From NCBI RefSeq assembly GCF_003289965.1, contig NZ_QMBQ01000001.1:248001-312000 (forward strand): DNA of 64,000 bases, read 5' to 3'. Origin of the DNA: Mesorhizobium atlanticum (GTDB taxonomy: Bacteria; Pseudomonadota; Alphaproteobacteria; Rhizobiales; Rhizobiaceae). The position numbers and the translations under genes are program-made. The notes under the pieces were generated by a model. The model was not told the DNA's origin. It made no database searches and saw nothing but the letters and a program-made list of their open reading frames with translations. Within the stretch, counting starts at the first letter, position 1. Every line of letters begins with the position of its first letter. Shown piece after piece: positions 1-64,000 of this stretch.

Positions 1-147
1 TCGGGGACAAATCGATGCGCATGCCATTGCTCCCACTGCTACCGGCTTATTGTGGAGCGCGAGCGCAAAGGAAGTCCTAACATATTAGCTCCAATGCAAG
101 TGTGGTTAACAGGCCGCCGGAACCACCCGTGGTGGCAGGCAAGCAGA

Positions 148-173
148 AAGCCTGCCGCCAAGACGGCAGGCTT
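148..173. terminator. perfect hairpin, possible terminator
   Basis: A perfect 10-base inverted repeat (AAGCCTGCCG / CGGCAGGCTT) with a 6-base loop lies about 110 bases beyond the stop of the leftward glycine-rich gene. It may end that transcript or one entering from the left edge. There is no clear T-tract, so termination is inferred from the stem alone. I see no convincing gene elsewhere in bases 1-286. Confidence 0.4.
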
Positions 174-286
174 CCCGACTGACCGGAAGTTCTCGTCAAC
201 GCACCGCCAGCCGTGGCGGGCGATGCGGTAGGAGATGCCGCGGAGCCTCACGGCCGGTCCGGCGTTGCGGCTACCTCTCGAACGCG

Positions 287-859
287 TCAACGGCGCGCGA
301 TCATCAGGCAGAGCGCCCTGAGATCGCTGTCATAGGTGCCTTGGCTGGAAAGCACGTCGGCGCAGCGCTTCTTCATCCGCGCAAGTTGGGTGCCCGACAT
401 CTGCGCAACAGCGGCTGAAGGCTTGGGTCCGACCGAAGGCTCGGGGGTGCCCGGAACTGCCGAAGTGCCTGGTATGCCGACACCGACACCGGCGGAGGCT
501 CCAAGCGTCCCGATGCCGACATTGGCGCCGCTGGTGCCAATCGAGGCGGTGGCTCCGGTGTCGGTCCCGCCCAGGGACACCGCTGCATCGGCCGCCTGGT
601 CGCCGCCTACCGAAACGGCAGCGTTAGCGCCATTAGTACCGCCGATGGAAGCCGTAGCACTGGTGCTGCTTCCCCCAAACGAGGCATCCGCATTGGCACC
701 GCTCGCGCCGCCGGCGTTGGCGCTGGCCCCATTACCACCGACGGACACGCCGCCGAGACCGCCCAGTCCAAGACTTGCAGCATTCCCTGGAACCGCCAAA
801 ATGGCGACAATCGCGCCGCAAGTAAGGACTTTATGCAATTCCCGAATGATACTTGGCAT
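287..859 (-). CDS. secreted glycine/alanine-rich repeat protein, unknown function
   Basis: 190 residues. The ATG at 859 is chosen over upstream frames because AGGAGAG stands just before it and a signal peptide follows (hydrophobic core about residues 11-22, likely cut after NAA near residue 28). Residues 56-120 are imperfect 11-12 residue repeats of the form S-x-G-G-x4-A-x-A, which could build a small beta-solenoid. After a Pro-rich linker (132-148) comes a basic C-terminal tail with two cysteines (166 and 184) that may form a disulfide. I recognise no named family. It is probably exported to the periplasm or surface. It has no operon partner and points toward the hairpin at 148-173. Confidence 0.7.
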   Translation of the reverse strand: MPSIIRELHKVLTCGAIVAILAVPGNAASLGLGGLGGVSVGGNGASANAGGASGANADASFGGSSTSATASIGGTNGANAAVSVGGDQAADAAVSLGGTDTGATASIGTSGANVGIGTLGASAGVGVGIPGTSAVPGTPEPSVGPKPSAAVAQMSGTQLARMKKRCADVLSSQGTYDSDLRALCLMIARR

Positions 860-1139
860 GATACTCTCCTCATTAGACAGAATATGCTGCACTGCATCAC
901 ACATGCACCGCGTTCTTTGGTAACGCCGCGCGCATACCTATCTACGTCGACAGCCATGCCTCAGTTTCAAAACCGAATTTGCGGTAATCTTTTTTAGTTT
1001 CTTGTTTTCATACCGAATTGCTAAATAACTTTTCGACTTTTTGTCGATATTTAAGCAAGCAAATCAGTCAACAAGCACTCCACAAGCACCATTCGCAACG
1101 AACCCGCGGCAGAAATGTGTGGGTTCCCAAAGCCATGCT

Positions 1140-1649
1140 TCAGGCGTAGGCGCGGCCCTCCTCGGAGCGCTGGAACAACATCAGGTCGAGCGGCACCGAA
1201 GGCCGGCCGAGCACCGTCAGCACCATATGCGCCTGGCCGCGATGATGGGTCTGGTGGTTGAAGAAATGGCTGAGCGCCGGTGGAAGCCGCTGCGAGACGG
1301 TGCGCATGTCGACGGTCATGTAGGAGAAGCGGCCGGCAATCGCCTTGTCGCCCATGCCGCTCACCCAGTCGACGATCCTCCTGTCCTCGGCCTCGCGCGC
1401 CAGCTTCAGGGCGGGCAAGGCTCGGTACAGGATGGCGGCGGTGTTGGACGGCGCATCGCCCTCGCCGGTGAAGCGCTTCATCCAGACGCGGTCGACGGCA
1501 AGCAGATGGTTGAGCGTGCCAAGCATCGAGCCGAAGAAGGCCCCGACGTCGCGACCGAGTTCCTCCTCGTCAAGATCGGCAGCGGCATCGTAGAGGCGGC
1601 CGTTGGCCCATTGATTGTAGGCCGCAAACATCATGAAATGCTGCTTCAT
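1140..1649 (-). CDS. DinB-family putative metal-dependent hydrolase/thiol transferase
   Basis: 169 residues with the DinB four-helix-bundle pattern. A first ligand His sits at about 48 in LNHLLAVDRVW, and a second pair at about 132 and 136 in FNHQTHHRGQ. This triad binds a divalent metal in the family. Members include thiol-dependent transferases and proteins of unknown substrate, so no reaction can be assigned. The start at 1649 gives the usual N-terminus (MKQHF...YNQWAN); longer in-frame starts would overlap the divergent GST gene. The 62-base gap to that gene implies a shared divergent promoter region. Bases 860-1139 downstream are AT-rich with no gene. Confidence 0.8.
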   Translation of the reverse strand: MKQHFMMFAAYNQWANGRLYDAAADLDEEELGRDVGAFFGSMLGTLNHLLAVDRVWMKRFTGEGDAPSNTAAILYRALPALKLAREAEDRRIVDWVSGMGDKAIAGRFSYMTVDMRTVSQRLPPALSHFFNHQTHHRGQAHMVLTVLGRPSVPLDLMLFQRSEEGRAYA

Positions 1650-1711
1650 TCTTCCCACCCGGCTCATCACGAAATCCGGGCTCTTCGTAACCTGCAGCAA
1701 CGGACCCGCCA

Positions 1712-2404
1712 ATGACCATTCTGCTTTACGACCTCGTCGGCCATGATGTCGGCCGCCCATTCAGCCCGCATTGCTGGAAGATCAAGATGGCATTGGCGCA
1801 CAAAGGGCTCACCGCGACCAAGGTGCCGACGCGCTTCCTCGAAGTGCCCAAGGTGGAAGGCGGCGTGTCGAAGACGGTGCCGGTGATCCGCGACGGCGAG
1901 CGGGTGGTTGCCGATTCCTTCGCCATAGCGCTCTATCTCGACGAAGCCTATCCGGATCGGCCGACGCTGTTCGCCGGCGAAGGCGGCAAGGCGATGGCGC
2001 GGTTCATCGAGCGCTGGTCGCAGCTCACCATACATCCTTACATCGCAACGGTGGCCCTTGCCGACCTGCATGGGATGCAGGATGAGACGAACGGCCGCTA
2101 CTTCCGCGAGGATCGTGAACGGCGCTATGGCAAGCGGCTGGAAGAGGTGGTTGCCGGACGCGACGCAGGGCTCGCCGGCTTCCGCGCCTCGCTGCAGCCG
2201 CTGCGCTCGATGCTCACCTACCAGCCCTTCATCGGCGGCGAGGCGCCGCTGTTTGCCGACTACATCGTGTTCGGGGCGCTGCAATGGGGGCGCATCGCCT
2301 CGCCTTTCCAGTTGCTCGACGATGGCGACAGCATCGTAAGCTGGTTCGAGCGCTGCCTGGACCTGCATGGCGGGATCGGCCGGCAGGTCGCAGCCGCGGC
2401 GTGA
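1712..2404 (+). CDS. glutathione S-transferase family protein
   Basis: 230 residues. An N-terminal thioredoxin-fold domain (about 1-85) has the glutathione-site pattern: FSPHCWKIKMALAHKG near the start, then KTVPVI with the cis-proline, then ADSFAIALYLDE, where the Asp-Ser pair contacts the gamma-glutamyl group. A helical C-terminal domain follows (about 95-225). The family conjugates or transfers glutathione in the cytoplasm. The LigF-like style of the N-terminus is suggestive but does not fix a substrate. The gene is divergent from the DinB gene and is followed 22 bases later by a DUF1905 gene, so the two may be co-transcribed. The ribosome site is weak. Confidence 0.85.
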   Translation: MTILLYDLVGHDVGRPFSPHCWKIKMALAHKGLTATKVPTRFLEVPKVEGGVSKTVPVIRDGERVVADSFAIALYLDEAYPDRPTLFAGEGGKAMARFIERWSQLTIHPYIATVALADLHGMQDETNGRYFREDRERRYGKRLEEVVAGRDAGLAGFRASLQPLRSMLTYQPFIGGEAPLFADYIVFGALQWGRIASPFQLLDDGDSIVSWFERCLDLHGGIGRQVAAAA

Positions 2405-2426
2405 ACGCGGCGAGCACCGGACTGCC

Positions 2427-2723
2427 ATGTTGCGCTATGAGATGCGGGCCGGAATCTGGGTCTACCCCGGCAAGGGCGGTTGGCATTTCGTGACGCTGCC
2501 GACGGACGCCGCGGCTCGGATCAAGGCGGCGATGGCGGGACTGGCGCGCCCTTGGGGCTCGCTCGGCGTCACGGCCAGCATCGGCAAGACCAGATGGCAG
2601 ACATCGCTCTTCCCCGACAAGACGACCGGCAGCCTGCTGTTGCCGGTCAAGGCGTCGGTGCGCCAGCGCGAACACCTCAAGGCCGGCGATGAGCCGACAC
2701 TGACCATCGAGATCGAGCTCTAG
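2427..2723 (+). CDS. DUF1905 domain protein
   Basis: 98 residues, essentially one DUF1905 domain. Visible signatures are GGWHFVTLP near residue 17, WGSLGVTASIG in the middle, and a basic LLPVKASVRQ stretch before TLTIEIEL at the end. The family is a small beta-barrel of unknown function, often found alone or joined to YdeI-type domains. The start at 2427 follows the GST gene by 22 bases, so they are probably one transcript. The gene ends 31 bases before the 63-base tandem repeat. Confidence 0.75.
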   Translation: MLRYEMRAGIWVYPGKGGWHFVTLPTDAAARIKAAMAGLARPWGSLGVTASIGKTRWQTSLFPDKTTGSLLLPVKASVRQREHLKAGDEPTLTIEIEL

Positions 2724-2754
2724 AGCAGATCACCGTCTGATAGAATCGCTCAAC

Positions 2755-2886
2755 TGCTCTAACTCTTTGTTTTTACGCAATTCCGGACGGAAAACCGCTA
2801 CGCACTTTTCCTGGAATTGCTCTAACTCTTTGTTTTTACGCAATTTCGGACGGAAAACCGCTACGCACTTTTCCTGGAATTGCTCT
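2755..2886. repeat. 63-bp palindromic repeat in two tandem copies
   Basis: Two copies of a 63-base unit (2755-2817 and 2818-2880) differ at one base, followed by the first six bases of a third. Each unit holds an imperfect palindrome: outer arms GCAATTCC / GGAATTGC, inner arms GGAAAA / TTTTCC, and a CCGCTACGCAC loop. The block lies between the ends of two convergent genes. It belongs structurally to the same repeat family as 6007-6055, 21270-21318 and 54136-54184. Confidence 0.9.
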
Positions 2887-2891
2887 AGCGT

Positions 2892-3125
2892 CTACTTCGA
2901 CGCGCCCTTGTCACGCGCCTCCCCATTCGGCGCATCGCGGTTGGCCAGCCTGACGCAGATCGGATCGCCCTCCGCCATGCGCGCGCATTGCCACTCCGGG
3001 CCGAAGCCGAAATTCCGCCCGGCGCGTTGCGGAAAGAAAAGCAGGGCAAGGGCGACAGCGGTGCAAAACACGGCCACGAAAAGAAGGCCGGCCATGTCGC
3101 CGCGCGTGAGATGGCGCCGGTTCAT
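2892..3125 (-). CDS. small single-pass membrane protein, unknown
   Basis: 77 residues from the ATG at 3125, preceded by GAGG. A short basic N-terminus ([10 protein letters not shown]) is followed by one hydrophobic helix (about 11-31, [20 protein letters not shown]). The soluble tail has two cysteines (near 47 and 57) and likely lies outside the cytoplasmic membrane. No family is recognised. It is convergent with the DUF1905 gene and divergent from ndk. Confidence 0.55.
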
Positions 3126-3302
3126 CGCCTCAGGCTCCGCTGCCGCAACGCGCCTGGGTTCGACGCGAGGCACGTTCGCAGCCGTCTAATTATCCCGCAA
3201 AGAGCCCGCCTTGACCAGGAGCCGCTCCCCTTGGCAAGCCGCCGGGCGACTTGTATAGAGCCCGCCACTCCAATTTCCATTCCCAAGAACAAGGACGACC
3301 CT

Positions 3303-3725
3303 ATGGCGATCGAACGCACCTTCTCCATGATCAAGCCGGACGCGACCAGGCGCAACCTGACGGGCGCCATCACCAAGATGCTGGAGGACGCCGGCCTGCG
3401 CGTCGTCGCATCGCGCCGCGTGTGGATGAGCCGCCGCGAAGCGGAAGGTTTCTACGCCGTCCACAAGGACCGCCCGTTCTTCGGCGAGCTGGTGGAATTC
3501 ATGTCGTCGGCTCCGACCATCGTGCAGGTCCTGGAAGGCGAGAATGCCATCGCCAAGAACCGCGAAGTGATGGGCGCAACCAACCCGGCCAATGCCGCCG
3601 AGGGCACTATCCGCAAGGTGCATGCGCTGTCGATCGGCGAGAATTCGGTGCATGGCTCGGACGCGCCGGAGACCGCCGCGCAGGAGATCAAGTACTGGTT
3701 CTCGGACACCGAGATCGTCGGCTGA
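3303..3725 (+). CDS. ndk: nucleoside diphosphate kinase
   Basis: 140 residues, the standard bacterial length. It transfers the gamma-phosphate of ATP to other nucleoside diphosphates through a phospho-histidine intermediate in the cytoplasm. The catalytic His is residue 117 in NSVHGSD, and the nucleotide-binding pattern FSMIKPDA lies at 8-15. The start is the ATG at 3303 with AAGGA ten bases upstream; longer in-frame starts would add non-family sequence. It is a single-gene unit with a strong terminator. Confidence 0.97.
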
Positions 3726-3748
3726 GCCGTAGCTTTGAATTGCACGAG

Positions 3749-3779
3749 ACGGCCCGCCCAAGCGGGCCGTTTCATTTTG
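3749..3779 (+). terminator. intrinsic terminator of ndk
   Basis: A 9-base perfect stem (ACGGCCCGC / GCGGGCCGT) with loop CCAA is followed by TTTCATTTT, 24 bases after the ndk stop. Confidence 0.85.
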
Positions 3780-3898
3780 AGGGGTGGTCGCGCCTGTCGC
3801 GCGCCCTAGATCTCACCGACATCGGCGACAAAGCACCTGGGGCGTTGCCGGCTGCGCGAGCGACCACCGTGCTTCTGCCCAAACCGAGGGAGGGAAGC

Positions 3899-4105
3899 AT
3901 GATCAAGCCTCATGTTTCTAAAAGTGGCGCTGCCTATCCGGACGATCTCGTCCTGCTGAAGCGCATCTATGACCAGGTCTGCGAGGAGCGCGGCATCGTC
4001 GTCGGCAGTTCCGAAGCAACGGACCTTGCGATAGAGGCCATGAAGCTCTTTTCCGCCGGTGTCTTCGACGAAGGGACGATCGGAAGACGTCTGCGCAGCG
4101 GCTGA
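3899..4105 (+). CDS. small conserved-looking cytoplasmic protein, unknown
   Basis: 68 residues from the ATG at 3899, preceded by a good ribosome site (GAGGGAGGGA). There is no membrane segment or signal. The sequence is mixed alpha-helical (DDLVLLKRIYDQVCEERG, then AIEAMKLFSAGVF) and reads as a genuine compact protein. I recall similar short rhizobial proteins but no function. It stands alone between the ndk terminator and the convergent fluoride operon, whose last gene ends 16 bases away. Confidence 0.65.
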   Translation: MIKPHVSKSGAAYPDDLVLLKRIYDQVCEERGIVVGSSEATDLAIEAMKLFSAGVFDEGTIGRRLRSG

Positions 4106-4121
4106 TGCGAGGATCGGTGGC

Positions 4122-4466
4122 TCAGTCCCCATCGCCATAGCGGATGACCTCGACCTTCTCCCTCGTGATCAGGCAGCTTTTCGCCTTCGTCAGCGCCTTG
4201 ATCTCAGGGATCAGCGCATCGATCTTCTCCGGCGCGTCGACGATCTCGACGACGATGGGCAGATCCTGCGACAAGCGCAGGATCTTGGCGGTGTGGAGCA
4301 CGCTTGACCGGCCGAAGCCCAGCGGCCCCCGCAGCACCGTAGCGCCGGCCATGCCGGTTTCGCGCGCCTTGATGACGATCGCCTCGTGCAGCGGCTTGCC
4401 GTCGGCCGTCCTGTCGTCCTCGCTGAAGAAGATTCTGAGCAGCGCGCATTGCGCGGGAAGTTCCAT
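4122..4466 (-). CDS. DUF190 protein, fluoride-operon partner
   Basis: 114 residues. It has the DUF190 pattern: LRIFFSEDDR near the N-terminus, then PLHEAIVIKARETGMAGATV and RGPLGFG. The fold resembles PII-type signalling proteins. DUF190 genes are repeatedly found beside crcB, but their role in fluoride resistance is not settled. A strong ribosome site (AAGGAGGAGAAC) precedes the ATG at 4466. It is the third and last gene of the operon crcB-crcB-DUF190, 13 bases after the second crcB, and so should be controlled by the riboswitch at 5424-5475. Confidence 0.85.
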   Translation of the reverse strand: MELPAQCALLRIFFSEDDRTADGKPLHEAIVIKARETGMAGATVLRGPLGFGRSSVLHTAKILRLSQDLPIVVEIVDAPEKIDALIPEIKALTKAKSCLITREKVEVIRYGDGD

Positions 4467-4479
4467 GTTCTCCTCCTTG

Positions 4480-4902
4480 TTACCTGTCGGCCGGCAAGCG
4501 GTTGAGCCTGGATGCCATCAGATAGCCCAGCCACGCGGCGGCGAGCGACAGCCCGACCACACTGATGAGATAGGTCGCGGCCAGCGGCAAGTCGCCCTCG
4601 AACAGCAGGATGAAGGTGTCGAGGCTCATCGCCGAAAACGTGGTGAGGCCGCCGCAGAAGCCGGCCATGACGAAATTGCGGCTGGCCGCGCCGACCATCA
4701 TGCGCCCATCCGGCCCGGTCAGCGTGGCAAAGGCCATGATGATCCAGGAGCCGACGACGTTGACGAAAGCGGTCGACCATAGAGCGTTCAGGCCGAGCAG
4801 CGAGACGATGACATAGCCCGACAGGAAGCGTGTCAGAGAGCCGATCGCCGCGCCGCAGCCGACCGCCAGATAAAGCCGCATTGCCGCCTGTCTGTCCATC
4901 AT
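4480..4902 (-). CDS. crcB: fluoride channel CrcB (Fluc), subunit 1
   Basis: 140 residues with four hydrophobic helices, the normal Fluc size. Fluc proteins form dual-topology dimers that let fluoride leave the cytoplasm. Family marks are [12 protein letters not shown] in helix 1, FVNVVGSWI in helix 2, and [16 protein letters not shown] in helix 3, which contains the Phe/Thr residues lining the pore. It starts 3 bases after the stop of the neighbouring crcB, so the two are translated together. Two dissimilar adjacent copies suggest a heterodimeric channel. Confidence 0.93.
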
Positions 4903-4905
4903 CGC

Positions 4906-5328
4906 TCAGCCCGCCGGCCCTGTTGCGGGACCAGCCACCCAGACAACGGCCCAGAAGCCGAGGGCGACGAACAGCACGCACAGAACCGATGAGGCGACGA
5001 CGTTGAAGGCCGCGAGCCGCCCCTCCCCGTCGAGCGCGAGATTGAGCGTCTGCAGGCAGAAGGACGACACCGTGGTATAGCCGCCGAACAGGCCGACGAC
5101 GATGAGATCGCGCACGAGATCGCTGGCAAAGATGCCGCCCACCGCTCGCGCGGCACCCGCGAGGGCGCCGATGGCAAGAGCGCCGGAGACATTGACCGCC
5201 AGCGTGCCCCAGGGAAAGGTCTCGCCGACTCCGCGGCCAACCACGCCGGAGAGGAAGAAGCGCGAGATGCCGCCGAGGAAACCGCCGATCAGGACCAGGG
5301 CGCAGGCCACAAGGGTCATCGCTTTCAT
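4906..5328 (-). CDS. crcB: fluoride channel CrcB (Fluc), subunit 2
   Basis: 140 residues with four membrane segments. It shows IGGFLGGISRF in helix 1, LAVNVSGALAIG in helix 2 and GLFGGYTTVSSFCLQT in helix 3, the standard Fluc signatures but clearly diverged from the other copy. The ATG at 5328 is preferred over the longer frame starting at 5361, because GGAAAGG precedes it and the protein then begins at the first membrane segment. It is the first gene of the operon, directly behind the fluoride riboswitch and terminator. Confidence 0.93.
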   Translation of the reverse strand: MKAMTLVACALVLIGGFLGGISRFFLSGVVGRGVGETFPWGTLAVNVSGALAIGALAGAARAVGGIFASDLVRDLIVVGLFGGYTTVSSFCLQTLNLALDGEGRLAAFNVVASSVLCVLFVALGFWAVVWVAGPATGPAG

Positions 5329-5390
5329 GCCTTTCCAAACGCGATTCCGCACCGGAATCACCTCACGAAATCAGGCATGATGCGAGCGGG

Positions 5391-5429
5391 AAAAACAAAT
5401 CCTGCCGCGCAAGAGCACGCCTGGCAGGA
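5391..5429 (-). terminator. riboswitch-linked intrinsic terminator
   Basis: On the minus strand the last bases of the aptamer (CCTGCC) can pair with GGCAGG 16 bases later, and ATTTGTTTTT follows at once. This is the usual expression platform: without fluoride the terminator forms; with fluoride the folded aptamer holds the CCTGCC side and transcription continues into crcB. Confidence 0.8.
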
Positions 5430-5475
5430 GTCATCAGCCCATAAGAGCGGTTTCGGGGGAACCCCATCCCCATTT
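5424..5475 (-). promoter_or_regulatory. fluoride riboswitch (crcB motif)
   Basis: The minus strand reads GGGGATGGGGTTCCCCC, then GAAACCGC, a short hairpin around CTTATG, then GGCTGATGACTCCT. GG-GATGG at the 5' side, AAACCGC, and GCTGATGACTCCT at the 3' side are the conserved elements of the crcB-motif RNA, which binds fluoride with three magnesium ions. It ends about 95 bases before the first crcB start, and its 3' end is one arm of the terminator at 5391-5429. It should switch on all three operon genes when fluoride enters the cell. Confidence 0.93.
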
Positions 5476-5507
5476 TCGAGGCAAACTAGGCGGTCACCGA
5501 GGCGCGG

Positions 5508-5921
5508 TCAACCAGCCCGTTTCAAGACGATGCCTTGATGACCGCCGACCAGCGGATCGACCCGGTGACTTGTGTCGGTGATGAACATCAGCCGCTCGCC
5601 GACCGTGATGCGCGCCCGCAGCGCGTAGGTCCGGCCCTTCTGGATCGCCTTGGGATCGAAACCGATGTCGAATCTGATCGGCACCTGGCCGGTGGGCGCT
5701 ATCCTGCGCTTGGCGATCACGGTTGCCGGCGCATCGGCCAGGGAGACATCGGCAAGCTCGACCACCAGCACGGCGTCAAGCGGCAGGGCGATACGCTCGC
5801 GATAGGTCACCTCGCCGGCGATGGTCTTCTCGCCGGCCTTCGTCACTTCCGGCACGGCAAGCACGCCGACGACCAGCGGCACCAGCCCGAAGATGAAGAA
5901 TTCCGCGACGCGGTCCAGCAT
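5508..5921 (-). CDS. YbaY/YscW-domain protein
   Basis: 137 residues. An N-terminal hydrophobic segment (about 5-23) is followed by a beta-rich domain with the YbaY-like run GEVTYRERIALPLDAVL and VELADVSLADAP, ending in the usual SHRVDPL...GGHQGIVL. YbaY is an outer-membrane lipoprotein in enterobacteria, and the fold is shared with YscW secretion pilotins. Here the N-terminus has no lipobox cysteine, so the protein is probably held by the helix or simply exported. The start at 5921 follows the ORF quality; no strong ribosome site is visible. The function is unknown in rhizobia. Confidence 0.7.
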   Translation of the reverse strand: MLDRVAEFFIFGLVPLVVGVLAVPEVTKAGEKTIAGEVTYRERIALPLDAVLVVELADVSLADAPATVIAKRRIAPTGQVPIRFDIGFDPKAIQKGRTYALRARITVGERLMFITDTSHRVDPLVGGHQGIVLKRAG

Positions 5922-6006
5922 GAGATTGCACGCCCAAGCAAATCGAACCGATCGGCAAGCTTGGCAAGGATTGCGGTCGTTCGATGGCCGAACGGGAGTT
6001 TTTCTG

Positions 6007-6055
6007 ATGCATGTCGTTGCCCCAGAACCGCTGCACACTTCTGGGCGACATGCAT
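6007..6055. repeat. palindromic repeat, copy with ATGCATGTCG arms
   Basis: Outer arms ATGCATGTCG / CGACATGCAT pair perfectly over 10 bases. A TTGC bulge follows on one side, then inner arms CCCAGA / TCTGGG and a loop of the CCGC-CACAC type. The last base overlaps the moaE stop codon. The layout is the same as in the other copies in this window, with different arm sequences. Confidence 0.85.
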
Positions 6056-6534
6056 TATTCACCCGGTTTCTTCCAGCGGTCCGCCGCGTGGTCGTCGGCT
6101 TCCTTGGCCTCGACCCAGCCGCCCTCGGAGCCGTCGGCAAGATGTTCCTTCTTCCAGAAGGGCGCGCGCGACTTCAGATAGTCCATCAGGAAATTCGCCA
6201 CCTCGAAGGCCGCCTGCCGGTGCGACGAGGCCGCGACCACCAGCACGATGTTCTCGCCCGGCCTTATCTTGCCGTGGCGATGGATGACAGTGAGCCCCTG
6301 CAGCGGCCAGCGCTCGACGGCCTGAGCCGCGATGCGGCCGATCTCGGCCTCCGCCATGCCGGGATAGTGCTCGAGCTCGAGCGCCGACAGCGTGCCCTGT
6401 TCGTCGCGGCAAAGGCCGGAGAAGGTGACCACGGCGCCGATATCGGCCCGGCCCTTGGTCAGGCCGGCGATCTCGGCGGCGACGTCGAAATCCTCGCGCT
6501 GAATGCGGATGGCGGGCACGACGGCGCCGGCCAT
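6055..6534 (-). CDS. moaE: molybdopterin synthase catalytic subunit MoaE
   Basis: 159 residues. MoaE takes sulfur from thiocarboxylated MoaD to make the dithiolene of molybdopterin. Family marks include GAVVTFSGLCRD, LELEHYPGMAE, VIHRHGKI, the long helix SSHRQAAFEVANFLMDYLK, and APFWKKE with the catalytic lysines. It starts one base after the moaD stop, so subunit production is coupled. The stop lies inside a palindromic repeat copy. Confidence 0.96.
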   Translation of the reverse strand: MAGAVVPAIRIQREDFDVAAEIAGLTKGRADIGAVVTFSGLCRDEQGTLSALELEHYPGMAEAEIGRIAAQAVERWPLQGLTVIHRHGKIRPGENIVLVVAASSHRQAAFEVANFLMDYLKSRAPFWKKEHLADGSEGGWVEAKEADDHAADRWKKPGE

Positions 6535-6535
6535 G

Positions 6536-6793
6536 TCAGCCTCCGGTCATCGGCGGAAACAGCGCGATCTCGCGCGCACCGGCGATCTTCTCGCGGTGGC
6601 CGACATGTTCCTGGTTGATGGCGACGCGGATGACATCGGGGTATTGCAGCGCGTTCTCATATTCCTCGCCGCGCGACTTCAGCCAGCGCAGCAGGTCGGC
6701 GACCGTCTCGATACCGGAAGGCAATTCAACGTCCTCTTCCGGCTTGCCGATCCGCTCGCGCACCCAGGCGAAATAGATGAGTTTCGTCGACAT
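6536..6793 (-). CDS. moaD: molybdopterin synthase sulfur carrier MoaD
   Basis: 85 residues with a ubiquitin-like fold. It ends in the Gly-Gly (FPPMTGG) that is adenylated and thiocarboxylated before sulfur transfer to MoaE. The ATG at 6793 is chosen; it is 5 bases after the pgsA stop, and an upstream GTG at 6802 would overlap pgsA. The order pgsA-moaD-moaE suggests one transcript. Confidence 0.95.
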   Translation of the reverse strand: MSTKLIYFAWVRERIGKPEEDVELPSGIETVADLLRWLKSRGEEYENALQYPDVIRVAINQEHVGHREKIAGAREIALFPPMTGG

Positions 6794-6798
6794 TGTCT

Positions 6799-7395
6799 TC
6801 ACTCGTCCATGATGTGCTTGAGGCCGGCGCGAAAGTAGTCATAGCCGGTGTAGAGCGTGACGAGCGCCGCGATCCACAGCAGCACCAGGCCGATCTGGGT
6901 GGTCAGCGGAAAGATCTTGTCGCCGGCCGGTCCGACCAGCAGGAAGGCGATGGCGACCATCTGGATGGTCGTCTTCCACTTGGCGAGCTGCGTCACCGGC
7001 ACCGACACTTTCAAGGCCGCCAGATATTCGCGCAGGCCCGAAACCAGGATCTCGCGGCACAGGATGATGATCGCCGCCCAGAGCGACCAGCCGGCGATGC
7101 CGCCATGGCGGTCGGTGTCGGCGGCAAGCAGGAGCAGGCAGGTAGCGACGAGCAATTTGTCGGCGATCGGATCGAGCATCTTGCCGATGTTGGAAGTCTG
7201 CTGCCAGGCGCGCGCGAAATAACCGTCAAAATAATCGGTGATCGAGGCGAGCAGGAAAATGACCAGCGCCGACCAGCGGGCGAAGTCGGATGACTTCAGA
7301 TGCCCCTCCAGAAAAAAGCACAGCACGACCAACGGCACCGCAACGATGCGGGCGTAGGTAAGGATGTTCGGCAGGTTGAACGCGCGTTGTGCCAT
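6799..7395 (-). CDS. pgsA: CDP-diacylglycerol--glycerol-3-phosphate 3-phosphatidyltransferase
   Basis: 198 residues, an integral membrane enzyme with about five to six helices. It makes phosphatidylglycerophosphate, the first committed step to phosphatidylglycerol. The CDP-alcohol phosphotransferase motif is complete: DYFDGYFAR, eight residues, then G-x3-D-x3-D in GKMLDPIADK. FNLPNILTYARI at the N-terminus is typical of PgsA. It lies 146 bases after uvrC on the same strand and just ahead of moaD. Confidence 0.95.
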   Translation of the reverse strand: MAQRAFNLPNILTYARIVAVPLVVLCFFLEGHLKSSDFARWSALVIFLLASITDYFDGYFARAWQQTSNIGKMLDPIADKLLVATCLLLLAADTDRHGGIAGWSLWAAIIILCREILVSGLREYLAALKVSVPVTQLAKWKTTIQMVAIAFLLVGPAGDKIFPLTTQIGLVLLWIAALVTLYTGYDYFRAGLKHIMDE

Positions 7396-7541
7396 GTCGT
7401 CTCGGGAAATCTCCGCCGCCAGAGGTACTCAAATCAGAAGCCAATGTAGGGGGTCAACAGCCGAGATTCGATTGGACAGGGAAAAATGGCGTGAGGGCCG
7501 GCGTGAGGTGCCCCCTCGGGACGTCCCTGCCCGCGACGGCC

Positions 7542-9623
7542 TCAGCTCTCATGAAAATGATTGTAGACCAGCTTTGCCACATGCTCGGAAATGCCGTCGA
7601 CCTTGACCAGGTCCTCGACCGCGGCGCGGCTGACCGCCTTGGCGGTGCCGAAGGCGAGCAGCAGGGCGCGCTTGCGGCCCGGGCCGATGCCCGCGATCTC
7701 GTCGAGCGGGCTTTTCACCATCTCCTTCTTGCGGCGGGCCCGATGCGAGCCGATGGCGAAGCGGTGCACCTCGTCGCGCAAGCGCTGGACGAAATAGAGC
7801 ACCGGGTCGCGCACCGGCAGCATGAAGCTCTCCCTGCCTTTGACGAAGAAGCGCTCGCGGCCGGCATCGCGGTCCGGGCCCTTGGCGATGCCTATTGCCG
7901 TTACCCGGTCCTCGACACCGAGATCGGCAAGGATCTGGCGCACCGCCGTCATCTGGCCTTGGCCGCCATCGATCAGGATGACGTCGGGCCAGGCCGGGAA
8001 GCCGCCATTGCCGGCGACCAGGTCCTCGTCACCGGTGTCGTCCGCGGTTGCGCCGGGCTGCTCGTCGCCATGCTCCTTGAGCAGCCGCGAGAAACGCCGC
8101 TGCATCACTTCGCGCATCATGCCGAAATCGTCGCCCGGCGTGATCTCGGTCGAGCGGATGTTGAATTTCCGGTACTGGTTCTTCACGAAACCTTCCGGCC
8201 CGGCAACGACCATGGCGCCGACCGCGTTGGTGCCCATGATGTGCGAGTTGTCGTAGACCTCGATGCGCACCGGCGGTTTTGCCAGGCCGAAGGTCTCGGC
8301 GAATCCCTGCAGCAGTCGCGCCTGCGTCGAGGTCTCGGCCAGCCTGCGGCCAAGCGCTTCGCGGGCGTTCTGCAGCGCGTGATCGGTCAGGTCCTTCTTC
8401 TCGCCCCGCTGCGGTACAGAGATCGTAATCTTGCGGCCGGCATGGGTGGACAGCGCTTCGGCGAGCAGTTCCTGTTCCTGCGCGGCATGGGACAGCAGCA
8501 GCGCGCGCGCCGGCAATTTGTCGTCATAGAATTGGGCCAGGAACGAGCCCAGCACCTCGGCCGGCTCCAGCGCCGGATCGGCCTTGGGGAAATAGGCGCG
8601 GTTGCCCCAGTTCTGGCCGGTGCGGAAGAAGAACACCTGGATGCAGGTTTGGCCGCCTTCCTGGTGGATGGCGAAGACATCCGCCTCCTCCACCGTCTGC
8701 GGATTGATGCCCTGATGCGCCTGCACATGCGAGAGCGCGGCAAGCCGATCGCGGTAGATGGCGGCGCGCTCGAAGTCGAGCTCCTCGGAGGCCTGCTGCA
8801 TGGCGGCCGAGATTTCCGTCTTCACCTTCTGGCTGCGGCCGGAGAGGAAATCCTTGGCTTCCGCGACGAGCTCGGCATAGCCCTCATGCGAGATCTCGCC
8901 GGTGCAGGGACCGGCGCAGCGCTTGATCTGGTAGAGCAGGCAGGGCCTTGTGCGGTTCTCATAAAACGAATTGGTGCAGCTCCGAAGCAGGAAGGCGCGC
9001 TGCAGCGAATTGATGGTGCGGCCGACCGCGCCGGCCGAGGCGAAGGGGCCGAAATAGTCGCCCTTGCGCGAGCGCGCGCCGCGATGCTTGTAGATGCCGG
9101 GCGCGACATGGTCCCCGGTGAGCAGGATATAAGGGAACGACTTGTCGTCCCGCATCAGCACGTTGAAGCGAGGCCTCAGCCGCTTGATGAGGTTCGCCTC
9201 GAGCAGCAGCGCCTCGATCTCGGTGCGGGTGACGACGAATTCCATCGTCGCCGTCTCGCGCACCATGCGGCCGATGCGGGCGGTGTGGAACCGCCCCTGC
9301 GCGTAGTTGGTGACGCGCTTCTTCAAGCTGCGCGCCTTGCCGACATAGAGCACGTCGCCGGAGGCGTTCATCATGCGATAGACGCCGGGCTGGTTGGGCA
9401 GCCGCTTGACCAAGGTCTGGATCACCTCGGCGCCGACCATGCCGTCGGCATCGCCGGCATGCGGCGTCCAGTCGATGGCCGTGAAGGCGACATCGGGGCC
9501 GGTCGGCAAAGCCTCGGGTTCGACGATCTCCTCCGCCGCCTCATCCTCGACGTCGAGATCGACATCGGGGGGCAGGTCTTCGGCGGCGCCGTTGCGTCTG
9601 TGTTTTTGGGCTGCGGGACTCAT
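7542..9623 (-). CDS. uvrC: excinuclease ABC subunit C
   Basis: 693 residues. UvrC makes the two incisions around a lesion in nucleotide excision repair. The GIY-YIG nuclease domain begins near residue 79 (QPGVY ... [12 protein letters not shown]); then come the cysteine patch [13 protein letters not shown], a UvrB-binding domain, the RNase H-like nuclease region ([18 protein letters not shown] ... [10 protein letters not shown]) and two helix-hairpin-helix repeats at the end. The start at 9623 overlaps the upstream SDR stop as ATGA, deciding it over a start 33 bases earlier. About 65 acidic N-terminal residues precede the nuclease, an extension relative to E. coli. Confidence 0.97.
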
Positions 9624-10384
9624 TCCACCATGCCTGTCACATCGGGCGTCTGCCATGCAAGATGCTGGCCGCCGTCGAGCGCGATCATCTGGCCGGTCAC
9701 CGAACGCGCCTGCCAGAGATAGCGGATCGTCGCGCCGAATTCGGGCAATTGCGGGCCGCGCTTCAGGATCAGGCCCTCGACTTGGCTTTCGAAATCGTCG
9801 TCGTCCTGGCGCTTGTTCTTCAGTGTCGGGCCGGGTCCGATGGCGTTGACGCGAATGCGCGGCCCGAGCGCCTGCGCCAGCATCTGCGTCTGTGTCCAGA
9901 GCGCCGATTTCGACAGCGCGTAGGAGAAATAGCGCGGCGTCGGCCGCCAGACGCGCTGGTCGATCATGTTGACGATCAGCCCCTCCTCGTCTTGCGGCAG
10001 CGCGCGGGCGAAATTCTGCGCCAAAAGCGCGGGCGCCTTCACGTGGATGGCGAAATGGCGGTCCCAGGCCTGCCAGTCGAAATCCTCGACCCGGTCGTCG
10101 ACGAACAGGGACGCATTGTTGACCAGCAGCGTCACAGGGCCGAGCGCCGCCTCGGATCTGCCGACGAGATCGCCGACGGCATCCATGTCGGTGAGGTCGG
10201 CGGCGACGACGGCGGCGCGACCGCCCTCGCCCGTGATCTTTCCCGCCAGCGCCTCGGCATCCGTGCTCGACCGGTTGGCATGGATGGCGACGGCGAAGCC
10301 ATTGGCGGCCAGATCCTCGACGATCGCCTTGCCGATCCGCCTTGCTCCACCCGTCACCAGCGCGACGGCCGTGGCTTGTTTCAT
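9620..10384 (-). CDS. SDR oxidoreductase, pteridine-reductase-like
   Basis: 254 residues from the ATG at 10384 (GAGG eight bases ahead; an upstream TTG is less likely). It is a classical short-chain dehydrogenase with coenzyme motif [12 protein letters not shown], and catalytic Tyr-x3-Lys in YALSK. An Arg in place of the second Gly (TGxxxRxG) is the mark of the PTR1/FolM branch, which reduces pteridines with NADPH. That suggests, but does not prove, a dihydrobiopterin- or folate-type substrate. Its stop overlaps the uvrC start, so uvrC translation is coupled to this gene. Confidence 0.85.
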
Positions 10385-10795
10385 GGTGTCAATCCTCAAT
10401 CGGCTTCACGATTCCGGGAAGCCGGCACAATATGACGGGCCAAGCGTTAAATGCCATTTCCACCTAGGGCAGGAATGTGGCGGAGCGGCCCGGATGCGCT
10501 TCCGCCCCGCCGGATTCGGGGCGCCGTTCCCGGCAATATATGTTGCTGCACCCCTTGAACCAAGCGATGTGCAGCGCAACATGATTAGCCTGCTGACATT
10601 CGCTGTTGCGAAGATGCAACGTCACCTTTCGGCCTCATTCGCGCCCGGGAATGACCCAAGTTCAGGTTCGCTTCAGCCGCATTTCAGCACGACATTCGGA
10701 ACCGTTAAACGCCAGGCTCGTTTATCCCCCCGGACGGGCCGGGGCGTTTCATGAACAACCAAGCCTAAGTGTCTTGTGGCTTAAGGAGTACAACA
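10385..10795 (+). other. intergenic leader of the outer-membrane protein gene
   Basis: 411 bases without a gene between the divergent SDR and the beta-barrel gene. Near its right end, AAACGCC (10707-10713) can pair with GGCGTTT (10743-10749). Within that span CCCCGG-acggg-CCGGGG makes a second, GC-rich hairpin followed by CGTTT. This could be an attenuator or a stabilising 5' leader for the abundant porin-type mRNA. AAGGAG lies seven bases before the ATG at 10796. No confident -35/-10 pair was seen. Confidence 0.35.
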
Positions 10796-11437
10796 ATGAA
10801 GACCAATCTTAAATTCGCGCCGCTTGCCGCCGCGCTCGGGCTGTTCGCCTTTGCTGGTACCGCTTTTGCGGCCGACGTCGTTTCCGAGGAGCCGCCGGCT
10901 CCCGCTCCGGTTGCCGAGCTTCCGGTTGCTTCCTGGGCCGGCCCCTATGTCGGCCTGAGCGCCGGCTATGGCTTCAGCGGCCATGCCAAGGCGTTGGGTG
11001 ACAATGCAAAGACCAAGGGCTTCGTCGGCGGCGTCTTCGGCGGCTATCAGTGGCAGCAGGAGAACTTCGTCTACGGTGCTGAAGCCGACCTCGGCTACAA
11101 CGGCACCAAGGGTTCGACCGCTACCTACAGCGCCAAGTCGGGCCTGGAAGGCTCTCTGCGCGCTCGCCTCGGCTATGCCGTGACCCCGGAAATCCTGCTC
11201 TATGGCACGGGCGGTCTCGCCGCCAAGAACCAGAAGATCGACGACGGCGTCTCCAGTGAGAGCAAGGGTATGTGGGGCTGGACGGCCGGCGCCGGCACCG
11301 ACATCAAGATCACGGACAACGTGTTCGGTCGCGTCGAGTATCGCTACACCGACTACGGCAGCAAGAACTTCGACAATGTCGGCAAGGTCAAGTCTTCGGA
11401 CAACCGCGTCACGTTCGGCCTCGGTATGAAGTTCTAA
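10796..11437 (+). CDS. outer-membrane beta-barrel protein, Omp25/Omp31 type
   Basis: 213 residues. A signal peptide ends at AFA-A (about residue 23). A Pro-rich linker leads to WAGPYVGLSAGYGF, the hallmark start of the eight-stranded rhizobial/Brucella Omp25/31-like barrel, which ends with FGRVEYRYTDYG and a final aromatic F (GLGMKF) for BAM recognition. It is an abundant surface protein in relatives. The strong ribosome site AAGGAG fits. It is monocistronic, with a terminator 24 bases after the stop. Confidence 0.93.
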   Translation: MKTNLKFAPLAAALGLFAFAGTAFAADVVSEEPPAPAPVAELPVASWAGPYVGLSAGYGFSGHAKALGDNAKTKGFVGGVFGGYQWQQENFVYGAEADLGYNGTKGSTATYSAKSGLEGSLRARLGYAVTPEILLYGTGGLAAKNQKIDDGVSSESKGMWGWTAGAGTDIKITDNVFGRVEYRYTDYGSKNFDNVGKVKSSDNRVTFGLGMKF

Positions 11438-11460
11438 GTCGTCAAAAGCCACGACACGGA

Positions 11461-11490
11461 AAAGCCGGGCCTCGCGCCCGGCTTTTTTGT
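11461..11490 (+). terminator. intrinsic terminator of the Omp gene
   Basis: AAGCCGGGC, loop CTCGC, GCCCGGCTT, then a run of T: a textbook Rho-independent terminator. Confidence 0.92.
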
Positions 11491-11508
11491 TGACAGGGCC
11501 GAAAGGCG

Positions 11509-11925
11509 TCAGGCGCCCGACCGACGCGCCGGCTGCTGCTGGAAACCATCGTGAGTGGCGATCGAGGGCAGCCGGTCCAGCCATTTCAAGCGCGAACGCA
11601 TAAAGACCTGGGCGTCGGGCCGGTAGTCGCCTGGATCGGTCATGGTGGCGGCGTGGACGTGGATCTCCGACGGCCATCTTGCCGAGCGGAAGTAGAGCCT
11701 GGTGCCACAAGACGGACAGAAGCCGCGAAACGTGTCCGTGCTGCTTTCATAGTGCCTGATGTCGCCGGCCCAGCTCAGGTCATCGGGCCTCAGTCCCAGG
11801 AAGGCGGTGAAGGGAGACGAGGTGGCACGCTGGCAATCGGCGCAGTGACAGACCAGATTGCGGATGATGTCGCCGGAATATGTCCAGGTGACCGCTCCGC
11901 ACATGCAATGCCCGCTGAGTGCCAT
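11509..11925 (-). CDS. GFA-family zinc protein
   Basis: 138 residues with the GFA fold of glutathione-dependent formaldehyde-activating enzymes. The zinc-binding cysteines are all present: CMC at 7-9, CHCADC at 26-31, and CPSC near 70. TRLYFRS and the later EIHVHAATMTDPG also fit. Most members have unproven substrates; formaldehyde handling is only one documented example and is itself disputed. The ATG is at 11925. It is convergent with the Omp gene. Confidence 0.88.
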   Translation of the reverse strand: MALSGHCMCGAVTWTYSGDIIRNLVCHCADCQRATSSPFTAFLGLRPDDLSWAGDIRHYESSTDTFRGFCPSCGTRLYFRSARWPSEIHVHAATMTDPGDYRPDAQVFMRSRLKWLDRLPSIATHDGFQQQPARRSGA

Positions 11926-12012
11926 CGCTTGCCCCTTGGCCGGGTGCGTTCGTCAGCGCCGGCGCAAGCCGATACTGACACATCGCCGTCCGGAAAGTGG
12001 TGAGTCAGCGGC

Positions 12013-12396
12013 TTACGCGCGCTTCTTTGCGACTTTGGCGGGTTTGTCCTTCGGCGGCAATGTCTGGACAAAGGCCAAAGCGAGATCGAGCCAGAAGGCG
12101 AGTTCGGCCTGGCTCGCCGTGCCTTCCGGCGCGACGTGGAGGTAGCCTTCCATCGAGCGCCCGCCCATTTCCATCGGGCGTGCATGGGGGCGAGCGGCCG
12201 CCGCCGCATGCGCGTCCTTGCCGACGCGCACGAGGAGTCCGCGCTTCGAAGTGCCGATCAGCATGTTGCCGTTGATCATGAAGCAGGTGCCGCCGAACAT
12301 CTTCTGTTCGGTGAAGTCGCGCCGGCCGAGGGCGGCGCGCAAGCGCTCGACCATCGGGTCGGGCGCGACACTGGTTGAGGGCTTTGCCATGCTCAT
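12013..12396 (-). CDS. TfoX N-terminal domain protein
   Basis: 127 residues. It has the TfoX_N signature MFGGTCFMINGNMLIG at about 33-48, then LLVRVGKD, and MEMGGRSMEGYLHV. The fold is shared with the N-terminal half of the competence regulator TfoX, but stand-alone rhizobial proteins lack its C-terminal helix-hairpin domain and are of unknown role. A lysine-rich tail (KVAKKRA) may help bind nucleic acid. The start is 12396, or the ATG six bases later; both follow CGGAGA. Confidence 0.82.
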   Translation of the reverse strand: MSMAKPSTSVAPDPMVERLRAALGRRDFTEQKMFGGTCFMINGNMLIGTSKRGLLVRVGKDAHAAAAARPHARPMEMGGRSMEGYLHVAPEGTASQAELAFWLDLALAFVQTLPPKDKPAKVAKKRA

Positions 12397-12457
12397 ATCT
12401 CCGACTTGGATGATGTCAGGCAAGCATGGAAGCGGGTGGGGGTTCAAGCTCGCTTCC

Positions 12458-12642
12458 CCTTCTCCCCTTGTGGGAGAAGGTGGATCGGCGCGCAGCGCCG
12501 AGACGGATGAGGGGTGCTGGAAGAAACGGGGCGCTGAAGAATAGGGCGCTTCAAGCCCCAATTTCTTACTCGCAGCGATCCTTCCAACACCCCTCATCCG
12601 ACCGAGCTTCGCTCGGCCACCTTCTCCCACAAGGGGAGAAGG
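12458..12642. repeat. 185-bp imperfect inverted repeat element
   Basis: Terminal arms CCTTCTCCCCTTGTGGGAGA... (12458-12483) and their inverted copy (12617-12642) match perfectly over 26 bases. Inner arms around GGATGAGGGGTG (12505-12522) and CACCCCTCATCC (12580-12600) also pair. Each terminal arm is itself a small palindrome. The element has no ORF. It is a rhizobial-type intergenic repeat (RIME/MITE-like), sitting between the TfoX-N gene start and the GST gene end. Confidence 0.85.
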
Positions 12643-12652
12643 AGAAGGCGCT

Positions 12653-13249
12653 CTACCCCGGCACGCTGCTCTTCAGTTCCGGAAACTTTTCGTCGAAGCG
12701 CGCGGCCCAGCGGACCAGGCGGCCGCGGCCCTTCTCCCATTGCCCCGAGAAGCGCAGCGCGAGATAGCCAAGTGTGGCGCGCAGCGCCATGTGGCCGGCG
12801 GTGATCTTCTTCGGCAGCTTGGGCGGATTGGCGTTGATGAGGTCGAGCGCGGTGGTGATCTTGCCCCATTGGCGGTCGAGCCAAGGCTGGTAGACCATCT
12901 CTTCCGGCCGTGTGCGCCGCTCATAGACCATCGACAGCGCGCAGTCGCAAATGCCGTCGGCCAGCGCCTCGAGAACTTCCGCCTCGAGCCGCTTGTCCGG
13001 ATTGCGCGGGAACAGCGCATTCTTCGACAGCCGGTTGAGATGCTGGGTAATGGCGCGGCTGTCATGGATCGAGCGGCCATCCTCCAGCACCAGCACCGGG
13101 ATCTTGCCGAGCGGATTGGCTGAGATCAGTTCGGCGGGCTTGTCCTCCGTCTTGACCGGCACGAGATCGACGGCGATGCCGGCGTAGACGGCCGCCATGC
13201 GGACCTTCGAGCTGTAGGGGGACGTGGAAGCATAGAGCAGTTTCGGCAT
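12653..13249 (-). CDS. glutathione S-transferase family protein
   Basis: 198 residues. The thioredoxin-fold half shows YASTSPYSSKVRMAA (position of the catalytic Ser/Cys loop), NPLGKIPVL with the cis-Pro, and EDGRSIHDSRAI binding the glutathione gamma-glutamyl group. The C-terminal helical half includes LALRFSGQWEKGRGRL. It is a cytoplasmic enzyme of unknown substrate. The start at 13249 gives the standard N-terminus MPKLLYAS, with GGGAAA ahead. The stop lies ten bases from the 185-base inverted repeat. Confidence 0.87.
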   Translation of the reverse strand: MPKLLYASTSPYSSKVRMAAVYAGIAVDLVPVKTEDKPAELISANPLGKIPVLVLEDGRSIHDSRAITQHLNRLSKNALFPRNPDKRLEAEVLEALADGICDCALSMVYERRTRPEEMVYQPWLDRQWGKITTALDLINANPPKLPKKITAGHMALRATLGYLALRFSGQWEKGRGRLVRWAARFDEKFPELKSSVPG

Positions 13250-13359
13250 GATCGATTTCCCAGTTGTGTGCCGCACTGTTGACCGAATGGAACGTCCTGG
13301 GCAACGGCCCAGCAAAGCTGATCCGGATTGGCCACGTCCTGCCGGCGCGGACGCGCCAA

Positions 13360-13410
13360 CAAAAAAGCCCCCGGAAAGTTTTGCCGGACGGCAAAATTTC
13401 CGAGAGCTTT
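13360..13410 (-). terminator. intrinsic terminator of the H1-like gene
   Basis: On the minus strand CGGAAATTTTGCC pairs with GGCAAAACTTTCCG, continuing into GGGC and a run of six T. It lies about 110 bases beyond the histone-like gene's stop. Confidence 0.85.
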
Positions 13411-13520
13411 AGGAGGAGCGTTCGCTCCGACTTCGCTCGCTGTCACACCGAATTGGCGAGAGGGGTGCCGGGGTGGCACCCGCCCTCACCTGCCGCGGTT
13501 CGCCAAGCGAAGCTACGCGA

Positions 13521-13892
13521 TTACTTCTTGGCGGCCGGCTTCTTCGCCGGAGCTGCCTTCTTGACGGCTGCCGGAGCCTTGGCGGCGGCGGCCTTCAGCG
13601 GAGCCTTGGCGGCGGGCTTGGCCGCGGCCTTCGCGGCCGGCTTGGCTGCTGCCTTGGCGGCGGGCTTCGCCGCTGCCTTCGCTACCGGCTTTGCGGCCGG
13701 CTTGGCTGCTGCCTTGGCGGCGGGCTTGGCCGCTGCCTTCGCCGCCGGCTTCGCTGCTGCCTTGGCCGGAGCCTTGGCGGCCGCCTTCGGTGCCGCTGCC
13801 TTCTTCACTGCTGCAGGTTTCGCGGCAGCCTTAGCTGCCGGCTTCTTTGCCGGCGCTTTCGCCGCCGGCGCCTTGGTTGTGGTCTTTGCCAT
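13521..13892 (-). CDS. histone H1-like Ala/Lys/Pro repeat protein
   Basis: 123 residues made almost only of Ala, Lys and Pro, with tandem units such as KAAAKPAAKAAAKPA. There is no globular domain. Such tails are found in bacterial histone-H1-like proteins, which bind DNA without sequence preference and compact it. The strong bias gives long open frames on both strands; this strand is chosen because only it gives a recognisable composition, a good start (MAKTTTKAPAAK) and a terminator downstream. Expression may be driven from the palindrome-marked region near 14143, though the leader would be long. Confidence 0.8.
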   Translation of the reverse strand: MAKTTTKAPAAKAPAKKPAAKAAAKPAAVKKAAAPKAAAKAPAKAAAKPAAKAAAKPAAKAAAKPAAKPVAKAAAKPAAKAAAKPAAKAAAKPAAKAPLKAAAAKAPAAVKKAAPAKKPAAKK

Positions 13893-14268
13893 GCGATGCC
13901 CCTTGCGTTTTGCCTAAGGTCGTGAGTGACCCGGCGTGCTCATGCATATCTGACTCGCGACTGTCTAGCCAGCGAAGCAACACAATGATTTTCAGTTATT
14001 GAATTTTGGTTACACGAAGATGCGCCTCATTGAAAAATTGTGAGCGAATCTGTCACTTTCGAAGTGGCGGCCCGGCGCACAGGTTTTCGCCCGGCTTCTA
14101 TCACCCGATGATCCATCCATCCGCGGCATAACCTTATACCGCAATGTGAGCAGAGTGCTCACAATAGAGAACACGCCGCTGAACATCCGCTTCATCTTGT
14201 CCAGCGAAAACATCTACAGATGAACCGGCCATGCGGGACGATCAAAGCTTACGAGCTTGAAAGTGAGC
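13893..14268. other. intergenic region upstream of the H1-like gene
   Basis: 376 bases between the DinB gene's stop and the H1-like start. It holds the palindrome at 14143-14165. On the minus strand a TATAAG box with a weak TGAGCA 17 bases upstream overlaps that palindrome. A 67-codon leftward frame (14010-14213) has no family resemblance and is not called. Confidence 0.4.
14143..14165. promoter_or_regulatory. candidate TetR operator, site 2
   Basis: TGTGAGCA-gag-TGCTCACA is a perfect palindrome inside AATGTGAG-N7-CTCACAAT. The 23 bases match the site in the divergent TetR/DinB promoter (14853-14875) at 16 positions, including the whole AATGTGAG half. This suggests the same regulator binds both. 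Here it overlaps a possible minus-strand promoter pointing to the H1-like gene. Confidence 0.5.
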
Positions 14269-14823
14269 TTAAAGCTCATATTCTGGCCCACCGTCAATCT
14301 CGGTCGACCTGCGTTCGCCCTGCAGGCGGCGCGCCGGCTCGGCCCGGTGCAGGTGCACGGCGTAGGTATCCCAGGGCGGCGAGACCGCGATCCCGGCCAG
14401 CATGCGACCGACCTCGCCGCGATGGTATCCGCCGTGCAGGACGACATGGGTCAGCATCTCCTGCCGCGTCATGCAGCCCTTGTCGCCGTCGGTGAAGGTG
14501 AAGGCGATCTGCTCGGCAAGTGCCTGCTCCGAAATGGTTTCGAGATAGTCGAGATACCAGCGATCGATCTCGGCAAGGTTGGCGCGCAGCGCGCGCGGCT
14601 CGGGTGTGTCCGGCGTATTGTCGCTCGCATAGCCGTGGGCTACGCCGCTGAGATGCGCGGCAAAGATCCGCGACACAACATGGATATGGTTCATCAGGCG
14701 GAGCGCGGCGTGTCGCTCTCCGGCGCCATGAGACGGATCCAATCCGGCAAGCGTCTCCACGAGCTCATCATTGGCCCAGGCCTGGTAGGCAAGCAGGCTC
14801 TTCAGCAAGGTCTTGGCGCTCAA
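14269..14823 (-). CDS. DinB-family protein
   Basis: 184 residues, a DinB four-helix bundle. The N-terminal signature is LLAYQAWANDELVETL; the metal-binding His sites are LMNHIHVVSRIF (about 42-53) and THVVLHGGYHRGEVGRML (about 124-141). The family comprises metal-dependent thiol transferases and proteins of unknown function. It is divergent from a TetR gene with 70 bases between, and a palindrome sits in that gap. It is therefore likely the regulator's main target. Confidence 0.85.
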   Translation of the reverse strand: MSAKTLLKSLLAYQAWANDELVETLAGLDPSHGAGERHAALRLMNHIHVVSRIFAAHLSGVAHGYASDNTPDTPEPRALRANLAEIDRWYLDYLETISEQALAEQIAFTFTDGDKGCMTRQEMLTHVVLHGGYHRGEVGRMLAGIAVSPPWDTYAVHLHRAEPARRLQGERRSTEIDGGPEYEL

Positions 14824-14852
14824 CTTCGCGGCCCATTTGCGTTGGTGAAATG

Positions 14853-14875
14853 AATGTGAGTATCCTGTTCATATT
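14853..14875. promoter_or_regulatory. candidate TetR operator, site 1
   Basis: GAATGTGA-N8-TTCATATTC is a near-perfect palindrome in the 70-base gap between the divergent DinB and TetR starts. It is the expected place for an autoregulated TetR operator and resembles the site at 14143-14165. Confidence 0.55.
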
Positions 14876-14893
14876 CTCGGGAGACGGGCCAGC

Positions 14894-15517
14894 ATGTCTA
14901 CTCGCATTGCAAAGCCGGCCGCGCGCATGCGCAAGCAGCCGCGCCAGGCACGTTCGATCGCCACCGTCGAGGCGATCATCGAAGCCGGTGCTCACGTTCT
15001 GAGCGAGCTCGGCTGGGCCGGCTTTTCCACCAACAAGGTGGCCGAGGCCGCGGGCGTCAGCATCGGCTCGCTCTATCAATATTTCCCCGACAAGCTCGCT
15101 TTGGTCGAAGCGATCCGGCGCCGTCACTTCGATCATGTGCTGTCGGTGATTCGCGAAGCGTCGGCGGAGGCGAAGCCGCTCAGGCAATTCGCGCGCGAGC
15201 TGGTGCGCGGCATGATCGGCGCGCACTCGATCCATCCGACGCTGCATCAGGTGCTGCTCGACGAGGCACCCGGCGACCGCGGCTCGCGCGCCGTGCACGC
15301 CTCGTTCCAGGCGCGCTATCTCGAACACTACGCGGCGGCCGTCGCGCAGTACCGCCGACGCCGCAAGGATACCGAGACGATGGCGCGCGTGCTCTCCTCG
15401 GCGGTGGAGGGCGTGATCCACAACGCGGCGCGGCGTAACATGCTCGACACGCCGGAATTGCAGAAGCAACTCGTCGAGCTGATCTCGGCCTATCTGTCAG
15501 GTAGCCGAGCTACCTGA
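14894..15517 (+). CDS. TetR-family transcriptional regulator
   Basis: 207 residues. An N-terminal helix-turn-helix spans about 20-66: RQARSIATVEAIIEAGAHVL, then FSTNKVAEAAGVSIGSLYQYFPDKLALVEA. The helical C-terminal domain binds an unknown ligand. It is divergent from the DinB gene and probably represses both genes through the palindrome at 14853-14875. Its last codons and stop lie inside the first of two tandem 23-base palindromes. Confidence 0.92.
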   Translation: MSTRIAKPAARMRKQPRQARSIATVEAIIEAGAHVLSELGWAGFSTNKVAEAAGVSIGSLYQYFPDKLALVEAIRRRHFDHVLSVIREASAEAKPLRQFARELVRGMIGAHSIHPTLHQVLLDEAPGDRGSRAVHASFQARYLEHYAAAVAQYRRRRKDTETMARVLSSAVEGVIHNAARRNMLDTPELQKQLVELISAYLSGSRAT

Positions 15518-15543
15518 CCTGTCAGGTGGCCGAGCTACCTGAC
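15496..15543. repeat. two tandem 23-bp palindromes at a gene end
   Basis: Units GTCAGGTAG-ccgag-CTACCTGAC (15496-15518) and GTCAGGTGG-ccgag-CTACCTGAC (15521-15543) follow each other with a two-base CT spacer. A truncated third GTCGGG follows. The first contains the TetR stop codon. Each can fold into a 9-base stem; together they may protect the mRNA end or act as a terminator. Confidence 0.8.
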
Positions 15544-15657
15544 CTGTCGGGCGCCAAGGCAGCGTGAGACAGCGCCAGAGGACGAGGCTGGCTCCGGCTC
15601 GCATGCCGCCACGCCACTTCGCCCGGTGGCCGGCATCGCAAAATAATTCGCATCGCC

Positions 15658-15684
15658 TGTCGATTCCGCCCATCCCCGTTCGTC
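15658..15684 (+). promoter_or_regulatory. ECF42-type sigma promoter
   Basis: TGTCGA, 17 bases, CGTC. These are the -35 and -10 elements I associate with ECF42 sigma factors, and the next two genes are a DGPF protein and an ECF42-like sigma factor. It would give a leader of about 30 bases before the ATG at 15722, implying autoregulation. Confidence 0.65.
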
Positions 15685-15721
15685 GTATCATCGCAACCAA
15701 CCAACGAAGGACAACACACCG

Positions 15722-16126
15722 ATGCGTTTCATGATGCTGATGATCCCCGGCGGCTACGCGACCGCGGCTCCCGAGGTCAGGCCCGAAGCGGAAGCCGTGG
15801 CGACGATGATGAAATACAATGAAGAGCTGAAGCGGGCCGGCGTGCTGCTCGCGCTCGACGGGCTGCATCCGCCGTCCTCGGGCGCACGGGTCTCCTTCAA
15901 GGGGGGCAAGCCGACCGTCACCGACGGCCCGTTCGCGGAGGTCAAGGAAGTGCTCGGCGGCTATTGGATGATCGACGTACGCTCGCCCGAGGAAGCCGTG
16001 GAATGGGCGCGACGCTGCCCGGCCGGAGAAAACGACGTCATCGAAATCCGGCGCGTTTTCGAGATGAACGATTTTCCCGAGGACGTCCAGAAGGTCGTCG
16101 ACGGATTCGACGAGCTGAAGGGTTGA
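15722..16126 (+). CDS. DGPF-domain (YciI-like) protein, ECF42 partner
   Basis: 134 residues with the YCII/DGPF pattern: MRFMMLMIPG at the start, MMKYNEELKRAGVLLALDGL, VTDGPFAEVKEVLGGYWMIDV, and a final FEMNDF. DGPF proteins are dimeric ferredoxin-like folds usually encoded beside ECF42 sigma factors, where they take the place of a classical anti-sigma factor; their biochemical role is unresolved. The stop TGA overlaps the sigma start TTG by two bases, so their production is coupled. Confidence 0.9.
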   Translation: MRFMMLMIPGGYATAAPEVRPEAEAVATMMKYNEELKRAGVLLALDGLHPPSSGARVSFKGGKPTVTDGPFAEVKEVLGGYWMIDVRSPEEAVEWARRCPAGENDVIEIRRVFEMNDFPEDVQKVVDGFDELKG

Positions 16127-17382
16127 CCGCCACGGCGGCGATCGAAGCGGTCTGGCGGATAGAGCAACCAAAGCTAGCCGCCAGGCTCACCCGCTATTTG
16201 CGCGATGTCGGGCTGGCCGAAGAGGTGGTGCAGGATGCTTTCGTGCTGGCGCTGGAACGCTGGCCCGAGGAAGGCATTCCACACAATCCGGCCGCATGGC
16301 TGACCCGGGTCGCCACCAACCGGGCGCTCGACCGGCTGCGCCGAACCGTGCTGATCGACGGCAAGCATCGCCAGTTGGCCGTCGACCTAGCCGAACTGGA
16401 GCGCGAGATGCCGGGGATCGAGGCGGCGCTGGACGAGGACATAGACGACGATCTGTTGCGGCTGATCTTCACCGCCTGCCATCCGGTGCTGCCGGCCGAA
16501 CAGCGCGCGGCGCTTGCCTTGCGGATGCTGGGCGGGCTGTCGACGCCTCAGATCGCGCGCGCCTTCCTGGCGCCGGAGGCGGCCGTCGCCCAGCGTATCG
16601 TGCGCGCCAAAGGAACGCTGCGCGAAGCCGGCATCGCCTTCGAGACGCCGCGCGGGCAGGAGCGGCGCGAGCGCCTCGGCGCCGTGCTGGAAGTGATCTA
16701 CCTGATCTTCAACGAAGGCTATGTCGCTTCCGCCGGACCGGACTGGCTGCGCGCGGACCTCAGCGGCGAGGCGATGCGTCTCGGCCGCCTGCTGGCGGCG
16801 CTGCTGCCGCAGGAGCCCGAGGCGCTCGGCCTGGTGGCGCTGATGGAGCTCAGCGCGTCGCGCTTTGGCGCCCGCATCGACGCGACGGGCAACCCGGTCC
16901 TTCTGCTCGACCAGGACCGCAGCCGCTGGGACTGGTCGCTGATCCGGCGCGGCCTCGATGGGCTGAACCGCGCGATGGCGCTGACGCCGACACCTGGCCC
17001 CTATCAGCTGCAAGCGATGATCGCCGCCTGCCATGCGCGCGCCGTGAGCGCCGCGGACACCGACTGGGTCGCCATCGCCGCCTATTACCAGGCGCTTGCG
17101 CTGGCGGCGCCCTCGCCCATCGTCGAGGTAAACCGGGCGGTCGCTGCCGGCATGGCGTTCGGACCGGCGCAAGGGTTGGCGATCGCCGACGCGCTGCGGG
17201 ACGAACCTCGGCTCAACGATACGCATTTGTTGCCCACGGTGCGCGGCGACCTTCTGGCGAAGCTCGGACGGACGGACGAAGCCCGCGCCGAATTCCGCCG
17301 CGCCGCCGGGCTGACGGGCAATGAGCGGGAACGGGCGCTGTTGCTTGCGCGGGCTGGTGGTGGAGAAGCCAATTCGGGGTAG
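16123..17382 (+). CDS. ECF42-type RNA polymerase sigma factor
   Basis: 419 residues. The start is the TTG at 16123 (GAAGGG just ahead), overlapping the previous stop as TTGA; an ATG frame 53 codons earlier would run through the neighbouring gene. Sigma region 2 covers about 1-75 (LTRYLRDVGLAEEVVQDAF, AAWLTRVATNRALDRLRR); region 4 about 115-170 (LPAEQRAALALRMLGGLSTP, AVAQRIVRAK). A long C-terminal extension (about 180-415) with TPR-like helices (IAAYYQALALAAPSPIVEVNRAVA) is the hallmark of ECF42. It should direct polymerase to its own operon promoter at 15658 and to targets elsewhere. Confidence 0.93.
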   Translation: MTATAAIEAVWRIEQPKLAARLTRYLRDVGLAEEVVQDAFVLALERWPEEGIPHNPAAWLTRVATNRALDRLRRTVLIDGKHRQLAVDLAELEREMPGIEAALDEDIDDDLLRLIFTACHPVLPAEQRAALALRMLGGLSTPQIARAFLAPEAAVAQRIVRAKGTLREAGIAFETPRGQERRERLGAVLEVIYLIFNEGYVASAGPDWLRADLSGEAMRLGRLLAALLPQEPEALGLVALMELSASRFGARIDATGNPVLLLDQDRSRWDWSLIRRGLDGLNRAMALTPTPGPYQLQAMIAACHARAVSAADTDWVAIAAYYQALALAAPSPIVEVNRAVAAGMAFGPAQGLAIADALRDEPRLNDTHLLPTVRGDLLAKLGRTDEARAEFRRAAGLTGNERERALLLARAGGGEANSG

Positions 17383-17388
17383 GCCGGC

Positions 17389-17414
17389 GGGACAGCGCCT
17401 GCCTCAGCTGTCCC
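17389..17414. terminator. hairpin between convergent genes
   Basis: GGGACAGC and GCTGTCCC form an 8-base stem with a 10-base loop just after the sigma factor stop and before the end of the convergent LysE gene. There is no T-tract, so a terminator role is tentative. Confidence 0.4.
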
Positions 17415-17438
17415 CCAGCTGCCGTTGAACCGGCGTCC

Positions 17439-18053
17439 TCAGCGCGTGGCGACCACGGCCACGCCGGCGCCGATCATCACGCCACCGGCGGCGCGGTTCA
17501 CGCGGCGCACGATCGCCGGTGTGCGCAAAAGGCCGCGGGCTCGGCCGGCGAGCAGGACATGTCCGCCGATGACCACAGCCTCGACGATCAGGATCACCGC
17601 CGCCAACACGCCAAGATCGCTTGTGTTGAGCGACGCGCCGACCACGTTGGGCAGCAGCGCGACATAGAACAGCGGCATCTTCGGATTGCCCAGGTTGAGC
17701 GCGATGCCGGTGGCGAAGGTCGCCAGCAAGCCGCGCCGGTTCGATACCGGCTGCGATGCCGGCACCACGGGAATGGCGGTCCACAACCTGATGCCCATCC
17801 AGATCAGATAGGCCGCGCCGCCATAGCGAAGCGCCGTCATGACGACCGCCATCTTGGCGGCGACGATCGACAGCCCGAGGGTGGCGAGCACCAGAAAGAT
17901 GAGGATGCCGACCAATGTCCCGGCCCCATAGGGGATGCCCGACGCGGCACCGCCGGAGATCGTGCGGGCGACAATCGTCATATTGTCGGGGCCGGGACTG
18001 GCGGCAAACACGAAGAATGCGGCCGCAAAGGGGAGCAGCGTCGTGATATCCAT
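17439..18053 (-). CDS. LysE/RhtB-family amino-acid exporter
   Basis: 204 residues with about six membrane helices. Family signatures are FFVFAASPGPDNMTIVARTI near the N-terminus and GIALNLGNPKMPLFYVALLP in the middle. The family exports amino acids such as lysine, threonine or homoserine derivatives using proton exchange; the substrate here is unknown. The start at 18053 (MDITTLLPF) gives the normal length; the frame extends upstream but into non-family residues. It is followed on the same strand order by the secreted protein at 18070, 16 bases upstream of it. Confidence 0.9.
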   Translation of the reverse strand: MDITTLLPFAAAFFVFAASPGPDNMTIVARTISGGAASGIPYGAGTLVGILIFLVLATLGLSIVAAKMAVVMTALRYGGAAYLIWMGIRLWTAIPVVPASQPVSNRRGLLATFATGIALNLGNPKMPLFYVALLPNVVGASLNTSDLGVLAAVILIVEAVVIGGHVLLAGRARGLLRTPAIVRRVNRAAGGVMIGAGVAVVATR

Positions 18054-18069
18054 GCCCGTCAGCGCCGCC

Positions 18070-18522
18070 TCAGCGCAGCACGCGGCAGCGGCCGTTATAG
18101 ACAAGCCAGCGGTCGAAGCCCGAGACGCAGAATTCGACATTGTCGCCGATCGAGGCAAAGCCCTGGCCTTCCTCGATCAGGTAGAAGATCGAGCGGTCGC
18201 GGCCGTCCGACAGGTTGACCGTGGCGCGGCAATAGTGGCGGCCGATCGGCCATTCGTCGCTCGCCGGCTCGTAGCGATGCTGGCGGATGTTGCGGAAATC
18301 GGTGATCGCGACATTCGGCAGATGCGGCACGTGGTGCACCTGATAGGAGAAGCGGTCGGTGATCCTGCTCAGCACCCAGCTTTCGCCGCAGACGCTGCCA
18401 TCGTCGCCGGTGTAGACGGAAAGGTCGGCGGCCCGCGCCGCCTGGGTGAAGCCCAGCGGAGCGGCGAAGGGAGTAGACAGCGCAACCAGCGCGGCAAGAG
18501 CGGAATGGGCGAAGCGAGTCAT
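18070..18522 (-). CDS. secreted protein of unknown function
   Basis: 150 residues. A clear signal peptide (MTRFAHSALAALVALSTPF ... ARA-A, cut about residue 32) exports it to the periplasm. The mature part has at least four cysteines (CGES, HYCRAT, EFCVSG, GRCRV), probably two disulfides, and ends in FDRWLVYNGRCRVLR. I know similar rhizobial sequences only as conserved hypotheticals. It lies 16 bases upstream of LysE on the same strand, so the two may share a transcript. Confidence 0.7.
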   Translation of the reverse strand: MTRFAHSALAALVALSTPFAAPLGFTQAARAADLSVYTGDDGSVCGESWVLSRITDRFSYQVHHVPHLPNVAITDFRNIRQHRYEPASDEWPIGRHYCRATVNLSDGRDRSIFYLIEEGQGFASIGDNVEFCVSGFDRWLVYNGRCRVLR

Positions 18523-18633
18523 GACAGCCTCTCAGGGTCGGTTGCACGCACTGTGCGGATTCGCTTGGCGGCGGTCAAGCGGGTGGCAAAACAATGGTTT
18601 CCGCAAAGCTTCGTTCCGGAAGTCGCCGGCAAA

Positions 18634-18996
18634 TCAGACCGTGCCGGCAAGCAGCAGGCCGCCGATGACGGCAATGTTGATCAGGAACGCATTGCGCAGC
18701 ACCTGGCGCTCCGGCTCCGCGCTCGCCCAGAAACGCAACAGCATCACGTTCGTCGCCAGTGTGAAGAGGACCAGCGCGCCGGCGGCAAACGGCCGGGCCA
18801 GGCCGATCGCGAGCAGGAGGCCGCCAACGACCTCGACCGTCGAGCCGGCGGCCAGCATCAAGGCCGGAGCCGGAAATTTCTGCGCGGCCAGATAGTCGCG
18901 CATGGCGCCGAATTTCACGAAATGCTCGACGCCGGCGAAGACGAACACGCCGCCGATGAGGAGAGCGCCAAGCACTTGAATGGTTTGGACAGCCAT
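18634..18996 (-). CDS. DoxX-family membrane protein
   Basis: 120 residues with four hydrophobic helices. The pattern LLIGGVFVFAGVEHFVKFG, then AGSTVEVVGGLLLAIGLARP and NVMLLRFW, is that of DoxX/DoxD-like small membrane proteins. Some members act with oxidoreductases under oxidative stress; the role here is unknown. The start at 18996 has a very good ribosome site (GAGGAGG). It is 34 bases after the glyoxalase-like gene on the same strand and likely in one transcript with it. Confidence 0.87.
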   Translation of the reverse strand: MAVQTIQVLGALLIGGVFVFAGVEHFVKFGAMRDYLAAQKFPAPALMLAAGSTVEVVGGLLLAIGLARPFAAGALVLFTLATNVMLLRFWASAEPERQVLRNAFLINIAVIGGLLLAGTV

Positions 18997-19030
18997 GGCG
19001 GCCTCCTCTCGAAGCCATCTTCCGCTCCGC

Positions 19031-19453
19031 TCAGTCCTCGGGAACGAGGGCCGGGTTGTAGACGACCTCCCACAGATGATCGTCGGGATCCTGGAAGTAG
19101 CCGGCATAGCCGCCCCAGAAGGTTTTCTGCGCCGGCTTGACCACTCGCGCGCCGGCCTTGACGGCCTCGGCCATCACCGCGTCGACCTCGGCCTCGCTGC
19201 CGACATTGTGGCCGATGGTCAATTCGGTCGGGCTGCGACCGCTTTGCGGCACGGTGGCATCCCAGGCGATGTTGGCGCGCTCGTAGATGGCGAATTTCAG
19301 GCCGCCGGCGAGGTCGAAGAAGGCGACGGCGCCATGCTCGAAATCCCGGCCGATGATGCCCTCGGTCGGCAGGCCGAGACCGTCGCGATAGAATTTGAGC
19401 GAGGCTTCCAGATCGTCGACGCCGAGCGTCAATACGGTGATGCGAGCTTTCAT
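19031..19453 (-). CDS. VOC-family (glyoxalase-like) protein
   Basis: 140 residues of the vicinal oxygen chelate fold: ITVLTLGVDDLEASLKFYRDGLGLPT at the start, AFFDLAGGLKFAIYER, and the C-terminal GYAGYFQDPDDHLWEVVYNP carrying the metal-binding Glu. The family includes glyoxalases, dioxygenases and antibiotic-binding proteins, so activity is not fixed. The start at 19453 follows GGAGTGAGAG; an earlier GTG is less likely. It is divergent from an AraC-type regulator and upstream of DoxX, which suggests a small regulated unit. Confidence 0.87.
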   Translation of the reverse strand: MKARITVLTLGVDDLEASLKFYRDGLGLPTEGIIGRDFEHGAVAFFDLAGGLKFAIYERANIAWDATVPQSGRSPTELTIGHNVGSEAEVDAVMAEAVKAGARVVKPAQKTFWGGYAGYFQDPDDHLWEVVYNPALVPED

Positions 19454-19635
19454 TTCTCTCACTCCTTTCTATATTCGTGACCACGGTCGCAAACGGATGC
19501 GGTCTGATGCGAGCGCATGAAGCACCGTGAGGTTCCATCCGTTTTGTCATGGATGACGTAGCCGGCCTTGAAGATTTCGGCCAAAATGACCGTCGTACCG
19601 ATCCGGCAAACCTGCCGGAGCAGATCGGAGAAGAG

Positions 19636-20391
19636 ATGGAACCGGTGCTGGCACAGACAACCGGCTTCTTTCGGGAGCGGCCCGTCGCCGGCGGGCTGGC
19701 CGATGCCTTCTCCGCTGTCTGGGTCCATCGCATGGACGAGCGCGCCGTTCCACCCATCGTCATCACGCCGGACGCGACGATCGACCTGCAATGGATCGAC
19801 GGCCGCTTCCGCGTGGCCGGGCCGGACAAGGAGCCACAGATCGAGACGCCTGCCGCCGGCGCGGTGATCGTCGGCTTCCGCTTCCGGCCGGGCGCGGCCG
19901 CGGGATGGCTCGGCGTGCCGGTCGGCGAAATCGTCGGCGGACGGCTTGATCTCGGCGAATTATGGGGCACGCGCAGCCGCGAGCTTTCAGACCGTATCAA
20001 AGCGACGCCCAACCTCGCCGACCTGGTTCGGCGCCTGGAAGAGACGATCGGCGCGCACACGGAAGGACGCGCTGCGCTCGACCGGCAGATGGGCCGGGCC
20101 TTCGACGTCATCGACGAAGGTTTGCCGCCGGAAACGCCGTTGGTTCCGTTCCTGCAACGCCAGTTGCATATGAGCGAGAGGACGCTGCGCCGGCGTTTCG
20201 AGGACGCTTTCGGCTATGGCCCCAAAACGCTCGACCGTATCCTGCGCTTCCACCGGTTCCGGCGCCTGCAACGACAAACGGCCGATACCTCGACCGCGCT
20301 GCTCGCCATCGAGGCCGGCTATGCCGACCAGGCGCATCTGATCCGTGAAAGCCGGCGGCTGACCGGTGTGACGCCTTCGGCACTGGCATAA
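19636..20391 (+). CDS. AraC-family transcriptional regulator
   Basis: 251 residues. The start at 19636 is chosen because GGAG stands five bases before it; the open frame extends back to 19549 without a good site. An N-terminal sensory domain of the DUF6597 kind (PVAGGLADAFSAVWVHR ... IVGFRFRPGAAAGWLGVP) precedes a C-terminal AraC double helix-turn-helix (about 170-250: MSERTLRRRFEDAFGYGPK, then EAGYADQAHLIRESRRLTGV). It probably controls the divergent VOC-DoxX genes and itself from the 182-base gap. Confidence 0.9.
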   Translation: MEPVLAQTTGFFRERPVAGGLADAFSAVWVHRMDERAVPPIVITPDATIDLQWIDGRFRVAGPDKEPQIETPAAGAVIVGFRFRPGAAAGWLGVPVGEIVGGRLDLGELWGTRSRELSDRIKATPNLADLVRRLEETIGAHTEGRAALDRQMGRAFDVIDEGLPPETPLVPFLQRQLHMSERTLRRRFEDAFGYGPKTLDRILRFHRFRRLQRQTADTSTALLAIEAGYADQAHLIRESRRLTGVTPSALA

Positions 20392-20403
20392 AGACTACCG
20401 GCC

Positions 20404-21252
20404 CTACTCGCCCGCCAGCCAATCAGAGGTCCATCGCGACGGCTGCCGGACAGCGAGCACCTTGTGCAGGGCGGGCAACAGGACCTTCAATTCGCCTTCC
20501 AGCGTATAGGGCGGATTGACCACCACTAGACCGCTGCCGTCGAGGCTGGGCTCGTCAGAGGCGGGCCGGATCTCGAAGGCGATATCGAGCAGTTTTGGAA
20601 TGCCGGTTTCCTTGAGCGCCGCGCGGAAAGCGGTGACCGCCTTGCGGTCCTTGATCGGATACCAGAGCGCGTAGATGCCGCCCGGCCAGCGCCGGTGCGC
20701 CTTGCGCAGGCCCTCGACCAGACGGGAGAACTCGCCTTCCTCCTCGAAGGGCGGATCGATGAGGACCAAGCCGCGCTTTTCCTTCGGCGGCAGTTGCGCG
20801 CCTAGCGCCAGCCAGCCGTCGAGCTCGATCACTCTTGCCTGGAAATCGCCCGCGAAAACCGATTTGAGCCGCGCGGCATCCTGCGGGTGCAGCTCGACCG
20901 CCGTCAGCCGGTCCTGGTTGCGCAGGAGATGGCGAACGATCAGCGGCGAGCCGGGATACTGCTTGAGGTCGCCGTCGGGATTTTGCGCGCGCACCGCTTC
21001 CAGGTAGGGCTGAAGCAGCGCCGCGGCCTGCGGCTCCAGCGTGGCCTCGGCCAGCCGGCCGATGCCGCCCTGCCACTCGCCGGTCTTGCCGGCCTCCACC
21101 GAGGCAAGGTCGTAGCGGCCAATGCCGGCATGGGTGTCGATGACACGGAAGGCCTTGTCCTTCTGCTTGAGGTACTCGACAAGGCGCGCGAGCACGGCAT
21201 GCTTGACGACATCGGCGAAATTGCCGGCGTGGTAGGCGTGGCGATAATTCAT
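20404..21252 (-). CDS. rlmJ: 23S rRNA (adenine-2030-N6)-methyltransferase RlmJ
   Basis: 282 residues. RlmJ methylates A2030 of 23S rRNA using S-adenosylmethionine. The N-terminal MNYRHAYHAGNFADVVKH is diagnostic; IDTHAGIGRYDL is the methyl-donor site, and the catalytic DPPF motif is in LVLIDPPFEEEGEF. Length matches the family. It is convergent with the AraC regulator (12-base gap). A palindromic repeat copy sits 17 bases upstream of its start. Confidence 0.96.
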   Translation of the reverse strand: MNYRHAYHAGNFADVVKHAVLARLVEYLKQKDKAFRVIDTHAGIGRYDLASVEAGKTGEWQGGIGRLAEATLEPQAAALLQPYLEAVRAQNPDGDLKQYPGSPLIVRHLLRNQDRLTAVELHPQDAARLKSVFAGDFQARVIELDGWLALGAQLPPKEKRGLVLIDPPFEEEGEFSRLVEGLRKAHRRWPGGIYALWYPIKDRKAVTAFRAALKETGIPKLLDIAFEIRPASDEPSLDGSGLVVVNPPYTLEGELKVLLPALHKVLAVRQPSRWTSDWLAGE

Positions 21253-21269
21253 GCCGGCCTCACTCTAGA

Positions 21270-21318
21270 GAGCATGATGTCGTCCGAAAACCGCTTCACA
21301 CTTTTCGGCATCATGCTC
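21270..21318. repeat. palindromic repeat, copy with GAGCATGATG arms
   Basis: Outer arms GAGCATGATG / CATCATGCTC, a TCGT bulge, inner arms CCGAAAA / TTTTCGG, and loop CCGCTTCACAC. The stop codon of the upstream membrane protein gene (21311) lies inside the right arm. Nearly identical to the copy at 54136-54184. Confidence 0.9.
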
Positions 21319-21940
21319 GTAGCGAACCGTTGCGGCCCCAGCGCGGCGGTGGCGGCTGCGAATTGGGATTTTGCGGACGGCCTCCGCCGCGGCGGCCGAA
21401 GACCAGCGACAGCACCAGTCCGGCAAGGCCGACACCCATCAGCGTGTAGCCGGCCGGCTCGGCGCGCTCGTCGATCGAGCCGGTGCCGGCGCGCAGGATG
21501 AGATCGACCGCCCGCATGTCGATGCCGTCGGCATCGCCCGGACCGACGGTGAAGACGTAAGGACCGGGCGTGACCCTTTCGATGACGCCGGCCTCGTCGC
21601 GAAAGATCTTGTCTGGCAGTTGCGGGCTGGCCTGGCGCGGATTGTCGGTGTGATTGAAGGAAAGGGCCGACGCCAGCGCCGTGCGGCCGCCGCTCGCGGC
21701 CGTCAGCGTCAGCACGGTGCGCTGCTGGCCCGCGATGCGCTCTGCCCGCGCGGTCATGTCGACCAGCACCCGCACTGGGGCGTCGCTTGCGGCGAGTTGC
21801 ACGGTGGCCGGCCGGAAGCGGCCGCCGCCATAAACGCGGTAAGTGCCGATGGCGTGGCCGGAAAAATTGCTCATCGCCCAGGGATAGAAGATGCCGATGG
21901 CGGCGCCGGCGATGAGGAGAAGGACAAAGAGGAAGCGCAT
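21311..21940 (-). CDS. two-helix membrane protein, unknown function
   Basis: 209 residues. An N-terminal hydrophobic helix (about 3-22) and a second near 165-182 (YTLMGVGLAGLVLSLVFG) frame a periplasmic domain of about 135 residues rich in beta strands. The tail (RRGGGRPQNPNSQPPPPRWG) is basic and Pro-rich. I recognise no family. It lies on the same strand as the TetR gene 47 bases upstream and could be co-transcribed. Its stop lies in a repeat copy, so its last residues may have been changed by repeat insertion. Confidence 0.6.
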   Translation of the reverse strand: MRFLFVLLLIAGAAIGIFYPWAMSNFSGHAIGTYRVYGGGRFRPATVQLAASDAPVRVLVDMTARAERIAGQQRTVLTLTAASGGRTALASALSFNHTDNPRQASPQLPDKIFRDEAGVIERVTPGPYVFTVGPGDADGIDMRAVDLILRAGTGSIDERAEPAGYTLMGVGLAGLVLSLVFGRRGGGRPQNPNSQPPPPRWGRNGSLRA

Positions 21941-21987
21941 TCAAACCCTTGGCTGGTTTCTTCGGCGTGCGGCTGCCGCCATTCTGA

Positions 21988-22653
21988 CTAGCGGCCTCCG
22001 CTTCGGGCAGCTTCGCGGACCCGCTCCATCTCGTCCAGAAACATTTCCAGGCCAAGCTCGAATGTCTTGTCGAAATCCGCGGCGCCGAAATAGGCCCCGG
22101 CCTTCACAACGCTCGGATAGTCGCGCGCCAGTTCTTCGTTGCTCACGGTGGTGACCGCCGAAGGGCCTTTGGCGTAGCCGGCCGTCTCGTCGAGGATCGC
22201 GCCCATCAGATAGTAGCCGGCGGCGCGGAACAGGCGAGCGCTGAGCTCGGGACCGAAGCCGCCGTCCTCGAACAGGCCGATGATGGCGTTGAGCTTGGCA
22301 AGGCAAGGCGGCGAGTTCATGCGATAGACGACGATGAAAGGCGCAAAGGCCGGGTGCTCGGTGGCGACACGGCGGAACTCCTGCATGCCGACGCGGGCGC
22401 GTTCGCGCCAGGGCAGGCTGTCGTCGGGAATGACAAGCCCGCTCATCTGCCGGTCGACCAGCGCCTCATAGAGATGCGCCTGCGAGGGGAAGTGGTGATA
22501 GATGCTCATCGCCTCGCAGCCGAGCCTGGCGGCGAGCTTGCGCATCGAAAAGCCAGACAGCCCTTCCCGCTCGATCACCTCGAAGGCGGCGTCCTCGATC
22601 ATCTCGCGGGAGAGCTTTCCGCGCGGTCGCTTTTTTTTGCTCGGTGCATCCAT
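21988..22653 (-). CDS. TetR-family regulator of the exported AhpD-like gene
   Basis: 221 residues from the ATG at 22653; a TTG 15 bases earlier is less likely. A Lys/Arg-rich start leads into the helix-turn-helix (about 15-60: LSREMIEDAAFEVIEREG, FSMRKLAARLGCEAMSIYHHFPSQAHLYEAL). The C-terminal ligand domain resembles the TetR_C_11/AcrR types. It is divergent from the carboxymuconolactone-decarboxylase-like gene; two palindromes fill the 84-base gap, so it most likely represses both genes. Confidence 0.92.
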   Translation of the reverse strand: MDAPSKKKRPRGKLSREMIEDAAFEVIEREGLSGFSMRKLAARLGCEAMSIYHHFPSQAHLYEALVDRQMSGLVIPDDSLPWRERARVGMQEFRRVATEHPAFAPFIVVYRMNSPPCLAKLNAIIGLFEDGGFGPELSARLFRAAGYYLMGAILDETAGYAKGPSAVTTVSNEELARDYPSVVKAGAYFGAADFDKTFELGLEMFLDEMERVREAARSGGR

Positions 22654-22668
22654 GGCGGCGCTTGACAA

Positions 22669-22681
22669 CTTACACTGTAAG
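22669..22681. promoter_or_regulatory. TetR operator palindrome 1
   Basis: CTTACA-c-TGTAAG is a perfect palindrome 16 bases ahead of the TetR start. It also lies just downstream of a TTGACA box (22662-22667) that may be the -35 of the rightward gene. Confidence 0.75.
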
Positions 22682-22697
22682 GTTCATCTTCCACATA

Positions 22698-22712
22698 CCT
22701 TACATCGTAAGG
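22698..22712. promoter_or_regulatory. TetR operator palindrome 2
   Basis: CCTTAC-atc-GTAAGG is a perfect palindrome with the same CTTAC/GTAAG halves as the site at 22669. The centres are 30 bases apart, about three helical turns, so two dimers could bind on the same face. Confidence 0.75.
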
Positions 22713-22737
22713 CTAACAAAAACCAGAGGAGAACATC

Positions 22738-23211
22738 ATGTCAGTCATTCGCATCGCCTCAACCGTGCATTCCTGCCTTCGTTCCGCCTCGCTCATCGCC
22801 GCCGCGGGCGTGTTTGCCGCAACACTCGCCTCCGCACCCGCCTGGGCCGATGACTACGACGCGGCGCTGAAGGACATCCAGTCGACGATGGGAGGCGTGC
22901 CGAGCTTCGTGAAGCAGTTCCCGAAAGCCGGTCTGCCCGGCGCCTGGGCCGAGGTCAAGGCCATCGAGCTCAGCGACAAGACGGCGCTGACGCCGAAGGA
23001 GAAGTCGCTGATCTCGCTCGCGGTCGCGGCGCAGATCCCCTGCAGCTACTGCATCTGGTCCGACACTCAGGACGCAAAGCACGCCGGCGCCACCGACGAG
23101 GAAATCCAGGAAGCCGTCGCCATGGCGGCGCTGACGCGCCACTGGAGCACGATCTTCAACGGCATGCAGGTCGATTTCGAGACCTTCAAGAAGGAGATGG
23201 GCGGAGAGTAA
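22738..23211 (+). CDS. exported carboxymuconolactone decarboxylase/AhpD-like protein
   Basis: 157 residues. Residues 1-38 are a signal peptide (hydrophobic 17-30, APAWA-D cut). The rest is a CMD/AhpD domain: the redox pair C102-x2-C105 in PCSYC and His115, preceded by the Glu-rich helix TPKEKSLISLAVAA, as in AhpD peroxidase partners. AhpD-like proteins are normally cytoplasmic, so a periplasmic version suggests a thiol redox or peroxide role outside the cytoplasm. The ribosome site GAGGAGA is strong. It is controlled by the divergent TetR. Confidence 0.88.
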   Translation: MSVIRIASTVHSCLRSASLIAAAGVFAATLASAPAWADDYDAALKDIQSTMGGVPSFVKQFPKAGLPGAWAEVKAIELSDKTALTPKEKSLISLAVAAQIPCSYCIWSDTQDAKHAGATDEEIQEAVAMAALTRHWSTIFNGMQVDFETFKKEMGGE

Positions 23212-23239
23212 CGGTTCAGGCACAAGGTGCTGAGGTGAC

Positions 23240-23269
23240 AAATGGCCCACGGCGACGCGGGCCATTTTG
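23240..23269 (+). terminator. intrinsic terminator of the AhpD-like gene
   Basis: AAATGGCCC and GGGCCATTT form a 9-base stem with a 10-base loop, followed by TG; about 28 bases after the stop. Confidence 0.8.
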
Positions 23270-23479
23270 TTGGCCACGGTCTGCCCCCAATCGACCGTCG
23301 TCATGCGGGACAGGTGGATGTCCGGCGTCAAGCCGTCCTGCCCTCTTGCGCAACAGAAAAATACGTGGAAGCGGTCAAACAGCTATCGCTAAATTAACCA
23401 TGTTTGCCATAATGAGTTTGGGTGGCGGCTGATCAATGATTCGAACATAAGCGCCGAGCGATCGAGGGGATATTACTTC

Positions 23480-23833
23480 ATGCTCATGGGTTATCGCGGC
23501 TTAAGCCGGCCCTGCCCCAACAACAATTTTCGCATGCCGATCAAGGCTCTACCCCGTCTTTTTGTTTTGGGCGCATTGTTGGCAACTGCCGGTTGCCAAT
23601 ACTTCAACTTCGGTCAGTCGACCTCATTCAGCGTGTCGCAAAGCGGCAACGCTGCCTTGATCGACTTGAAACCAACCCGATCCGCCCAGACAGAGGGCCC
23701 GTCTCGCTCGGCGCCTGTGGTAAGGGTCAATCCTTATCTCGGGAACGCCGGTTTTATTTGCGGCCCGAGCGGCTTTGGACAGCAATCGCATTGTTTCGCC
23801 AGAAGTCCCGGGGTGCTTGCCGAGAACATCTAG
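23480..23833 (+). CDS. small lipoprotein with CGPSGFGQ C-terminal motif
   Basis: 117 residues from the ATG at 23480; a second ATG at 23534 would give a compact lipoprotein signal (MPIKALPRLFVLGALLATAGC) and may be the true start. The lipobox ATAGC places the lipidated Cys at residue 39 of the long form. The C-terminus reads NPYLGNAGFICGPSGFGQQS then HCFAR. Nearly the same tail ends the lipoprotein at 29982-30386. The family and role are not known to me. It stands at the left edge of the polysaccharide island. Confidence 0.7.
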   Translation: MLMGYRGLSRPCPNNNFRMPIKALPRLFVLGALLATAGCQYFNFGQSTSFSVSQSGNAALIDLKPTRSAQTEGPSRSAPVVRVNPYLGNAGFICGPSGFGQQSHCFARSPGVLAENI

Positions 23834-24326
23834 ATACGGCCGGCAATCTCGACCCGGCGTCTTGCTGGCGTTGCTTCGAGGCTTCAGGAAAGACGCCGAG
23901 GGCTCTCCCGGCCTGTTGCCGCAATTCGATGAATGCGGCGCCGGTTACAAGGCTTTCCGGGGCAGCGCCTCACCGCTGACGAGCCCTGTGTGCGCCACTC
24001 CTTGGTTAACCACTCGCAAAGGCGTGAGGTTAACAAAACGCTAATTTAGTTGACTACCCCCGACACAGGTATATCTTTGTATGTGTTGGGTGTGCAATTT
24101 GGGCGAGCAGTCTGCGGTGGTGGCAACCGACTCGTGGATCGCGATTTAGGGGCGTAAGGGACGCTTAGCGGCGAAGACAAGCCGTAAAGCAACAAGCCCC
24201 GCGAACTCAGAAAATTACGACGCACATCAGTGCAGGCGGTTCTGCATATGCGGAGGAATCGCCTTTGTGACCTGGTCGGGCAGTGCCCCGTCCCGGAACG
24301 GTAGCGTGTGTGCGTACGAGGTTGCC
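23834..24326 (+). other. intergenic region ahead of the polysaccharide island
   Basis: 493 bases with no convincing gene. It contains a likely promoter at 24050-24077 (TTGACT, 16 bases, TATCTT) facing the UDP-sugar genes, about 250 bases upstream of their start. Two GGTTAAC copies lie 24 bases apart near 24004-24033. The long leader between the promoter and 24327 may carry regulation, but I see no known riboswitch. Confidence 0.4.
24050..24077 (+). promoter_or_regulatory. candidate sigma-70 promoter
   Basis: TTGACT at 24050-24055 and TATCTT at 24072-24077 with 16 bases between. It faces the UDP-glucuronate decarboxylase gene. Confidence 0.45.
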
Positions 24327-25385
24327 ATGAATAGGGTCATCAAAGTTCTGAAGCCGGTCCGATCGGGTCGAAAGAGCATCGATCGTGGCCGTGCCCTGGT
24401 CACCGGCGGAGCGGGGTTCCTGGGTTCTCATTTGTGCGAGCGACTGCTTGCGGACGGCTATGAAGTCATCGCCCTGGACAATTTCCACACCGGCAAAAGA
24501 TACAATCTAGCCGGCGTCGCGGGGGACGCCGCCTTCACCTGCATCAGCCACGACGTCGTCGATGCCTTGCCGACGGATCTCGCCGTCGACGAGATCTACA
24601 ACCTTGCCTGCCCGGCGTCCCCGCCGCACTATCAGGCCGATCCCATCCACACGTTCAAGACCAGCGTGCTCGGGGCGATCAACCTTCTGGAACTCGCCCG
24701 GCGCCACAACGCCAAGATATTCCAGGCTTCGACCTCCGAGGTCTACGGCGATCCGCTGGTGCATCCGCAGCCTGAAGCCTATTTCGGCAACGTCAACACG
24801 CATGGCCCGCGCGCCTGCTACGACGAAGGCAAGCGCTCGGCCGAAACGCTGTTCTTCGATTATGCGAGAACCTACGGCCTCGATATCCGCGTCGCGCGTA
24901 TTTTCAACACCTATGGGCCGCGCATGCGGCCCGATGACGGTCGCGTGGTGTCCAATTTCATCGTCCAGGCACTGCGCGGGGACGATATCACGGTCTATGG
25001 CAGCGGCACGCAGACGCGCTCCTTCTGCTATGTCGACGACCTCATCGAAGGGTTTGTGCGGCTGATGCGGTTGCCGACCGCGCCGAACCATCCGGTCAAC
25101 CTCGGAAACCCCGGCGAGTTCACCGTCATGGAACTGGCCGAGCTCGTCCTCGATTGCACCAATTCCCGCTCGCGGATCGTGCACAGGCCGTTGCCGGTCG
25201 ACGATCCCCGGCAGCGCCGGCCCGATATCAGCTTCGCCGAGCAGCAGCTCGGCTGGAAGCCGAAGGTCGCACTGAGCGAGGGGCTCGCCTACACCGCCAG
25301 CTATTTCGAAGCGCTTCTCGGCCGCCGGCAGCCCGGCACCTCACGCGGCGACCATCTGTCCTCCGGCGAGGCTTTCGCCCTATGA
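24327..25385 (+). CDS. UDP-glucuronate decarboxylase (UXS-like)
   Basis: 352 residues, an extended SDR. It binds NAD through TGGAGFLG at about 26-33, has the active Tyr-x3-Lys in [10 protein letters not shown], and carries [18 protein letters not shown], typical of UDP-glucuronate decarboxylases that make UDP-xylose. [15 protein letters not shown] is also a UXS mark. The start at 24327 is preferred (GAGG six bases ahead). It would supply a pentose donor for the surface polysaccharide. Its stop overlaps the next start as ATGA. Confidence 0.9.
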
Positions 25386-26509
25386 GCGCCCGCCCCATCC
25401 TGGTGACGGGCGGCGCCGGCTTCATCGGCAGCCACACCTGCAAGCAGTTGGCGGCGGCCGGCTACCTGCCGGTGGTCTACGACAATCTCAGCCGCGGCAA
25501 CGAGAAGGCTGTGGCCTGGGGTCCGCTCGTGGTCGGCGATATCCGCGACCGCGGCGCGCTCGAGCGCGCCATCGCCATCCACAGGCCGCAAGCGATCGTC
25601 CATTTCGCCGCGCTCGCCTATGTCGGCGAGTCGGTCAGCGACCCCGCGGACTATTATTCAGTCAATGTCGCCGGCACCATCGCCGTGCTCGAGGCCGCGC
25701 GGGCGAACGGCATCGGCAACATCATCTTCTCCTCCAGTTGCGCGACCTATGGCATGCCCGAGGCGCTGCCGGTGCGCGAGACCTCATCGCAGAACCCGAT
25801 CAGCCCCTACGGCCGCAGCAAGCTGATGGGCGAACAGATCATCAGGGACCATGCCGCGGCCTACGGCACGAAATACGCGATCCTGCGTTACTTCAACGCT
25901 TGCGGCGCCGATCCCGACGGCGAGCTTGGCGAATGGCATACGCCGGAAACCCATCTCATTCCCAGGGTGTTGATGGCGGCGTCCGGCATGATCGAGGCGA
26001 TCGAGGTCTTCGGCACCGACTACGAGACCGCGGACGGCACCTGCGTGCGCGACTACGTCCATGTCAGCGACCTCGCCCGGGCGCATATCAAGGCCCTCAT
26101 GCATCTGGAGGCCGGCGGCAAAAGCCTTGCGGTCAACCTTGGCACCGGCCGCGGGGTCTCGATCAGGCAGATCATGGAGGCGGTCGAGCGGATCACATCG
26201 CGGCCGGTCCCGGTCATGTACAAGGCGCGCCGGCCAGGCGATCCGGCGGGGCTTTTCGCCGACCCCGGCCTTGCCCGCGAACAGCTGGGCTTCGTGGCGC
26301 AACTTTCCGACATCGACACCATCGTCAGGACGGCCGCACCCTTCTTCGGGCTCGGTCCGGCCTTGCGCGATTGCGGCGCTTCGGCCGCCATGCCGCGCGC
26401 ATTGCGCGCGCCGCGCGGCGCAAACGCCAATCAGAAACGCCGGCCCGCAAGGCCGGCGGTCGGCCCTGTGAGTAATGTGTCGGGGCGTGGGCTCGCTGAG
26501 TTCGGCTAA
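25382..26509 (+). CDS. galE: UDP-glucose 4-epimerase
   Basis: 375 residues, an extended [13 protein letters not shown] binds [13 protein letters not shown] and YGRSKLMGE give the catalytic Ser/Thr and Tyr-x3-Lys; [24 protein letters not shown] is typical of bacterial GalE, which interconverts UDP-glucose and UDP-galactose. The last 50 or so residues (basic, Ala-rich) run beyond the usual end. Start and previous stop overlap as ATGA, so the two sugar-nucleotide enzymes are co-translated. It feeds the neighbouring glycosyltransferases. Confidence 0.93.
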
Positions 26510-26616
26510 GGCCGTCTCAGCGAGCCTCCATTTCTGTTGCAGGTTGCCTGAGCGCAATAAGGACGAGAGCCACGGCGAAACCGCCGAACCCAACGCGCAG
26601 CTTTCCCGCAATTGCT

Positions 26617-27216
26617 TCAGCTCTTGCTGTCGATCAGCTTGCGGGTCTCATCGAACTGCGCGCCCTTGGTGTTGCCCGCCTCGAACTTCTGGTGCTCGTC
26701 GGCGGGATCGTCCTTGGCGTGCTTGAAATCATACCATGTGCCGTCGGGATCCTTGCGCTGCTCGATGTTCCCGTTCTCGACACGATGACTGTAGCAGGTA
26801 CGCTGCGGCTTGGTGGAGTAGGTCTTGGACCGCCAGGCAAGTTCCATGCACATCTTGCCCTTTTCCGTCACCAGCCAGCGGCCCTCGCCGACGGCGGGCG
26901 AATCCTCCCCCTTCGTCCAGGCATGCAGGCGCCTGTCCATTCCGAAATAGGCGGCGCCGTTCTTCCAGTTCCAGGTGCGGTCGGCATAGAGAAGCTGCAG
27001 CTCGAAAGCCGTCGGAGCAATGTCGGGCTTGGCAGCCGCCTCGACCGGCGTACCGTTCTTCGCCGGAGCCGCGCCGCCGCCAAAAGCAAGCTGGCCGCAG
27101 GTGGCCAACGCAACCAGCCAGCCGACTTTCGCAAGCCGATGGGGCCGGCTCAATTCAAGTCGGCCCGGTTCGTATGACGATGTGGTTTCAGCTGTCGTCC
27201 CGTTGAGCGTGCGCAT
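26617..27216 (-). CDS. DUF995-family exported protein (copy 1)
   Basis: 199 residues from the ATG at 27216 (GAGGGGG ahead). A hydrophobic segment near 33-46 (GWLVALATCGQLAFG) follows a basic N-terminus, so export or membrane anchoring is likely. The DUF995 domain spans about 70-180: LLYADRTWNWKNGAAYFG, WTKG...GEGRW, GKMCMELAWR, CYSHR and WYDFKH. The function is unknown; members cluster in rhizobial polysaccharide regions. A second copy is at 35293-35814, so the pair brackets the glycosyltransferase genes. Confidence 0.82.
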   Translation of the reverse strand: MRTLNGTTAETTSSYEPGRLELSRPHRLAKVGWLVALATCGQLAFGGGAAPAKNGTPVEAAAKPDIAPTAFELQLLYADRTWNWKNGAAYFGMDRRLHAWTKGEDSPAVGEGRWLVTEKGKMCMELAWRSKTYSTKPQRTCYSHRVENGNIEQRKDPDGTWYDFKHAKDDPADEHQKFEAGNTKGAQFDETRKLIDSKS

Positions 27217-27795
27217 GTCGATACCCCCTCTCGACCCCGATACTGTGGGGCCGATGAACCCTGTTCTGGAAGATGTTCCCCCGGGCTTCCCGCGAGCCGT
27301 CACGATGCCTGGGCCTGTCGGCCCGATGGCGGCGCGATCAGCGCCCATGAGCCTATTAACAGCCGCGCGCGGCGCGATGTCAACTCAATCGAGGCTCAAG
27401 TGATCACTACAAGTCGCTAGTTAAAGCAGGGATATCATAATGTTGCGATAGTCTGACGTTGTTGGCAATTACATGGGGCCAGAATAGCTTCACCGGGGGG
27501 CGGGTCCACATGACGGGCACGCGGCTGGTTGCAGCCATCGCTGCCCGATCCATCGATGCTTGCCCTGCTGACACTCGGCGTATGGCTGCTCGCGAAATAC
27601 CGGGCCGGCGGCCAGCCGAGGCTCCTGCCGCCGGCTACGGTTTGTCGAACATCATCCCGGAGTGATCGACCACCTCGACAAGACCGCGACCAAGCTTGTG
27701 GATTCGGACACGATGCTGGTCTATAGGATCACCCGCCCGTGACGGCGCGCCGTCCGAGGCGCGCCGGCGAAGCGATCCGCGGATAAAGGCGTGAA
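27217..27795. other. intergenic region with a gene remnant
   Basis: 579 bases between the DUF995 gene and the flippase-like gene. The left half (27217-27528) holds the DUF995 promoter region, with no recognisable boxes. The right half holds the frameshifted remnant called separately at 27529-27742. Confidence 0.4.
27529..27742 (+). pseudogene. decayed 3' end of a membrane protein gene, possibly glycosyltransferase
   Basis: One frame reads a membrane-like segment (MLALLTLGVWLLAKYRAG). After a +1 shift near 27630 another frame reads RFVEHHPGVIDHLDKTATKL, then VDSDTMLVYRITRP, and stops at 27740-27742. The two halves look like the last helix and soluble tail of one integral membrane protein, of the sort seen at the end of ArnT/PMT-type sugar transferases. 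No intact start or ribosome site is present. The identification is tentative; the decay itself is suggested by the frameshift and the natural-looking C-terminus. Confidence 0.4.
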
Positions 27796-28770
27796 TTGTC
27801 GAGCCACCGGATAAGCCGCTCCGACGCGGCGGTGGCGCCATCGGAGAATTGGTTGAAGCGAGCGATATCGATAGTCGTCACCCTGGCGCTGCTGGCATGG
27901 CTTGCCAGCGATCAGCGCTGGAAGATGGTCGGCGATGCCTTCGCCTCCATCACGCCCGGCGCTTTCGTGGCGGTCGCGGCGGCGCTGTTCGTCACCTATG
28001 TGCTCAGGGCGCTGCGCGTCTGCGACGAATTCCGCGACGACGTGAACGGCCGCTTCGGCGCCACGCTGCGCGTCATCCTGGTCCACAATGCGATGATCAA
28101 CATCGTGCCGTTCCGCGGCGGCGAGACGGCCTTTCCGATCCTGTTGCGCCAGGTCTTCGGCGTTTCGATCGTGCGCGCCAGCGCCTCTCTTCTCTGGTTC
28201 AGGCTGCAGGACGCCTTCGTCGTCGGCGTGCTGGCCTGCCTTGTCTGGCCGGGCCTGCATCCGGCGCTGAGGACCGCCGGCATCGCGGCGCTGATCGCTG
28301 CCGCATGGTATCTGCCGCGCTGGGCGCGCGCGCCGCACAACTGGACCGCCGGCGGCAGCATCGTCTCGAAGCTCGGCAAATTGCGAGACATCTTCACGGA
28401 AGCAACCGGGCGCTCGCGCTACGGCTGGTGGTGGACGATCGCCAACTGGGCGCTGAAGCTCGGCGTGCAGGGCTGGCTGCTCGCCATGCTGCTCAACACC
28501 TCGTTCCAGACCGCCTTTCCGGGCGCTGTCGGAGCGGAAGCTGCCGCCATCCTGCCGGTGCAGGGCGTCGCCGGCTTCGGCACCTATGAGGCGGGCGCCG
28601 CCGCGGCGCTGCTCTATTCCGGCATCGCCATGAAGGACGGCCTGCAGGCAGCGCTCGCGTTGCATCTTTTCATCCTGTGCTCGGCGGTCGCAACCGGTGC
28701 GATCGCCTGGCTGTTTCCCTCGAAATCGACGCTGCCGGAAACCCCGGCAGCGGGACCGGCAAGGAAATGA
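27796..28770 (+). CDS. lysylphosphatidylglycerol-synthase-TM (UPF0104)-like membrane protein
   Basis: 324 residues, about eight helices. It belongs to the integral membrane family shared by the MprF flippase half and AglD-like proteins: HNAMINIVPFRGGETAFPIL and ILPVQGVAGFGTYEAGAAAAL are its typical conserved loops. Such proteins often stand beside GT2 transferases and may flip or handle lipid-linked sugars. The called start is a TTG at 27796 (AAAGGCG ahead); another TTG at 27853 behind GGAG is possible. The stop overlaps the next start as ATGA. Confidence 0.85.
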   Translation: MSSHRISRSDAAVAPSENWLKRAISIVVTLALLAWLASDQRWKMVGDAFASITPGAFVAVAAALFVTYVLRALRVCDEFRDDVNGRFGATLRVILVHNAMINIVPFRGGETAFPILLRQVFGVSIVRASASLLWFRLQDAFVVGVLACLVWPGLHPALRTAGIAALIAAAWYLPRWARAPHNWTAGGSIVSKLGKLRDIFTEATGRSRYGWWWTIANWALKLGVQGWLLAMLLNTSFQTAFPGAVGAEAAAILPVQGVAGFGTYEAGAAAALLYSGIAMKDGLQAALALHLFILCSAVATGAIAWLFPSKSTLPETPAAGPARK

Positions 28771-29855
28771 CTGCCATGAACGTGCTTCCCATTCCGGCCT
28801 CCGGATTGCCCGAGGGCGCCGTCATGCCCGAGCACAAGCTCTCCATCGTCATTCCGATGTACAACGAGGCCGACAATGTCGAGCCGCTGCTTGTCCGCAT
28901 CCATCAGGCGATGGAAAATTACAGCCAACCCTGGGAAGTGGTGCTGGTCGACGACGGCAGCACCGACGCCACGCCGGCCGAAATCCAGCGCCTCGCGGCC
29001 GTGTACGGGCCGCACGTGCATGGCGTGGAGCTGGTGCGCAACTACAAGCAGACCGCGGCCATGCAGGCCGGCCTCGACGCCGCGCGCGGCGACGTCATCG
29101 CAACGCTCGACGGCGACCTGCAGAACGACCCTTTCGACATCCCGCGCATGGTCTATCGCCTGCTGACCGAGGATCTCGACCTCGTCGCCGGCTGGCGCAA
29201 GGACCGCAAGGAAGGGTTCTGGTTGCGCCGCCTGCCGTCCCGCATCGCCAACAGGCTGATCGCGCGCGTCACCGGCGTTAAGCTCAAGGACTATGGCTGC
29301 AGCCTGAAAGTGTTCCGCGGCAGCGTCATCCGCAGCGTGCGGCTCTATGGCGAGATGCACCGCTTCATCCCGGCGTGGCTGGCGACGGTGACGACGCCGC
29401 GCCGCATAGCCGAGGAAGTGGTGACCCATCACGCCCGCATTCATGGCCAGTCGAAATACGGCATCTCGCGCACCTTCCGCGTGGTGCTCGACCTCGTCTT
29501 CATGTTCTTCTTCCTGCGCTACCGCACGCGGCCCGGCCATTTCTTCGGCGGCATCGGCATCGTGCTCGGCGTGCTCGGCTCGCTGATCCTTGCCTACCTC
29601 TTCTCGATCAAGGTTTTCTGGGGGCAGGACATCGGCACAAGGCCGATGCTGATCACCGGCTTCTTCCTGGTGATCGCAGGCCTGCAGGCGGTGACGTCGG
29701 GCGTGCTGGCCGAGATGCTGTCGCGTGTCTATCTCGAGGCCAACGGCGCGCTCGCCTATGTGGCGCGGCCTCAGCCCGCGCATGGCGAGGGCGACGGCTG
29801 GCATTGGCCGAGCAAGCCGGCGGTTGTCGAAAAGCCGAAGGCGCGTCGGAAGTAA
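28767..29855 (+). CDS. GT2 polyprenyl-phosphate sugar transferase (DPM/ArnC-like)
   Basis: 362 residues. The N-terminal GT-A domain (about 25-240) has SIVIPMYNEADNVEPLL, LVDDGSTDAT, the donor-site LDGDLQNDP (DxD-like) and DYGCSLKVFRG. Two C-terminal membrane helices (about 270-330) are typical of transferases that charge polyprenyl phosphate with a sugar. It is coupled to the preceding flippase-like gene by an ATGA overlap, suggesting that one makes and the other flips the lipid-linked sugar. The exact sugar is unknown. Confidence 0.92.
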   Translation: MTAMNVLPIPASGLPEGAVMPEHKLSIVIPMYNEADNVEPLLVRIHQAMENYSQPWEVVLVDDGSTDATPAEIQRLAAVYGPHVHGVELVRNYKQTAAMQAGLDAARGDVIATLDGDLQNDPFDIPRMVYRLLTEDLDLVAGWRKDRKEGFWLRRLPSRIANRLIARVTGVKLKDYGCSLKVFRGSVIRSVRLYGEMHRFIPAWLATVTTPRRIAEEVVTHHARIHGQSKYGISRTFRVVLDLVFMFFFLRYRTRPGHFFGGIGIVLGVLGSLILAYLFSIKVFWGQDIGTRPMLITGFFLVIAGLQAVTSGVLAEMLSRVYLEANGALAYVARPQPAHGEGDGWHWPSKPAVVEKPKARRK

Positions 29856-29902
29856 TCCCGCTGGCGTCCGCCGGCCAGAACCGCGACGGGCGGACGATCG
29901 AA

Positions 29903-29947
29903 GGGCAAGAGGCAGCGCGCCATCAGCGCGCAAATGCCCTCTTGCCC
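29903..29947. terminator. strong bidirectional hairpin between convergent genes
   Basis: GGGCAAGAGG and CCTCTTGCCC make a 10-base outer stem; CGCGC and GCGCG an inner one. It lies between the GT2 stop and the end of the leftward lipoprotein gene. Confidence 0.65.
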
Positions 29948-29981
29948 CGCGATCACGCCCCCCGGCGATGGATTGGGCGGA

Positions 29982-30386
29982 TCAACGTGCCCGGCAGGCC
30001 GCGCGTTGGCCGAAGCCGCTCGGGCCGCAAATCCAGGGTGAATGGCCAAGCAGCGGGCCAACGCTGCCCAGCGTGTAGGAAACCTTGACCGGCGCCGGCA
30101 TGTGCAGCCGCTGCGGGCGCACGAAAGCCGCATAGGCTTCTTCCCTGACGCGCGTCACCCTGGTCATGCGCGTCATCGGCTTGCGATTGACTACATGCAG
30201 CCGCCTGTTGCTGACGTGGTGCATCTTCTTGCCGAGTTGCTCCGTCACCGGCTTGACGCTGAGCGAGCCGGTTTTCATCGTATCCATGCTCTGGCAGCCG
30301 GACACGATCGAGGCCAGTGCAAGAGCGGCAATGACGCAAGCATATCTCTTGCCGACGGCCGCTGCTTTATTCATGAAATCGTTCAT
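29982..30386 (-). CDS. small lipoprotein with CGPSGFGQ C-terminal motif (copy 2)
   Basis: 134 residues. The signal peptide ends in the lipobox IVSGC with the lipidated Cys at residue 31 (Q, S follow, favouring the outer membrane). The middle is very basic (KKMHHVSNRRLHVVNRKP). The tail PLLGHSPWICGPSGFGQRAA then CRAR matches that of the lipoprotein at 23480-23833, with the CGPSGFGQ core identical and both the start and end cysteines kept. AGGGGAC precedes the ATG at 30386. Role unknown; its place suggests surface-polysaccharide biology. Confidence 0.72.
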   Translation of the reverse strand: MNDFMNKAAAVGKRYACVIAALALASIVSGCQSMDTMKTGSLSVKPVTEQLGKKMHHVSNRRLHVVNRKPMTRMTRVTRVREEAYAAFVRPQRLHMPAPVKVSYTLGSVGPLLGHSPWICGPSGFGQRAACRAR

Positions 30387-30617
30387 TGTCGTCCCCTGCT
30401 ACGAAATACGCGTTGCTTTCGCGCGCGGATATATTTTCTCTTTCCTTGGCTTCCGCGCCGCGTGAATGGCTTACGCCCATTCACATCGTGGCTTAATATT
30501 AGAGGGGACTTATTAAAATTCGTGCAAACGAGATGATGAGCGCAGTCTTTCGCGACTCGATCGACTATTATTAAAATGCGAACGTTCGGCAGCCGCCCTT
30601 GCCGCCCAAGCCAACGG

Positions 30618-31742
30618 TCAATTTCCGGCCGGCGCAGCCGTGTAGGGCAGTCTCGCTTTCAGGCGGTTCAACGGTTGTTCCAACAAGTGCCATGAGGCCG
30701 CGGCAGCCGCGACCGTGACCAGCCCCGCAATCACGAACCGGATCGGACCGAGCGGAGGGAACTGCATCTCGAAGTATCCGCAGAAAAGGAAGACGACGGC
30801 CAGTGCGGGGAAATGATAGAGATAGATCCCATAGCTGATCCGGCCCAGATATCGCACAGCGGAGTTCTCTGCCAGTCGCTTGATCGGGCCCTTGGCACCT
30901 ACGCTGGCCCAACTCACGACAGCGGCCAGAGGTACGACCGTCAGGAAGTCGCCGAGTATAAAGTTGAACATGGCAGCCTGCAGCGTGAATGAAATCGCCA
31001 CGATGGCGATGGCCGCGACGCTTGCTATCGCCAGTTTCCACCGCAGTACATCGGTCAGTCGATTGGACGCTTCGATCGCCGCGAGAAGGGCGCCGGCGCC
31101 CAAAGCGTCGAACGCGGCCGGCGTCAGCACGTAACGGGCCGGCCCTTCCGGAAGAGAGAACATGATGGCTGCCCGAAAGGCGACCGCAGCAAGGATGATC
31201 CCAATCAGCGTCGGAATCAGTGTTCGGCCGGGGCTCAGTACGATCAGCAGCGGCCAAAACAGATAAAACTGCTCTTCTACGCTCAAACTCCACAGATGAG
31301 CGAGCGGCCAGGGGTCCCAGTTACCGTTTAGCGCAAACAAGACATTGGAGAGGTAGGCAGTGTGCCAGGGCAACGATGTCCGGACTTCGGGCAAGAAGGC
31401 GGCTGCCAAGGCCAGCATCACGTAATATGCCGGGAAAATCCTCAGGGCCCGCCGCAGATAGAAGACCAGGATGACTCCAAGAGTGCCCTGCGATCGGACC
31501 GCTTCCTTCGATCGGATCAAGATACCGGTGATCAGGTAACCGCTGATAACAAAAAACAGCCGGACACCATAATGACCCCAGGGTGAGGCTTCATCCCAAA
31601 AGTGCGAGTACATGACGGCGAATACAGCAACGGCTCGCAGCGAGTCGATCTGCGGCCTGTACTCGGGGTTAGGCATCCTACTGAACACAGGATGCCGCTT
31701 GCCAGGGCTTAGCGCAGCCGCGTTCAGACCACTCACAGGCAT
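30618..31742 (-). CDS. acyltransferase family 3 (OafA/YrhL-like)
   Basis: 374 residues with about ten helices. It has YRPQIDSLRAVAVFAVMYSH, where the catalytic-type His lies at the end of helix 1, GVRLFFVISGYLITGIL, RRALRIFPAYY and HLWSLSVEEQFYLFWP, all typical of membrane acyltransferases that O-acetylate or acylate surface glycans. It probably decorates the polysaccharide made by the island. An alternative ATG lies 22 residues in. The start of the coding frame is not well marked by a ribosome site. Confidence 0.92.
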   Translation of the reverse strand: MPVSGLNAAALSPGKRHPVFSRMPNPEYRPQIDSLRAVAVFAVMYSHFWDEASPWGHYGVRLFFVISGYLITGILIRSKEAVRSQGTLGVILVFYLRRALRIFPAYYVMLALAAAFLPEVRTSLPWHTAYLSNVLFALNGNWDPWPLAHLWSLSVEEQFYLFWPLLIVLSPGRTLIPTLIGIILAAVAFRAAIMFSLPEGPARYVLTPAAFDALGAGALLAAIEASNRLTDVLRWKLAIASVAAIAIVAISFTLQAAMFNFILGDFLTVVPLAAVVSWASVGAKGPIKRLAENSAVRYLGRISYGIYLYHFPALAVVFLFCGYFEMQFPPLGPIRFVIAGLVTVAAAAASWHLLEQPLNRLKARLPYTAAPAGN

Positions 31743-31853
31743 TCACCGCGCGACGACGATCACCAAAGAAGCGATCCGCCGAATAGGATTTGAGCCATGA
31801 ACGACAGCTGTCTTCGGGCATTCCATTTGACTATTCATTCGACTCTTGAGGTT

Positions 31854-33773
31854 TCATTCACCCCAACCGAGATCAAAGCGGAATCTTTGGCTTCCGAGTT
31901 CGCCGCGGCCTGCACCGGAAACCGGATACGTAACCTTGACGATGTGTAGGCCGGCGCCCTGCTGCAGTCCATATATGCCTTGCAGACCGCGGTCGTAAAA
32001 TCCTGCCAGCGGGATCAATATGGCGACGGCCGCGAGCGATCCTTGCAGCGCAAACTTACCTATGTTTTTCCGCAGAGAAATCTTGTTCTCAGTCAGATGC
32101 TTGCCAACTATCACCACGACCAGCAATCCGTAGATCGTCGCATTGAACGCGGCGAACCAGTAGAAACCGAAGGCTCTCGAAGGATGCTCCACTAGAAGCA
32201 CCGGCAACGAAGCTCCAACCGCTAGCAGGGCATATGGCACGATGACGCGAGCGGGCAGAAGGTGTTTCGGGCCGCTGCCTTTTGGAGTGACGCGGAAATC
32301 GACGAATGACTTGGTCAGATAATCGCGAACCGATGCCAGCGTTCCTGCCATTACCCACGGCCAGCGCGCGAACAAATGGAAGAGTGTCCCTTCCCAACTG
32401 ATAGCCTTCGCCGAGAATGGACGCGAGAGACCCAACCTCTTTAGAAAGATCACCAGAGCAATCGGGATGCCCGCGCTTGGCATGTAGTAGAAAAGGAAAT
32501 CCGGGTAGGTCACGTTGGCAAAATTGTTGCCCGACAAAAGCGCGTAGATCGGCATGGCATAGGTTGCCATCGCAAACAAAGCGAACATGGGATACCAGAG
32601 CTGGCAGAATACGAACTGCCGTCTGAGCCTCGGGCTGAGCTTGGACAGATATGCCGGCGTGTATTCAAGCAGGATGGTCGTCAAGCTGCGCGACCATTGG
32701 AATTCCTGAGTAATCAGATCGGCGAAAGTTTGCGGTCCGTCGCCGTTGGCGATTGCGTCAATCGCGTGCACGCCGCGCCAGCCGGCGGCGTTGATCAGCA
32801 TCGAGGTGGAATGATCCTCGGCAAGCTCCGGACCGAGACCCCCGGCCTCACGCAGCGCCCTCGTCCTTACGGCATAGTGCGAGCCGATGCAGAGGGGTGC
32901 GCCGCTAGCTGTGTAACCGGATTGCAATGGTCCGTGAAGCATCCCCTCAACAAACAGCCGGCCACGGGCCGCCCAGCTTTCATTGGCATTGTTGTCGCAG
33001 ATGCTGGGCGCCGAGACGTAACCGACGCCAGGATCGGCAAACGGATAGAGGATTTCCCTCAGATAGGTCGGCGTCGGCACGTGATCGGCGTCCATCTGAG
33101 CGACGAAGTCGTAGCGCTCGTAACCGTAGTGGTCGTAAAAGAAGGCCAGATTGCCTTCCTTGCAGCGGGTCCGGCGCGGCCAGGTCTTGCGGTGATAGTC
33201 CTCGCGGCCGCGCCTGGTCGAAATCAGCACGCCATGGGCGTCGCACCAGCGAACCGTCGCCTCGGTCGGATCCTCGTCGGCAAGCCAGGTGTCGTGCGGA
33301 TAGTCCTGCGCCAGCATCGCTTCCAATGTGCGCTGCACCACGGCGAAAGGTTCCGACGGCGCCTTGGTGACCACCATGGCGACGCGTGAACGCTTAGGGA
33401 TCGTGTGCAGCTTCGAGGACTTCCTCGAGGCATGGACGTTGAGCAGGAAATACATCGGCATCAAGGTCAGCCAGGCCAGCACTATGGTGGCGAAGGCAAA
33501 GGGCCCGAGATGGCCGATATGCTCGGGCCGCAACCACCAGGACCAGAAGAAAGCCAGCGTGAGGAACCAGAAAGCGATGCCAAGCCGCAGGATCAATTGC
33601 TGGCGCGACGTGAGGACGGGCACGAGGTAGGGCCCATTGGGGCCGTGGCCAGCCGGAACCTCGCCAGCCTTGCCGATTGACGTCGTTTTGCCGCCGACAA
33701 CGTCGGCTCCCCCAGATACGCCCATACTACCCGCCGCCCTGCCCGCCCGGCAAAGCCGGTCGAACGCATTCAT
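31854..33773 (-). CDS. cellulose-synthase-like GT2 glycosyltransferase
   Basis: 639 residues. Two helices (about 58-105) precede a large GT-A domain with D-x-D type motifs: LADEDPTEATVRW near 165, MDADHVPTPTYL near 230, AEDHSTSM near 320, and QEFQWSRSL near 355 in place of the classical QxxRW. Four or five further helices follow (about 395-610). The set is that of processive bacterial synthases such as cellulose or glucomannan synthases, which polymerise and export a beta-glycan. No PilZ domain is seen. It is likely the main polymerising enzyme of the island. Confidence 0.9.
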   Translation of the reverse strand: MNAFDRLCRAGRAAGSMGVSGGADVVGGKTTSIGKAGEVPAGHGPNGPYLVPVLTSRQQLILRLGIAFWFLTLAFFWSWWLRPEHIGHLGPFAFATIVLAWLTLMPMYFLLNVHASRKSSKLHTIPKRSRVAMVVTKAPSEPFAVVQRTLEAMLAQDYPHDTWLADEDPTEATVRWCDAHGVLISTRRGREDYHRKTWPRRTRCKEGNLAFFYDHYGYERYDFVAQMDADHVPTPTYLREILYPFADPGVGYVSAPSICDNNANESWAARGRLFVEGMLHGPLQSGYTASGAPLCIGSHYAVRTRALREAGGLGPELAEDHSTSMLINAAGWRGVHAIDAIANGDGPQTFADLITQEFQWSRSLTTILLEYTPAYLSKLSPRLRRQFVFCQLWYPMFALFAMATYAMPIYALLSGNNFANVTYPDFLFYYMPSAGIPIALVIFLKRLGLSRPFSAKAISWEGTLFHLFARWPWVMAGTLASVRDYLTKSFVDFRVTPKGSGPKHLLPARVIVPYALLAVGASLPVLLVEHPSRAFGFYWFAAFNATIYGLLVVVIVGKHLTENKISLRKNIGKFALQGSLAAVAILIPLAGFYDRGLQGIYGLQQGAGLHIVKVTYPVSGAGRGELGSQRFRFDLGWGE

Positions 33774-33983
33774 CCCACTACAGAATCAGCTTGATCTAAT
33801 GCAGAGTCAATAAAATTAGGCTTTCGTTAACCAAGCTTATTGGGAACTGGTTAACCCACGATGGCCTCCGCGACCTTCACCGGTCAGGGCGCGGCCGCAA
33901 CGCCGGCTGGTGTGAAGCGCTCGGGGCCGTCCTTCCCATTAACCATACCGGTGGCGCTAAGGTTAAGTAACGGTTAATTGCGC

Positions 33984-34013
33984 TTGACTCTCGTCGAGTA
34001 TAGGCTCTTATAT
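33984..34013 (+). promoter_or_regulatory. candidate promoter of the GH26 gene
   Basis: TTGACT and TTATAT are separated by 18 bases; the -10 lies inside a 14-base near-palindrome (CTCTTATATGAGAG), which could be an operator. Confidence 0.4.
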
Positions 34014-34068
34014 GAGAGAGGGTTAATATCGTAATGTTGACGCGAATTTGTGAGTATCGCGGCGATCT

Positions 34069-34103
34069 TCTCTCCAGGTTTCAGGTAGAGAAACCTAGAG
34101 AGA
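34069..34103 (+). promoter_or_regulatory. leader hairpin 1 of the GH26 transcript
   Basis: AGGTTTC and GAAACCT make a 7-base stem with a 7-base loop; TCTCT and AGAGA extend it across a 2-by-2 internal loop. It would lie in the 5' leader. No T-tract follows, so it is a leader structure rather than a terminator. Confidence 0.45.
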
Positions 34104-34224
34104 TAACCTCGGCGGACGGCGCTTCGTAAGACACGCCCGTCCCAGTCGCTCAGGCAACCCACGATTCACGTTGGCAGACGTTAGGGTTTGCGCGCCGGTT
34201 CATGCCGGCACGCAGCGGCAAGTT

Positions 34225-34245
34225 CCGATGTCCGTCGGACGTCGG
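34225..34245 (+). promoter_or_regulatory. leader hairpin 2 next to the ribosome site
   Basis: CCGATGTCC-gtc-GGACGTCGG forms a 9-base stem (one G-U pair) six bases ahead of the GGGAGGC ribosome site. It could affect translation of the GH26 gene. Confidence 0.45.
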
Positions 34246-34262
34246 AGCCATGGGAGGCAAGC

Positions 34263-35180
34263 ATGAAATACTCCACGGCAACTGCATTCATGTCGGCGCT
34301 GGTTATCGGCGGCGGCCTTGCGTTCCCGGCTTCGACGGGGTCCCAGACCGGAACGGATCCGATCAAGACGAGCTCGGCCGCGTCGGCGTTCGGCTCCTAC
34401 GATCCTTACGGCGATTTCAGCAATGACAAGTCGGCCAGCATCGAGGAACTGTTCCTGCCTTGGGAAGACGTCGACCTGTCGACGCTGCCGCTGGCGGACG
34501 CCTATGCGCAGCAACGCGGCCGCTCGCTGCTGATCACCATCGAGCCTTGGACGTGGTCGAAGGACTGGCGCATCACGCCGCCTGAGCTGAAGAACGGCAT
34601 ATTGAGCGGCAAGTATGACGCCAACATGCAGGCGATCTGCAACCTCGTCGGGCAGATGAAGAGCCCGGTTACCATCCGCTGGGCGCAGGAGATGGAAGAC
34701 ACCAACGGCCGCTTCACCTGGGCCAACTGGGCGCCGAAGGACTGGATCGCCGCCTACAAGCGCGAGGTGGACGTCTGCCGCAAGGCCGCGCCTGCGGCAA
34801 AATACATGTGGTCGCCCAAGGGTATCGAGGGCCTGGAAAAATACTATCCCGGCGACAACTATGTCGACGTCATCGGCCTGTCGGTGTTCGGCCTGCAGAA
34901 GAAGGACAATGACGAGGTGGGCCGCGACCGGACCTTCGAAGAGACGCTGAAGCCAGGCTATGACCGTGTCGCGAAATTCAACAAGCCGGTCATCGTTGCC
35001 GAATTGGGCTATGTCGGAAAGCAGGACTACGTGTCCAAATGGGCCGACGACTCGCGCAAGTCCTATGCGGAGTTTCCGGCCCTGACCTCGGTCGTCTACT
35101 TCAACCAGAAGGAAGTCTGGCCGTGGCTGGGCGGCTACGGGCTGCCCGACTGGCGAGTGACCCAGCACGTCCTGCCGTAG
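34263..35180 (+). CDS. exported GH26-type glycoside hydrolase
   Basis: 305 residues. A signal peptide (about 1-23) exports it. The (beta/alpha)8 enzyme has the GH26/clan-A pattern: the likely acid/base Glu143 in IRWAQEMED and nucleophile Glu247 in VIVAELGY, about 100 residues apart, with ITIEPW and WNQ-like WAN/WSP sites for substrate. GH26 members cut beta-mannans or mixed beta-glucans, so it may trim or cleave the polymer made by the divergent synthase. GGGAGG precedes the ATG at 34263. Two leader hairpins suggest controlled expression. Confidence 0.85.
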   Translation: MKYSTATAFMSALVIGGGLAFPASTGSQTGTDPIKTSSAASAFGSYDPYGDFSNDKSASIEELFLPWEDVDLSTLPLADAYAQQRGRSLLITIEPWTWSKDWRITPPELKNGILSGKYDANMQAICNLVGQMKSPVTIRWAQEMEDTNGRFTWANWAPKDWIAAYKREVDVCRKAAPAAKYMWSPKGIEGLEKYYPGDNYVDVIGLSVFGLQKKDNDEVGRDRTFEETLKPGYDRVAKFNKPVIVAELGYVGKQDYVSKWADDSRKSYAEFPALTSVVYFNQKEVWPWLGGYGLPDWRVTQHVLP

Positions 35181-35292
35181 GGCGCGACAGACCATGCCCG
35201 TCCCGGCAGGACAGGGGCGGGCTCCAGTTTTATAGTTTGACAGGGATCGCCCCAAGGCCGAGCCTTGGGGATCGGTTCAAGGCGTGGCGTAA

Positions 35293-35814
35293 ATGAGTTG
35301 GCGGAGTAAAATCGTGAACAGGGTGTTGGGGAATCTGCTCGGAGCGGCGCTAGCCTGCTCCGTTTTTGTTGTCGGCCCGCAGGGCGCTGCGATGGCCAAG
35401 GCCGCGAACAGGATCGACGCTAAGGTGGCGAAGGCCGCCGTCGTTTCCGACGAAGACGTCTATCAGCTCTACAAGAACCGTTCCTGGCGCTGGGGCAATC
35501 ACGGCGCCGCCTATTTCGCGGTGCAGAAGCGGCAGTTTACAGCCTGGTCCACCGAAGGTGGAAAGAGCTATGGCGAGGGCATCTGGTTCATGCCCGGCAG
35601 CGGTAAGCTGTGTTTCCGGGCAACCTGGCATGGCTCATGGGGCGCCAAGACCTCCTTGAGCTGCTTCGAGCATCGCCAGGCCGGCAAGGTGATCTACCAG
35701 CGCAAATCTCCGGGCGGAGACTGGTACGAGTTCAGGGATCGCCACGGCAAATCGGACCTGCGCAATGGCGACTACGCCAGCAAGAAGGTGAAACGCTTCA
35801 AGGCGAAGCTGTAG
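35293..35814 (+). CDS. DUF995-family exported protein (copy 2)
   Basis: 173 residues. A signal peptide (hydrophobic about 12-30) precedes a DUF995 domain: QLYKNRSWRWGNHGAAYFA, FTAWS, GEGIWFMPGSGKLCFRATW, CFEHR and GDWYEFRDR. It is clearly related to the protein at 26617-27216 across the same landmarks. The tail is very basic (KKVKRFKAKL). The function is unknown. It lies 112 bases after the GH26 gene and could share its transcript. Confidence 0.84.
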   Translation: MSWRSKIVNRVLGNLLGAALACSVFVVGPQGAAMAKAANRIDAKVAKAAVVSDEDVYQLYKNRSWRWGNHGAAYFAVQKRQFTAWSTEGGKSYGEGIWFMPGSGKLCFRATWHGSWGAKTSLSCFEHRQAGKVIYQRKSPGGDWYEFRDRHGKSDLRNGDYASKKVKRFKAKL

Positions 35815-35825
35815 TCGCTGCGCGC

Positions 35826-35843
35826 AAGCATGGCGCCATGCTT
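35826..35843. repeat. 18-bp perfect palindrome
   Basis: AAGCATGGCGCCATGCTT is a perfect palindrome 11 bases after the DUF995 stop. With no loop it makes a poor hairpin, though four central bases could open; it may serve as a transcript end or a protein site. Confidence 0.5.
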
Positions 35844-35892
35844 AGAGCAAGTGTGAGCGGCTAGGCTCGGTGTCTTCGCCGTAGCCTTCCAT

Positions 35893-35913
35893 CCGGAATT
35901 GCGTAAAAACAAA
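35893..35913. repeat. decayed copy of the 63-bp repeat
   Basis: These 21 bases are an exact reverse complement of bases 2766-2786 in the 63-base unit (it includes GCGTAAAAACAAA). The sequence to the left is a diverged version of the rest of the unit. It lies at the 3' side of the DUF995 gene. Apart from it, the gap 35815-36038 holds no gene. Confidence 0.65.
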
Positions 35914-36038
35914 TAGATAGGGCGTTTCGCCGTTTTCCATGAAACGGTGAACCACACTGGTTGGCGTGAACAGCGCAATTGCCTGGGACCGCGATTTCGC
36001 GCAACGGTTTTCGCGACGGGAACGACCGCGAATGACCG

Positions 36039-37196
36039 ATGCCTAAGGCTGGCAGATCCATCCTGATCACGGGAGCACGCGCGCCGGTGGCGCTGCATCT
36101 GGCGCGCCTTGTCCACGGCGCCGGGCGCAGGGTGATCCTGGCCGACACCCCGGCCCGGCCGATCGCGGCGGCGAGCAAGGCCTGCGCCCGCTATCACCGC
36201 CTGCCGCCGCCGCGCTTCGAGCCGCGGGCCTATGCCGATGCGGTGGAAGCGCTGATAAGGGCTGAAGGCGTCGAACTGGTCATCCCGACCTGCGAGGAAG
36301 TCTTTCACCTTGCGCTGGCCTGGCGCGGCAGGACCATGCCGGCAAAAGTGTTCGCGCCCGAGATCGGGTTGCTGGCGCAGGTCCACAACAAGCACAGCTT
36401 CATCCGGCTCGCCGATCGGCTTGGGCTGGAGGTGCCGGAGACCACGCTTCTCAATTCCCGCGACGATCTGGAGCCGGTGCGTGGCCACTCGCGCGACCTG
36501 GTGTTCAAACCGGTCTGGTCGCGCTTCGCCAGCCATGTTCTGCTGCGGCCGACACCGGATTTCCTCGATGCGATCGCGCCCTCGCCTGCCATGCCCTGGG
36601 TGGCGCAGCGTTTTGTCGAGGGCGAGGAGATCAGTGCCTATGTGGTGGCGCGCGAGGGACGGCTCAAGGCGCTGGCGCTCTATCGTTCTCCCTACCGCGC
36701 CGGCAGGGGCGCCGGCATCTTCTTCGAGCGGGTCGAGGACGATGCGGCGCGGGCGCTGGTCGAGCGCATCGTTGCCGGCACCGCATGGACCGGGCAGATT
36801 TCGTTCGACCTGATGCGTGAGCCCAGCGGCCGTGTGCTGCCGCTGGAATGCAATCCGCGCGCGGTGAGCGGCCTGCATTTCTTCCGCGATCCGGCGCGCT
36901 TCGCGGATGCCCTGCTCGGCGACGGCCAGGAAATCAGGCCGGACGTCACCCCGCCGCAAACGGTGCGGCTTGCGATGTGGATCTATGGGCTGCCGGCGGC
37001 GCTGCGTTCGGGCGAGTTCGCCCGCTTTCGCCAAGCGATGCGCGAGGGCGAGGAACTGCTCGATTGGCCGGGCGACTCAGCCCCAGTAAGGGCGCAATGG
37101 CCTGCACTGGCAGAGGTTGCGCGCGTGGCGTTGCGCGAGCGGATCAGCCTGCAGGCAGCGTCGACGCGGGATATCGAGTGGAACGGGCCGGGCTGA
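36039..37196 (+). CDS. ATP-grasp enzyme (carbamoyl-phosphate-synthase-like)
   Basis: 385 residues. An N-terminal nucleotide-binding-like domain (ILITGARAPVALHLARLVHGAG) leads to the ATP-grasp core: KHSFIRLADRLGLEVPET, LVFKPVWSRFASHV with the ATP-binding Lys, VAQRFVEGEEISAYVV, and the metal-binding end ISFDLMREPSGRVLPLECNPRAVSG. ATP-grasp enzymes join a carboxylate to an amine or thiol through acyl phosphate; the substrate is unknown here. It stands alone at the right edge of the polysaccharide island and may modify the glycan or an unrelated metabolite. Confidence 0.85.
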   Translation: MPKAGRSILITGARAPVALHLARLVHGAGRRVILADTPARPIAAASKACARYHRLPPPRFEPRAYADAVEALIRAEGVELVIPTCEEVFHLALAWRGRTMPAKVFAPEIGLLAQVHNKHSFIRLADRLGLEVPETTLLNSRDDLEPVRGHSRDLVFKPVWSRFASHVLLRPTPDFLDAIAPSPAMPWVAQRFVEGEEISAYVVAREGRLKALALYRSPYRAGRGAGIFFERVEDDAARALVERIVAGTAWTGQISFDLMREPSGRVLPLECNPRAVSGLHFFRDPARFADALLGDGQEIRPDVTPPQTVRLAMWIYGLPAALRSGEFARFRQAMREGEELLDWPGDSAPVRAQWPALAEVARVALRERISLQAASTRDIEWNGPG

Positions 37197-37201
37197 TATG
37201 C

Positions 37202-37507
37202 TCATGCCCCGAGCGAGCCAGGGCCGATAGGCTTCACGTCAAGTTGCAGACCAAGTGCCTTGGTGACACCCAGCAGTGTGCTGAGGCGTGGGTCGCCCTT
37301 ATCGCTCAGCGCTTTGTAAAGCGCCTCGCGGGTGACACCGGCGTTCTTAGCCACGGCGGTCATGCCGCGAGCTCGCGCGATGACGCCGAGTGCGTGTGCA
37401 ATATAGGTTGCGTCACCGGTCTCGAACGCGTCGGCAAGGAGCTCGGCCTGAGACTCTGCATCATCGAAATATTCAGCGGCATCGAATGGTGTGGTTTTAA
37501 GAGCCAT
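37202..37507 (-). CDS. HigA-type addiction-module antitoxin
   Basis: 101 residues. An N-terminal toxin-binding arm (FDAAEYFDDAESQAELLADAFETGD) is followed by a Cro/XRE-like helix-turn-helix (MTAVAKNAGVTREALYKALS, about 49-68). This is the layout of the putative addiction-module antidote family. It starts one base after the toxin stop, the toxin-first order of HigBA-like systems. It should bind and neutralise the toxin and repress the shared promoter. Confidence 0.92.
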   Translation of the reverse strand: MALKTTPFDAAEYFDDAESQAELLADAFETGDATYIAHALGVIARARGMTAVAKNAGVTREALYKALSDKGDPRLSTLLGVTKALGLQLDVKPIGPGSLGA

Positions 37508-37508
37508 G

Positions 37509-37796
37509 TCAAACCTCGCTTGCCATCTGCTTGGCCTTTCTGATGTCCCTGTCTTGAGAGGATTTGTCGCCTCCGCAAAGCAGGATGATGACCGTGTTAC
37601 CGCGCCTGATGAAATAGACACGGTAGCCCGGTCCATAGTCGATCCGAAGCTCGCCGATGCCTTCAAAGAACTTCGCGTCTCCCAGCAAGCCCGCTTCAAC
37701 ACGAATGATCCGTTGAGCAATCTTCCTCGCGGCTCGGATATCTTTAAGGTCCCGCAGCCACTTCCTGAATTCGTCAGTCTGCCGGACCTCGATCAT
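37509..37796 (-). CDS. RelE/ParE-superfamily (HigB-like) toxin
   Basis: 95 residues of the RelE/ParE fold: FRKWLRDLKDIRAARKIAQRI, GLLGDAKFFEGIGELRIDYGPGYRVYF, then a basic DKSSQDRDIRKAKQMA. The family usually cuts mRNA at the ribosome. It is the addiction-module killer type encoded directly before its antitoxin. The start is the ATG at 37796, three bases from the first operator. A consensus-like promoter lies immediately upstream. Confidence 0.93.
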   Translation of the reverse strand: MIEVRQTDEFRKWLRDLKDIRAARKIAQRIIRVEAGLLGDAKFFEGIGELRIDYGPGYRVYFIRRGNTVIILLCGGDKSSQDRDIRKAKQMASEV

Positions 37797-37798
37797 GC

Positions 37799-37853
37799 GT
37801 GAACTATAATTCACACAGACGCTCAGGTCAAGATGTGTGAACTTCAGTTCACA
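37799..37853 (-). promoter_or_regulatory. promoter and twin operators of the toxin-antitoxin operon
   Basis: On the minus strand TTGACC (37831-37826), 17 bases, TATAGT (37808-37803): a near-consensus promoter. Operator 1 (37799-37814) GTGAACTA-TAATTCAC covers the -10. Operator 2 (37836-37853) TGTGAACT-tc-AGTTCACA is a perfect palindrome just upstream of the -35. Centres are 38 bases apart. This is the expected architecture for repression by the antitoxin complex. Operator 2 overlaps the stop codon of the Rieske gene. Confidence 0.85.
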
Positions 37854-38844
37854 ATTCGATCTCGTGCACCCTGGCCTCGCTCGCCGCCGGCGGCACCCTT
37901 CCCTCCATGATCGCCGCGATGTCGCGGCGCAGGAAATCGAGCGGGCCGATGACCGGCACGGCCTGCGGCGGAAACCGGGCATTGTCGCTTGCCGATTTCA
38001 ACACGCGGCGGTCCTGGTGCAGCGCGATGGTGAAGAGTGGCTTGAATGCCAGCGCCTTCAGCTCGCCGAGCAGGCCCTGGCGCCGTCCGATCAGCCAGCC
38101 GACGCCCTCGACGGTGCGCTCGTCGGCCTGGCGCAGATGAAAGGTGGTGGCCAAGACCAGCCCGTCCTTGCCCCAATATTCGAGCTCCGCGATGCCGGGA
38201 TGGCGGAAGCGGCCGATGGTTTTCGCGCGCTCGCCTTCCAGGAGCCTGCTGATCAGGCCCTGCTGGCGATCCTCGCCGGTGTAGCTCGCCTCGACCCAGC
38301 CATCGCCGCCCGTCACCTCGACCCGCACCAGATGGCGCTTGGAGGTGAGGCCGCGCAGCAGGCCCTTGTGGGTGAAATGGGTATGGGTGGCGTCGAGGAT
38401 GTTTTCCGCCGCGTCGATGACCGTCGACTGTGTCGACGAGCGTACGCGCCGCACGATGATGTCCTTGCCCTGCATACAGTGCAGGTAGGGCGCGCCCCGC
38501 GGCGTGCCGGATGAGATGAAGACGACGCCGTCGCGCTCGATCGCGGCGTAGCGGCGGACCCGGTAATGCGGCATGGCGCCGACATGGCCGGGGATCGCCG
38601 TGCAGCGGCCTTCGCCGTCATAACGCCAGCCGTGATAGGGGCATTCGATCTCGTCGCCGACGATCTTGCCGGTCGACAGCTCGACCAGCCGGTGGGGGCA
38701 GCGGTCGAACAGCGCGGCGATGCCTTTCGCCGAGCGGAACAGCACCACGGGCTCGCCGTCGAGCAGGATGCGTTTCGGCCGCCTGCCAATATCGGCGGAC
38801 AGCGCCACCGCCTGCCAATGCGCTTCCCCACGGCGCTCGCTCAC
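37849..38844 (-). CDS. Rieske non-heme iron oxygenase
   Basis: 331 residues. The Rieske cluster ligands are C49-P-H51 and C68-x2-H71 (CPYHGW). The mononuclear iron site is D151-x2-H154-x4-H159 within ENILDATHTHFTH, so it is a complete oxygenase alpha subunit, like those that demethylate or hydroxylate rings or alkyl chains. It needs an external electron donor that is not encoded nearby. It begins with GTG overlapping the preceding stop as GTGA. It is the last gene of the six-gene KAS III cluster. Confidence 0.93.
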   Translation of the reverse strand: MSERRGEAHWQAVALSADIGRRPKRILLDGEPVVLFRSAKGIAALFDRCPHRLVELSTGKIVGDEIECPYHGWRYDGEGRCTAIPGHVGAMPHYRVRRYAAIERDGVVFISSGTPRGAPYLHCMQGKDIIVRRVRSSTQSTVIDAAENILDATHTHFTHKGLLRGLTSKRHLVRVEVTGGDGWVEASYTGEDRQQGLISRLLEGERAKTIGRFRHPGIAELEYWGKDGLVLATTFHLRQADERTVEGVGWLIGRRQGLLGELKALAFKPLFTIALHQDRRVLKSASDNARFPPQAVPVIGPLDFLRRDIAAIMEGRVPPAASEARVHEIEL

Positions 38845-39986
38845 AATTCGAACCTCCTGAGCAGCGGAATTCCGACCAGCGCCAGCACGGCCTCCATCAC
38901 ACGGATCGCCATGCGCCGGCGAAGCGGAAGATGTCCGGCATAGACGGCGTTGTATTCGATAGCGGCAACGGCACCGCGCCGTCTTTTGAAACCGGCGGCG
39001 CCCGCGCTCATGTTGAAGAACAGGCCGCGCGCCGTGGCGTGCTCCTGCGCCACTGCCATCATCATGCGGTAAAGCCCGTCGGCCACCGGCAGGTCAGTGT
39101 CGTAGCCGACGATCGGCTGGGTCAGCGTGCGGCCGTTTTCGAACAGGCCGGTGACGGCGACCAATTCGCCGCCGGGCCGGCGCAGGCCCGCCAGGCTGAT
39201 GATGCCGCGCCGGTGCATCTCGGCAATGTAGCGGGCGGTGTAGTGCGGATTGAGCGGCGTGTATTTATCGAGATAGAGCAAATTGTAGAGCTGCTCGGCG
39301 CGGGCGTAGTCGGCGCCGGTGAAGTCGCCATTGCCGACCCGCTCGAAGGGTGTTTCGCGCAGGCGGGCGCGATCGCGCTTCATGTCGCGCGTCATGGCGG
39401 GCGCGGCGCTGCGGTCGGCGAAGATGTAGATCTGGCGCGCCGCCAGCATACGGAACCCCTCGGCCTTCAAGGCGGCAATGGTCGCCGGATCGGCGATGTC
39501 GTTCAACGAGCGGATGACGATGGCGCGATCGGGGAAACGCGCGGTCAGGTCGGCACGCAGGGACGCGGCGGTCGGCCGGTCGAGCAGCGGCACCGGATTG
39601 GTCGAATAGAGCCAGTTGTTGACCTGTGCCTGACGGTCGAGGCCGCTGGCCCTGACCAAAGGCGCGCAGGCCCTGATCAGGGCGTTGAGCGCGCGCTTGA
39701 GCAGCGGATGGGCGGCGAAGTTGCGCGTCTCGTCCATCGCATAGTCGATGTAGGCGCCGGTCGGGCAGCAGATGTAGCAGTTGGGCGCATCATCGGCGCC
39801 GTTCAGGGTCAGCGGAAAAACGTGCCCGGCAAGTTCGAACGTCTCGACCTTCGTCTTGAGGTTGGCGACGAGGTCGCGCACGGGCACCTCGTTGAAAAGC
39901 CTTACGAAAGCCTCGACCTTGGCCGGCTTGTTCTCGACGCGGTCGGCCTGCTGTACGGGCCTTTCCATCATCGTCGCGCCGCTCAT
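38841..39986 (-). CDS. GNAT-type acyltransferase-like protein
   Basis: 381 residues. The first 130 or so (VRDLVANLKTKVETFELAGH, VFPLTLNGADDAPNCYICCP) are not assigned to a known domain. The C-terminal part resembles GNAT/FemAB acyltransferases: YARAEQLYNLLYLDKYTPLNP, IISLAGLRRPGGELVAVTGL, LFFNMSAGAAGFKRRRG. It would transfer an acyl group to an amine or similar nucleophile. Start and stop overlap the neighbours as ATGA and GTGA, so it is translated with the ligase and the oxygenase. An odd Cys cluster (NCYICC) near residue 70 could bind metal. Confidence 0.75.
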   Translation of the reverse strand: MSGATMMERPVQQADRVENKPAKVEAFVRLFNEVPVRDLVANLKTKVETFELAGHVFPLTLNGADDAPNCYICCPTGAYIDYAMDETRNFAAHPLLKRALNALIRACAPLVRASGLDRQAQVNNWLYSTNPVPLLDRPTAASLRADLTARFPDRAIVIRSLNDIADPATIAALKAEGFRMLAARQIYIFADRSAAPAMTRDMKRDRARLRETPFERVGNGDFTGADYARAEQLYNLLYLDKYTPLNPHYTARYIAEMHRRGIISLAGLRRPGGELVAVTGLFENGRTLTQPIVGYDTDLPVADGLYRMMMAVAQEHATARGLFFNMSAGAAGFKRRRGAVAAIEYNAVYAGHLPLRRRMAIRVMEAVLALVGIPLLRRFEL

Positions 39987-41239
39987 CGCGCCGGCTCCAG
40001 GCGGCATTCGACGCGGCGCAGCTTGCGGCCTGTTTCCAACGGCAGCGGCGTGCGGACCAGCGTTATGGTGGCGGCCGCCTTTCGTATTTCCAGGAGAGCA
40101 CGCACAGCTTGATGCGCGGCCACCGCCGCATCGTCGGGGAGCGTCGGCGGAAGTCTGAGCTCGATGCTCTCCGACGCGGTCTGGACAAGGCGGAAATCGT
40201 CGATGCGGCGGTCTGCCTTGAGCACGGCGTTGCGCAGCACATCGGGCGCGACCAGGATTGGCCCATTCGGCGACGTGAATCGGAAGGCATCGTCCATGCG
40301 GCCGACAATTTCGTCGACGCAGCGCAACGGCGAACCGCAGCGGCAAGGTTCTTTGGACAAACGCAACAGGTCGTTCATCCTGTAACGCGCCATGATCTGT
40401 GTTTGACGGCGAAAGGCGGTCACCAGCGGCGTCACCAGCCCCTCGCCCGCCGGCTCGAATTCGAAGAAGACGGAGTCTTCCGCCAGATGCAGGCCGCCCT
40501 GTCGGCAGGTCACGGCGAACAGGCCCTCCGTCGCCATGTAGATCTGGTCGAGCGGCCGTTGGAAGAAGTTCTCGATCACCGGGCGATCGACCGGATCGAG
40601 CGTCTCGGCGGCGGAAAAAACGCGCTTCGGCCGGAGCCGGAAGCCTTCGGCCGCAAAATGCCGCAGGATCTTTGGCGGCGCGATGATGACCGTCGGGTCG
40701 AAGGCTTGCAGTTCATCGCGCCAGCTTTCCGGCCCCAATGTCAGATCGAAGAAGGCAAGCTTGATCAGGCGCGATTTGCGGGCGCTGTCATAGAGCCCGG
40801 TGTTCTGCGGCAGGATGACGGCGACTCGCATGCCGCGCCAGAGAAGATCGGCCGCCGCCTTGGCGAGGATCGCTCCGAGCCATCGGTATTTCTCCGCTTC
40901 CGAAATCACGAACAGGCCGCGATTGCCGGAGGTGCCGGTGCTGGCGCCGACCGCGAGCGCGCCGGCGCGGCCGTCCCGCGCCAAGGCCGCCCAGGCTTGC
41001 GCGGCGGTGAGACCGTGGATGTTGAACTCGTCGAAGCGCGCCATCAGCAGCGCCTTGTCGGTGACCGGCAGATCGCTGAGGCGGGCCGGCGCCTTGCCGT
41101 AAAAGGGCGCGCGCGGCAGGTCGCGGTCGAGGAAACGGCGCAAGGCGGTCGCCTGCCAGCGCTCAAAATCCGCGCGGCTTTTCCGCGACACCCAGCGTGT
41201 CAGGGCGAAAGACCCTGCCGCCTCCGCCAGCCCGTTCAT
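39983..41239 (-). CDS. PaaK/F390-synthetase-type adenylate-forming ligase
   Basis: 418 residues. It has the AMP-binding core of the phenylacetate-CoA ligase/F390 synthetase branch: GASTGTSGNRG (phosphate loop, about 98-108), the aromatic ATEGLF near 250, and ARYRMNDLLRLS near 310, with a C-terminal domain ending in TGRKLRRVECRL (Lys near 407). Such enzymes activate a carboxylic acid as acyl-AMP and pass it to a thiol or other acceptor. CRCGSPLRCVDEIVGR resembles PaaK-type proteins. It overlaps the genes on both sides by ATGA. Confidence 0.87.
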   Translation of the reverse strand: MNGLAEAAGSFALTRWVSRKSRADFERWQATALRRFLDRDLPRAPFYGKAPARLSDLPVTDKALLMARFDEFNIHGLTAAQAWAALARDGRAGALAVGASTGTSGNRGLFVISEAEKYRWLGAILAKAAADLLWRGMRVAVILPQNTGLYDSARKSRLIKLAFFDLTLGPESWRDELQAFDPTVIIAPPKILRHFAAEGFRLRPKRVFSAAETLDPVDRPVIENFFQRPLDQIYMATEGLFAVTCRQGGLHLAEDSVFFEFEPAGEGLVTPLVTAFRRQTQIMARYRMNDLLRLSKEPCRCGSPLRCVDEIVGRMDDAFRFTSPNGPILVAPDVLRNAVLKADRRIDDFRLVQTASESIELRLPPTLPDDAAVAAHQAVRALLEIRKAAATITLVRTPLPLETGRKLRRVECRLEPAR

Positions 41240-42060
41240 GAAACCTCCGGCGCGAGGTCATAAGGCGTCGGCGCGGGATCATGGCAGAGCATCACCTCGC
41301 CGCCCGTGCTGAGGAAGCGGCGCAGCATGGCGCTGGTCGGCTCGATCGCCGCCGCCTCCTCGGCGATCAGGGTGGCCGGGAAACCGGGCGTGCGATTTTC
41401 GATCAAAGCAGTGAGCAGCCATTGCGCATCGACGGCGTAGAGCAGCGGGCGGTGGAGGCCATTGAACAGCAGGCCGAACTGGCCATCGGCATGTCCTGGA
41501 AGATCGACCGCGATCACGCTGCCGTCGTCGAAGAGATCGGCGCCGCCCGGTACGTCCTCGCGCGTTTGGACGCCCCGCTTCGCGGACAAACCTTCCAGCC
41601 GCGCCTCGAAATCCGGAGGAAAAAGTTCGGTGAAGACGCCATGGCGCAAATTCTGGCGCCGCGTGCGCGCCTTGACCCTCCCCCAGGCTGCATCGCTGGC
41701 GATGAAACGGGCGTTGCGGAACAGCGACAGGCCCGAAATGTGGTCGGCATGGAAATGCGTGACGATCACGGCGCGGATGTCATCGGGCGACAGGCCGAAA
41801 CGCCGCAGCACCGGCAGAACCTGCTCCTCCGCATTGAGATCGGGCTTCAGCAGCGCGCCGTAAAGCCGCAGCATCAGGCCGCGCCGGTCGCCGCTCAGCG
41901 CTTCCGGCGTGTAGCCGGTGTCGACCAGCACCGGTCCGGCGGCGGGGTGAAAGAACAGCCCGTAGCGGACACGCAGCCCGACGTTTTTCCAGCTCCCGCC
42001 GCGCAGGATCAGCCGCTCGGCGGCGTTGACCCAGGCGCTGTTGGCAAAGACGAGCCTCAT
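41236..42060 (-). CDS. metallo-beta-lactamase-fold hydrolase
   Basis: 274 residues. The zinc site THFHADH gives H102, H104, D106 and H107; further ligands are the His of DLPGHADGQFG, the Asp of AVDAQW and the His of MLCHDP. The arrangement, with a tyrosine-bearing N-terminal part, resembles lactonase- and thioesterase-like members. It may open a lactone or free a thioester in the cluster's pathway. Start and stop both overlap neighbours by ATGA. Confidence 0.9.
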   Translation of the reverse strand: MRLVFANSAWVNAAERLILRGGSWKNVGLRVRYGLFFHPAAGPVLVDTGYTPEALSGDRRGLMLRLYGALLKPDLNAEEQVLPVLRRFGLSPDDIRAVIVTHFHADHISGLSLFRNARFIASDAAWGRVKARTRRQNLRHGVFTELFPPDFEARLEGLSAKRGVQTREDVPGGADLFDDGSVIAVDLPGHADGQFGLLFNGLHRPLLYAVDAQWLLTALIENRTPGFPATLIAEEAAAIEPTSAMLRRFLSTGGEVMLCHDPAPTPYDLAPEVS

Positions 42061-43040
42061 GGCCTGGTCCCGCCGGGAAAGGTGCGGTCAAGCCCTTGCT
42101 CGAACGAGATTTTCGGCGCCCAGCCAAGAACGCGTTTCGCCTTGGAAAGATCGAGGCTTTGCGCATAGGCGAAGAGACCGAGCCCATAGCGGGTGACCGG
42201 CGGCTCGGGCCGGCCGGGCAGCCGCAGCGCCACCGCTTCCATCAGGCCAGCCGCCAGCATCGCCGGCATGAGCGGCATCGGCCGCCACCGCGCCTTGAGA
42301 CCGGCGCGGATGCAGGCCTCGTCGGCGATGCGGCGGACCGGCAGCACCTCGCCGCCGGAGATATTGAATATCCGCTGCTCCGCCTCCCTGGGTGCCGCGA
42401 GCGCCGCCATGACCGCGTCGACGACATCGTCGACATAAGTGAGGTCGATGGCCGCCCGGCCGTCGCGAAACAGCGGCAGCGGCCGGCTTTTCGCCGCCTT
42501 GATCAGGCGCGGCAACAGCGCGCGATCGCCCTTGCCGTAGATGCCGCGCGGCCGCAGCACCACCGGATGGATATCGGGCTGGCCAAGCACGATTTTCTCC
42601 GCCTTGCGCTTGGTGCGAGCATAGTGATTGACCGGTTCCGGCAAGGCCGCATCCTCGGTGAGACCGAGTTGGTCGCGGAAGGCAAAGCAGACGGACGGGC
42701 TGGAGATGTGGACGAAACGGCTGACGTCCTGCCGGCTGGCGAAGTCGACGAGGTTCCGGGTCGCCATCACATTTGCCGCCTCGAAATCCGCGAGGCGTCG
42801 GAAGGGCGAAGAAAGCGCCGCGCAGTGGATAATCCGTTCGACCCTGCTCAGCCTGGGGTCGAGGGCGGCGCCGAACGGCTGCGCGAGATCGTGACGGATG
42901 ATGCGATGGCCGGCCGCTTCGAGCGCCGCGCAGCGCGCCTCATCGCGGCCGAGCCCGAGCGCCAGCGTGCCGGATTCCGCCAGCCGCTCGAGCACATGGG
43001 CGCCGAGAAAGCCGCTTGCGCCGGTGACGAGGACGGCCAT
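42057..43040 (-). CDS. extended SDR (3-beta-HSD/OleD-like reductase)
   Basis: 327 residues. TGASGFLG (6-13) binds NAD(P); catalytic Ser near 113-115 in HISSPSV and Y140-x3-K144 in HYARTKRKAE. RGIYGKGDRALLPRL and LTYVDDVVDAV place it in the 3-beta-hydroxysteroid dehydrogenase/OleD branch, which reduces beta-keto groups on long acyl chains. It lies 2 bases after the KAS III-like gene, an arrangement suggesting it reduces that enzyme's beta-keto product. Its stop overlaps the hydrolase start by ATGA. Confidence 0.9.
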   Translation of the reverse strand: MAVLVTGASGFLGAHVLERLAESGTLALGLGRDEARCAALEAAGHRIIRHDLAQPFGAALDPRLSRVERIIHCAALSSPFRRLADFEAANVMATRNLVDFASRQDVSRFVHISSPSVCFAFRDQLGLTEDAALPEPVNHYARTKRKAEKIVLGQPDIHPVVLRPRGIYGKGDRALLPRLIKAAKSRPLPLFRDGRAAIDLTYVDDVVDAVMAALAAPREAEQRIFNISGGEVLPVRRIADEACIRAGLKARWRPMPLMPAMLAAGLMEAVALRLPGRPEPPVTRYGLGLFAYAQSLDLSKAKRVLGWAPKISFEQGLDRTFPGGTRP

Positions 43041-43042
43041 GC

Positions 43043-44032
43043 TCAGACCTCCAGCGCCATGCCGCCGAAGGAGACGCCGGCGGAAGTACCGAGGAAGAGC
43101 AGCTTTATGCCGGGCGCTACGCGGCCCTCGCGGCGAGCGACGTCGAGCGCGAAGGGCATGGAGGCGGCGATCTGGTTGCCGAAGCGGGCAGAGATATCGA
43201 CGAGCTTTTGCGGCGCAAAGCCGGTCTGGCGCGCCATATGCGCAAGCGCGAACGGGCTCGCCTGATGCGGCACGACGAGATCGACGTCGTCGCGCCGCCA
43301 GCCGGCGCGCTCGAGCAGAATGTCGACGAAACCGTTGAAGTGCCGCGAGGTGAGCCGGAACAATTCCTTGCCGTCCATGTGGAACAGGCTGTGCGCGGCA
43401 AACGCCTCCTGATCCTTGCGGAAATCGAAGCGCGTGCCGCCCGAACCGATGCCGCAGGCTTCCCAACCGGAAGGGTAAGTGCGCATCAGGCTCGCCGCTA
43501 CCTTGCCCTCGCCGGGCCCGGCCTTGCGCAGCACGGCCGCCGCCGCGCCGTCGCCGAAGAGCGCGGCAATCTCCGGCGCGTCCTGCCATGGCAAAGCGCG
43601 CGAGGCGACTTCGGACGAGAAGACCAGGGCTGTCTCGCATTGCCCGGCCTCGATCATGCGGCCGGCGGTCTCGAAGGCGGTGAGGAAGCCAAGACAGGTG
43701 CTGTTGACGTCGAAAGCGGCGGCCGAACCGTCCGCCAGCCCGAGGCGCTGCATGACCAGCGGCGCGGTCGCCGGGAGCGGCTGATAGGGCACGCCGCAGC
43801 CGCCCACGATCAGGTCGACGGCGCCGGGCTCGATACCGGCATCGGCAAGCGCAAGCGTGGCCGCGGCGCAAGCGAGATCGATTTGCGATTCGGCATTGCA
43901 GACATAGCGCTCGACGACGCCTGTGACGGTTTCCAGCGTGCCCTCGCCGAGGCCGAGCGTTGCCTCCAGGGCGCGCGTGGTAACCCTCTCAGCCGGTACC
44001 GCCCTGCCGGTTCCGACGACCTTGATCCGCAT
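43043..44032 (-). CDS. KAS III-like beta-ketoacyl synthase
   Basis: 329 residues of the thiolase fold. The full catalytic triad of KAS III/OleA enzymes is present: C113 in DVNSTCLGFL, H256 in VVPHQAS, N286 in FGNQIAASMP. The C-terminal LLFLGTSAGVSFGGMALE is also typical. Such enzymes condense an acyl thioester with malonyl-ACP or with a second acyl chain. The core fab cluster is elsewhere in this window, so this is a specialised copy. It has a strong ribosome site (GAGGGGGG) and is the first gene of the six-gene unit. A possible own promoter (TTGGGA, 17 bases, CATTTT) lies in the 86-base gap upstream. Confidence 0.92.
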   Translation of the reverse strand: MRIKVVGTGRAVPAERVTTRALEATLGLGEGTLETVTGVVERYVCNAESQIDLACAAATLALADAGIEPGAVDLIVGGCGVPYQPLPATAPLVMQRLGLADGSAAAFDVNSTCLGFLTAFETAGRMIEAGQCETALVFSSEVASRALPWQDAPEIAALFGDGAAAAVLRKAGPGEGKVAASLMRTYPSGWEACGIGSGGTRFDFRKDQEAFAAHSLFHMDGKELFRLTSRHFNGFVDILLERAGWRRDDVDLVVPHQASPFALAHMARQTGFAPQKLVDISARFGNQIAASMPFALDVARREGRVAPGIKLLFLGTSAGVSFGGMALEV

Positions 44033-44118
44033 TCCCCCCTCGCCGCTTGAGCTTGGCTCTATCTAGCGCAAAATGCGGTTCGAGGCGACGTTTCCCAAAC
44101 TCATACGGCACTGTCGGA

Positions 44119-44913
44119 TCATCGCTTCCGCAGGAAGCCCACCACCGCCTCGATGAACTCCGCCGGACGCTCGACATTGAGCAGGTGGACGCCGGGGAGC
44201 AGAAGAAGCTCAGCACCGGGGATCGTGGCCGCGATGGCCTCGCTGTGGCTTGCCAGCGTCACCTTGTCGTCCTCGCCGCCGATGACCAGCGTCGGCGCGG
44301 TGATCAGCGAAATCGGGCGGCGCAGATCGGCGTCGCGGACCGCGGCGAAGCAGCCCGCAAGGCCTTGCGGCGACATGGCGAGGATCGCGGCGTGGAATTC
44401 TTCGACGGTCTCGTTTCGACCGGCAAACATCGAGGCCGGGAACCAGTTGCGCATGAACATCTCCGCCGTGGCCGACAGGTCGGCTGAAAGCACGTTGCGT
44501 ATCTGCTCGTCGAAATAGGACGCCGGCCCGAGATGCGGCGAGGTGTTGGAGAGGATAAGGCGCTCGATGCGTTCCGGCGCGTGGATGCCCAGCCACTGGC
44601 CGACGAAACCGCCGAGCGACAGGCCGAGGAAATGCACGCGCGCAAGCCCGAGGAAATCGAGCAGTTCCAGGACGTCGCGGCCGAGGCGGTCGAGCGAATA
44701 GGCGCCGGCCGGCGCGTCGGAGCCGCCATGGCCACGAAAATCATAGCGCAGCACGCGGAAGGATCTGGCGAGTTCGGGAACCTGGCCATCCCACATATGG
44801 AACGTCGTGGCGATGGAATTGGAAAGCACCAGCACCGGCCGGTCTTCCGGACCGTCCAGCCTGTAGGCGATGCGGGTGCCATCGCCCGTGGTGAAGTGAA
44901 GTGTGTCGGTCAT
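44119..44913 (-). CDS. alpha/beta hydrolase, 3-oxoadipate enol-lactonase-like
   Basis: 264 residues. The nucleophile Ser99 lies in GLSLGG; acid Asp in VIGGEDDKVT near 217; His in LPGVHLLNVERP near 243. FRGHGGSDAPAGAYSLDRLG is typical of the PcaD (enol-lactonase) branch, and a divergent LysR gene is the classical partner of pcaD, though no other protocatechuate genes are here. It could instead act on a lactone or ester in the KAS III pathway, whose first gene starts 86 bases downstream. Confidence 0.87.
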   Translation of the reverse strand: MTDTLHFTTGDGTRIAYRLDGPEDRPVLVLSNSIATTFHMWDGQVPELARSFRVLRYDFRGHGGSDAPAGAYSLDRLGRDVLELLDFLGLARVHFLGLSLGGFVGQWLGIHAPERIERLILSNTSPHLGPASYFDEQIRNVLSADLSATAEMFMRNWFPASMFAGRNETVEEFHAAILAMSPQGLAGCFAAVRDADLRRPISLITAPTLVIGGEDDKVTLASHSEAIAATIPGAELLLLPGVHLLNVERPAEFIEAVVGFLRKR

Positions 44914-45024
44914 TTTGGATCCTCATCCGTTGGGCACGTTTGGGCTTCGATGAGGCAAAGCTAGGCATGGCAATTATCGAAGAAAATTACTATGATTTGA
45001 CAATCTTTGTAGGATTCTACGACT

Positions 45025-45921
45025 ATGGATGGCGTGAAGCTTCACGATCTCAGATGTTTCGATGCAGTCGCCAGTCGAGGCAGCTTCCAGGCTGCTGCCC
45101 AAGCTCTGCACCGGACGCATCCCTCTGTGTTCGCCGCCATCGCCCGACTTGAAGAGCAACTTGGCCTGACGCTGCTTGATCGCAGCGGTTACCGGGTGAG
45201 CTTGACCGACGAGGGCCGCCTGTTCCATGCGCGGGCGCAGCTGGCAATCCGCGAGTTGGAGCATCTTCGGACCTATGCTGACCAGCTCGCGAGCGGCGAG
45301 GAGACCGTGCTGCGCGTCGTGTTGGGAGACGTCTGCCCGAGACCCGCAATACTCAGCCTGCTCAGCCGCTTCTTCGCCGAGCGGCCGCGCACGCGCCTGC
45401 ACCTCGACTATGAAGCGATCAGCGGGCCGGTCGAGCGGCTGATGGATGGCGAGGCGGACCTCATCTTCCACCGCGCCAACCCCTCCGACCCGCATCTCGA
45501 GCGGATCGACCTACGCGAAGTCGCCTTCGTGCCGGTTGTGGCACCGGGCTTCCTCCCCTTCGAGGCCGTATCCAATGTGACGCCGGAAGCGATGCGACCC
45601 TTCACCCAATGCGTGATCCGCGACACCGCGCGGCGTCCCTCATCCGAAAACTTCTTCGTCATCGACGGCGCGCATTCATGCTCGGTGCCTGACCATATGA
45701 TGAAGAAGGAGCTGATCCTGCACGGGCTCACCTGGGGTCATTTGCCGGAATGGCTGATCGAGGATGAGCTGCGCGACGGGCGGCTGATCTCGATCGCCGG
45801 CAGGCATATTCCCGGCCGCAACGAGACCGTGGCCGCGGTTCGGCGGCGCGACAGGCCGCATGGGCCCGTGGCCGAGGCGCTGTGGCGACACCTCGAGGAC
45901 AGTCCCAAGCTTCCGGGCTAA
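45025..45921 (+). CDS. LysR-family transcriptional regulator
   Basis: 298 residues. The winged helix-turn-helix is at about 5-63 (LHDLRCFDAVASRGSFQAAA, HPSVFAAIARLEEQLGLTLL); the effector-binding periplasmic-binding-like domain follows (about 90-295). It is divergent from the alpha/beta hydrolase with a 111-base AT-rich gap (ATTATCG, TATGATTTGACAA) where a T-N11-A site would be expected. It probably controls that hydrolase and possibly the KAS III cluster beyond. Its TAA stop overlaps the convergent holC stop. Confidence 0.93.
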   Translation: MDGVKLHDLRCFDAVASRGSFQAAAQALHRTHPSVFAAIARLEEQLGLTLLDRSGYRVSLTDEGRLFHARAQLAIRELEHLRTYADQLASGEETVLRVVLGDVCPRPAILSLLSRFFAERPRTRLHLDYEAISGPVERLMDGEADLIFHRANPSDPHLERIDLREVAFVPVVAPGFLPFEAVSNVTPEAMRPFTQCVIRDTARRPSSENFFVIDGAHSCSVPDHMMKKELILHGLTWGHLPEWLIEDELRDGRLISIAGRHIPGRNETVAAVRRRDRPHGPVAEALWRHLEDSPKLPG

Positions 45922-46367
45922 GCCTTGCGTTCCCACCGCCGGTCCGGCGTCTGCTGCCAGTAGGTCACGGCGTGGCCAGCTTCCTTCATCGTCTTCCAAT
46001 GGCCGCGCGCGGCTTCGAGCTGTGCCGCGTCATGGCCGTCGAACAGGAAGACGGCGCGTTCGTAGCCCGATAGCTCGGGCGGGTTTGCGCCATCGACCAG
46101 GAAGCGGATCTGCGCGGCGTTCTGGTTGCCCTCGCCCGTGGTGAGCAGGACCGGCTGCTCGGCCGGATAGGCCTCGCGGTCGGTGGCATGCGCCAGGAAG
46201 GAATCGTCGCGGAAAATCCACAGATGCTGGTCGAGCGCGTCGCGCCGCTCTTCCGTGCCGGTCTGCACCACCGCGCGCCAGCCGCGCTCGACACTGCGCT
46301 CGAGCAGGCCGGGCAGCGCCTCCTCGAGCGTCGATTCGGTCAAATGGTAGAACAGGATGTCGGCCAT
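45918..46367 (-). CDS. holC: DNA polymerase III subunit chi
   Basis: 149 residues. Chi links the clamp-loader to single-strand binding protein during replication. The family pattern is clear: ILFYHLTESTLEEALPGLLE, WRAVVQTGTEERRDALDQHL, LWIFRDDSFLAHA, QPVLLTTG and the C-terminal GHAVTYWQQTPDRRWERKA. It follows pepA by 8 bases on the same strand, the usual rhizobial order. The stop codons of holC and LysR overlap by two bases. Confidence 0.94.
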   Translation of the reverse strand: MADILFYHLTESTLEEALPGLLERSVERGWRAVVQTGTEERRDALDQHLWIFRDDSFLAHATDREAYPAEQPVLLTTGEGNQNAAQIRFLVDGANPPELSGYERAVFLFDGHDAAQLEAARGHWKTMKEAGHAVTYWQQTPDRRWERKA

Positions 46368-46375
46368 CCTGAAGC

Positions 46376-47878
46376 CTACCCTTCGTAGTGATCGCGCACC
46401 AGCCTATCGAGCAGGCGCACGCCGAAGCCCGAACCCCAGGACTGGTTGATCTCGCTTGACGGCGCGCCCATCGCGGTGCCGGCGATGTCGAGATGCGCCC
46501 AGGGCGTGTCCTTGACGAAACGCTGCAGGAACTGCGCCGCGATGATGGCACCGCCATAGCGGCCGCCGATGTTCTTCATGTCGGCATTCTTGGAATCGAT
46601 CAGCTTGTCGTATTCGGGGCCGAGCGGCATGCGCCACAGCCGCTCCTGACTGGCCTGCCCGGCGCCGAAGAGCCTGCCCGCCAACTCGTCATTGTTGGAG
46701 AACAGCCCGGCATAATGCTGGCCGAGCGCGACCATGATGGCGCCGGTTAGCGTCGCCAGGTTTACCATGAATTTCGGCTTGAACCGGTCGTTGGCGTACC
46801 AGAGCGCATCGGCCAGCACCAGGCGGCCTTCGGCGTCGGTGTTCAACACTTCGATCGTCTGGCCCGACATCGAGGTGACGATGTCGCCGGGGCGCTGCGC
46901 GTGGCCGTCGACGGCGTTCTCGACAAGGCCGATGACGCCGACCACATTGGCCTTGGCCTTGCGCGCGGCGAGCGCATGGATCAGGCCGGTGACGGCGGCC
47001 GCACCGCCCATGTCGCCCTTCATGTCCTCCATACCCGAGGCCGGCTTCATCGAATTGCCACCGGTGTCGAAGGTGACACCCTTGCCGATGAAGGCAAGCG
47101 GGGCGTCCTTGGCCTTGCCGCCGTTCCAGCGCATCACCACCAGGCGGGCGCCGCGCGGCGAGCCTTGCGCCACGCCGAGCAGCGAGCCCATGCCGAGCTT
47201 CTTCATCTCCTTTTCGGCGAGGATCTCGACGTCGACGCCGAGCGCCTCCAGCGCCTTGACGCGCTCGGCGAAGTCGACAGGCCCCAGCGCATTGGCCGGC
47301 TCGTTGACGAGGTCGCGCGCCAAGAGCACGCCGTCTACCACCGCTTCCTCGCCGGCAAACACCTTCTTCGCGGCAGCCGGATCGGCGCAGTGGATCGTGA
47401 CCTTGGCGGGCTTCGCCGCCTTCGCGTCGGATTGGCCGTCGTCCTTGTCCTTCCTGGTCTTGTACTTGTCGAAGGCGTAGCTGCGCAGCAGGATGCCGGC
47501 GGCAAGGCTCGCCGCCTGGCGGCCATCAGCCTGCAGTTCCGGCAGATCGAGGATGACGGCCACCTCGGTCGCCTTGCGCAGCGAAGCCGCGACAGCGCCG
47601 CCGAGCTTCAGCCAGGCGTTGTCGTCGAGAGCCGACACCTTGCCGGCGCCGATCGCCACCAGCCGGTCGACGGACGTTCCTTCCGGCGCCAGCACCTCGA
47701 CCGAGCTCGCCAACTTGCCGGAGAAATCGGCAACCGGAAACGCGCGAGCCAATGCACCAGCAGGATCGCAGGCTTTCGCCGCCTCGCCGAGCCCGCCGCC
47801 GTCGGCCGTGAGCACGAAGACGCTGCCCTTTTTCGGCGTGGCGAATTTGGCGAAAGAAATGGTAGGTCTCGACGTCAT
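46376..47878 (-). CDS. pepA: leucyl aminopeptidase (M17)
   Basis: 500 residues. It removes N-terminal residues from peptides in the cytoplasm using two metal ions. The C-terminal M17 domain shows [15 protein letters not shown] with the metal-binding Lys and Asp, [12 protein letters not shown], and the family signature NTDAEGRL, then [13 protein letters not shown]. The first metal motif is commonly GKGITFDSGGISLKP; the changes here leave the ligands intact. The start at 47878 (MTSRPTISF) gives the normal length with AGGA ahead. It is divergent from lptF and upstream of holC. Confidence 0.96.
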
Positions 47879-48256
47879 CAGGGTCCTGCTTTCGGGGATG
47901 GCCGTAAGGTGCCGGCAAAGGTAATTCTTGGCGAGCAAGGGGTTTGGCAAGCGTGCGCGACATTTGGTCGTTTTGAGCCATTTGGCAAGACTTTGGCCGA
48001 AATCGCTGCCTATATCAGCGCCACCATAGACAAAGGATTCGCCTCGGCGCAATCTTAGCTTGCTGCCGTAACCTGCTGTTAACCATCGATGTTTTGCATT
48101 TCTTATCCATTGGCGCGGAGATTCCGTCGCGCCGGGGCACGCGGCGTGGGGCGACAAACCGGAGCGAGCCGCCTATGACCCAGTTGTGCGGGCGACGCCG
48201 GATGACTACCTTGTCGGCGGGCATGATGCCGTTCGGCAAAATCGAGAAAAGCCCTC
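47879..48256. other. divergent promoter region of pepA and lptF
   Basis: 378 bases with no convincing gene. AT-rich patches lie at about 48065-48110 (TTAACCATCGATGTTTTGCAT). It should hold the promoters for pepA and for the LPS-transport operon, but I cannot name clear boxes. Confidence 0.3.
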
Positions 48257-49453
48257 ATGAAGGTCGTTGAACGCTACATCATGCGCCGGGCGCTGACGAT
48301 GTTCCTCGCCGCGCTGGTGTGGACGCTGGCGATCGTGTGGACGACGCAGGTGCTGGCCAAGATCGACCTCGTCACCGACAACGGCCAGTCGGCGCTGACC
48401 TTCTTCGAGGTCGCGGCACTGATCATTCCCTCGATCATCCCGATCGTGGTGCCGTTCGCCCTGGTGGTGGCGGTGGCGCAGACGCTGAGCGCCATGAACA
48501 CCGATTCGGAGCTCGCCGTGCTCAGCGCCGCGGGCGCCTCGCGCTGGACCATCGCGCGGCCGATCCTGCTGCTCGCAATCGCGGCTTGCGCCTTTTCCTT
48601 CATCGTCGACAACGCCATCGACCCCTATGCCAGGCAGAAGAACCGACAGCTGGTGGCGGCTTCGCGCGCCGACCTCGTGTCGCTGATCATCCAGGAAGGC
48701 ACGTTCCGCAAGATCGACGAGGGCCTTTACCTGCAGGTCGGCGAGCGGCTTCCCGGCAACCGGCTCGGCGGCATCTTTGTCGCCGATTCACGCGAGGAAG
48801 GCGCCAGCCTCACCTATTACGCCAAGACAGGCAGCATCGTCGAAAAAGGCGACGAGAAGGTGCTGATGATGAATGACGGCGTCATCAACCGCAAATCGGT
48901 CACCGGCGACCTCTCGGTCATCCGCTTCACCTCTTACGCCTTCGACATGTCCGCTTTCATGTCCGCGGCGAACGACATCACGCTTTTGCCCAAGGACCGC
49001 ACGACGGCCTATCTGCTCAACCCGGATCCCAATGACAAGATGTTCCAGCGCGAACCGGGCAGCTACCGGGCGGAACTCAACCAGCGCTTCGCCGAATGGT
49101 CCTATTCGCTGGTGTTCGCGCTGATCGCGCTGGCCGTCGCTGGCGATGCGCGCTCGCATCGCGAAGCGCGCATCAACCCGTTGATCACGGCGATCGCGAT
49201 TGCGCTTTTCGTGCGATGGCTGGGCTTCTTCGCCGCCGGCAAGGCCGACAGGGTCTCGTACTATATCTACTTGCTCTACGCCATTCCGCTGGTTGCGTCG
49301 GCGGTTTCGATCTGGTTCATCGTCTCGTCGCGCACCATGGAATTGCCGGTCAGCTGGGCGGACTGGCTGACCAACCTCGCCAAGCGCACCAGCGACAACT
49401 GGACGGCATTCAAGCTGTGGCTTGCCCGGCGCACGTCCGGCCAGGGAGCCTGA
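48257..49453 (+). CDS. lptF: LPS export permease LptF
   Basis: 398 residues. Three N-terminal helices, a periplasmic beta-jellyroll-like domain (about 125-270) and three C-terminal helices fit the LptF/YjgP layout. MKVVERYIMRRALTMFLAAL at the start and ELAVLSAAGASRWTIARP for ATPase LptB coupling are characteristic. With LptG and LptB it extracts LPS from the inner membrane. It is followed 2 bases later by lptG and then lptD, so the LPS path is encoded together. Confidence 0.95.
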   Translation: MKVVERYIMRRALTMFLAALVWTLAIVWTTQVLAKIDLVTDNGQSALTFFEVAALIIPSIIPIVVPFALVVAVAQTLSAMNTDSELAVLSAAGASRWTIARPILLLAIAACAFSFIVDNAIDPYARQKNRQLVAASRADLVSLIIQEGTFRKIDEGLYLQVGERLPGNRLGGIFVADSREEGASLTYYAKTGSIVEKGDEKVLMMNDGVINRKSVTGDLSVIRFTSYAFDMSAFMSAANDITLLPKDRTTAYLLNPDPNDKMFQREPGSYRAELNQRFAEWSYSLVFALIALAVAGDARSHREARINPLITAIAIALFVRWLGFFAAGKADRVSYYIYLLYAIPLVASAVSIWFIVSSRTMELPVSWADWLTNLAKRTSDNWTAFKLWLARRTSGQGA

Positions 49454-49455
49454 CC

Positions 49456-50538
49456 ATGGGCTGGACGCTGGGCCGCTATTTCTTCTTCCGCTACGTCTCG
49501 ATCACCTTCTGGTTTTTCCTGGGCCTGCTGGCGCTGGTGTTCCTGATCGATTTTACCGAGCTTTCCGGCCGCACGACCGGGCTGCCGGGCTTCACCTATG
49601 GCACGGCCTTCGCCATTTCGGCGCTCAGGATGCCGATGATCATGCTGCAGACGGTGCCGTTCGTCGGGCTGTTCTCGGCAATGGCGACGCTTGTGTCGCT
49701 CAACCGCCGCTACGAGCTGGTGATCGCGCGCTCGGCCGGCGTTTCGGCCTGGCAGTTCCTGTTTCCGTGCTGCGTCGGCGCGCTGATGTTCGGCGTGCTG
49801 TCGGTGGCCGTGATGAACCCCATCGCCGCGCATGGCTTTTCCTGGTCCGAGCAGATGGAGAACGACCTCAGGGCCGGCAAATCGAATGCGGTCACCACCA
49901 ACGTCACGCCTTGGCTCAGGCAGAAAACCGAATCAGGCGACACCATCATCGGCGCCCGCGCCATCCTCAATCAGGGCCTGGAGATGGCGGACGCGGTGTT
50001 TTTCATCCTCGACCCGCAGGGCAACATCGCCGAGCGCAAGGACGCGGCCAAGGCCATCCTGCGCGACGGTTACTGGGAATTGCAGGACGTCAAGGTCTTC
50101 AAGGCGGGCAACATCCGGGCGCTGGCGACCGACAAGGTGCCGACCAACCTCAAGCCGGAATTTGTTCAGGAGCGCCTGGCGCGCCCGGAAACCATCCCTT
50201 TCTACGAGCTGCCGCGCAAGATCGAGGTTGCCCGTTCCTTCGGGCTCAAGGCAGATGCCTTCGCCATGCAGTTTGATTCGCTGGTGGCGTTGCCTTTCCT
50301 TCTCGTCGCCATGACGCTGATTGCTGCAACGGTTTCAATGCGATTTGCGCGAATGGGGCAGTCGGCAACGATGATTCTGGGTGGCGTCGTGGCCGGGTTT
50401 CTGCTTTATGTCGTTTCGGTACTGGTCAAGGCATTCGGTGTAGCCGGATTCGTGCCTACGGTGGTGGCTGCATGGGTTCCGGTTGTCGTGGCTATGTTCT
50501 TTGGGGTGACATTTCTGCTATACAAGGAAGACGGCTAG
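49456..50538 (+). CDS. lptG: LPS export permease LptG
   Basis: 360 residues with six helices and a periplasmic domain. MGWTLGRYFFFRYVSITFWF, RRYELVIARSAGVSAWQFLFP (LptB coupling helix) and the final helices match LptG/YjgQ. It pairs with LptF. The start at 49456 lies 2 bases after the lptF stop. Its TAG stop overlaps a potential GTG of lptD, so all three genes are closely coupled. Confidence 0.95.
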   Translation: MGWTLGRYFFFRYVSITFWFFLGLLALVFLIDFTELSGRTTGLPGFTYGTAFAISALRMPMIMLQTVPFVGLFSAMATLVSLNRRYELVIARSAGVSAWQFLFPCCVGALMFGVLSVAVMNPIAAHGFSWSEQMENDLRAGKSNAVTTNVTPWLRQKTESGDTIIGARAILNQGLEMADAVFFILDPQGNIAERKDAAKAILRDGYWELQDVKVFKAGNIRALATDKVPTNLKPEFVQERLARPETIPFYELPRKIEVARSFGLKADAFAMQFDSLVALPFLLVAMTLIAATVSMRFARMGQSATMILGGVVAGFLLYVVSVLVKAFGVAGFVPTVVAAWVPVVVAMFFGVTFLLYKEDG

Positions 50539-50552
50539 TGAGGGAGGCTGGA

Positions 50553-52943
50553 TTGCGCAGCCATAGGCAGGCCGGTTTGGCACGCCTCTATGGGGCGACA
50601 GCCTTGGCATGTCTGTTCGCTTGTGCGGTGCCGACGGCGCCCGCGCTCGCGCAGACTATCGCTGCCAAGCCCGTCCCGTCCGGCACGCAGATGCTGCTGG
50701 CCGCCGATACGCTTGTCTATGACAACGACAAGCATACGGTAACGGCCGTCGGCGGCGTGCAGATCGACTATGGCGGCAACAAGCTGGTCGCCCAGCGCGT
50801 GGTGTACAACCGCGACACCAAGCGCCTCGTCGCCAGCGGCGCCGTCGAGATCATCAACAGCGACGGCACCAAGATCAACGCCGAGCATATCGACATTACC
50901 GACGACTTCGCCGACGGGTTCACCAACGCGTTGCGCGTCGAGACGATCGACAAAGCCTATTTCGCCGCCGAGAGCGCCGAGCGCATGGGCGGCGTGCTGA
51001 CCACCTTCCACAATGGCGTCTACACCGCCTGCGAGCCTTGCGAGGACAAGCCGGACAAAGCGCCGACCTGGCGCATAAAGGCACGCAAGATCATCTGGAA
51101 CGGCGAGAAGAAGACGGTCCGCTTCGAAAATTCGAATTTCGAATTCTTCGGCTTCCCGCTTGCCTATCTGCCCGCCTTCGAGATCGCCGACCCGACCGTG
51201 AAGCACAAGAGCGGCTTCCTGATCCCCGGCATCGTCTACAACAACCATCTCGGCGTCGGCGTCAAAGTCCCCTATTATTTCGCCCTGTCCCCGACCTATG
51301 ACCTCACCGTCACCGGCAGCGGCTATACCAAGCAGGGCTTCCTCGGCGAGGCCGAGTGGCGCCAGCGCTTCAACAACGGCGAGTACACGCTGAAGATCGC
51401 CGGCATCAACCAGCAGGACCCGAACGCGTTCATCGGCACGGGCAACCGCTATGTCGTCGATTCGGGCGAGCCGGGCGATCCGAACAAGTTCCGCGGCATG
51501 ATGGGCACCAAGGGCCAGTTCGCCATCAACGAGCGCTGGAACTTCGGCTGGGACGTGCTGCTGCAGACCGACAAGAACTTCTCGCGCACCTACAACATCG
51601 ACGGTTTCAACGATCTCGCCCACCAGTCGTCGATCTATCTGACCGGCTTGAGCGACCGCAATTACTTCGACGTTCGCGCCATGCGCTTCGAGGTGCAGGA
51701 AGACACGCTCTCCAGCGATCCGACGGCGCGCGCGGCCAAGCAGCCCTGGGTGCTGCCGTCGCTCGATTACGCCTACATCCCCGACACATCGGTGGCCGGC
51801 GGCCAGTTGTCGTTCAACGTCAACACGCGCGTCATCAGCCGCGACCGGCTGGATGAAACATTTGACGAAAACTCGAAAGTTGTACGCGTTCCCGGCGTCG
51901 AGGGCCAATCCGGCCGATTTACGGCGGAAGCCGAATGGAAGCGCACCTTCACCACCGACGGCGGCCTGCAATTGACGCCATTGCTCGCCTTCCGCGGCGA
52001 CGCAGGCTATGTGAACGCCAACTCGGCATCGCTCACGGCGGTCAACGACATGGCGACGAATCTCGGCCAAGACGTCGACATGCGCTCCTCGCTCGCCCGC
52101 TACATGGCCACTCTCGGCCTCGAGGCGCGTTGGCCGCTGCTGTTCTCGATGCCCAGCTCCAGCCATATCCTGGAGCCGACCGCTCAAGTCTTCGTGCGTC
52201 CGAACGAACAATATGTCGGCGGCCTGGCCGTCCCCAACGAAGACGCGCAGAGCTTCGTCTTCGACGCCTCCACGCTGTTCGAGCGCGACAAATTCTCGGG
52301 CTATGACCGCATAGAGGGCGGCACACGCGCCAATGTCGGCTTCCGCTACTCGGGCGCCTATGACAATGGCTGGGCGACGAACGCCATCTTCGGCCAGTCC
52401 TACCAGCTCGCGGGCGAGAACTCCTTCGCCGCACCCGATCTGGTCAATGTCGGGGCCGATTCCGGCCTGGACAAGCGGACCTCGGATTATGTCGGCCTTG
52501 TCGGCTTCAACAGCCCGAGCGGCTTCTCCGGCTCGCTGAGCGGTCGTTTCGACGAGCAGACATTCGAGGTCCGGCGCGCAGAAGTGAAGGCCGCCTATTC
52601 CAGCCTGCCGATATCGCTCAGCGCCAAATATGCCTTCATCGAGGCGCAGCCGCTCTATGGCTTCACCACCGACCGCCATGAAGTCACGCTCGGCGCCTCC
52701 ACGCATCTGGCGCAGAACTGGCGGCTGTTCGGCACCGGCACCTACGACATCCAGAGCAACGTGCTGGTCAAGGACGGCGTCGGTTTCGCCTACAACGATT
52801 CCTGCTTCACCTACATCATGACCTATTCGCAGACACGCGATACCATAACCAAGGAAGTGTCGCAGAATATCGGCTTCAACCTGTCGTTCCGCACGCTGGG
52901 CGATTTCGGCTCGTCGACAAGCGCCGTCGATACCATCCGGTAA
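50553..52943 (+). CDS. lptD: LPS assembly protein LptD
   Basis: 796 residues from a TTG at 50553, which has GGGAGG seven bases ahead; a GTG at 50538 overlapping the lptG stop is the alternative. A signal peptide ends at APALA-Q. An N-terminal OstA (jellyroll) domain (about 45-160) has LLAADTLVYDNDKHTVTAVG repeats; a beta-barrel of about 26 strands follows (LptD_C) and ends in LRTLGDFGSSTSAVDTIR. Two cysteines (TACEPCED) lie after the jellyroll. It inserts LPS into the outer leaflet. Confidence 0.95.
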   Translation: MRSHRQAGLARLYGATALACLFACAVPTAPALAQTIAAKPVPSGTQMLLAADTLVYDNDKHTVTAVGGVQIDYGGNKLVAQRVVYNRDTKRLVASGAVEIINSDGTKINAEHIDITDDFADGFTNALRVETIDKAYFAAESAERMGGVLTTFHNGVYTACEPCEDKPDKAPTWRIKARKIIWNGEKKTVRFENSNFEFFGFPLAYLPAFEIADPTVKHKSGFLIPGIVYNNHLGVGVKVPYYFALSPTYDLTVTGSGYTKQGFLGEAEWRQRFNNGEYTLKIAGINQQDPNAFIGTGNRYVVDSGEPGDPNKFRGMMGTKGQFAINERWNFGWDVLLQTDKNFSRTYNIDGFNDLAHQSSIYLTGLSDRNYFDVRAMRFEVQEDTLSSDPTARAAKQPWVLPSLDYAYIPDTSVAGGQLSFNVNTRVISRDRLDETFDENSKVVRVPGVEGQSGRFTAEAEWKRTFTTDGGLQLTPLLAFRGDAGYVNANSASLTAVNDMATNLGQDVDMRSSLARYMATLGLEARWPLLFSMPSSSHILEPTAQVFVRPNEQYVGGLAVPNEDAQSFVFDASTLFERDKFSGYDRIEGGTRANVGFRYSGAYDNGWATNAIFGQSYQLAGENSFAAPDLVNVGADSGLDKRTSDYVGLVGFNSPSGFSGSLSGRFDEQTFEVRRAEVKAAYSSLPISLSAKYAFIEAQPLYGFTTDRHEVTLGASTHLAQNWRLFGTGTYDIQSNVLVKDGVGFAYNDSCFTYIMTYSQTRDTITKEVSQNIGFNLSFRTLGDFGSSTSAVDTIR

Positions 52944-53156
52944 CCGAAGGCCGGCGCCTGCGAGCCGGGCGCCGATGATGCTTTGGTCTTGATTTGGAGC
53001 GTGAACCCCCGAAAATGCAATGATTCTCGGGGCCATGCGCTGGCGACATCGTTTCGCCGCATAGGAGAGGCATGGGGTCGGCTGCATCGCGCAGGCGTTC
53101 GGAGGACGCGCGGCGCTGTCGTGCCGACGAATTGGGGCGGGAAATTGGAAGGTAAG

Positions 53157-54080
53157 ATGAGGAAATACCTGTTTTCAGCAGGATTGGCGCTTCTGGTGAC
53201 GGCGGCTTCGATTTCGGTCACTGCTGTTGTACAGCCGGCTTTCGCCGCGGAGATCAAATATGTCGTCAACGGCATACCGATCACCACCGGCGACATCGCG
53301 CACCGCGCCGCCTTCTTCAAGCTCCAGCACAAGAAAGGCGATGCCAAGGAGGAGATGATCGACCAGACGCTGCGGCTGGCCGAGGCCAAGCGGCTCGGCA
53401 TCCGCATCACCGATCAGCAGGTCGACGCCGCCTACCAGCGCTTCGCCTCGGGCAACAAGATGCCGCTGGCCAAGCTCGACGCGATCATGAGCCAGTCGGG
53501 CGTCACCAAGGAACATTTCAAGGAATTCATCCGCGCCCAAATGGCCTGGAACCAGGCGCTCAGCGCGCGCTACCGCTCCGGCGAGGGCGGCTCGGTGACC
53601 GAGCAGGACGCCGTGCGGCGCATGCTCGACAAGGGCGGCGCCAAGCCGACGGCGACGGAGTACATGCTGCAGCAGGTGATCTTCGTGGTGCCGGCATCGG
53701 AGCGCGCCGCCACGCTCGCCAAGCGCAAGCGCGAGGCCGACGCCATGCGTGCCCGCTTCAGCGGCTGCAACACCACGCGCGAATTCGCCAAGGGTCTACT
53801 CGACGTCACCGTGCGCGATCTCGGCCGGGTGCTGGCGCCGCAATTGCCGACCGACTGGGCCGAGCAGATCAAGGCCACCAAGGTCGGCGGCGCGACACCG
53901 ACGCGCGAGACCGAACGCGGCGTGGAATTCATCGGCATCTGCTCCTCGCGCGAGGTCTCCGACGACAAGGCCGCGCAGATGGTGTTCCAGGCCGAGGGCA
54001 GCAGCGACAAGGACGCCGAAGAGCTCAGCAAGAAATATGTCGCCGAGCTGCGCCAGAAGGCCAAGATCGTCGAACGCTAG
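53157..54080 (+). CDS. SurA-like periplasmic chaperone
   Basis: 307 residues. A signal peptide ([20 protein letters not shown] ... AFA-A) is followed by a SurA N-terminal chaperone domain ([20 protein letters not shown], then [20 protein letters not shown]). The C-terminal part resembles a parvulin domain only loosely ([31 protein letters not shown]); it lacks the usual histidines and the GGDLG loop. It likely helps fold outer-membrane proteins such as LptD beside it, without prolyl isomerase activity. It lies 213 bases after lptD and upstream of pdxA, the order usual in this bacterial group. Confidence 0.87.
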
Positions 54081-54135
54081 AGCCGGAGGCATCAGGTCGG
54101 ACCGGCCTGAATCCGTCTTCCAAATCCGAGAAATG

Positions 54136-54184
54136 GAGCATGATGTCGTCCGAAAACCGCAGCACACTTTTCGGCGTCATGCTC
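54136..54184. repeat. palindromic repeat, second GAGCATGATG copy
   Basis: Outer arms GAGCATGATG / CGTCATGCTC (one G-T change), the TCGT bulge, inner arms CCGAAAA / TTTTCGG, loop CCGCAGCACAC. It is near-identical to the copy at 21270 and sits between the SurA-like gene and pdxA. Confidence 0.9.
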
Positions 54185-54222
54185 TGAGCGACAAGCATGC
54201 GATACCGCAGTCAGCCCACCCA

Positions 54223-55257
54223 ATGAGCGCGCGCAAGACCGACGCGCCACTGGCGCTCAGTGTCGGCGACCCTTCGGGTGTCGGACCCGAGATCGCCATC
54301 GCCGCCTGGCAGGCGGGCGACAGCGCCGGGGTGCCGCCCTTCTACCTACTGGCCGACCCGGCCCTGATCGAAGCCCGCGCCCGCCTTGTCGGCGCAAATG
54401 TGACGGTTGCCGAGACCTTGCCCGGACAGGCCGCGCATCATTTTGCCCGCGTGCTCCCCGTCGTGCCGCTCCATGCGCGCCATGTCGACAGCCCGGGAGA
54501 ACCGGATCCGGCCAATGCCGCCGGCACCATCGAGGCCATCGATCGCGCCGTCGCCGACTGTCTCGCCGGCAGCGCCGCCGCAGTGGTCACCTGTCCGATC
54601 GCCAAGAAGCCGCTTTACGATGCGGGATTCGGCTTTCCCGGCCACACCGAATATCTGGCGCATCTGGCTTCGCGCCACACCGGCAAGGAGGTCACGCCGG
54701 TGATGCTGCTGGCCGGACCCGATCTGCGCACCGTTCCGGTGACCATCCATATCCCCTTGGCCGAAGTGCCGAAAGTGCTCACCACGGAGTTGATCGTCGC
54801 CGCCGCGCGCATCACCGCCGCCGATCTCAAGAGCCGCTTCGGCATCGCGCGGCCGAGGCTTGCAATCGCCGGGCTCAACCCGCATGCCGGCGAAGGCGGC
54901 GCCATGGGCCAGGAGGATGCCGCAATCGTCGCCCCGGCAGTCGAGACGCTGAAGGCAGAAGGCATCGACGCGGTCGGACCGCTGCCGGCCGACACGATGT
55001 TTCATCCGCGCGCGCGCGCCTCCTATGACGCGGCGCTGTGCATGTATCACGACCAGGCGCTGATCCCGGCCAAGACCTTGGCCTTCGACGAGGCGGTCAA
55101 CGTGACGCTGGGCCTGCCCTTCATCCGCACCTCGCCGGATCACGGCACCGCCTTCGATATCGCCGGCAGGGGGATTGCCCGCGCCGACAGCCTGATCGCG
55201 GCGCTCAGGCTGGCGCGTCGGCTGGCCGATAGCGGCCGGCAGGCCGCGGCCGCGTGA
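54223..55257 (+). CDS. pdxA: 4-hydroxythreonine-4-phosphate dehydrogenase
   Basis: 344 residues. PdxA oxidises and decarboxylates 4-phospho-hydroxythreonine in vitamin B6 synthesis. The metal-binding His sites are in [20 protein letters not shown] and [25 protein letters not shown] near the start and [15 protein letters not shown] are family marks. The start at 54223 ([17 protein letters not shown]) is preferred; no strong ribosome site. It overlaps nothing, and rsmA follows after 7 bases. Confidence 0.96.
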
Positions 55258-55264
55258 GGACCCG

Positions 55265-56110
55265 TTGAACGGGCGCACCACGATCGACGGGTTGCCGCCG
55301 TTGCGCGCGGTGATCGAGCGCCACGGCCTGCAGGCCAAGAAAGCGCTCGGGCAGAATTTCCTGCTCGACCTCAATCTGACAGGCAAGATCGCCCGCGCCG
55401 CCGGCGATCTCGGCGAGGCCACCGTGATCGAGGTCGGCCCCGGGCCGGGCGGGCTGACGCGGGCGCTGTTGTTCAACGGCGCGCGACGCGTGATCGCCAT
55501 CGAGCGCGACGAGCGCTGCCTCGAAGCGCTGGCCGAGGTTTCCAGCCACTATCCCGGTCGCCTGGAGGTCATTCCCGGCGATGCGCTGAAAACGGATTTT
55601 GCCGCGCTTGCCGGCACGGCGAATGGCGGGCCGGTGAAGATCGCCGCCAACCTGCCCTACAATATCGGCACCGAGCTTCTGATCCGCTGGCTGACAATGG
55701 CCGACTGGCCCCCGTTCTACCAGTCGATGACGCTGATGTTCCAGCGCGAGGTGGCGGAGCGCATCACGGCGGGTCCGGGCAGCGACGCCTATGGCCGGCT
55801 CGGCGTCCTGGCCGGCTGGCGCACCGAGGCGAGGATTGCGTTCGACGTGCCGCCGCAGGCTTTCACGCCGCCGCCGAAGGTCACCTCCTCCGTCGTGCAT
55901 CTGGTGCCGCGCTCGTCTCCCCTACTCGTCGACGGCAAAAAGCTCGGCCGTGTCACCGAGGCGGCCTTCGGCCAGCGCCGCAAGATGCTCAGGCAAAGCG
56001 TGAAGAGCCTGGGCGGCGAGGCGCTCCTCATCCGCGCCGGCATCGACCCGACGCGACGGGCGGAAACGCTCAGCGTGGAAGAGTTTGTCCGCCTGACCAA
56101 CGCCGTCTGA
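55265..56110 (+). CDS. rsmA: 16S rRNA (adenine-1518/1519-N6,N6)-dimethyltransferase
   Basis: 281 residues. RsmA (KsgA) dimethylates two adenines in helix 45 of 16S rRNA. Donor-site motif [16 protein letters not shown], catalytic [12 protein letters not shown], and the C-terminal [15 protein letters not shown] are all present. The start is TTG at 55265 with GAGGA five bases ahead and 7 bases after the pdxA stop. The two are a conserved pair. Confidence 0.96.
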
Positions 56111-56181
56111 CCGCCGGCGCCACCACTGGAATCCACAAGACGGCGCCATAGATAGGCGGGCGAAACCGCCTGGAGCGTGCA

Positions 56182-56475
56182 ATGCCTGCCTATATCATTT
56201 CCGACGTTACGATCCGCGACCGGGAAGCATTCGAAGCCTATCGAAGCCGCGCCGCGGCCTCCATCGCCGCGCATGGCGGCCGCTATCTGGTCCGCGGCGG
56301 CGATGTGGACGCGCTGGAAGGCAATTGGCAGCCCGGACTACTGATCGTCGTTGAATTTCCTGATAGCGAGACCGCGCGGCGCTGGTACCGCTCCGATGAA
56401 TACGCGGCCGCACTCGAGGTTCGCGATACGGCGCTGAGCCGCAACCTCATTCTGGTCGAGGGGATTGGCTCGTGA
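56182..56475 (+). CDS. DUF1330 protein
   Basis: 97 residues, the usual DUF1330 size. It has the ferredoxin-like pattern MPAYIISDVTIRDREAFEAY, GGRYLVRGG, LIVVEFPDSETARRWYRSDEY and a final LILVEG. The family is of unknown function, often stress-related. GGAG stands six bases before the ATG. It lies 71 bases after rsmA. Confidence 0.85.
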   Translation: MPAYIISDVTIRDREAFEAYRSRAAASIAAHGGRYLVRGGDVDALEGNWQPGLLIVVEFPDSETARRWYRSDEYAAALEVRDTALSRNLILVEGIGS

Positions 56476-56523
56476 CGCACCTCACGATTGCCCCGAAATC
56501 ATCGGACGTGATAATGTGATTGC

Positions 56524-56724
56524 ATGAAAAAGAACCCTGCCCGCTCGGTCCAAAATGGCCAGTTTATCCTGACCAGTGATAGAGGCGAAAAGATCAGCGC
56601 CGTTGAGGGCCTGAGGTTGTCACATCGAATGGCCGCCATTCTGAGAGAAAGCCGTGCACGAGGTCTGAGCGGCGATGAACGCAGGACGCTGATCAAGGAC
56701 CAGGCATCATCCCGGAAGAAATAG
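56524..56724 (+). CDS. putative small antitoxin for the Fic protein
   Basis: 66 residues from an ATG at 56524. It is small, charged and mostly helical after residue 25 (SAVEGLRLSHRMAAILRESR, GLSGDERRTLIKDQ). It stands directly before the Fic gene (9-base gap), which fits a VbhA-type inhibitor. VbhA-like antitoxins carry (S/T)-x3-E-(G/N); here the matching stretch is I-S-A-V-E-G, with Ile at the usual Ser/Thr place, so inhibition by that motif is uncertain. GC content is lower than in the neighbours. Confidence 0.6.
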   Translation: MKKNPARSVQNGQFILTSDRGEKISAVEGLRLSHRMAAILRESRARGLSGDERRTLIKDQASSRKK

Positions 56725-56732
56725 GATCATAG

Positions 56733-57311
56733 GTGGTCTACGCCGCTGAAGAAGATCCGCTTTGCTATCCAGGCACAACTGTCCTTCGAAACCAGCTGAA
56801 CATCAAGAACCAGGCCGAACTCGACGAATTCGAGTTGGCCCTCTTCCTAACCAGAGCCGACGAAGAGATGCCGGCCGGCGACCTGGATTACCAACACTAC
56901 AAGGCGATTCATCACCACCTTTTCCAGGACATATACGAATGGGCTGGCGCGGTTCGCACCATCCGCATCGGCAAAGGCGGCAATTGGTTCTGCTATCCCG
57001 AATACATCGACCAGGAAATGCGCAGAATCTTCAGAGAGTTGGCAGCAGCCGATCGTCTTTCTAAGCTCGGAATCGAAGACTTCGCTGTGCAGGTGTCACA
57101 TGTGCTGGCCGAAATCAATGCCGTGCATCCTTTCCGGGAGGGCAATGGCCGTACGCAGCTCACCTTTCTGGCGATGTTGATGGAGAACGGTGGATTCCCG
57201 TTCAATGCCGATATGCTCGACCGCGAGCGCGTCCTTCACGCGATGATCGAGAGCTTTGCGGGCGATGAGGCGCCGCTGGCGCGCCTCATTACGGATATCG
57301 CCAGTCGCTGA
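56733..57311 (+). CDS. Fic/Doc-family AMP-transferase-like toxin
   Basis: 192 residues from a GTG at 56733 (AGGA five bases ahead). The Fic core motif is HPFREGNGRTQL at 132-143: catalytic H132 and the phosphate-binding GNGR are kept, but the last Arg of HxFx(D/E)GNGRxxR is Leu143. LDYQHYKAIHHHLFQDIYEW and AGAVRTIRIGKGGNWFC are the typical N-terminal landmarks. Fic enzymes attach AMP or similar groups to proteins. It forms a unit with the 66-residue gene before it and is convergent with gmk. Confidence 0.88.
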   Translation: MVYAAEEDPLCYPGTTVLRNQLNIKNQAELDEFELALFLTRADEEMPAGDLDYQHYKAIHHHLFQDIYEWAGAVRTIRIGKGGNWFCYPEYIDQEMRRIFRELAAADRLSKLGIEDFAVQVSHVLAEINAVHPFREGNGRTQLTFLAMLMENGGFPFNADMLDRERVLHAMIESFAGDEAPLARLITDIASR

Positions 57312-57320
57312 GGGACGACC

Positions 57321-57995
57321 CTACTCCGTCTTCTCGTCCAGCAATCCCGAAATGAAGTCGAACAGGCCAGGCCGCCTGTCGCGCCGAAGTCGCTCCGCCG
57401 CGACGATGGCGCGGACCTCGGCGAAGGCGCGGTCGAGATCGTCGTTGACGATGACGAAGTCGTATTCCTTCCAATGCTCGATCTCGAGGCGAGCGTTCTT
57501 CAGCCGGGTCTCGATGACGGATTCCTGATCCTCGGCGCGGCGCTTTAGGCGCGCCTTCAATTCCTTCATCGACGGCGGCAGGATGAAGATCGAGACGATG
57601 TCGGCGCGCATCTTCTCCTTGAGCTGCTGAGCGCCCTGCCAGTCGATGTCGAACAGCATGTCGCGGCCTTCGGCCAGCGCGATTTCCGCCGGCTCGCGCG
57701 GCGTCGCATAGCAATTTCCATGCACCTCGGCCCATTCGAGCAGCGCGTCGGAATCGCGCAGCCGCTCGAACTCGCGCATGGAGCGGAAATGATAGTGGAC
57801 GCCTTCGATCTCCGAACCGCGGCGCGGCCTCGTTGTGACGGAGACCGAAAGCTCGAGGCTTGGATCGCTCTCCAGAAGATTGCGCGCGATCGTCGACTTG
57901 CCGGCGCCCGACGGCGACGACAGCACCAGCATCAGTCCGCGGCGGCGGATGCGGGACCCCAGATCCCTGGCAGCCGTCGGCTCCTTGGCAACCAT
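57321..57995 (-). CDS. gmk: guanylate kinase
   Basis: 224 residues. It phosphorylates GMP to GDP. The P-loop [10 protein letters not shown] is near residues 25-34; the GMP-binding [15 protein letters not shown] and the LID/core region [15 protein letters not shown] follow. The start at 57995 ([11 protein letters not shown]) is 5 bases after the yicC stop. It includes a short basic N-terminal extension before the P-loop. The order yicC-gmk is conserved in alphaproteobacteria. Confidence 0.96.
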
Positions 57996-58000
57996 TCCCG

Positions 58001-58903
58001 TCACTCCAGATTCTGGACCTGTTCGCGAAATTGGTCGACCACCGCCTTGAGCTCCAGCCCGATCGCGGTGACCGCGGCGGCGTTCGATTTGGAGCACAAG
58101 GTATTCGATTCGCGATTAAATTCCTGCGCCAGAAAATCGAGCTTGCGGCCAATGGCGCCGCCGCCTTTGAGCAGCGTCCGCGCCGAAGCGACATGCGTCT
58201 TCAGCCGGTCGATCTCCTCGCGGATGTCGGCCTTGGTTGCCAGGAAGGCTGCCTCCTGATGCAGCCGGACGGCATCGAGATTGGCCGAGGCATCCATCAA
58301 CAGGCGTACCTGCTCCGTCATGCGCTCGCGGATTGCCGCCGGCTCGCGCGACGGATCGGCTTCCGCCTTCAACGTCAGCACCTCTATGGTGTCGATATGG
58401 CCGGAAAGCAGCGCGCCAAGTGCCGCGCCCTCGCCTTGCCGCGCTTGCTCCAGCCCGGCGAGCGCTGCCTCGAGCGCCGACAGGATCGCGGCATCAAGAG
58501 CGGCGCGTTCCTCCTCGGTCTCCATAGCCTCTGGAATGTCGAGCACGCCGCGGAGCGAGAGCAGGCCGTCGGCGGAGGCCGGCTCTGTGCCGAACTGCTC
58601 CTGCAAGCGCTTCGCCAGCCCCGCCAGATCCTTGAGGAACGCCTCGTTGACCACCGGCTGGACCTGCCTGGCCGCAGCGCGGCCGACGGTCAGTGTCGCC
58701 TGGAAATTGCCGCGCGCGAAACGCTTCTGAACGGTCTGCCGGACGGCGGTCTCCAGCCGGTCGAAACCCTGCGGCAACCTCAGCCGAACCTCGGCACTCT
58801 TGCCGTTCACCGATTTCACCTCCCAGGCGATCGACGTGCCATCGCTCTCGGCGGCGGACCGCGCGAAACCGGTCATGCTTTGCAGGTTCATTGTGCCTGT
58901 CAT
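58001..58903 (-). CDS. YicC-family endoribonuclease
   Basis: 300 residues. YicC proteins are cage-like RNA-cleaving or RNA-handling enzymes tied to stress responses. Family marks: [12 protein letters not shown] at the N-terminus, [18 protein letters not shown], and the C-terminal [20 protein letters not shown], with [23 protein letters not shown] at the end. The start is called at 58903; a second ATG four codons later is possible. gmk follows after 5 bases. Confidence 0.93.
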
Positions 58904-59024
58904 CCCCTGTCGCGGGCCAACGCACGCGGCCCGGCGCTACACGCCCCAAAAATCGCCGGACGATCGGCCGGCGCTCCCTCAAAACATGAATATGGCGTCG
59001 CGTCAAAGGACGCGTGCGGCACGC

Positions 59025-60296
59025 TTATTGAGCCGAGTCGCCGCCCGCATCGCCGTTTTCGCCGCTGTCGCCATTGTCACCGGCGTCGCCGCTGTCTGTG
59101 TTGCCGTCGGCGGCGGCCGGGGCCGTCGTCTGGCCGGAAGCCTTGGCGGCGGCATCCGCCTGCTTCTTCTGCAGCGCCCGGTAGCGGGCGACATTCTGGT
59201 TGTGCTCTTCCAGCGTCGCGGCAAAGACGTGACCGCCATTGCCGTCGGCGACGAAATAAAGATCGTCGGTCTTCGACGGATTGGCGACCGCTTCGAGCGC
59301 CGCGCGGCCCGGATTGGCGATCGGCGTCGGCGGCAGGCCCTTGATCAGATAGGTGTTGTAAGGCGTCTGCTTGTCGATGTCGGACTGATAGATCGGCCGG
59401 TCGGCGGGTTTGCCCTTGCCGCCGAACAGGCCGTAGATGATGGTCGGGTCGGATTGCAGCCGCATGCCCTTGGCCAGCCGGTTGAGGAAGACAGCGGCAA
59501 CGCGCGAGCGCTCGTCGCTCCGGCCCGTTTCCTTCTCCACGATCGAGGCCAGCGTGACGAAATCATCGATGTTGGCGATCGGCAGGTCGGGCGCGCGATG
59601 CGACCAGACCTCCTCGACCAGCTTCTTCTGATCGGCGACAAGCTTGTCGATCATCTGCTGGCGGGTCGCGCCGCGGGTGAAGCGCAGCGTGTCGGTGGCA
59701 ATGCTGCCCTCGGGCGGCAAGGTCGCCGGCATGTCGCCGGTGAGCGCCTCCTGATCGGCCACGCGCTGCAACGCCTGCTCGACCGTCAGCCCTTCGGGAA
59801 TGGTGAGCGAATACATCACCGACTTGCCGCTCTTGAAGAGCTCCATGATGTCGCGCATCGAGGCGCGCGGCTTGATGGCGTATTCACCGGCCTTCAGCGC
59901 CGATTCATTGCCGGTGGCGCGCACGCCGAGCCGGAAGATGCGGGCATCGCTGATCAGATTGCGGCGCTCGAGTTGGTCGGCGATCTCCTGCACGCCGGTG
60001 TTCGGCTTGATCATGAAGGTGTCGCCATTGGCGGACGGACCGGGCTCGACGAAAGCCTGCATGCCGAAATAGAGCGCCGCGCCCGAGGCGAGCACGAGAA
60101 GGATCGCCACGGACAGGAAGAAATTCAGGAACACCACGACCTGGCTGCGCGAGGCGCGCGAACGCTTCGACGGCGGCGGCGTGCCGGCTTCCGGGCGCAA
60201 TGCCTCGGCCGCCGTCTTGGGCACGATCGGACCCTTCGTGCCCTGCCGTCCGAAATCCCCGCCGCCCGGATTAGTGCTCCCCGGATTTGTGCTCAT
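59025..60296 (-). CDS. mltG: endolytic murein transglycosylase
   Basis: 423 residues. MltG cuts growing glycan strands at the inner membrane and sets their length. One N-terminal helix (about 52-77) anchors it; a LysM-like part (IKPNTGVQEIADQLERRNLI) precedes the YceG catalytic domain with the key Glu in TLASIVEKETG and the SDPTIIYGLFG, YNTYLIKGLPPTPIANPG landmarks. The last 40 or so residues are Ala/Gly/Asp-rich and disordered-looking. It follows fabF on the same strand, a conserved order. Confidence 0.96.
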   Translation of the reverse strand: MSTNPGSTNPGGGDFGRQGTKGPIVPKTAAEALRPEAGTPPPSKRSRASRSQVVVFLNFFLSVAILLVLASGAALYFGMQAFVEPGPSANGDTFMIKPNTGVQEIADQLERRNLISDARIFRLGVRATGNESALKAGEYAIKPRASMRDIMELFKSGKSVMYSLTIPEGLTVEQALQRVADQEALTGDMPATLPPEGSIATDTLRFTRGATRQQMIDKLVADQKKLVEEVWSHRAPDLPIANIDDFVTLASIVEKETGRSDERSRVAAVFLNRLAKGMRLQSDPTIIYGLFGGKGKPADRPIYQSDIDKQTPYNTYLIKGLPPTPIANPGRAALEAVANPSKTDDLYFVADGNGGHVFAATLEEHNQNVARYRALQKKQADAAAKASGQTTAPAAADGNTDSGDAGDNGDSGENGDAGGDSAQ

Positions 60297-60402
60297 GGGC
60301 GCGCCCTACCGTCTGATCTTGCAACGAATCCCCCGGCGGTAAGCTAGGGGAGAATTTGGCAAAAATGACGGCAGGTGGCGGGACTGCCGACTGGTTGTCC
60401 GA

Positions 60403-60443
60403 GCAATCCTGGGAAGAGCGCCGCGCCCTCTTCCCGGGATTGC
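60403..60443 (-). terminator. 16-bp hairpin between fabF and mltG
   Basis: GCAATCCTGGGAAGAG and CTCTTCCCGGGATTGC pair over 16 bases with one mismatch, around a 9-base GC-rich loop. No T-tract follows on the minus strand. It could reduce read-through from fabF into mltG or protect the fabF mRNA end. Confidence 0.5.
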
Positions 60444-60456
60444 CCCGGTAGGCCTT

Positions 60457-61719
60457 TCAGCCATTGTAGCGCTGGAACACGAGCGAGGCGTTGGTGCCGC
60501 CGAAACCGAAGGAATTCGACAGCGCGACGTCGATCTGGCGCTGGCGCGGCTTGTTCGGCACGAGATCGATCGCCGTCTCGCGTTCCGGATTGTCGAGATT
60601 GATCGTGGCGGGAGCGATGTTGTCGCGGATGGCAAGGATCGAGAAGATCGCTTCCGCGGCACCCGCGGCGCCCAGCAGATGGCCGACCGACGACTTTGTC
60701 GACGACATCGAGATCTTCGAGGCGGCATTGCCGACCAGGCGCTCGACCGCGCCAAGCTCGATCGTGTCGGCCATGGTCGAGGTGCCATGGGCATTGATGT
60801 AATCGACATCGGCAGGGGAAAGCTTCGCCCGGTTCAACGCCGCCGTCATGCAACGGAAGGCGCCGTCGCCATCCTCGGCGGGGGCGGTGATGTGGTAGGC
60901 GTCTCCGGTCAGCCCGTAGCCGGTGACTTCGGCGTAGATCTTGGCGCCGCGCGCCTTGGCGTGCTCGAGCTCTTCGAGCACGACGACGCCGGCGCCCTCG
61001 CCCATGACGAAGCCGTCGCGGTCGCGGTCGTATGGGCGCGAAGCGGTCTCCGGTGTATCGTTGCGGTCGGTGGAGAGCGCGCGGCAGGCGGCGAAGCCCG
61101 CAATCGACAGCCGGGTGACCGGCGCTTCGGCGCCGCCCGCGACCATGACGTCGGCATCGCCCCACATGATCAGCCGGGCCGCGTCGCCAATGGCGTGCGC
61201 GCCGGTCGAGCAGGCGGTGACGACCGCATGGTTCGGGCCTTTCAGGCCGTGGCGGATGGAGACCTGGCCCGAGACCAGGTTGATGATCTGCCCGGGGATG
61301 AAGAACGGGCTGATGCGGCGCGGCCCGCGATCCTTCAGGATCATCGCATTTTCGGCGATGCCGTCGATGCCGCCGATGCCGGAGCCGATCAGCACGCCGG
61401 TGGCGCACTGATCCTCATGGGTTTCGGGCTTCCAACCGGAATCGGCCAGCGCCTCGTCGGCGGCCGCGATGCCGTAAAGGATGAAGTCGCCGATCTTGCG
61501 CAGTTCCTTCGGCTCGAGCACGGCCTCCGGATTGAAGGTGCCGTTCGAGCCGTCGCCGCGCGGGATGATGTGGGCGATCTTGCAGGCAAGATCGTCCACC
61601 TCGAACTCGGTGACACGGCGGCAGGCGCTGCGGCCGGAAAGCAATTCCCGCCAGCTGTGCTCGACGCCCATGCCAAACGGCGAAAGCAGGCCAAGGCCCG
61701 TGACGACGACACGCCTCAT
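60457..61719 (-). CDS. fabF: beta-ketoacyl-ACP synthase II
   Basis: 420 residues. FabF extends acyl-ACP with malonyl-ACP. The catalytic Cys170 is in ACSTGAHAIG, and the two His residues are in NAHGTSTMADT and SVGHLLGAAGA; SFGFGGTNASL is the C-terminal mark. It follows acpP by 34 bases in the order fabD-fabG-acpP-fabF-mltG. The start is MRRVVVTGLG at 61719. Confidence 0.97.
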   Translation of the reverse strand: MRRVVVTGLGLLSPFGMGVEHSWRELLSGRSACRRVTEFEVDDLACKIAHIIPRGDGSNGTFNPEAVLEPKELRKIGDFILYGIAAADEALADSGWKPETHEDQCATGVLIGSGIGGIDGIAENAMILKDRGPRRISPFFIPGQIINLVSGQVSIRHGLKGPNHAVVTACSTGAHAIGDAARLIMWGDADVMVAGGAEAPVTRLSIAGFAACRALSTDRNDTPETASRPYDRDRDGFVMGEGAGVVVLEELEHAKARGAKIYAEVTGYGLTGDAYHITAPAEDGDGAFRCMTAALNRAKLSPADVDYINAHGTSTMADTIELGAVERLVGNAASKISMSSTKSSVGHLLGAAGAAEAIFSILAIRDNIAPATINLDNPERETAIDLVPNKPRQRQIDVALSNSFGFGGTNASLVFQRYNG

Positions 61720-61753
61720 CGCAGGTCCTCCCCGATTATGCCTGCGAAAGAAC

Positions 61754-61990
61754 TCAGGCCGAGGCCTTGTCGATATACTTCACGGCGTCGCCGACGGTGA
61801 GGATCGTCTCGGCGGCATCGTCCGGAATCTCGACGCCGAACTCTTCTTCGAACGCCATGACGAGTTCGACCGTGTCGAGGCTGTCCGCGCCCAGGTCGTC
61901 GATGAAGCTCGCCTGCTCCGTCACCTTGTCGGCATCGACGCCGAGATGCTCGATGACGATCTTCTTGACGCGCTCTGCGGTGTCACTCAT
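61754..61990 (-). CDS. acpP: acyl carrier protein
   Basis: 78 residues. The phosphopantetheine is carried on Ser37 in [12 protein letters not shown]. Highly acidic, standard length. GAGGA lies ten bases before the ATG at 61990. Growing acyl chains of the FAS II system ride on it. It lies between fabG (221 bases upstream) and fabF. Confidence 0.98.
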
Positions 61991-62061
61991 TTGGGCAATC
62001 CTCGTCTTATGTTGTCTATCTTCGTTAGCGGGCGGAATGCCGCTAATCAAGCTGAAAGATG

Positions 62062-62092
62062 GTCCTGCGGGCAACGCAACGCCACAGGACCG
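62062..62092. promoter_or_regulatory. leader hairpin upstream of acpP
   Basis: GGTCCTG and CAGGACC form a 7-base stem in the 221-base gap between fabG and acpP, extended weakly by inner pairs. On the plus strand GGTTTTTG follows, so it could end rightward antisense transcription; on the minus strand it would be part of the acpP leader. Role unknown. Confidence 0.35.
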
Positions 62093-62211
62093 GTTTTTGC
62101 CCGAACCGCCGGGTTGCGGGCCGCATTACACGAAAAATGACGGGCGTCCAAGCCGAAATGGCTGTTTTCACAGGCGCCCGGGGATTGGCCTCCCCTTAGA
62201 TCGTTACCCCC

Positions 62212-62949
62212 TTAGATCATCGCCATGCCGCCATTCACGTGAATGGTCTGGCCGGTGACGTAAGCCGCCTCGTTGGAAGCAAGGTAGGCGACGGCGGACG
62301 CGACCTCGGCGCTGGTGCCCATGCGCCTTGTCGGGATGGCGGCCATGATCGTCTCTTTCTGCTTGTCGTTGAGCTTGTCGGTCATGGCCGATTCGATGAA
62401 GCCCGGGGCGACGCAGTTGACGGTGATGTTGCGGGTGGCGATCTCCTGCGCCAGCGACTTGGAAAAGCCGATCATGCCGGCCTTGGAGGCGCAGTAATTG
62501 GTCTGGCCGGGATTGCCGGTGACGCCGACCACCGAGGTGATGTTGATGATGCGGCCATGGCGGCGGCGCATCATCGGATGGGTCAGCTCGCGGGTCAGCC
62601 GGAACACGGCGGTGAGGTTGACCTCGATCACGCTGTCCCAGTCGGCATCCGACATCCGCACGAACAGGCCGTCCTTGGTGATGCCGGCATTGTTGACCAG
62701 GATGTCGACGCCTTCGAGATCCGCCTCCGCTTTCTGGCCGAGCGCCTTGACCGCGTCGCGGTCGGTCAAATCGGCCGGAAACAGCTTTACGCGCTCGCCG
62801 AGATCGCCAGCCAACGCTTCCAGCTTCTCCACGCGCGTGCCGTGCAGGCCGACGATGGCGCCCTGGCTGTGCAGCACCCTGGCGATCGCCTCGCCGATGC
62901 CTCCCGATGCGCCGGTGACGAGCGCCTTGCGGCCGGTCAGTTCGAACAT
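62212..62949 (-). CDS. fabG: 3-oxoacyl-ACP reductase
   Basis: 245 residues. FabG reduces beta-ketoacyl-ACP with NADPH. TGASGGIG at 12-19 binds the coenzyme; NNAG and the catalytic Ser139, Tyr152 and Lys156 (TNYCASKAG) are in place. Standard length. It is 60 bases after fabD and upstream of acpP in the FAS II cluster. Confidence 0.97.
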   Translation of the reverse strand: MFELTGRKALVTGASGGIGEAIARVLHSQGAIVGLHGTRVEKLEALAGDLGERVKLFPADLTDRDAVKALGQKAEADLEGVDILVNNAGITKDGLFVRMSDADWDSVIEVNLTAVFRLTRELTHPMMRRRHGRIINITSVVGVTGNPGQTNYCASKAGMIGFSKSLAQEIATRNITVNCVAPGFIESAMTDKLNDKQKETIMAAIPTRRMGTSAEVASAVAYLASNEAAYVTGQTIHVNGGMAMI

Positions 62950-63009
62950 TTTTCTCTCCTGATCTCAGAGAGGCACCCTTGGCACAGGTGCCGTCAAATC
63001 GCCAGCCTG

Positions 63010-63951
63010 TCAGCCAAGCGCCGCCAGCGCCGCCTCGACGTCGGCCGCCGTGCCGACGGTGCCCGTCGCGATGTCGCGGTTGATGCGGCGGGCCAGGCCG
63101 GACAGCACCTTGCCGGCGCCGATCTCGTAGAGCGTCGCGACGCCGTTGGCGCCGAACCACTCCACCGTCTCGCGCCAGCGCACACGGCCGGTCACCTGCT
63201 GGACCAGGCGGCGGGCGATCTCTTCCGGGTCGCTGGTCGGCGTCACGGTAACGTTGGAGACGACCGGGACCACCGGCGCCTGCTTTGCCACGCCGGCCAG
63301 CGCCTCCCGCATGATGTCGGCCGCAGGCGCCATCAGCGCCGAATGGAAGGGGGCCGAAACCTGCAGCATCAGCGCCCGCTTGGCGCCCTTTTCAGTACAC
63401 AGCTTCGCCGCCAGCTCGACCGCCGCCTTGGCGCCGGAAATCACCAGCTGGCCGCCGCCATTGTCGTTGGCGACCTGGCAGACAGAGCCTTTGGCCGCTT
63501 CCGCGCACGCCGCTTCGACATCGGCATGCTCCAGCCCGATGATGGCAGCCATGGCGCCCTCGCCGGCCGGCACCGCAGCCTGCATGGCGTTGCCACGGGT
63601 GCGCAGGAGCTTCGCCGCGTCGCCGACCGAAACGAAGCCGGCCGCGGCAAGCGCGGAATATTCGCCCAGCGAATGGCCGGCCACATAGGCTACCTTGTCC
63701 TTTAGCGAGAAGCCGCGCGCTTCGAGCGCCCGCATCGCCGCCAGCGACACCGCCATCAGCGCCGGCTGGGCGTTGGCGGTCAGCGTCAGCGTCTCTTCCG
63801 GCCCTTCCCAGATCAGTTTCGACAGGTTTTCGCCGAGCGCGGCATCCACTTCCTCGAAGACGCGGCGCGCTTCCGGGAACGCATCGGCGAGGTCCTTGCC
63901 CATGCCTACGGCCTGGCTGCCCTGTCCCGGAAAGGTAAATGCGACGGCCAT
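63010..63951 (-). CDS. fabD: malonyl-CoA--ACP transacylase
   Basis: 313 residues. FabD loads malonate from CoA onto ACP. The nucleophile Ser94 is in GHSLGEYSA and the partner His near 203 in APFHSALM; FPGQGSQAVGMG at the start is diagnostic. It is complete within the window: bases 63952-64000 are upstream sequence only. It is the first visible gene of the leftward fatty-acid operon. Confidence 0.97.
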   Translation of the reverse strand: MAVAFTFPGQGSQAVGMGKDLADAFPEARRVFEEVDAALGENLSKLIWEGPEETLTLTANAQPALMAVSLAAMRALEARGFSLKDKVAYVAGHSLGEYSALAAAGFVSVGDAAKLLRTRGNAMQAAVPAGEGAMAAIIGLEHADVEAACAEAAKGSVCQVANDNGGGQLVISGAKAAVELAAKLCTEKGAKRALMLQVSAPFHSALMAPAADIMREALAGVAKQAPVVPVVSNVTVTPTSDPEEIARRLVQQVTGRVRWRETVEWFGANGVATLYEIGAGKVLSGLARRINRDIATGTVGTAADVEAALAALG

Positions 63952-64000
63952 TTTTGGTCTCTCCAGAGGCTGGTTTTCCCTGCCTCTGGCGCAAGGCGCA

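Follow-up and report, generated by a model that had tools for sequence, protein, structure and literature searches.

A conserved four-gene core with exchangeable tail genes in Mesorhizobium atlanticum and other bacteria, a candidate pathway to hydroxylated lipid acids

Layout of the locus and its flanks

The window analyzed here is a 64,000-nucleotide stretch of the Mesorhizobium atlanticum genome. Its block 37849-44032 contains six minus-strand genes linked by one 2-base gap, between the KAS and SDR genes, and four 4-base overlaps, which read ATGA at the SDR-MBL, MBL-ligase and ligase-GNAT junctions and GTGA at the GNAT-Rieske junction (Table 1). An earlier note on this DNA had described six leftward coupled genes, and their coordinates, strand and junctions were all verified. 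The families that it assigned (KAS III-like, OleD-like SDR, MBL, PaaK/F390 ligase, GNAT and Rieske) were likewise recovered using NCBIfam and Pfam. In the Mesorhizobium lineage, however, the set comprises seven genes, a convergent ATP-grasp gene having been overlooked. Among these seven we found no acyl carrier protein and, based on NCBIfam and Pfam, no serine palmitoyltransferase (alpha-oxoamine synthase). The set is separate from the genes of primary fatty-acid synthesis, as had been proposed: fabF, fabG and fabD are located at 60.4-64 kb of the window.

Table 1 Features of the locus, with coordinates in the window
Feature	Coordinates	Strand	Description	Place in the locus
KAS	43043-44032	minus	KAS III-type ketosynthase, 329 aa	core gene 1
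SDR	42057-43040	minus	extended SDR, OleD-like reductase, 327 aa	core gene 2
MBL	41236-42060	minus	metallo-beta-lactamase-fold hydrolase, lactonase-like, 274 aa	core gene 3
Ligase	39983-41239	minus	TIGR02304 PaaK/F390-branch adenylate-forming ligase, 418 aa	core gene 4
GNAT	38841-39986	minus	tandem-GNAT (Fem/MprF-fold) transferase, 381 aa	tail gene
Rieske	37849-38844	minus	Rieske non-haem iron oxygenase, 331 aa, GTG start	tail gene
Toxin-antitoxin	37202 to about 37796	minus	RelE/ParE-type toxin-antitoxin pair	between Rieske and ATP-grasp genes
ATP-grasp	36039-37196	plus	ATP-grasp carboxylate-amine ligase-like protein, 385 aa	convergent, seventh member
Alpha/beta hydrolase	44119-44913		PcaD-like	upstream of KAS
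LysR	45025-45921		LysR gene	upstream of KAS

Several neighbors were rejected as members of the set. The antidote of the toxin-antitoxin pair is present in just 14 of 79 related loci, and strong matches to the PcaD-like hydrolase and to the LysR gene occur in only 7 and 8 of them, respectively.

In most Mesorhizobium loci the block is bordered on one side by holC-pepA and often on the other by a GH26/glycosyltransferase pair. Two loci (L166 and L167) have the same flanks within about 1 kb of each other and lack the block, and a third (L162) retains an ATP-grasp fragment that is apparently decayed. Given these empty flanks and the decayed fragment, old residence with losses fits the distribution in Mesorhizobium better than recent transfer. 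Outside Mesorhizobium, the block is carried on plasmids. We rejected the reading of the block as a mobile element as such, based on the recurring flanks within the genus, the apparent losses and the lack of an integrase among the window genes that were annotated, which are part of its genes.

Conservation of the core and exchange of the tail

The KAS-SDR-MBL-ligase core is kept in 74 of the 79 related loci, and the other five end at contig borders. All seven families are present in 58 of the 79. These counts rule out chance co-location and speak against the possibility, raised in the earlier note, that the families are scattered in relatives. The core is also found in Firmicutes, Fusobacterium, Burkholderiales, marine Rhodobacterales and many Mesorhizobium species, as well as in 672 of 5,426 complete E. 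coli genomes; in E. coli EC958 it lies between narI and a tRNA-Tyr gene. Its spread is sporadic. Only one of 289 genomes of the host's class, that of the window itself, passes the TIGR02304 cut-off, and the host genome contains a single ligase of this type. We found no description of the gene set in a library of openly licensed literature that lacks most subscription journals, which is weak evidence of absence.

The genes that accompany the core vary: ATP-grasp with GNAT and Rieske; DUF3419; a sulfotransferase; a GT21 glycosyltransferase; or PAP2 with a fatty-acid hydroxylase and a desaturase. Across phyla, only core genes 1 to 4 stay together as a conserved unit; GNAT, Rieske and ATP-grasp make up a tail that can be exchanged. 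Thus the core is conserved with its catalytic residues intact, and its tail has been exchanged repeatedly. The recurring tails are of kinds also used on sphingolipids. Some loci have partial tails: three carry DUF3419 with GNAT undetected (L045, L048, L051), three carry ATP-grasp and Rieske with GNAT undetected (L159-L161), and four have the core without any nameable tail (L043, L063, L064, L073). In L113 and L118 the sulfotransferase is a divergent neighbor of the core, and because of this orientation its link to the core is weaker.

Relationships of the encoded enzymes

For KAS, SDR and MBL, none of the listed NCBIfam models reaches its cut-off. The best model for KAS is PRK07204 (290 bits, cut-off 402). 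Its residues C113, H256 and N286, previously reported as intact, are conserved without exception across an alignment of 32 rows, one of which is the window's own. The top two solved matches of the KAS profile are 4v2p, which we take to be MxnB, and 4yuc (CorB), with which it shares the Cys-His-Asn site; FabH-type KAS III enzymes are the next closest (265 and 254 bits). Compared with solved chains, KAS scores 160 bits for 4v2p, 153 for FabH and 150 for CorB. MxnB and CorB, of the myxopyronin and corallopyronin pathways, join two ACP-bound polyketide chains to form an alpha-pyrone. To our knowledge, these systems have no SDR-MBL-F390 ligase operon. Against PRK09258, presumably the OleA-type family, KAS scores 116 bits (cut-off 285). 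It aligns with 3row and its kin, which we take to be OleA chains, over residues 25-145 only, and all 32 rows have Leu or Ile at the position aligned to Glu117, the presumed OleA base. Judged by these comparisons, KAS is nearest to MxnB/CorB-type ketosynthases, not to OleA.

The best NCBIfam family for SDR is OleD (173 bits, cut-off 580), and two 2-alkyl-3-oxoalkanoate reductase models top its list, with 173 and 127 bits (next 104). S113, Y140 and K144 are invariant in 30 of 30 rows. MBL exceeds the Pfam cut-off of PF00753 and has an AttM-type lactonase as its best NCBIfam family (61 bits, cut-off 390) and AHL lactonases as its nearest solved relatives; H102, H104, D106, H107, H190, D211 and H260 are invariant in 32 of 32 rows. 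The ligase passes the curated cut-off of TIGR02304, "F390 synthetase-related protein" (266.6 bits, cut-off 251.9), and ten inspected residues including K406 are invariant in 15 of 15 rows. It matches five NCBIfam families, none of which is OleC (NCBIfam may or may not include an OleC model), and no Pfam family at E 0.01. The nearest solved relatives are the phenylacetate-CoA ligase 4r1l and AjiA1, and the weak NCBIfam matches include BagE/FevW and FlxY.

The locus resembles OleABCD in that a KAS III-type enzyme, an OleD-like extended SDR, an adenylate-forming ligase and a hydrolase are encoded in one operon. It differs in that KAS is not OleA-like, the ligase is of the TIGR02304 type, the hydrolase has the MBL fold and tailoring genes follow the core. 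OleB is an alpha/beta hydrolase, and no such enzyme belongs to the conserved set, given the rarity of the one encoded upstream. On the evidence of KAS and the missing OleB, we reject the standard OleABCD olefin pathway, in agreement with the earlier view that this route was unlikely. A variant in which KAS, SDR, ligase and MBL replace OleA, OleD, OleC and OleB, giving an olefin, a beta-lactone or a hydrolysis product, would account for the four-for-four functional parallel, the reductase models at the head of the SDR list and the lactonase resemblance of MBL. Nevertheless, we regard it as quite improbable, considering the low PRK09258 score, the partial OleA alignment, the Leu/Ile at the Glu117 position and the lack of OleC and Pfam matches for the ligase, and because hydroxyl-modifying tails would make no sense on an olefin.

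The solved PaaK-branch ligases (4r1l, AjiA1) would suit an aromatic starter equally well, and the weak matches to BagE/FevW and FlxY agree with one. The core could then make an aromatic, quinolone-like signal, with an aryl acid loaded by the ligase and extended by KAS (as by PqsD), MBL acting as thioesterase (as PqsE) and the tails decorating a phenol or enol. KAS does match PqsC (67.7 bits) and 3h76, a "PQS biosynthetic enzyme" (65.7 bits), and phenols are suited to sulfotransferase and glycosyltransferase tails. However, the Pqs enzymes score far below 4v2p, CorB and FabH as matches of KAS. MBL is nearest to AHL lactonases, and the families and solved chains listed for it include no Pqs thioesterase. 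Lipids are indicated by the tails that contain DUF3419 or PAP2 with a fatty-acid hydroxylase and a desaturase. We consider a product of this kind unlikely.

Among the tail proteins, GNAT exceeds the cut-off of PF13480 (26.3 bits, cut-off 22). Its membership in the GNAT family, as noted earlier, stands, but the structure model refines a plain GNAT to the tandem-GNAT fold of Fem/MprF aminoacyl-tRNA-dependent transferases. This fold also covers acyl-CoA N-acyltransferases, and sharing it in a model proves no function for the protein. The Rieske protein passes PF00355 and contains both the CxH...CxxH cluster and the NxxDxxH...H iron site, so that its description as a complete oxygenase holds; C49, H51, C68, H71, N148, D151 and H154 are invariant in 27 of 27 rows and H159 in 26 of 27. 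The ATP-grasp protein scores 320 bits against PRK06849 (cut-off 406) and has the expected fold and conserved polar residues of ATP-grasp ligases. Its model resembles carboxylate-amine ligases, with structure matches tied across many functions, biotin carboxylase among them. Sequence searches against solved structures gave no usable match for GNAT or ATP-grasp.

Proposed pathway and predicted product

From the families we infer a biosynthetic role for the set. On balance, we lean towards a core that makes a hydroxylated lipid acid, to which the exchangeable tail would add a head group, here likely an amino-acid-type group and a hydroxyl. Two structure models make an amino-acid-type head group probable in the window: that of GNAT shows the tandem fold of Fem/MprF enzymes, and that of ATP-grasp is similar to carboxylate-amine ligases. 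In this scheme, KAS would join or extend acyl chains to give a 3-keto product, preferably by head-to-head joining of two chains since KAS is closest to MxnB/CorB, and SDR would reduce the ketone to a 3-hydroxyl. MBL may then open or hydrolyze an ester, lactone or thioester bond and the ligase adenylate the carboxyl for onward transfer. The ATP-grasp ligase and the Fem/MprF-fold transferase could attach an amine-bearing group that is then acylated or aminoacylated, and the Rieske enzyme could hydroxylate the product. The sequence of events from MBL onward and all substrates are hypothetical.

Alternatively, KAS could use malonyl-ACP simply to elongate a single acyl chain, giving a 3-hydroxy acid that the tail would convert to an N-acyl amino acid similar to ornithine or glycine lipids. 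The FabH-type enzymes next closest to the KAS profile would agree with this, and amide formation suits GNAT and ATP-grasp. Yet a dedicated KAS and SDR would be redundant beside FabF and FabG, which already supply 3-hydroxyacyl-ACP, and the residue aligned by eye to Arg249 of E. coli FabH, presumably the ACP-docking residue, is never Arg in 32 rows. This route has a low probability in our judgment.

The likeness to the bacterial ceramide pathway (Spt, AcpR, AasR, CerR and bCerS), as outlined in two papers (PMC11324152, PMC11087976), extends to acyl chain condensation, a reductase, an acyl-activating enzyme and an N-acyltransferase. Relative to that pathway, the block differs in having a KAS III enzyme and an MBL hydrolase in place of serine palmitoyltransferase. 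Tentatively, and with low confidence, the core may define a two-chain ceramide- or mycolate-like lipid class made without serine palmitoyltransferase by an MxnB/CorB-type KAS III, with heads (amino acid, aminocarboxypropyl, sulfate, sugar or phospho-group) swapped from Fusobacterium to uropathogenic E. coli. If the set makes a lipid, a further backbone class would be added to those of bacterial membranes, and several orphan families (TIGR02304 and the DUF3419 and Sulfotransfer_3 tails) would acquire a role at once. The swappable tails make the backbone testable: strains with different tails but no other difference should have a common core mass, to which each tail adds a head group that can be predicted.

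The name of TIGR02304 assigns no function to the operon and does not imply F390 chemistry. A coenzyme F390 synthetase is named in one table line of a paper on P. syringae pv. actinidiae and in one table line of a paper on P. aeruginosa ATCC 27853.

The seven-gene set in the window

Re-reading the window bore out the coordinates and translational coupling of the six minus-strand genes described in the earlier note. From the KAS III-type ketosynthase (KAS) to the Rieske oxygenase (RIE), the junctions are a 2-base gap followed by ATGA, ATGA, ATGA and GTGA overlaps, and family searches of the NCBIfam/Pfam type agree with the assignments of the six products. The PaaK/F390-branch ligase (LIG) is the only one of the seven genes below to pass an NCBIfam cut-off, and it has a single match within the host genome (6.53 Mb; closest relatives Mesorhizobium).

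Genes of the set, with positions in the window
Gene	Position	Strand	Basis
KAS, KAS III-type ketosynthase	43043-44032	minus	family search
SDR, OleD-like extended SDR	42057-43040	minus	family search
MBL, metallo-beta-lactamase-fold hydrolase	41236-42060	minus	family search
LIG, PaaK/F390-branch ligase	39983-41239	minus	passes TIGR02304 cut-off
GNAT, GNAT-like transferase	38841-39986	minus	family search
RIE, Rieske oxygenase	37849-38844	minus	family search
ATP-grasp gene, seventh member	36039-37196	plus	convergent to the six; kept in related loci

The six families are kept together in relatives, in variable gene order and with a seventh: all seven were found in 58 of the 79 related loci compared, in three arrangements. 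At 48 loci a convergent ATP-grasp gene comes after KAS-SDR-MBL-LIG-GNAT-RIE; at six (including Caulobacter, Hyphomonadaceae and a sphingomonad) LIG diverges from a RIE-GNAT-ATP-grasp-MBL-SDR-KAS run; and at four KAS-SDR-MBL-LIG-ATP-grasp faces RIE and GNAT. Because the seven families have been rearranged without loss, there is strong evidence that the ATP-grasp gene is a member. The six-gene set thus stands as to its six genes and was one family short.

Catalysis is predicted to be preserved, based on conservation of residues that we take to be motif positions. In alignments with rows picked for diversity, the window's sequence included, conservation is complete for KAS C113, H256 and N286 (32/32 rows), MBL H102, H104, D106, H107, H190, D211 and H260 (32/32), LIG S100, G102, T103, S104, G105, E238, D290, R314, D317 and K406 (15/15), SDR S113, Y140 and K144 (30/30), and RIE C49, H51, C68, H71, N148, D151 and H154 (27/27); RIE H159 is kept in 26 of 27.

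A RelE/ParE-type toxin (TIGR02683, 123 bits) and its antidote (TIGR02684, 115 bits) are encoded between the RIE and ATP-grasp genes (37202-37796, minus strand); the antidote is present in 14 of the 79 loci at 43-99% identity. Beyond the ATP-grasp gene (31854-35814) lie a GT2-like glycosyltransferase, a GH26-like protein and a DUF995 protein, the first two of which adjoin the block in several Mesorhizobium loci.

A linked core with exchangeable tails

The four core families (KAS, SDR, MBL and LIG) are complete in 74 of the 79 loci, and the other five (L005, L040, L049, L065, L074) each meet a contig end on the side of the missing gene. Among 15 annotated-record regions (L111-L125; 14 of 60 matched plasmid records plus E. 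coli EC958), 14 hold the full core. In the remaining one, Pseudomonas megaplasmid pMPPla107 (L115), LIG and ATP-grasp alone were seen in the 9 kb viewed. On megaplasmid pBASL58 (L120) the core and ATP-grasp genes are scattered among uncharacterised genes. Large Pseudomonas plasmids bearing LIG are L115, L120 and L121.

In a phylum-wide sample, 10 of 398 genomes matched at 1e-50 or better, and the core was present in all seven regions fetched from outside the genus. The ligases of Paenibacillus, Pontibacillus, Paraburkholderia, Pseudomonas, Ketogulonicigenium, Paracoccus sp. MA and E. coli are 30-36% identical to that of the window, so the linkage is ancient or has moved repeatedly as one unit. 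At L160:6982-7991 the SDR lies in two successive open frames and is possibly broken; the core was otherwise counted present.

The genes beside the core vary. DUF3419 (PF11899) occurs at L045, L048, L051, L075 and L124; Sulfotransfer_3 (PF13469) at L055, L058, L060 and L113, with sulfotransferases also at L059 (by BLAST cluster) and L118 (by annotation); and GT21 (PF13506) at L076 and also at L122, which belongs to a different phylum. PAP2_3, FA_hydroxylase and FA_desaturase accompany the core in E. coli (L111), and the same three families were found in L155; of the families tested there, L157 has the hydroxylase and desaturase and L156 the desaturase. ATP-grasp, alone or together with GNAT or Rieske, is found at L112, L114, L119 and L159-L161. 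At L043, L063, L064 and L073 no nameable tail was found beside the core. When 51 chosen ligases are placed on a tree, its well-supported branches require at least four changes for DUF3419 and two for sulfotransferase; thus, the tail has been swapped repeatedly.

In Fusobacterium vincentii (L122:4210-11153) one run comprises a short-chain SDR, GT21, an unassigned 215-aa protein and then SDR-MBL-LIG-KAS. The Rieske-like gene after DUF3419 at L045:12294-13273 consists of two overlapping open frames and is possibly broken.

Probable function of the core

No description of the set was found in the open-licence literature searched for it and its markers. In ladderane lipid synthesis, attachment of glycerol has been proposed for an F390 synthetase-like ligase (PMC2649909); by title, other papers containing 'F390 synthetase' deal with methanogens, sulfate reducers, coenzyme F420 work in Mycobacterium smegmatis and phenol in Acinetobacter.

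Against solved structures, the KAS profile scores 313 bits with 4v2p, 302 with CorB, and 265 and 254 with FabH; OleA chains match only in part. We take 4v2p to be MxnB. CorB and MxnB join two chains. The best named family for the SDR is OleD, 2-alkyl-3-oxoalkanoate reductase, which would fit the product of such joining. Acyl-homoserine lactonases and 4-pyridoxolactonase are the nearest relatives of MBL, a putative lactonase-like hydrolase. Among the tails, BtaA, which transfers an aminocarboxypropyl group to diacylglycerol, belongs to DUF3419 and ceramide glucosyltransferases to GT21, and PAP2_3 includes inositol-phosphorylceramide synthases.

PaaK-type ligases with solved structures include aryl-acid enzymes, so the main rival reading is that the product is aromatic. 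The affinities of KAS, SDR and MBL, together with the lipid-type tails, favour a hydroxylated, possibly two-chain, acid. To make this acid, we infer that KAS would join two acyl chains (their number is a guess), SDR would reduce the joined keto product and LIG would activate the hydroxylated acid, the order of steps also being a guess.

Sporadic occurrence, mobility and loss

Across the class, 38 of the 289 genomes sampled match TIGR02304 at 0.001 and the window's own genome alone exceeds the cut-off; since one of 289 passes, the set is sporadic. Plasmid-borne copies also occur in Rhizobiaceae and Rhodobacterales. Among complete E. coli genomes, 672 of 5,426 have a match, with 671 places chromosomal and two on plasmids. 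In EC958 the set lies between narI and tRNA-Tyr, the core forming with PAP2, fatty-acid hydroxylase and desaturase a seven-gene lipid-type operon (L111:6164-13045 / L125:4001-10882).

Nearer to the window, the ligase matched in 37 of 121 relatives searched, strongly in 30 genus members (own genome included) and weakly in seven same-order genomes. The set is absent from at least 20 genus members (a further 64 genomes without a match stand outside this count). Ten genomes without the set were searched for holC and seven neighbourhoods read. In two, no more than ~1 kb separates holC from the GH26/glycosyltransferase pair found next to the block in the window; in one (L162, ~8480-8850), a genus member without the ligase, holC adjoins what looks like a decayed ATP-grasp fragment, a trace of past loss. 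In the other four, neither the pair near holC nor such a fragment was seen. In another genus member (G355:C202:21518-22741) the ligase match falls in three pieces, so this gene is broken or misassembled.
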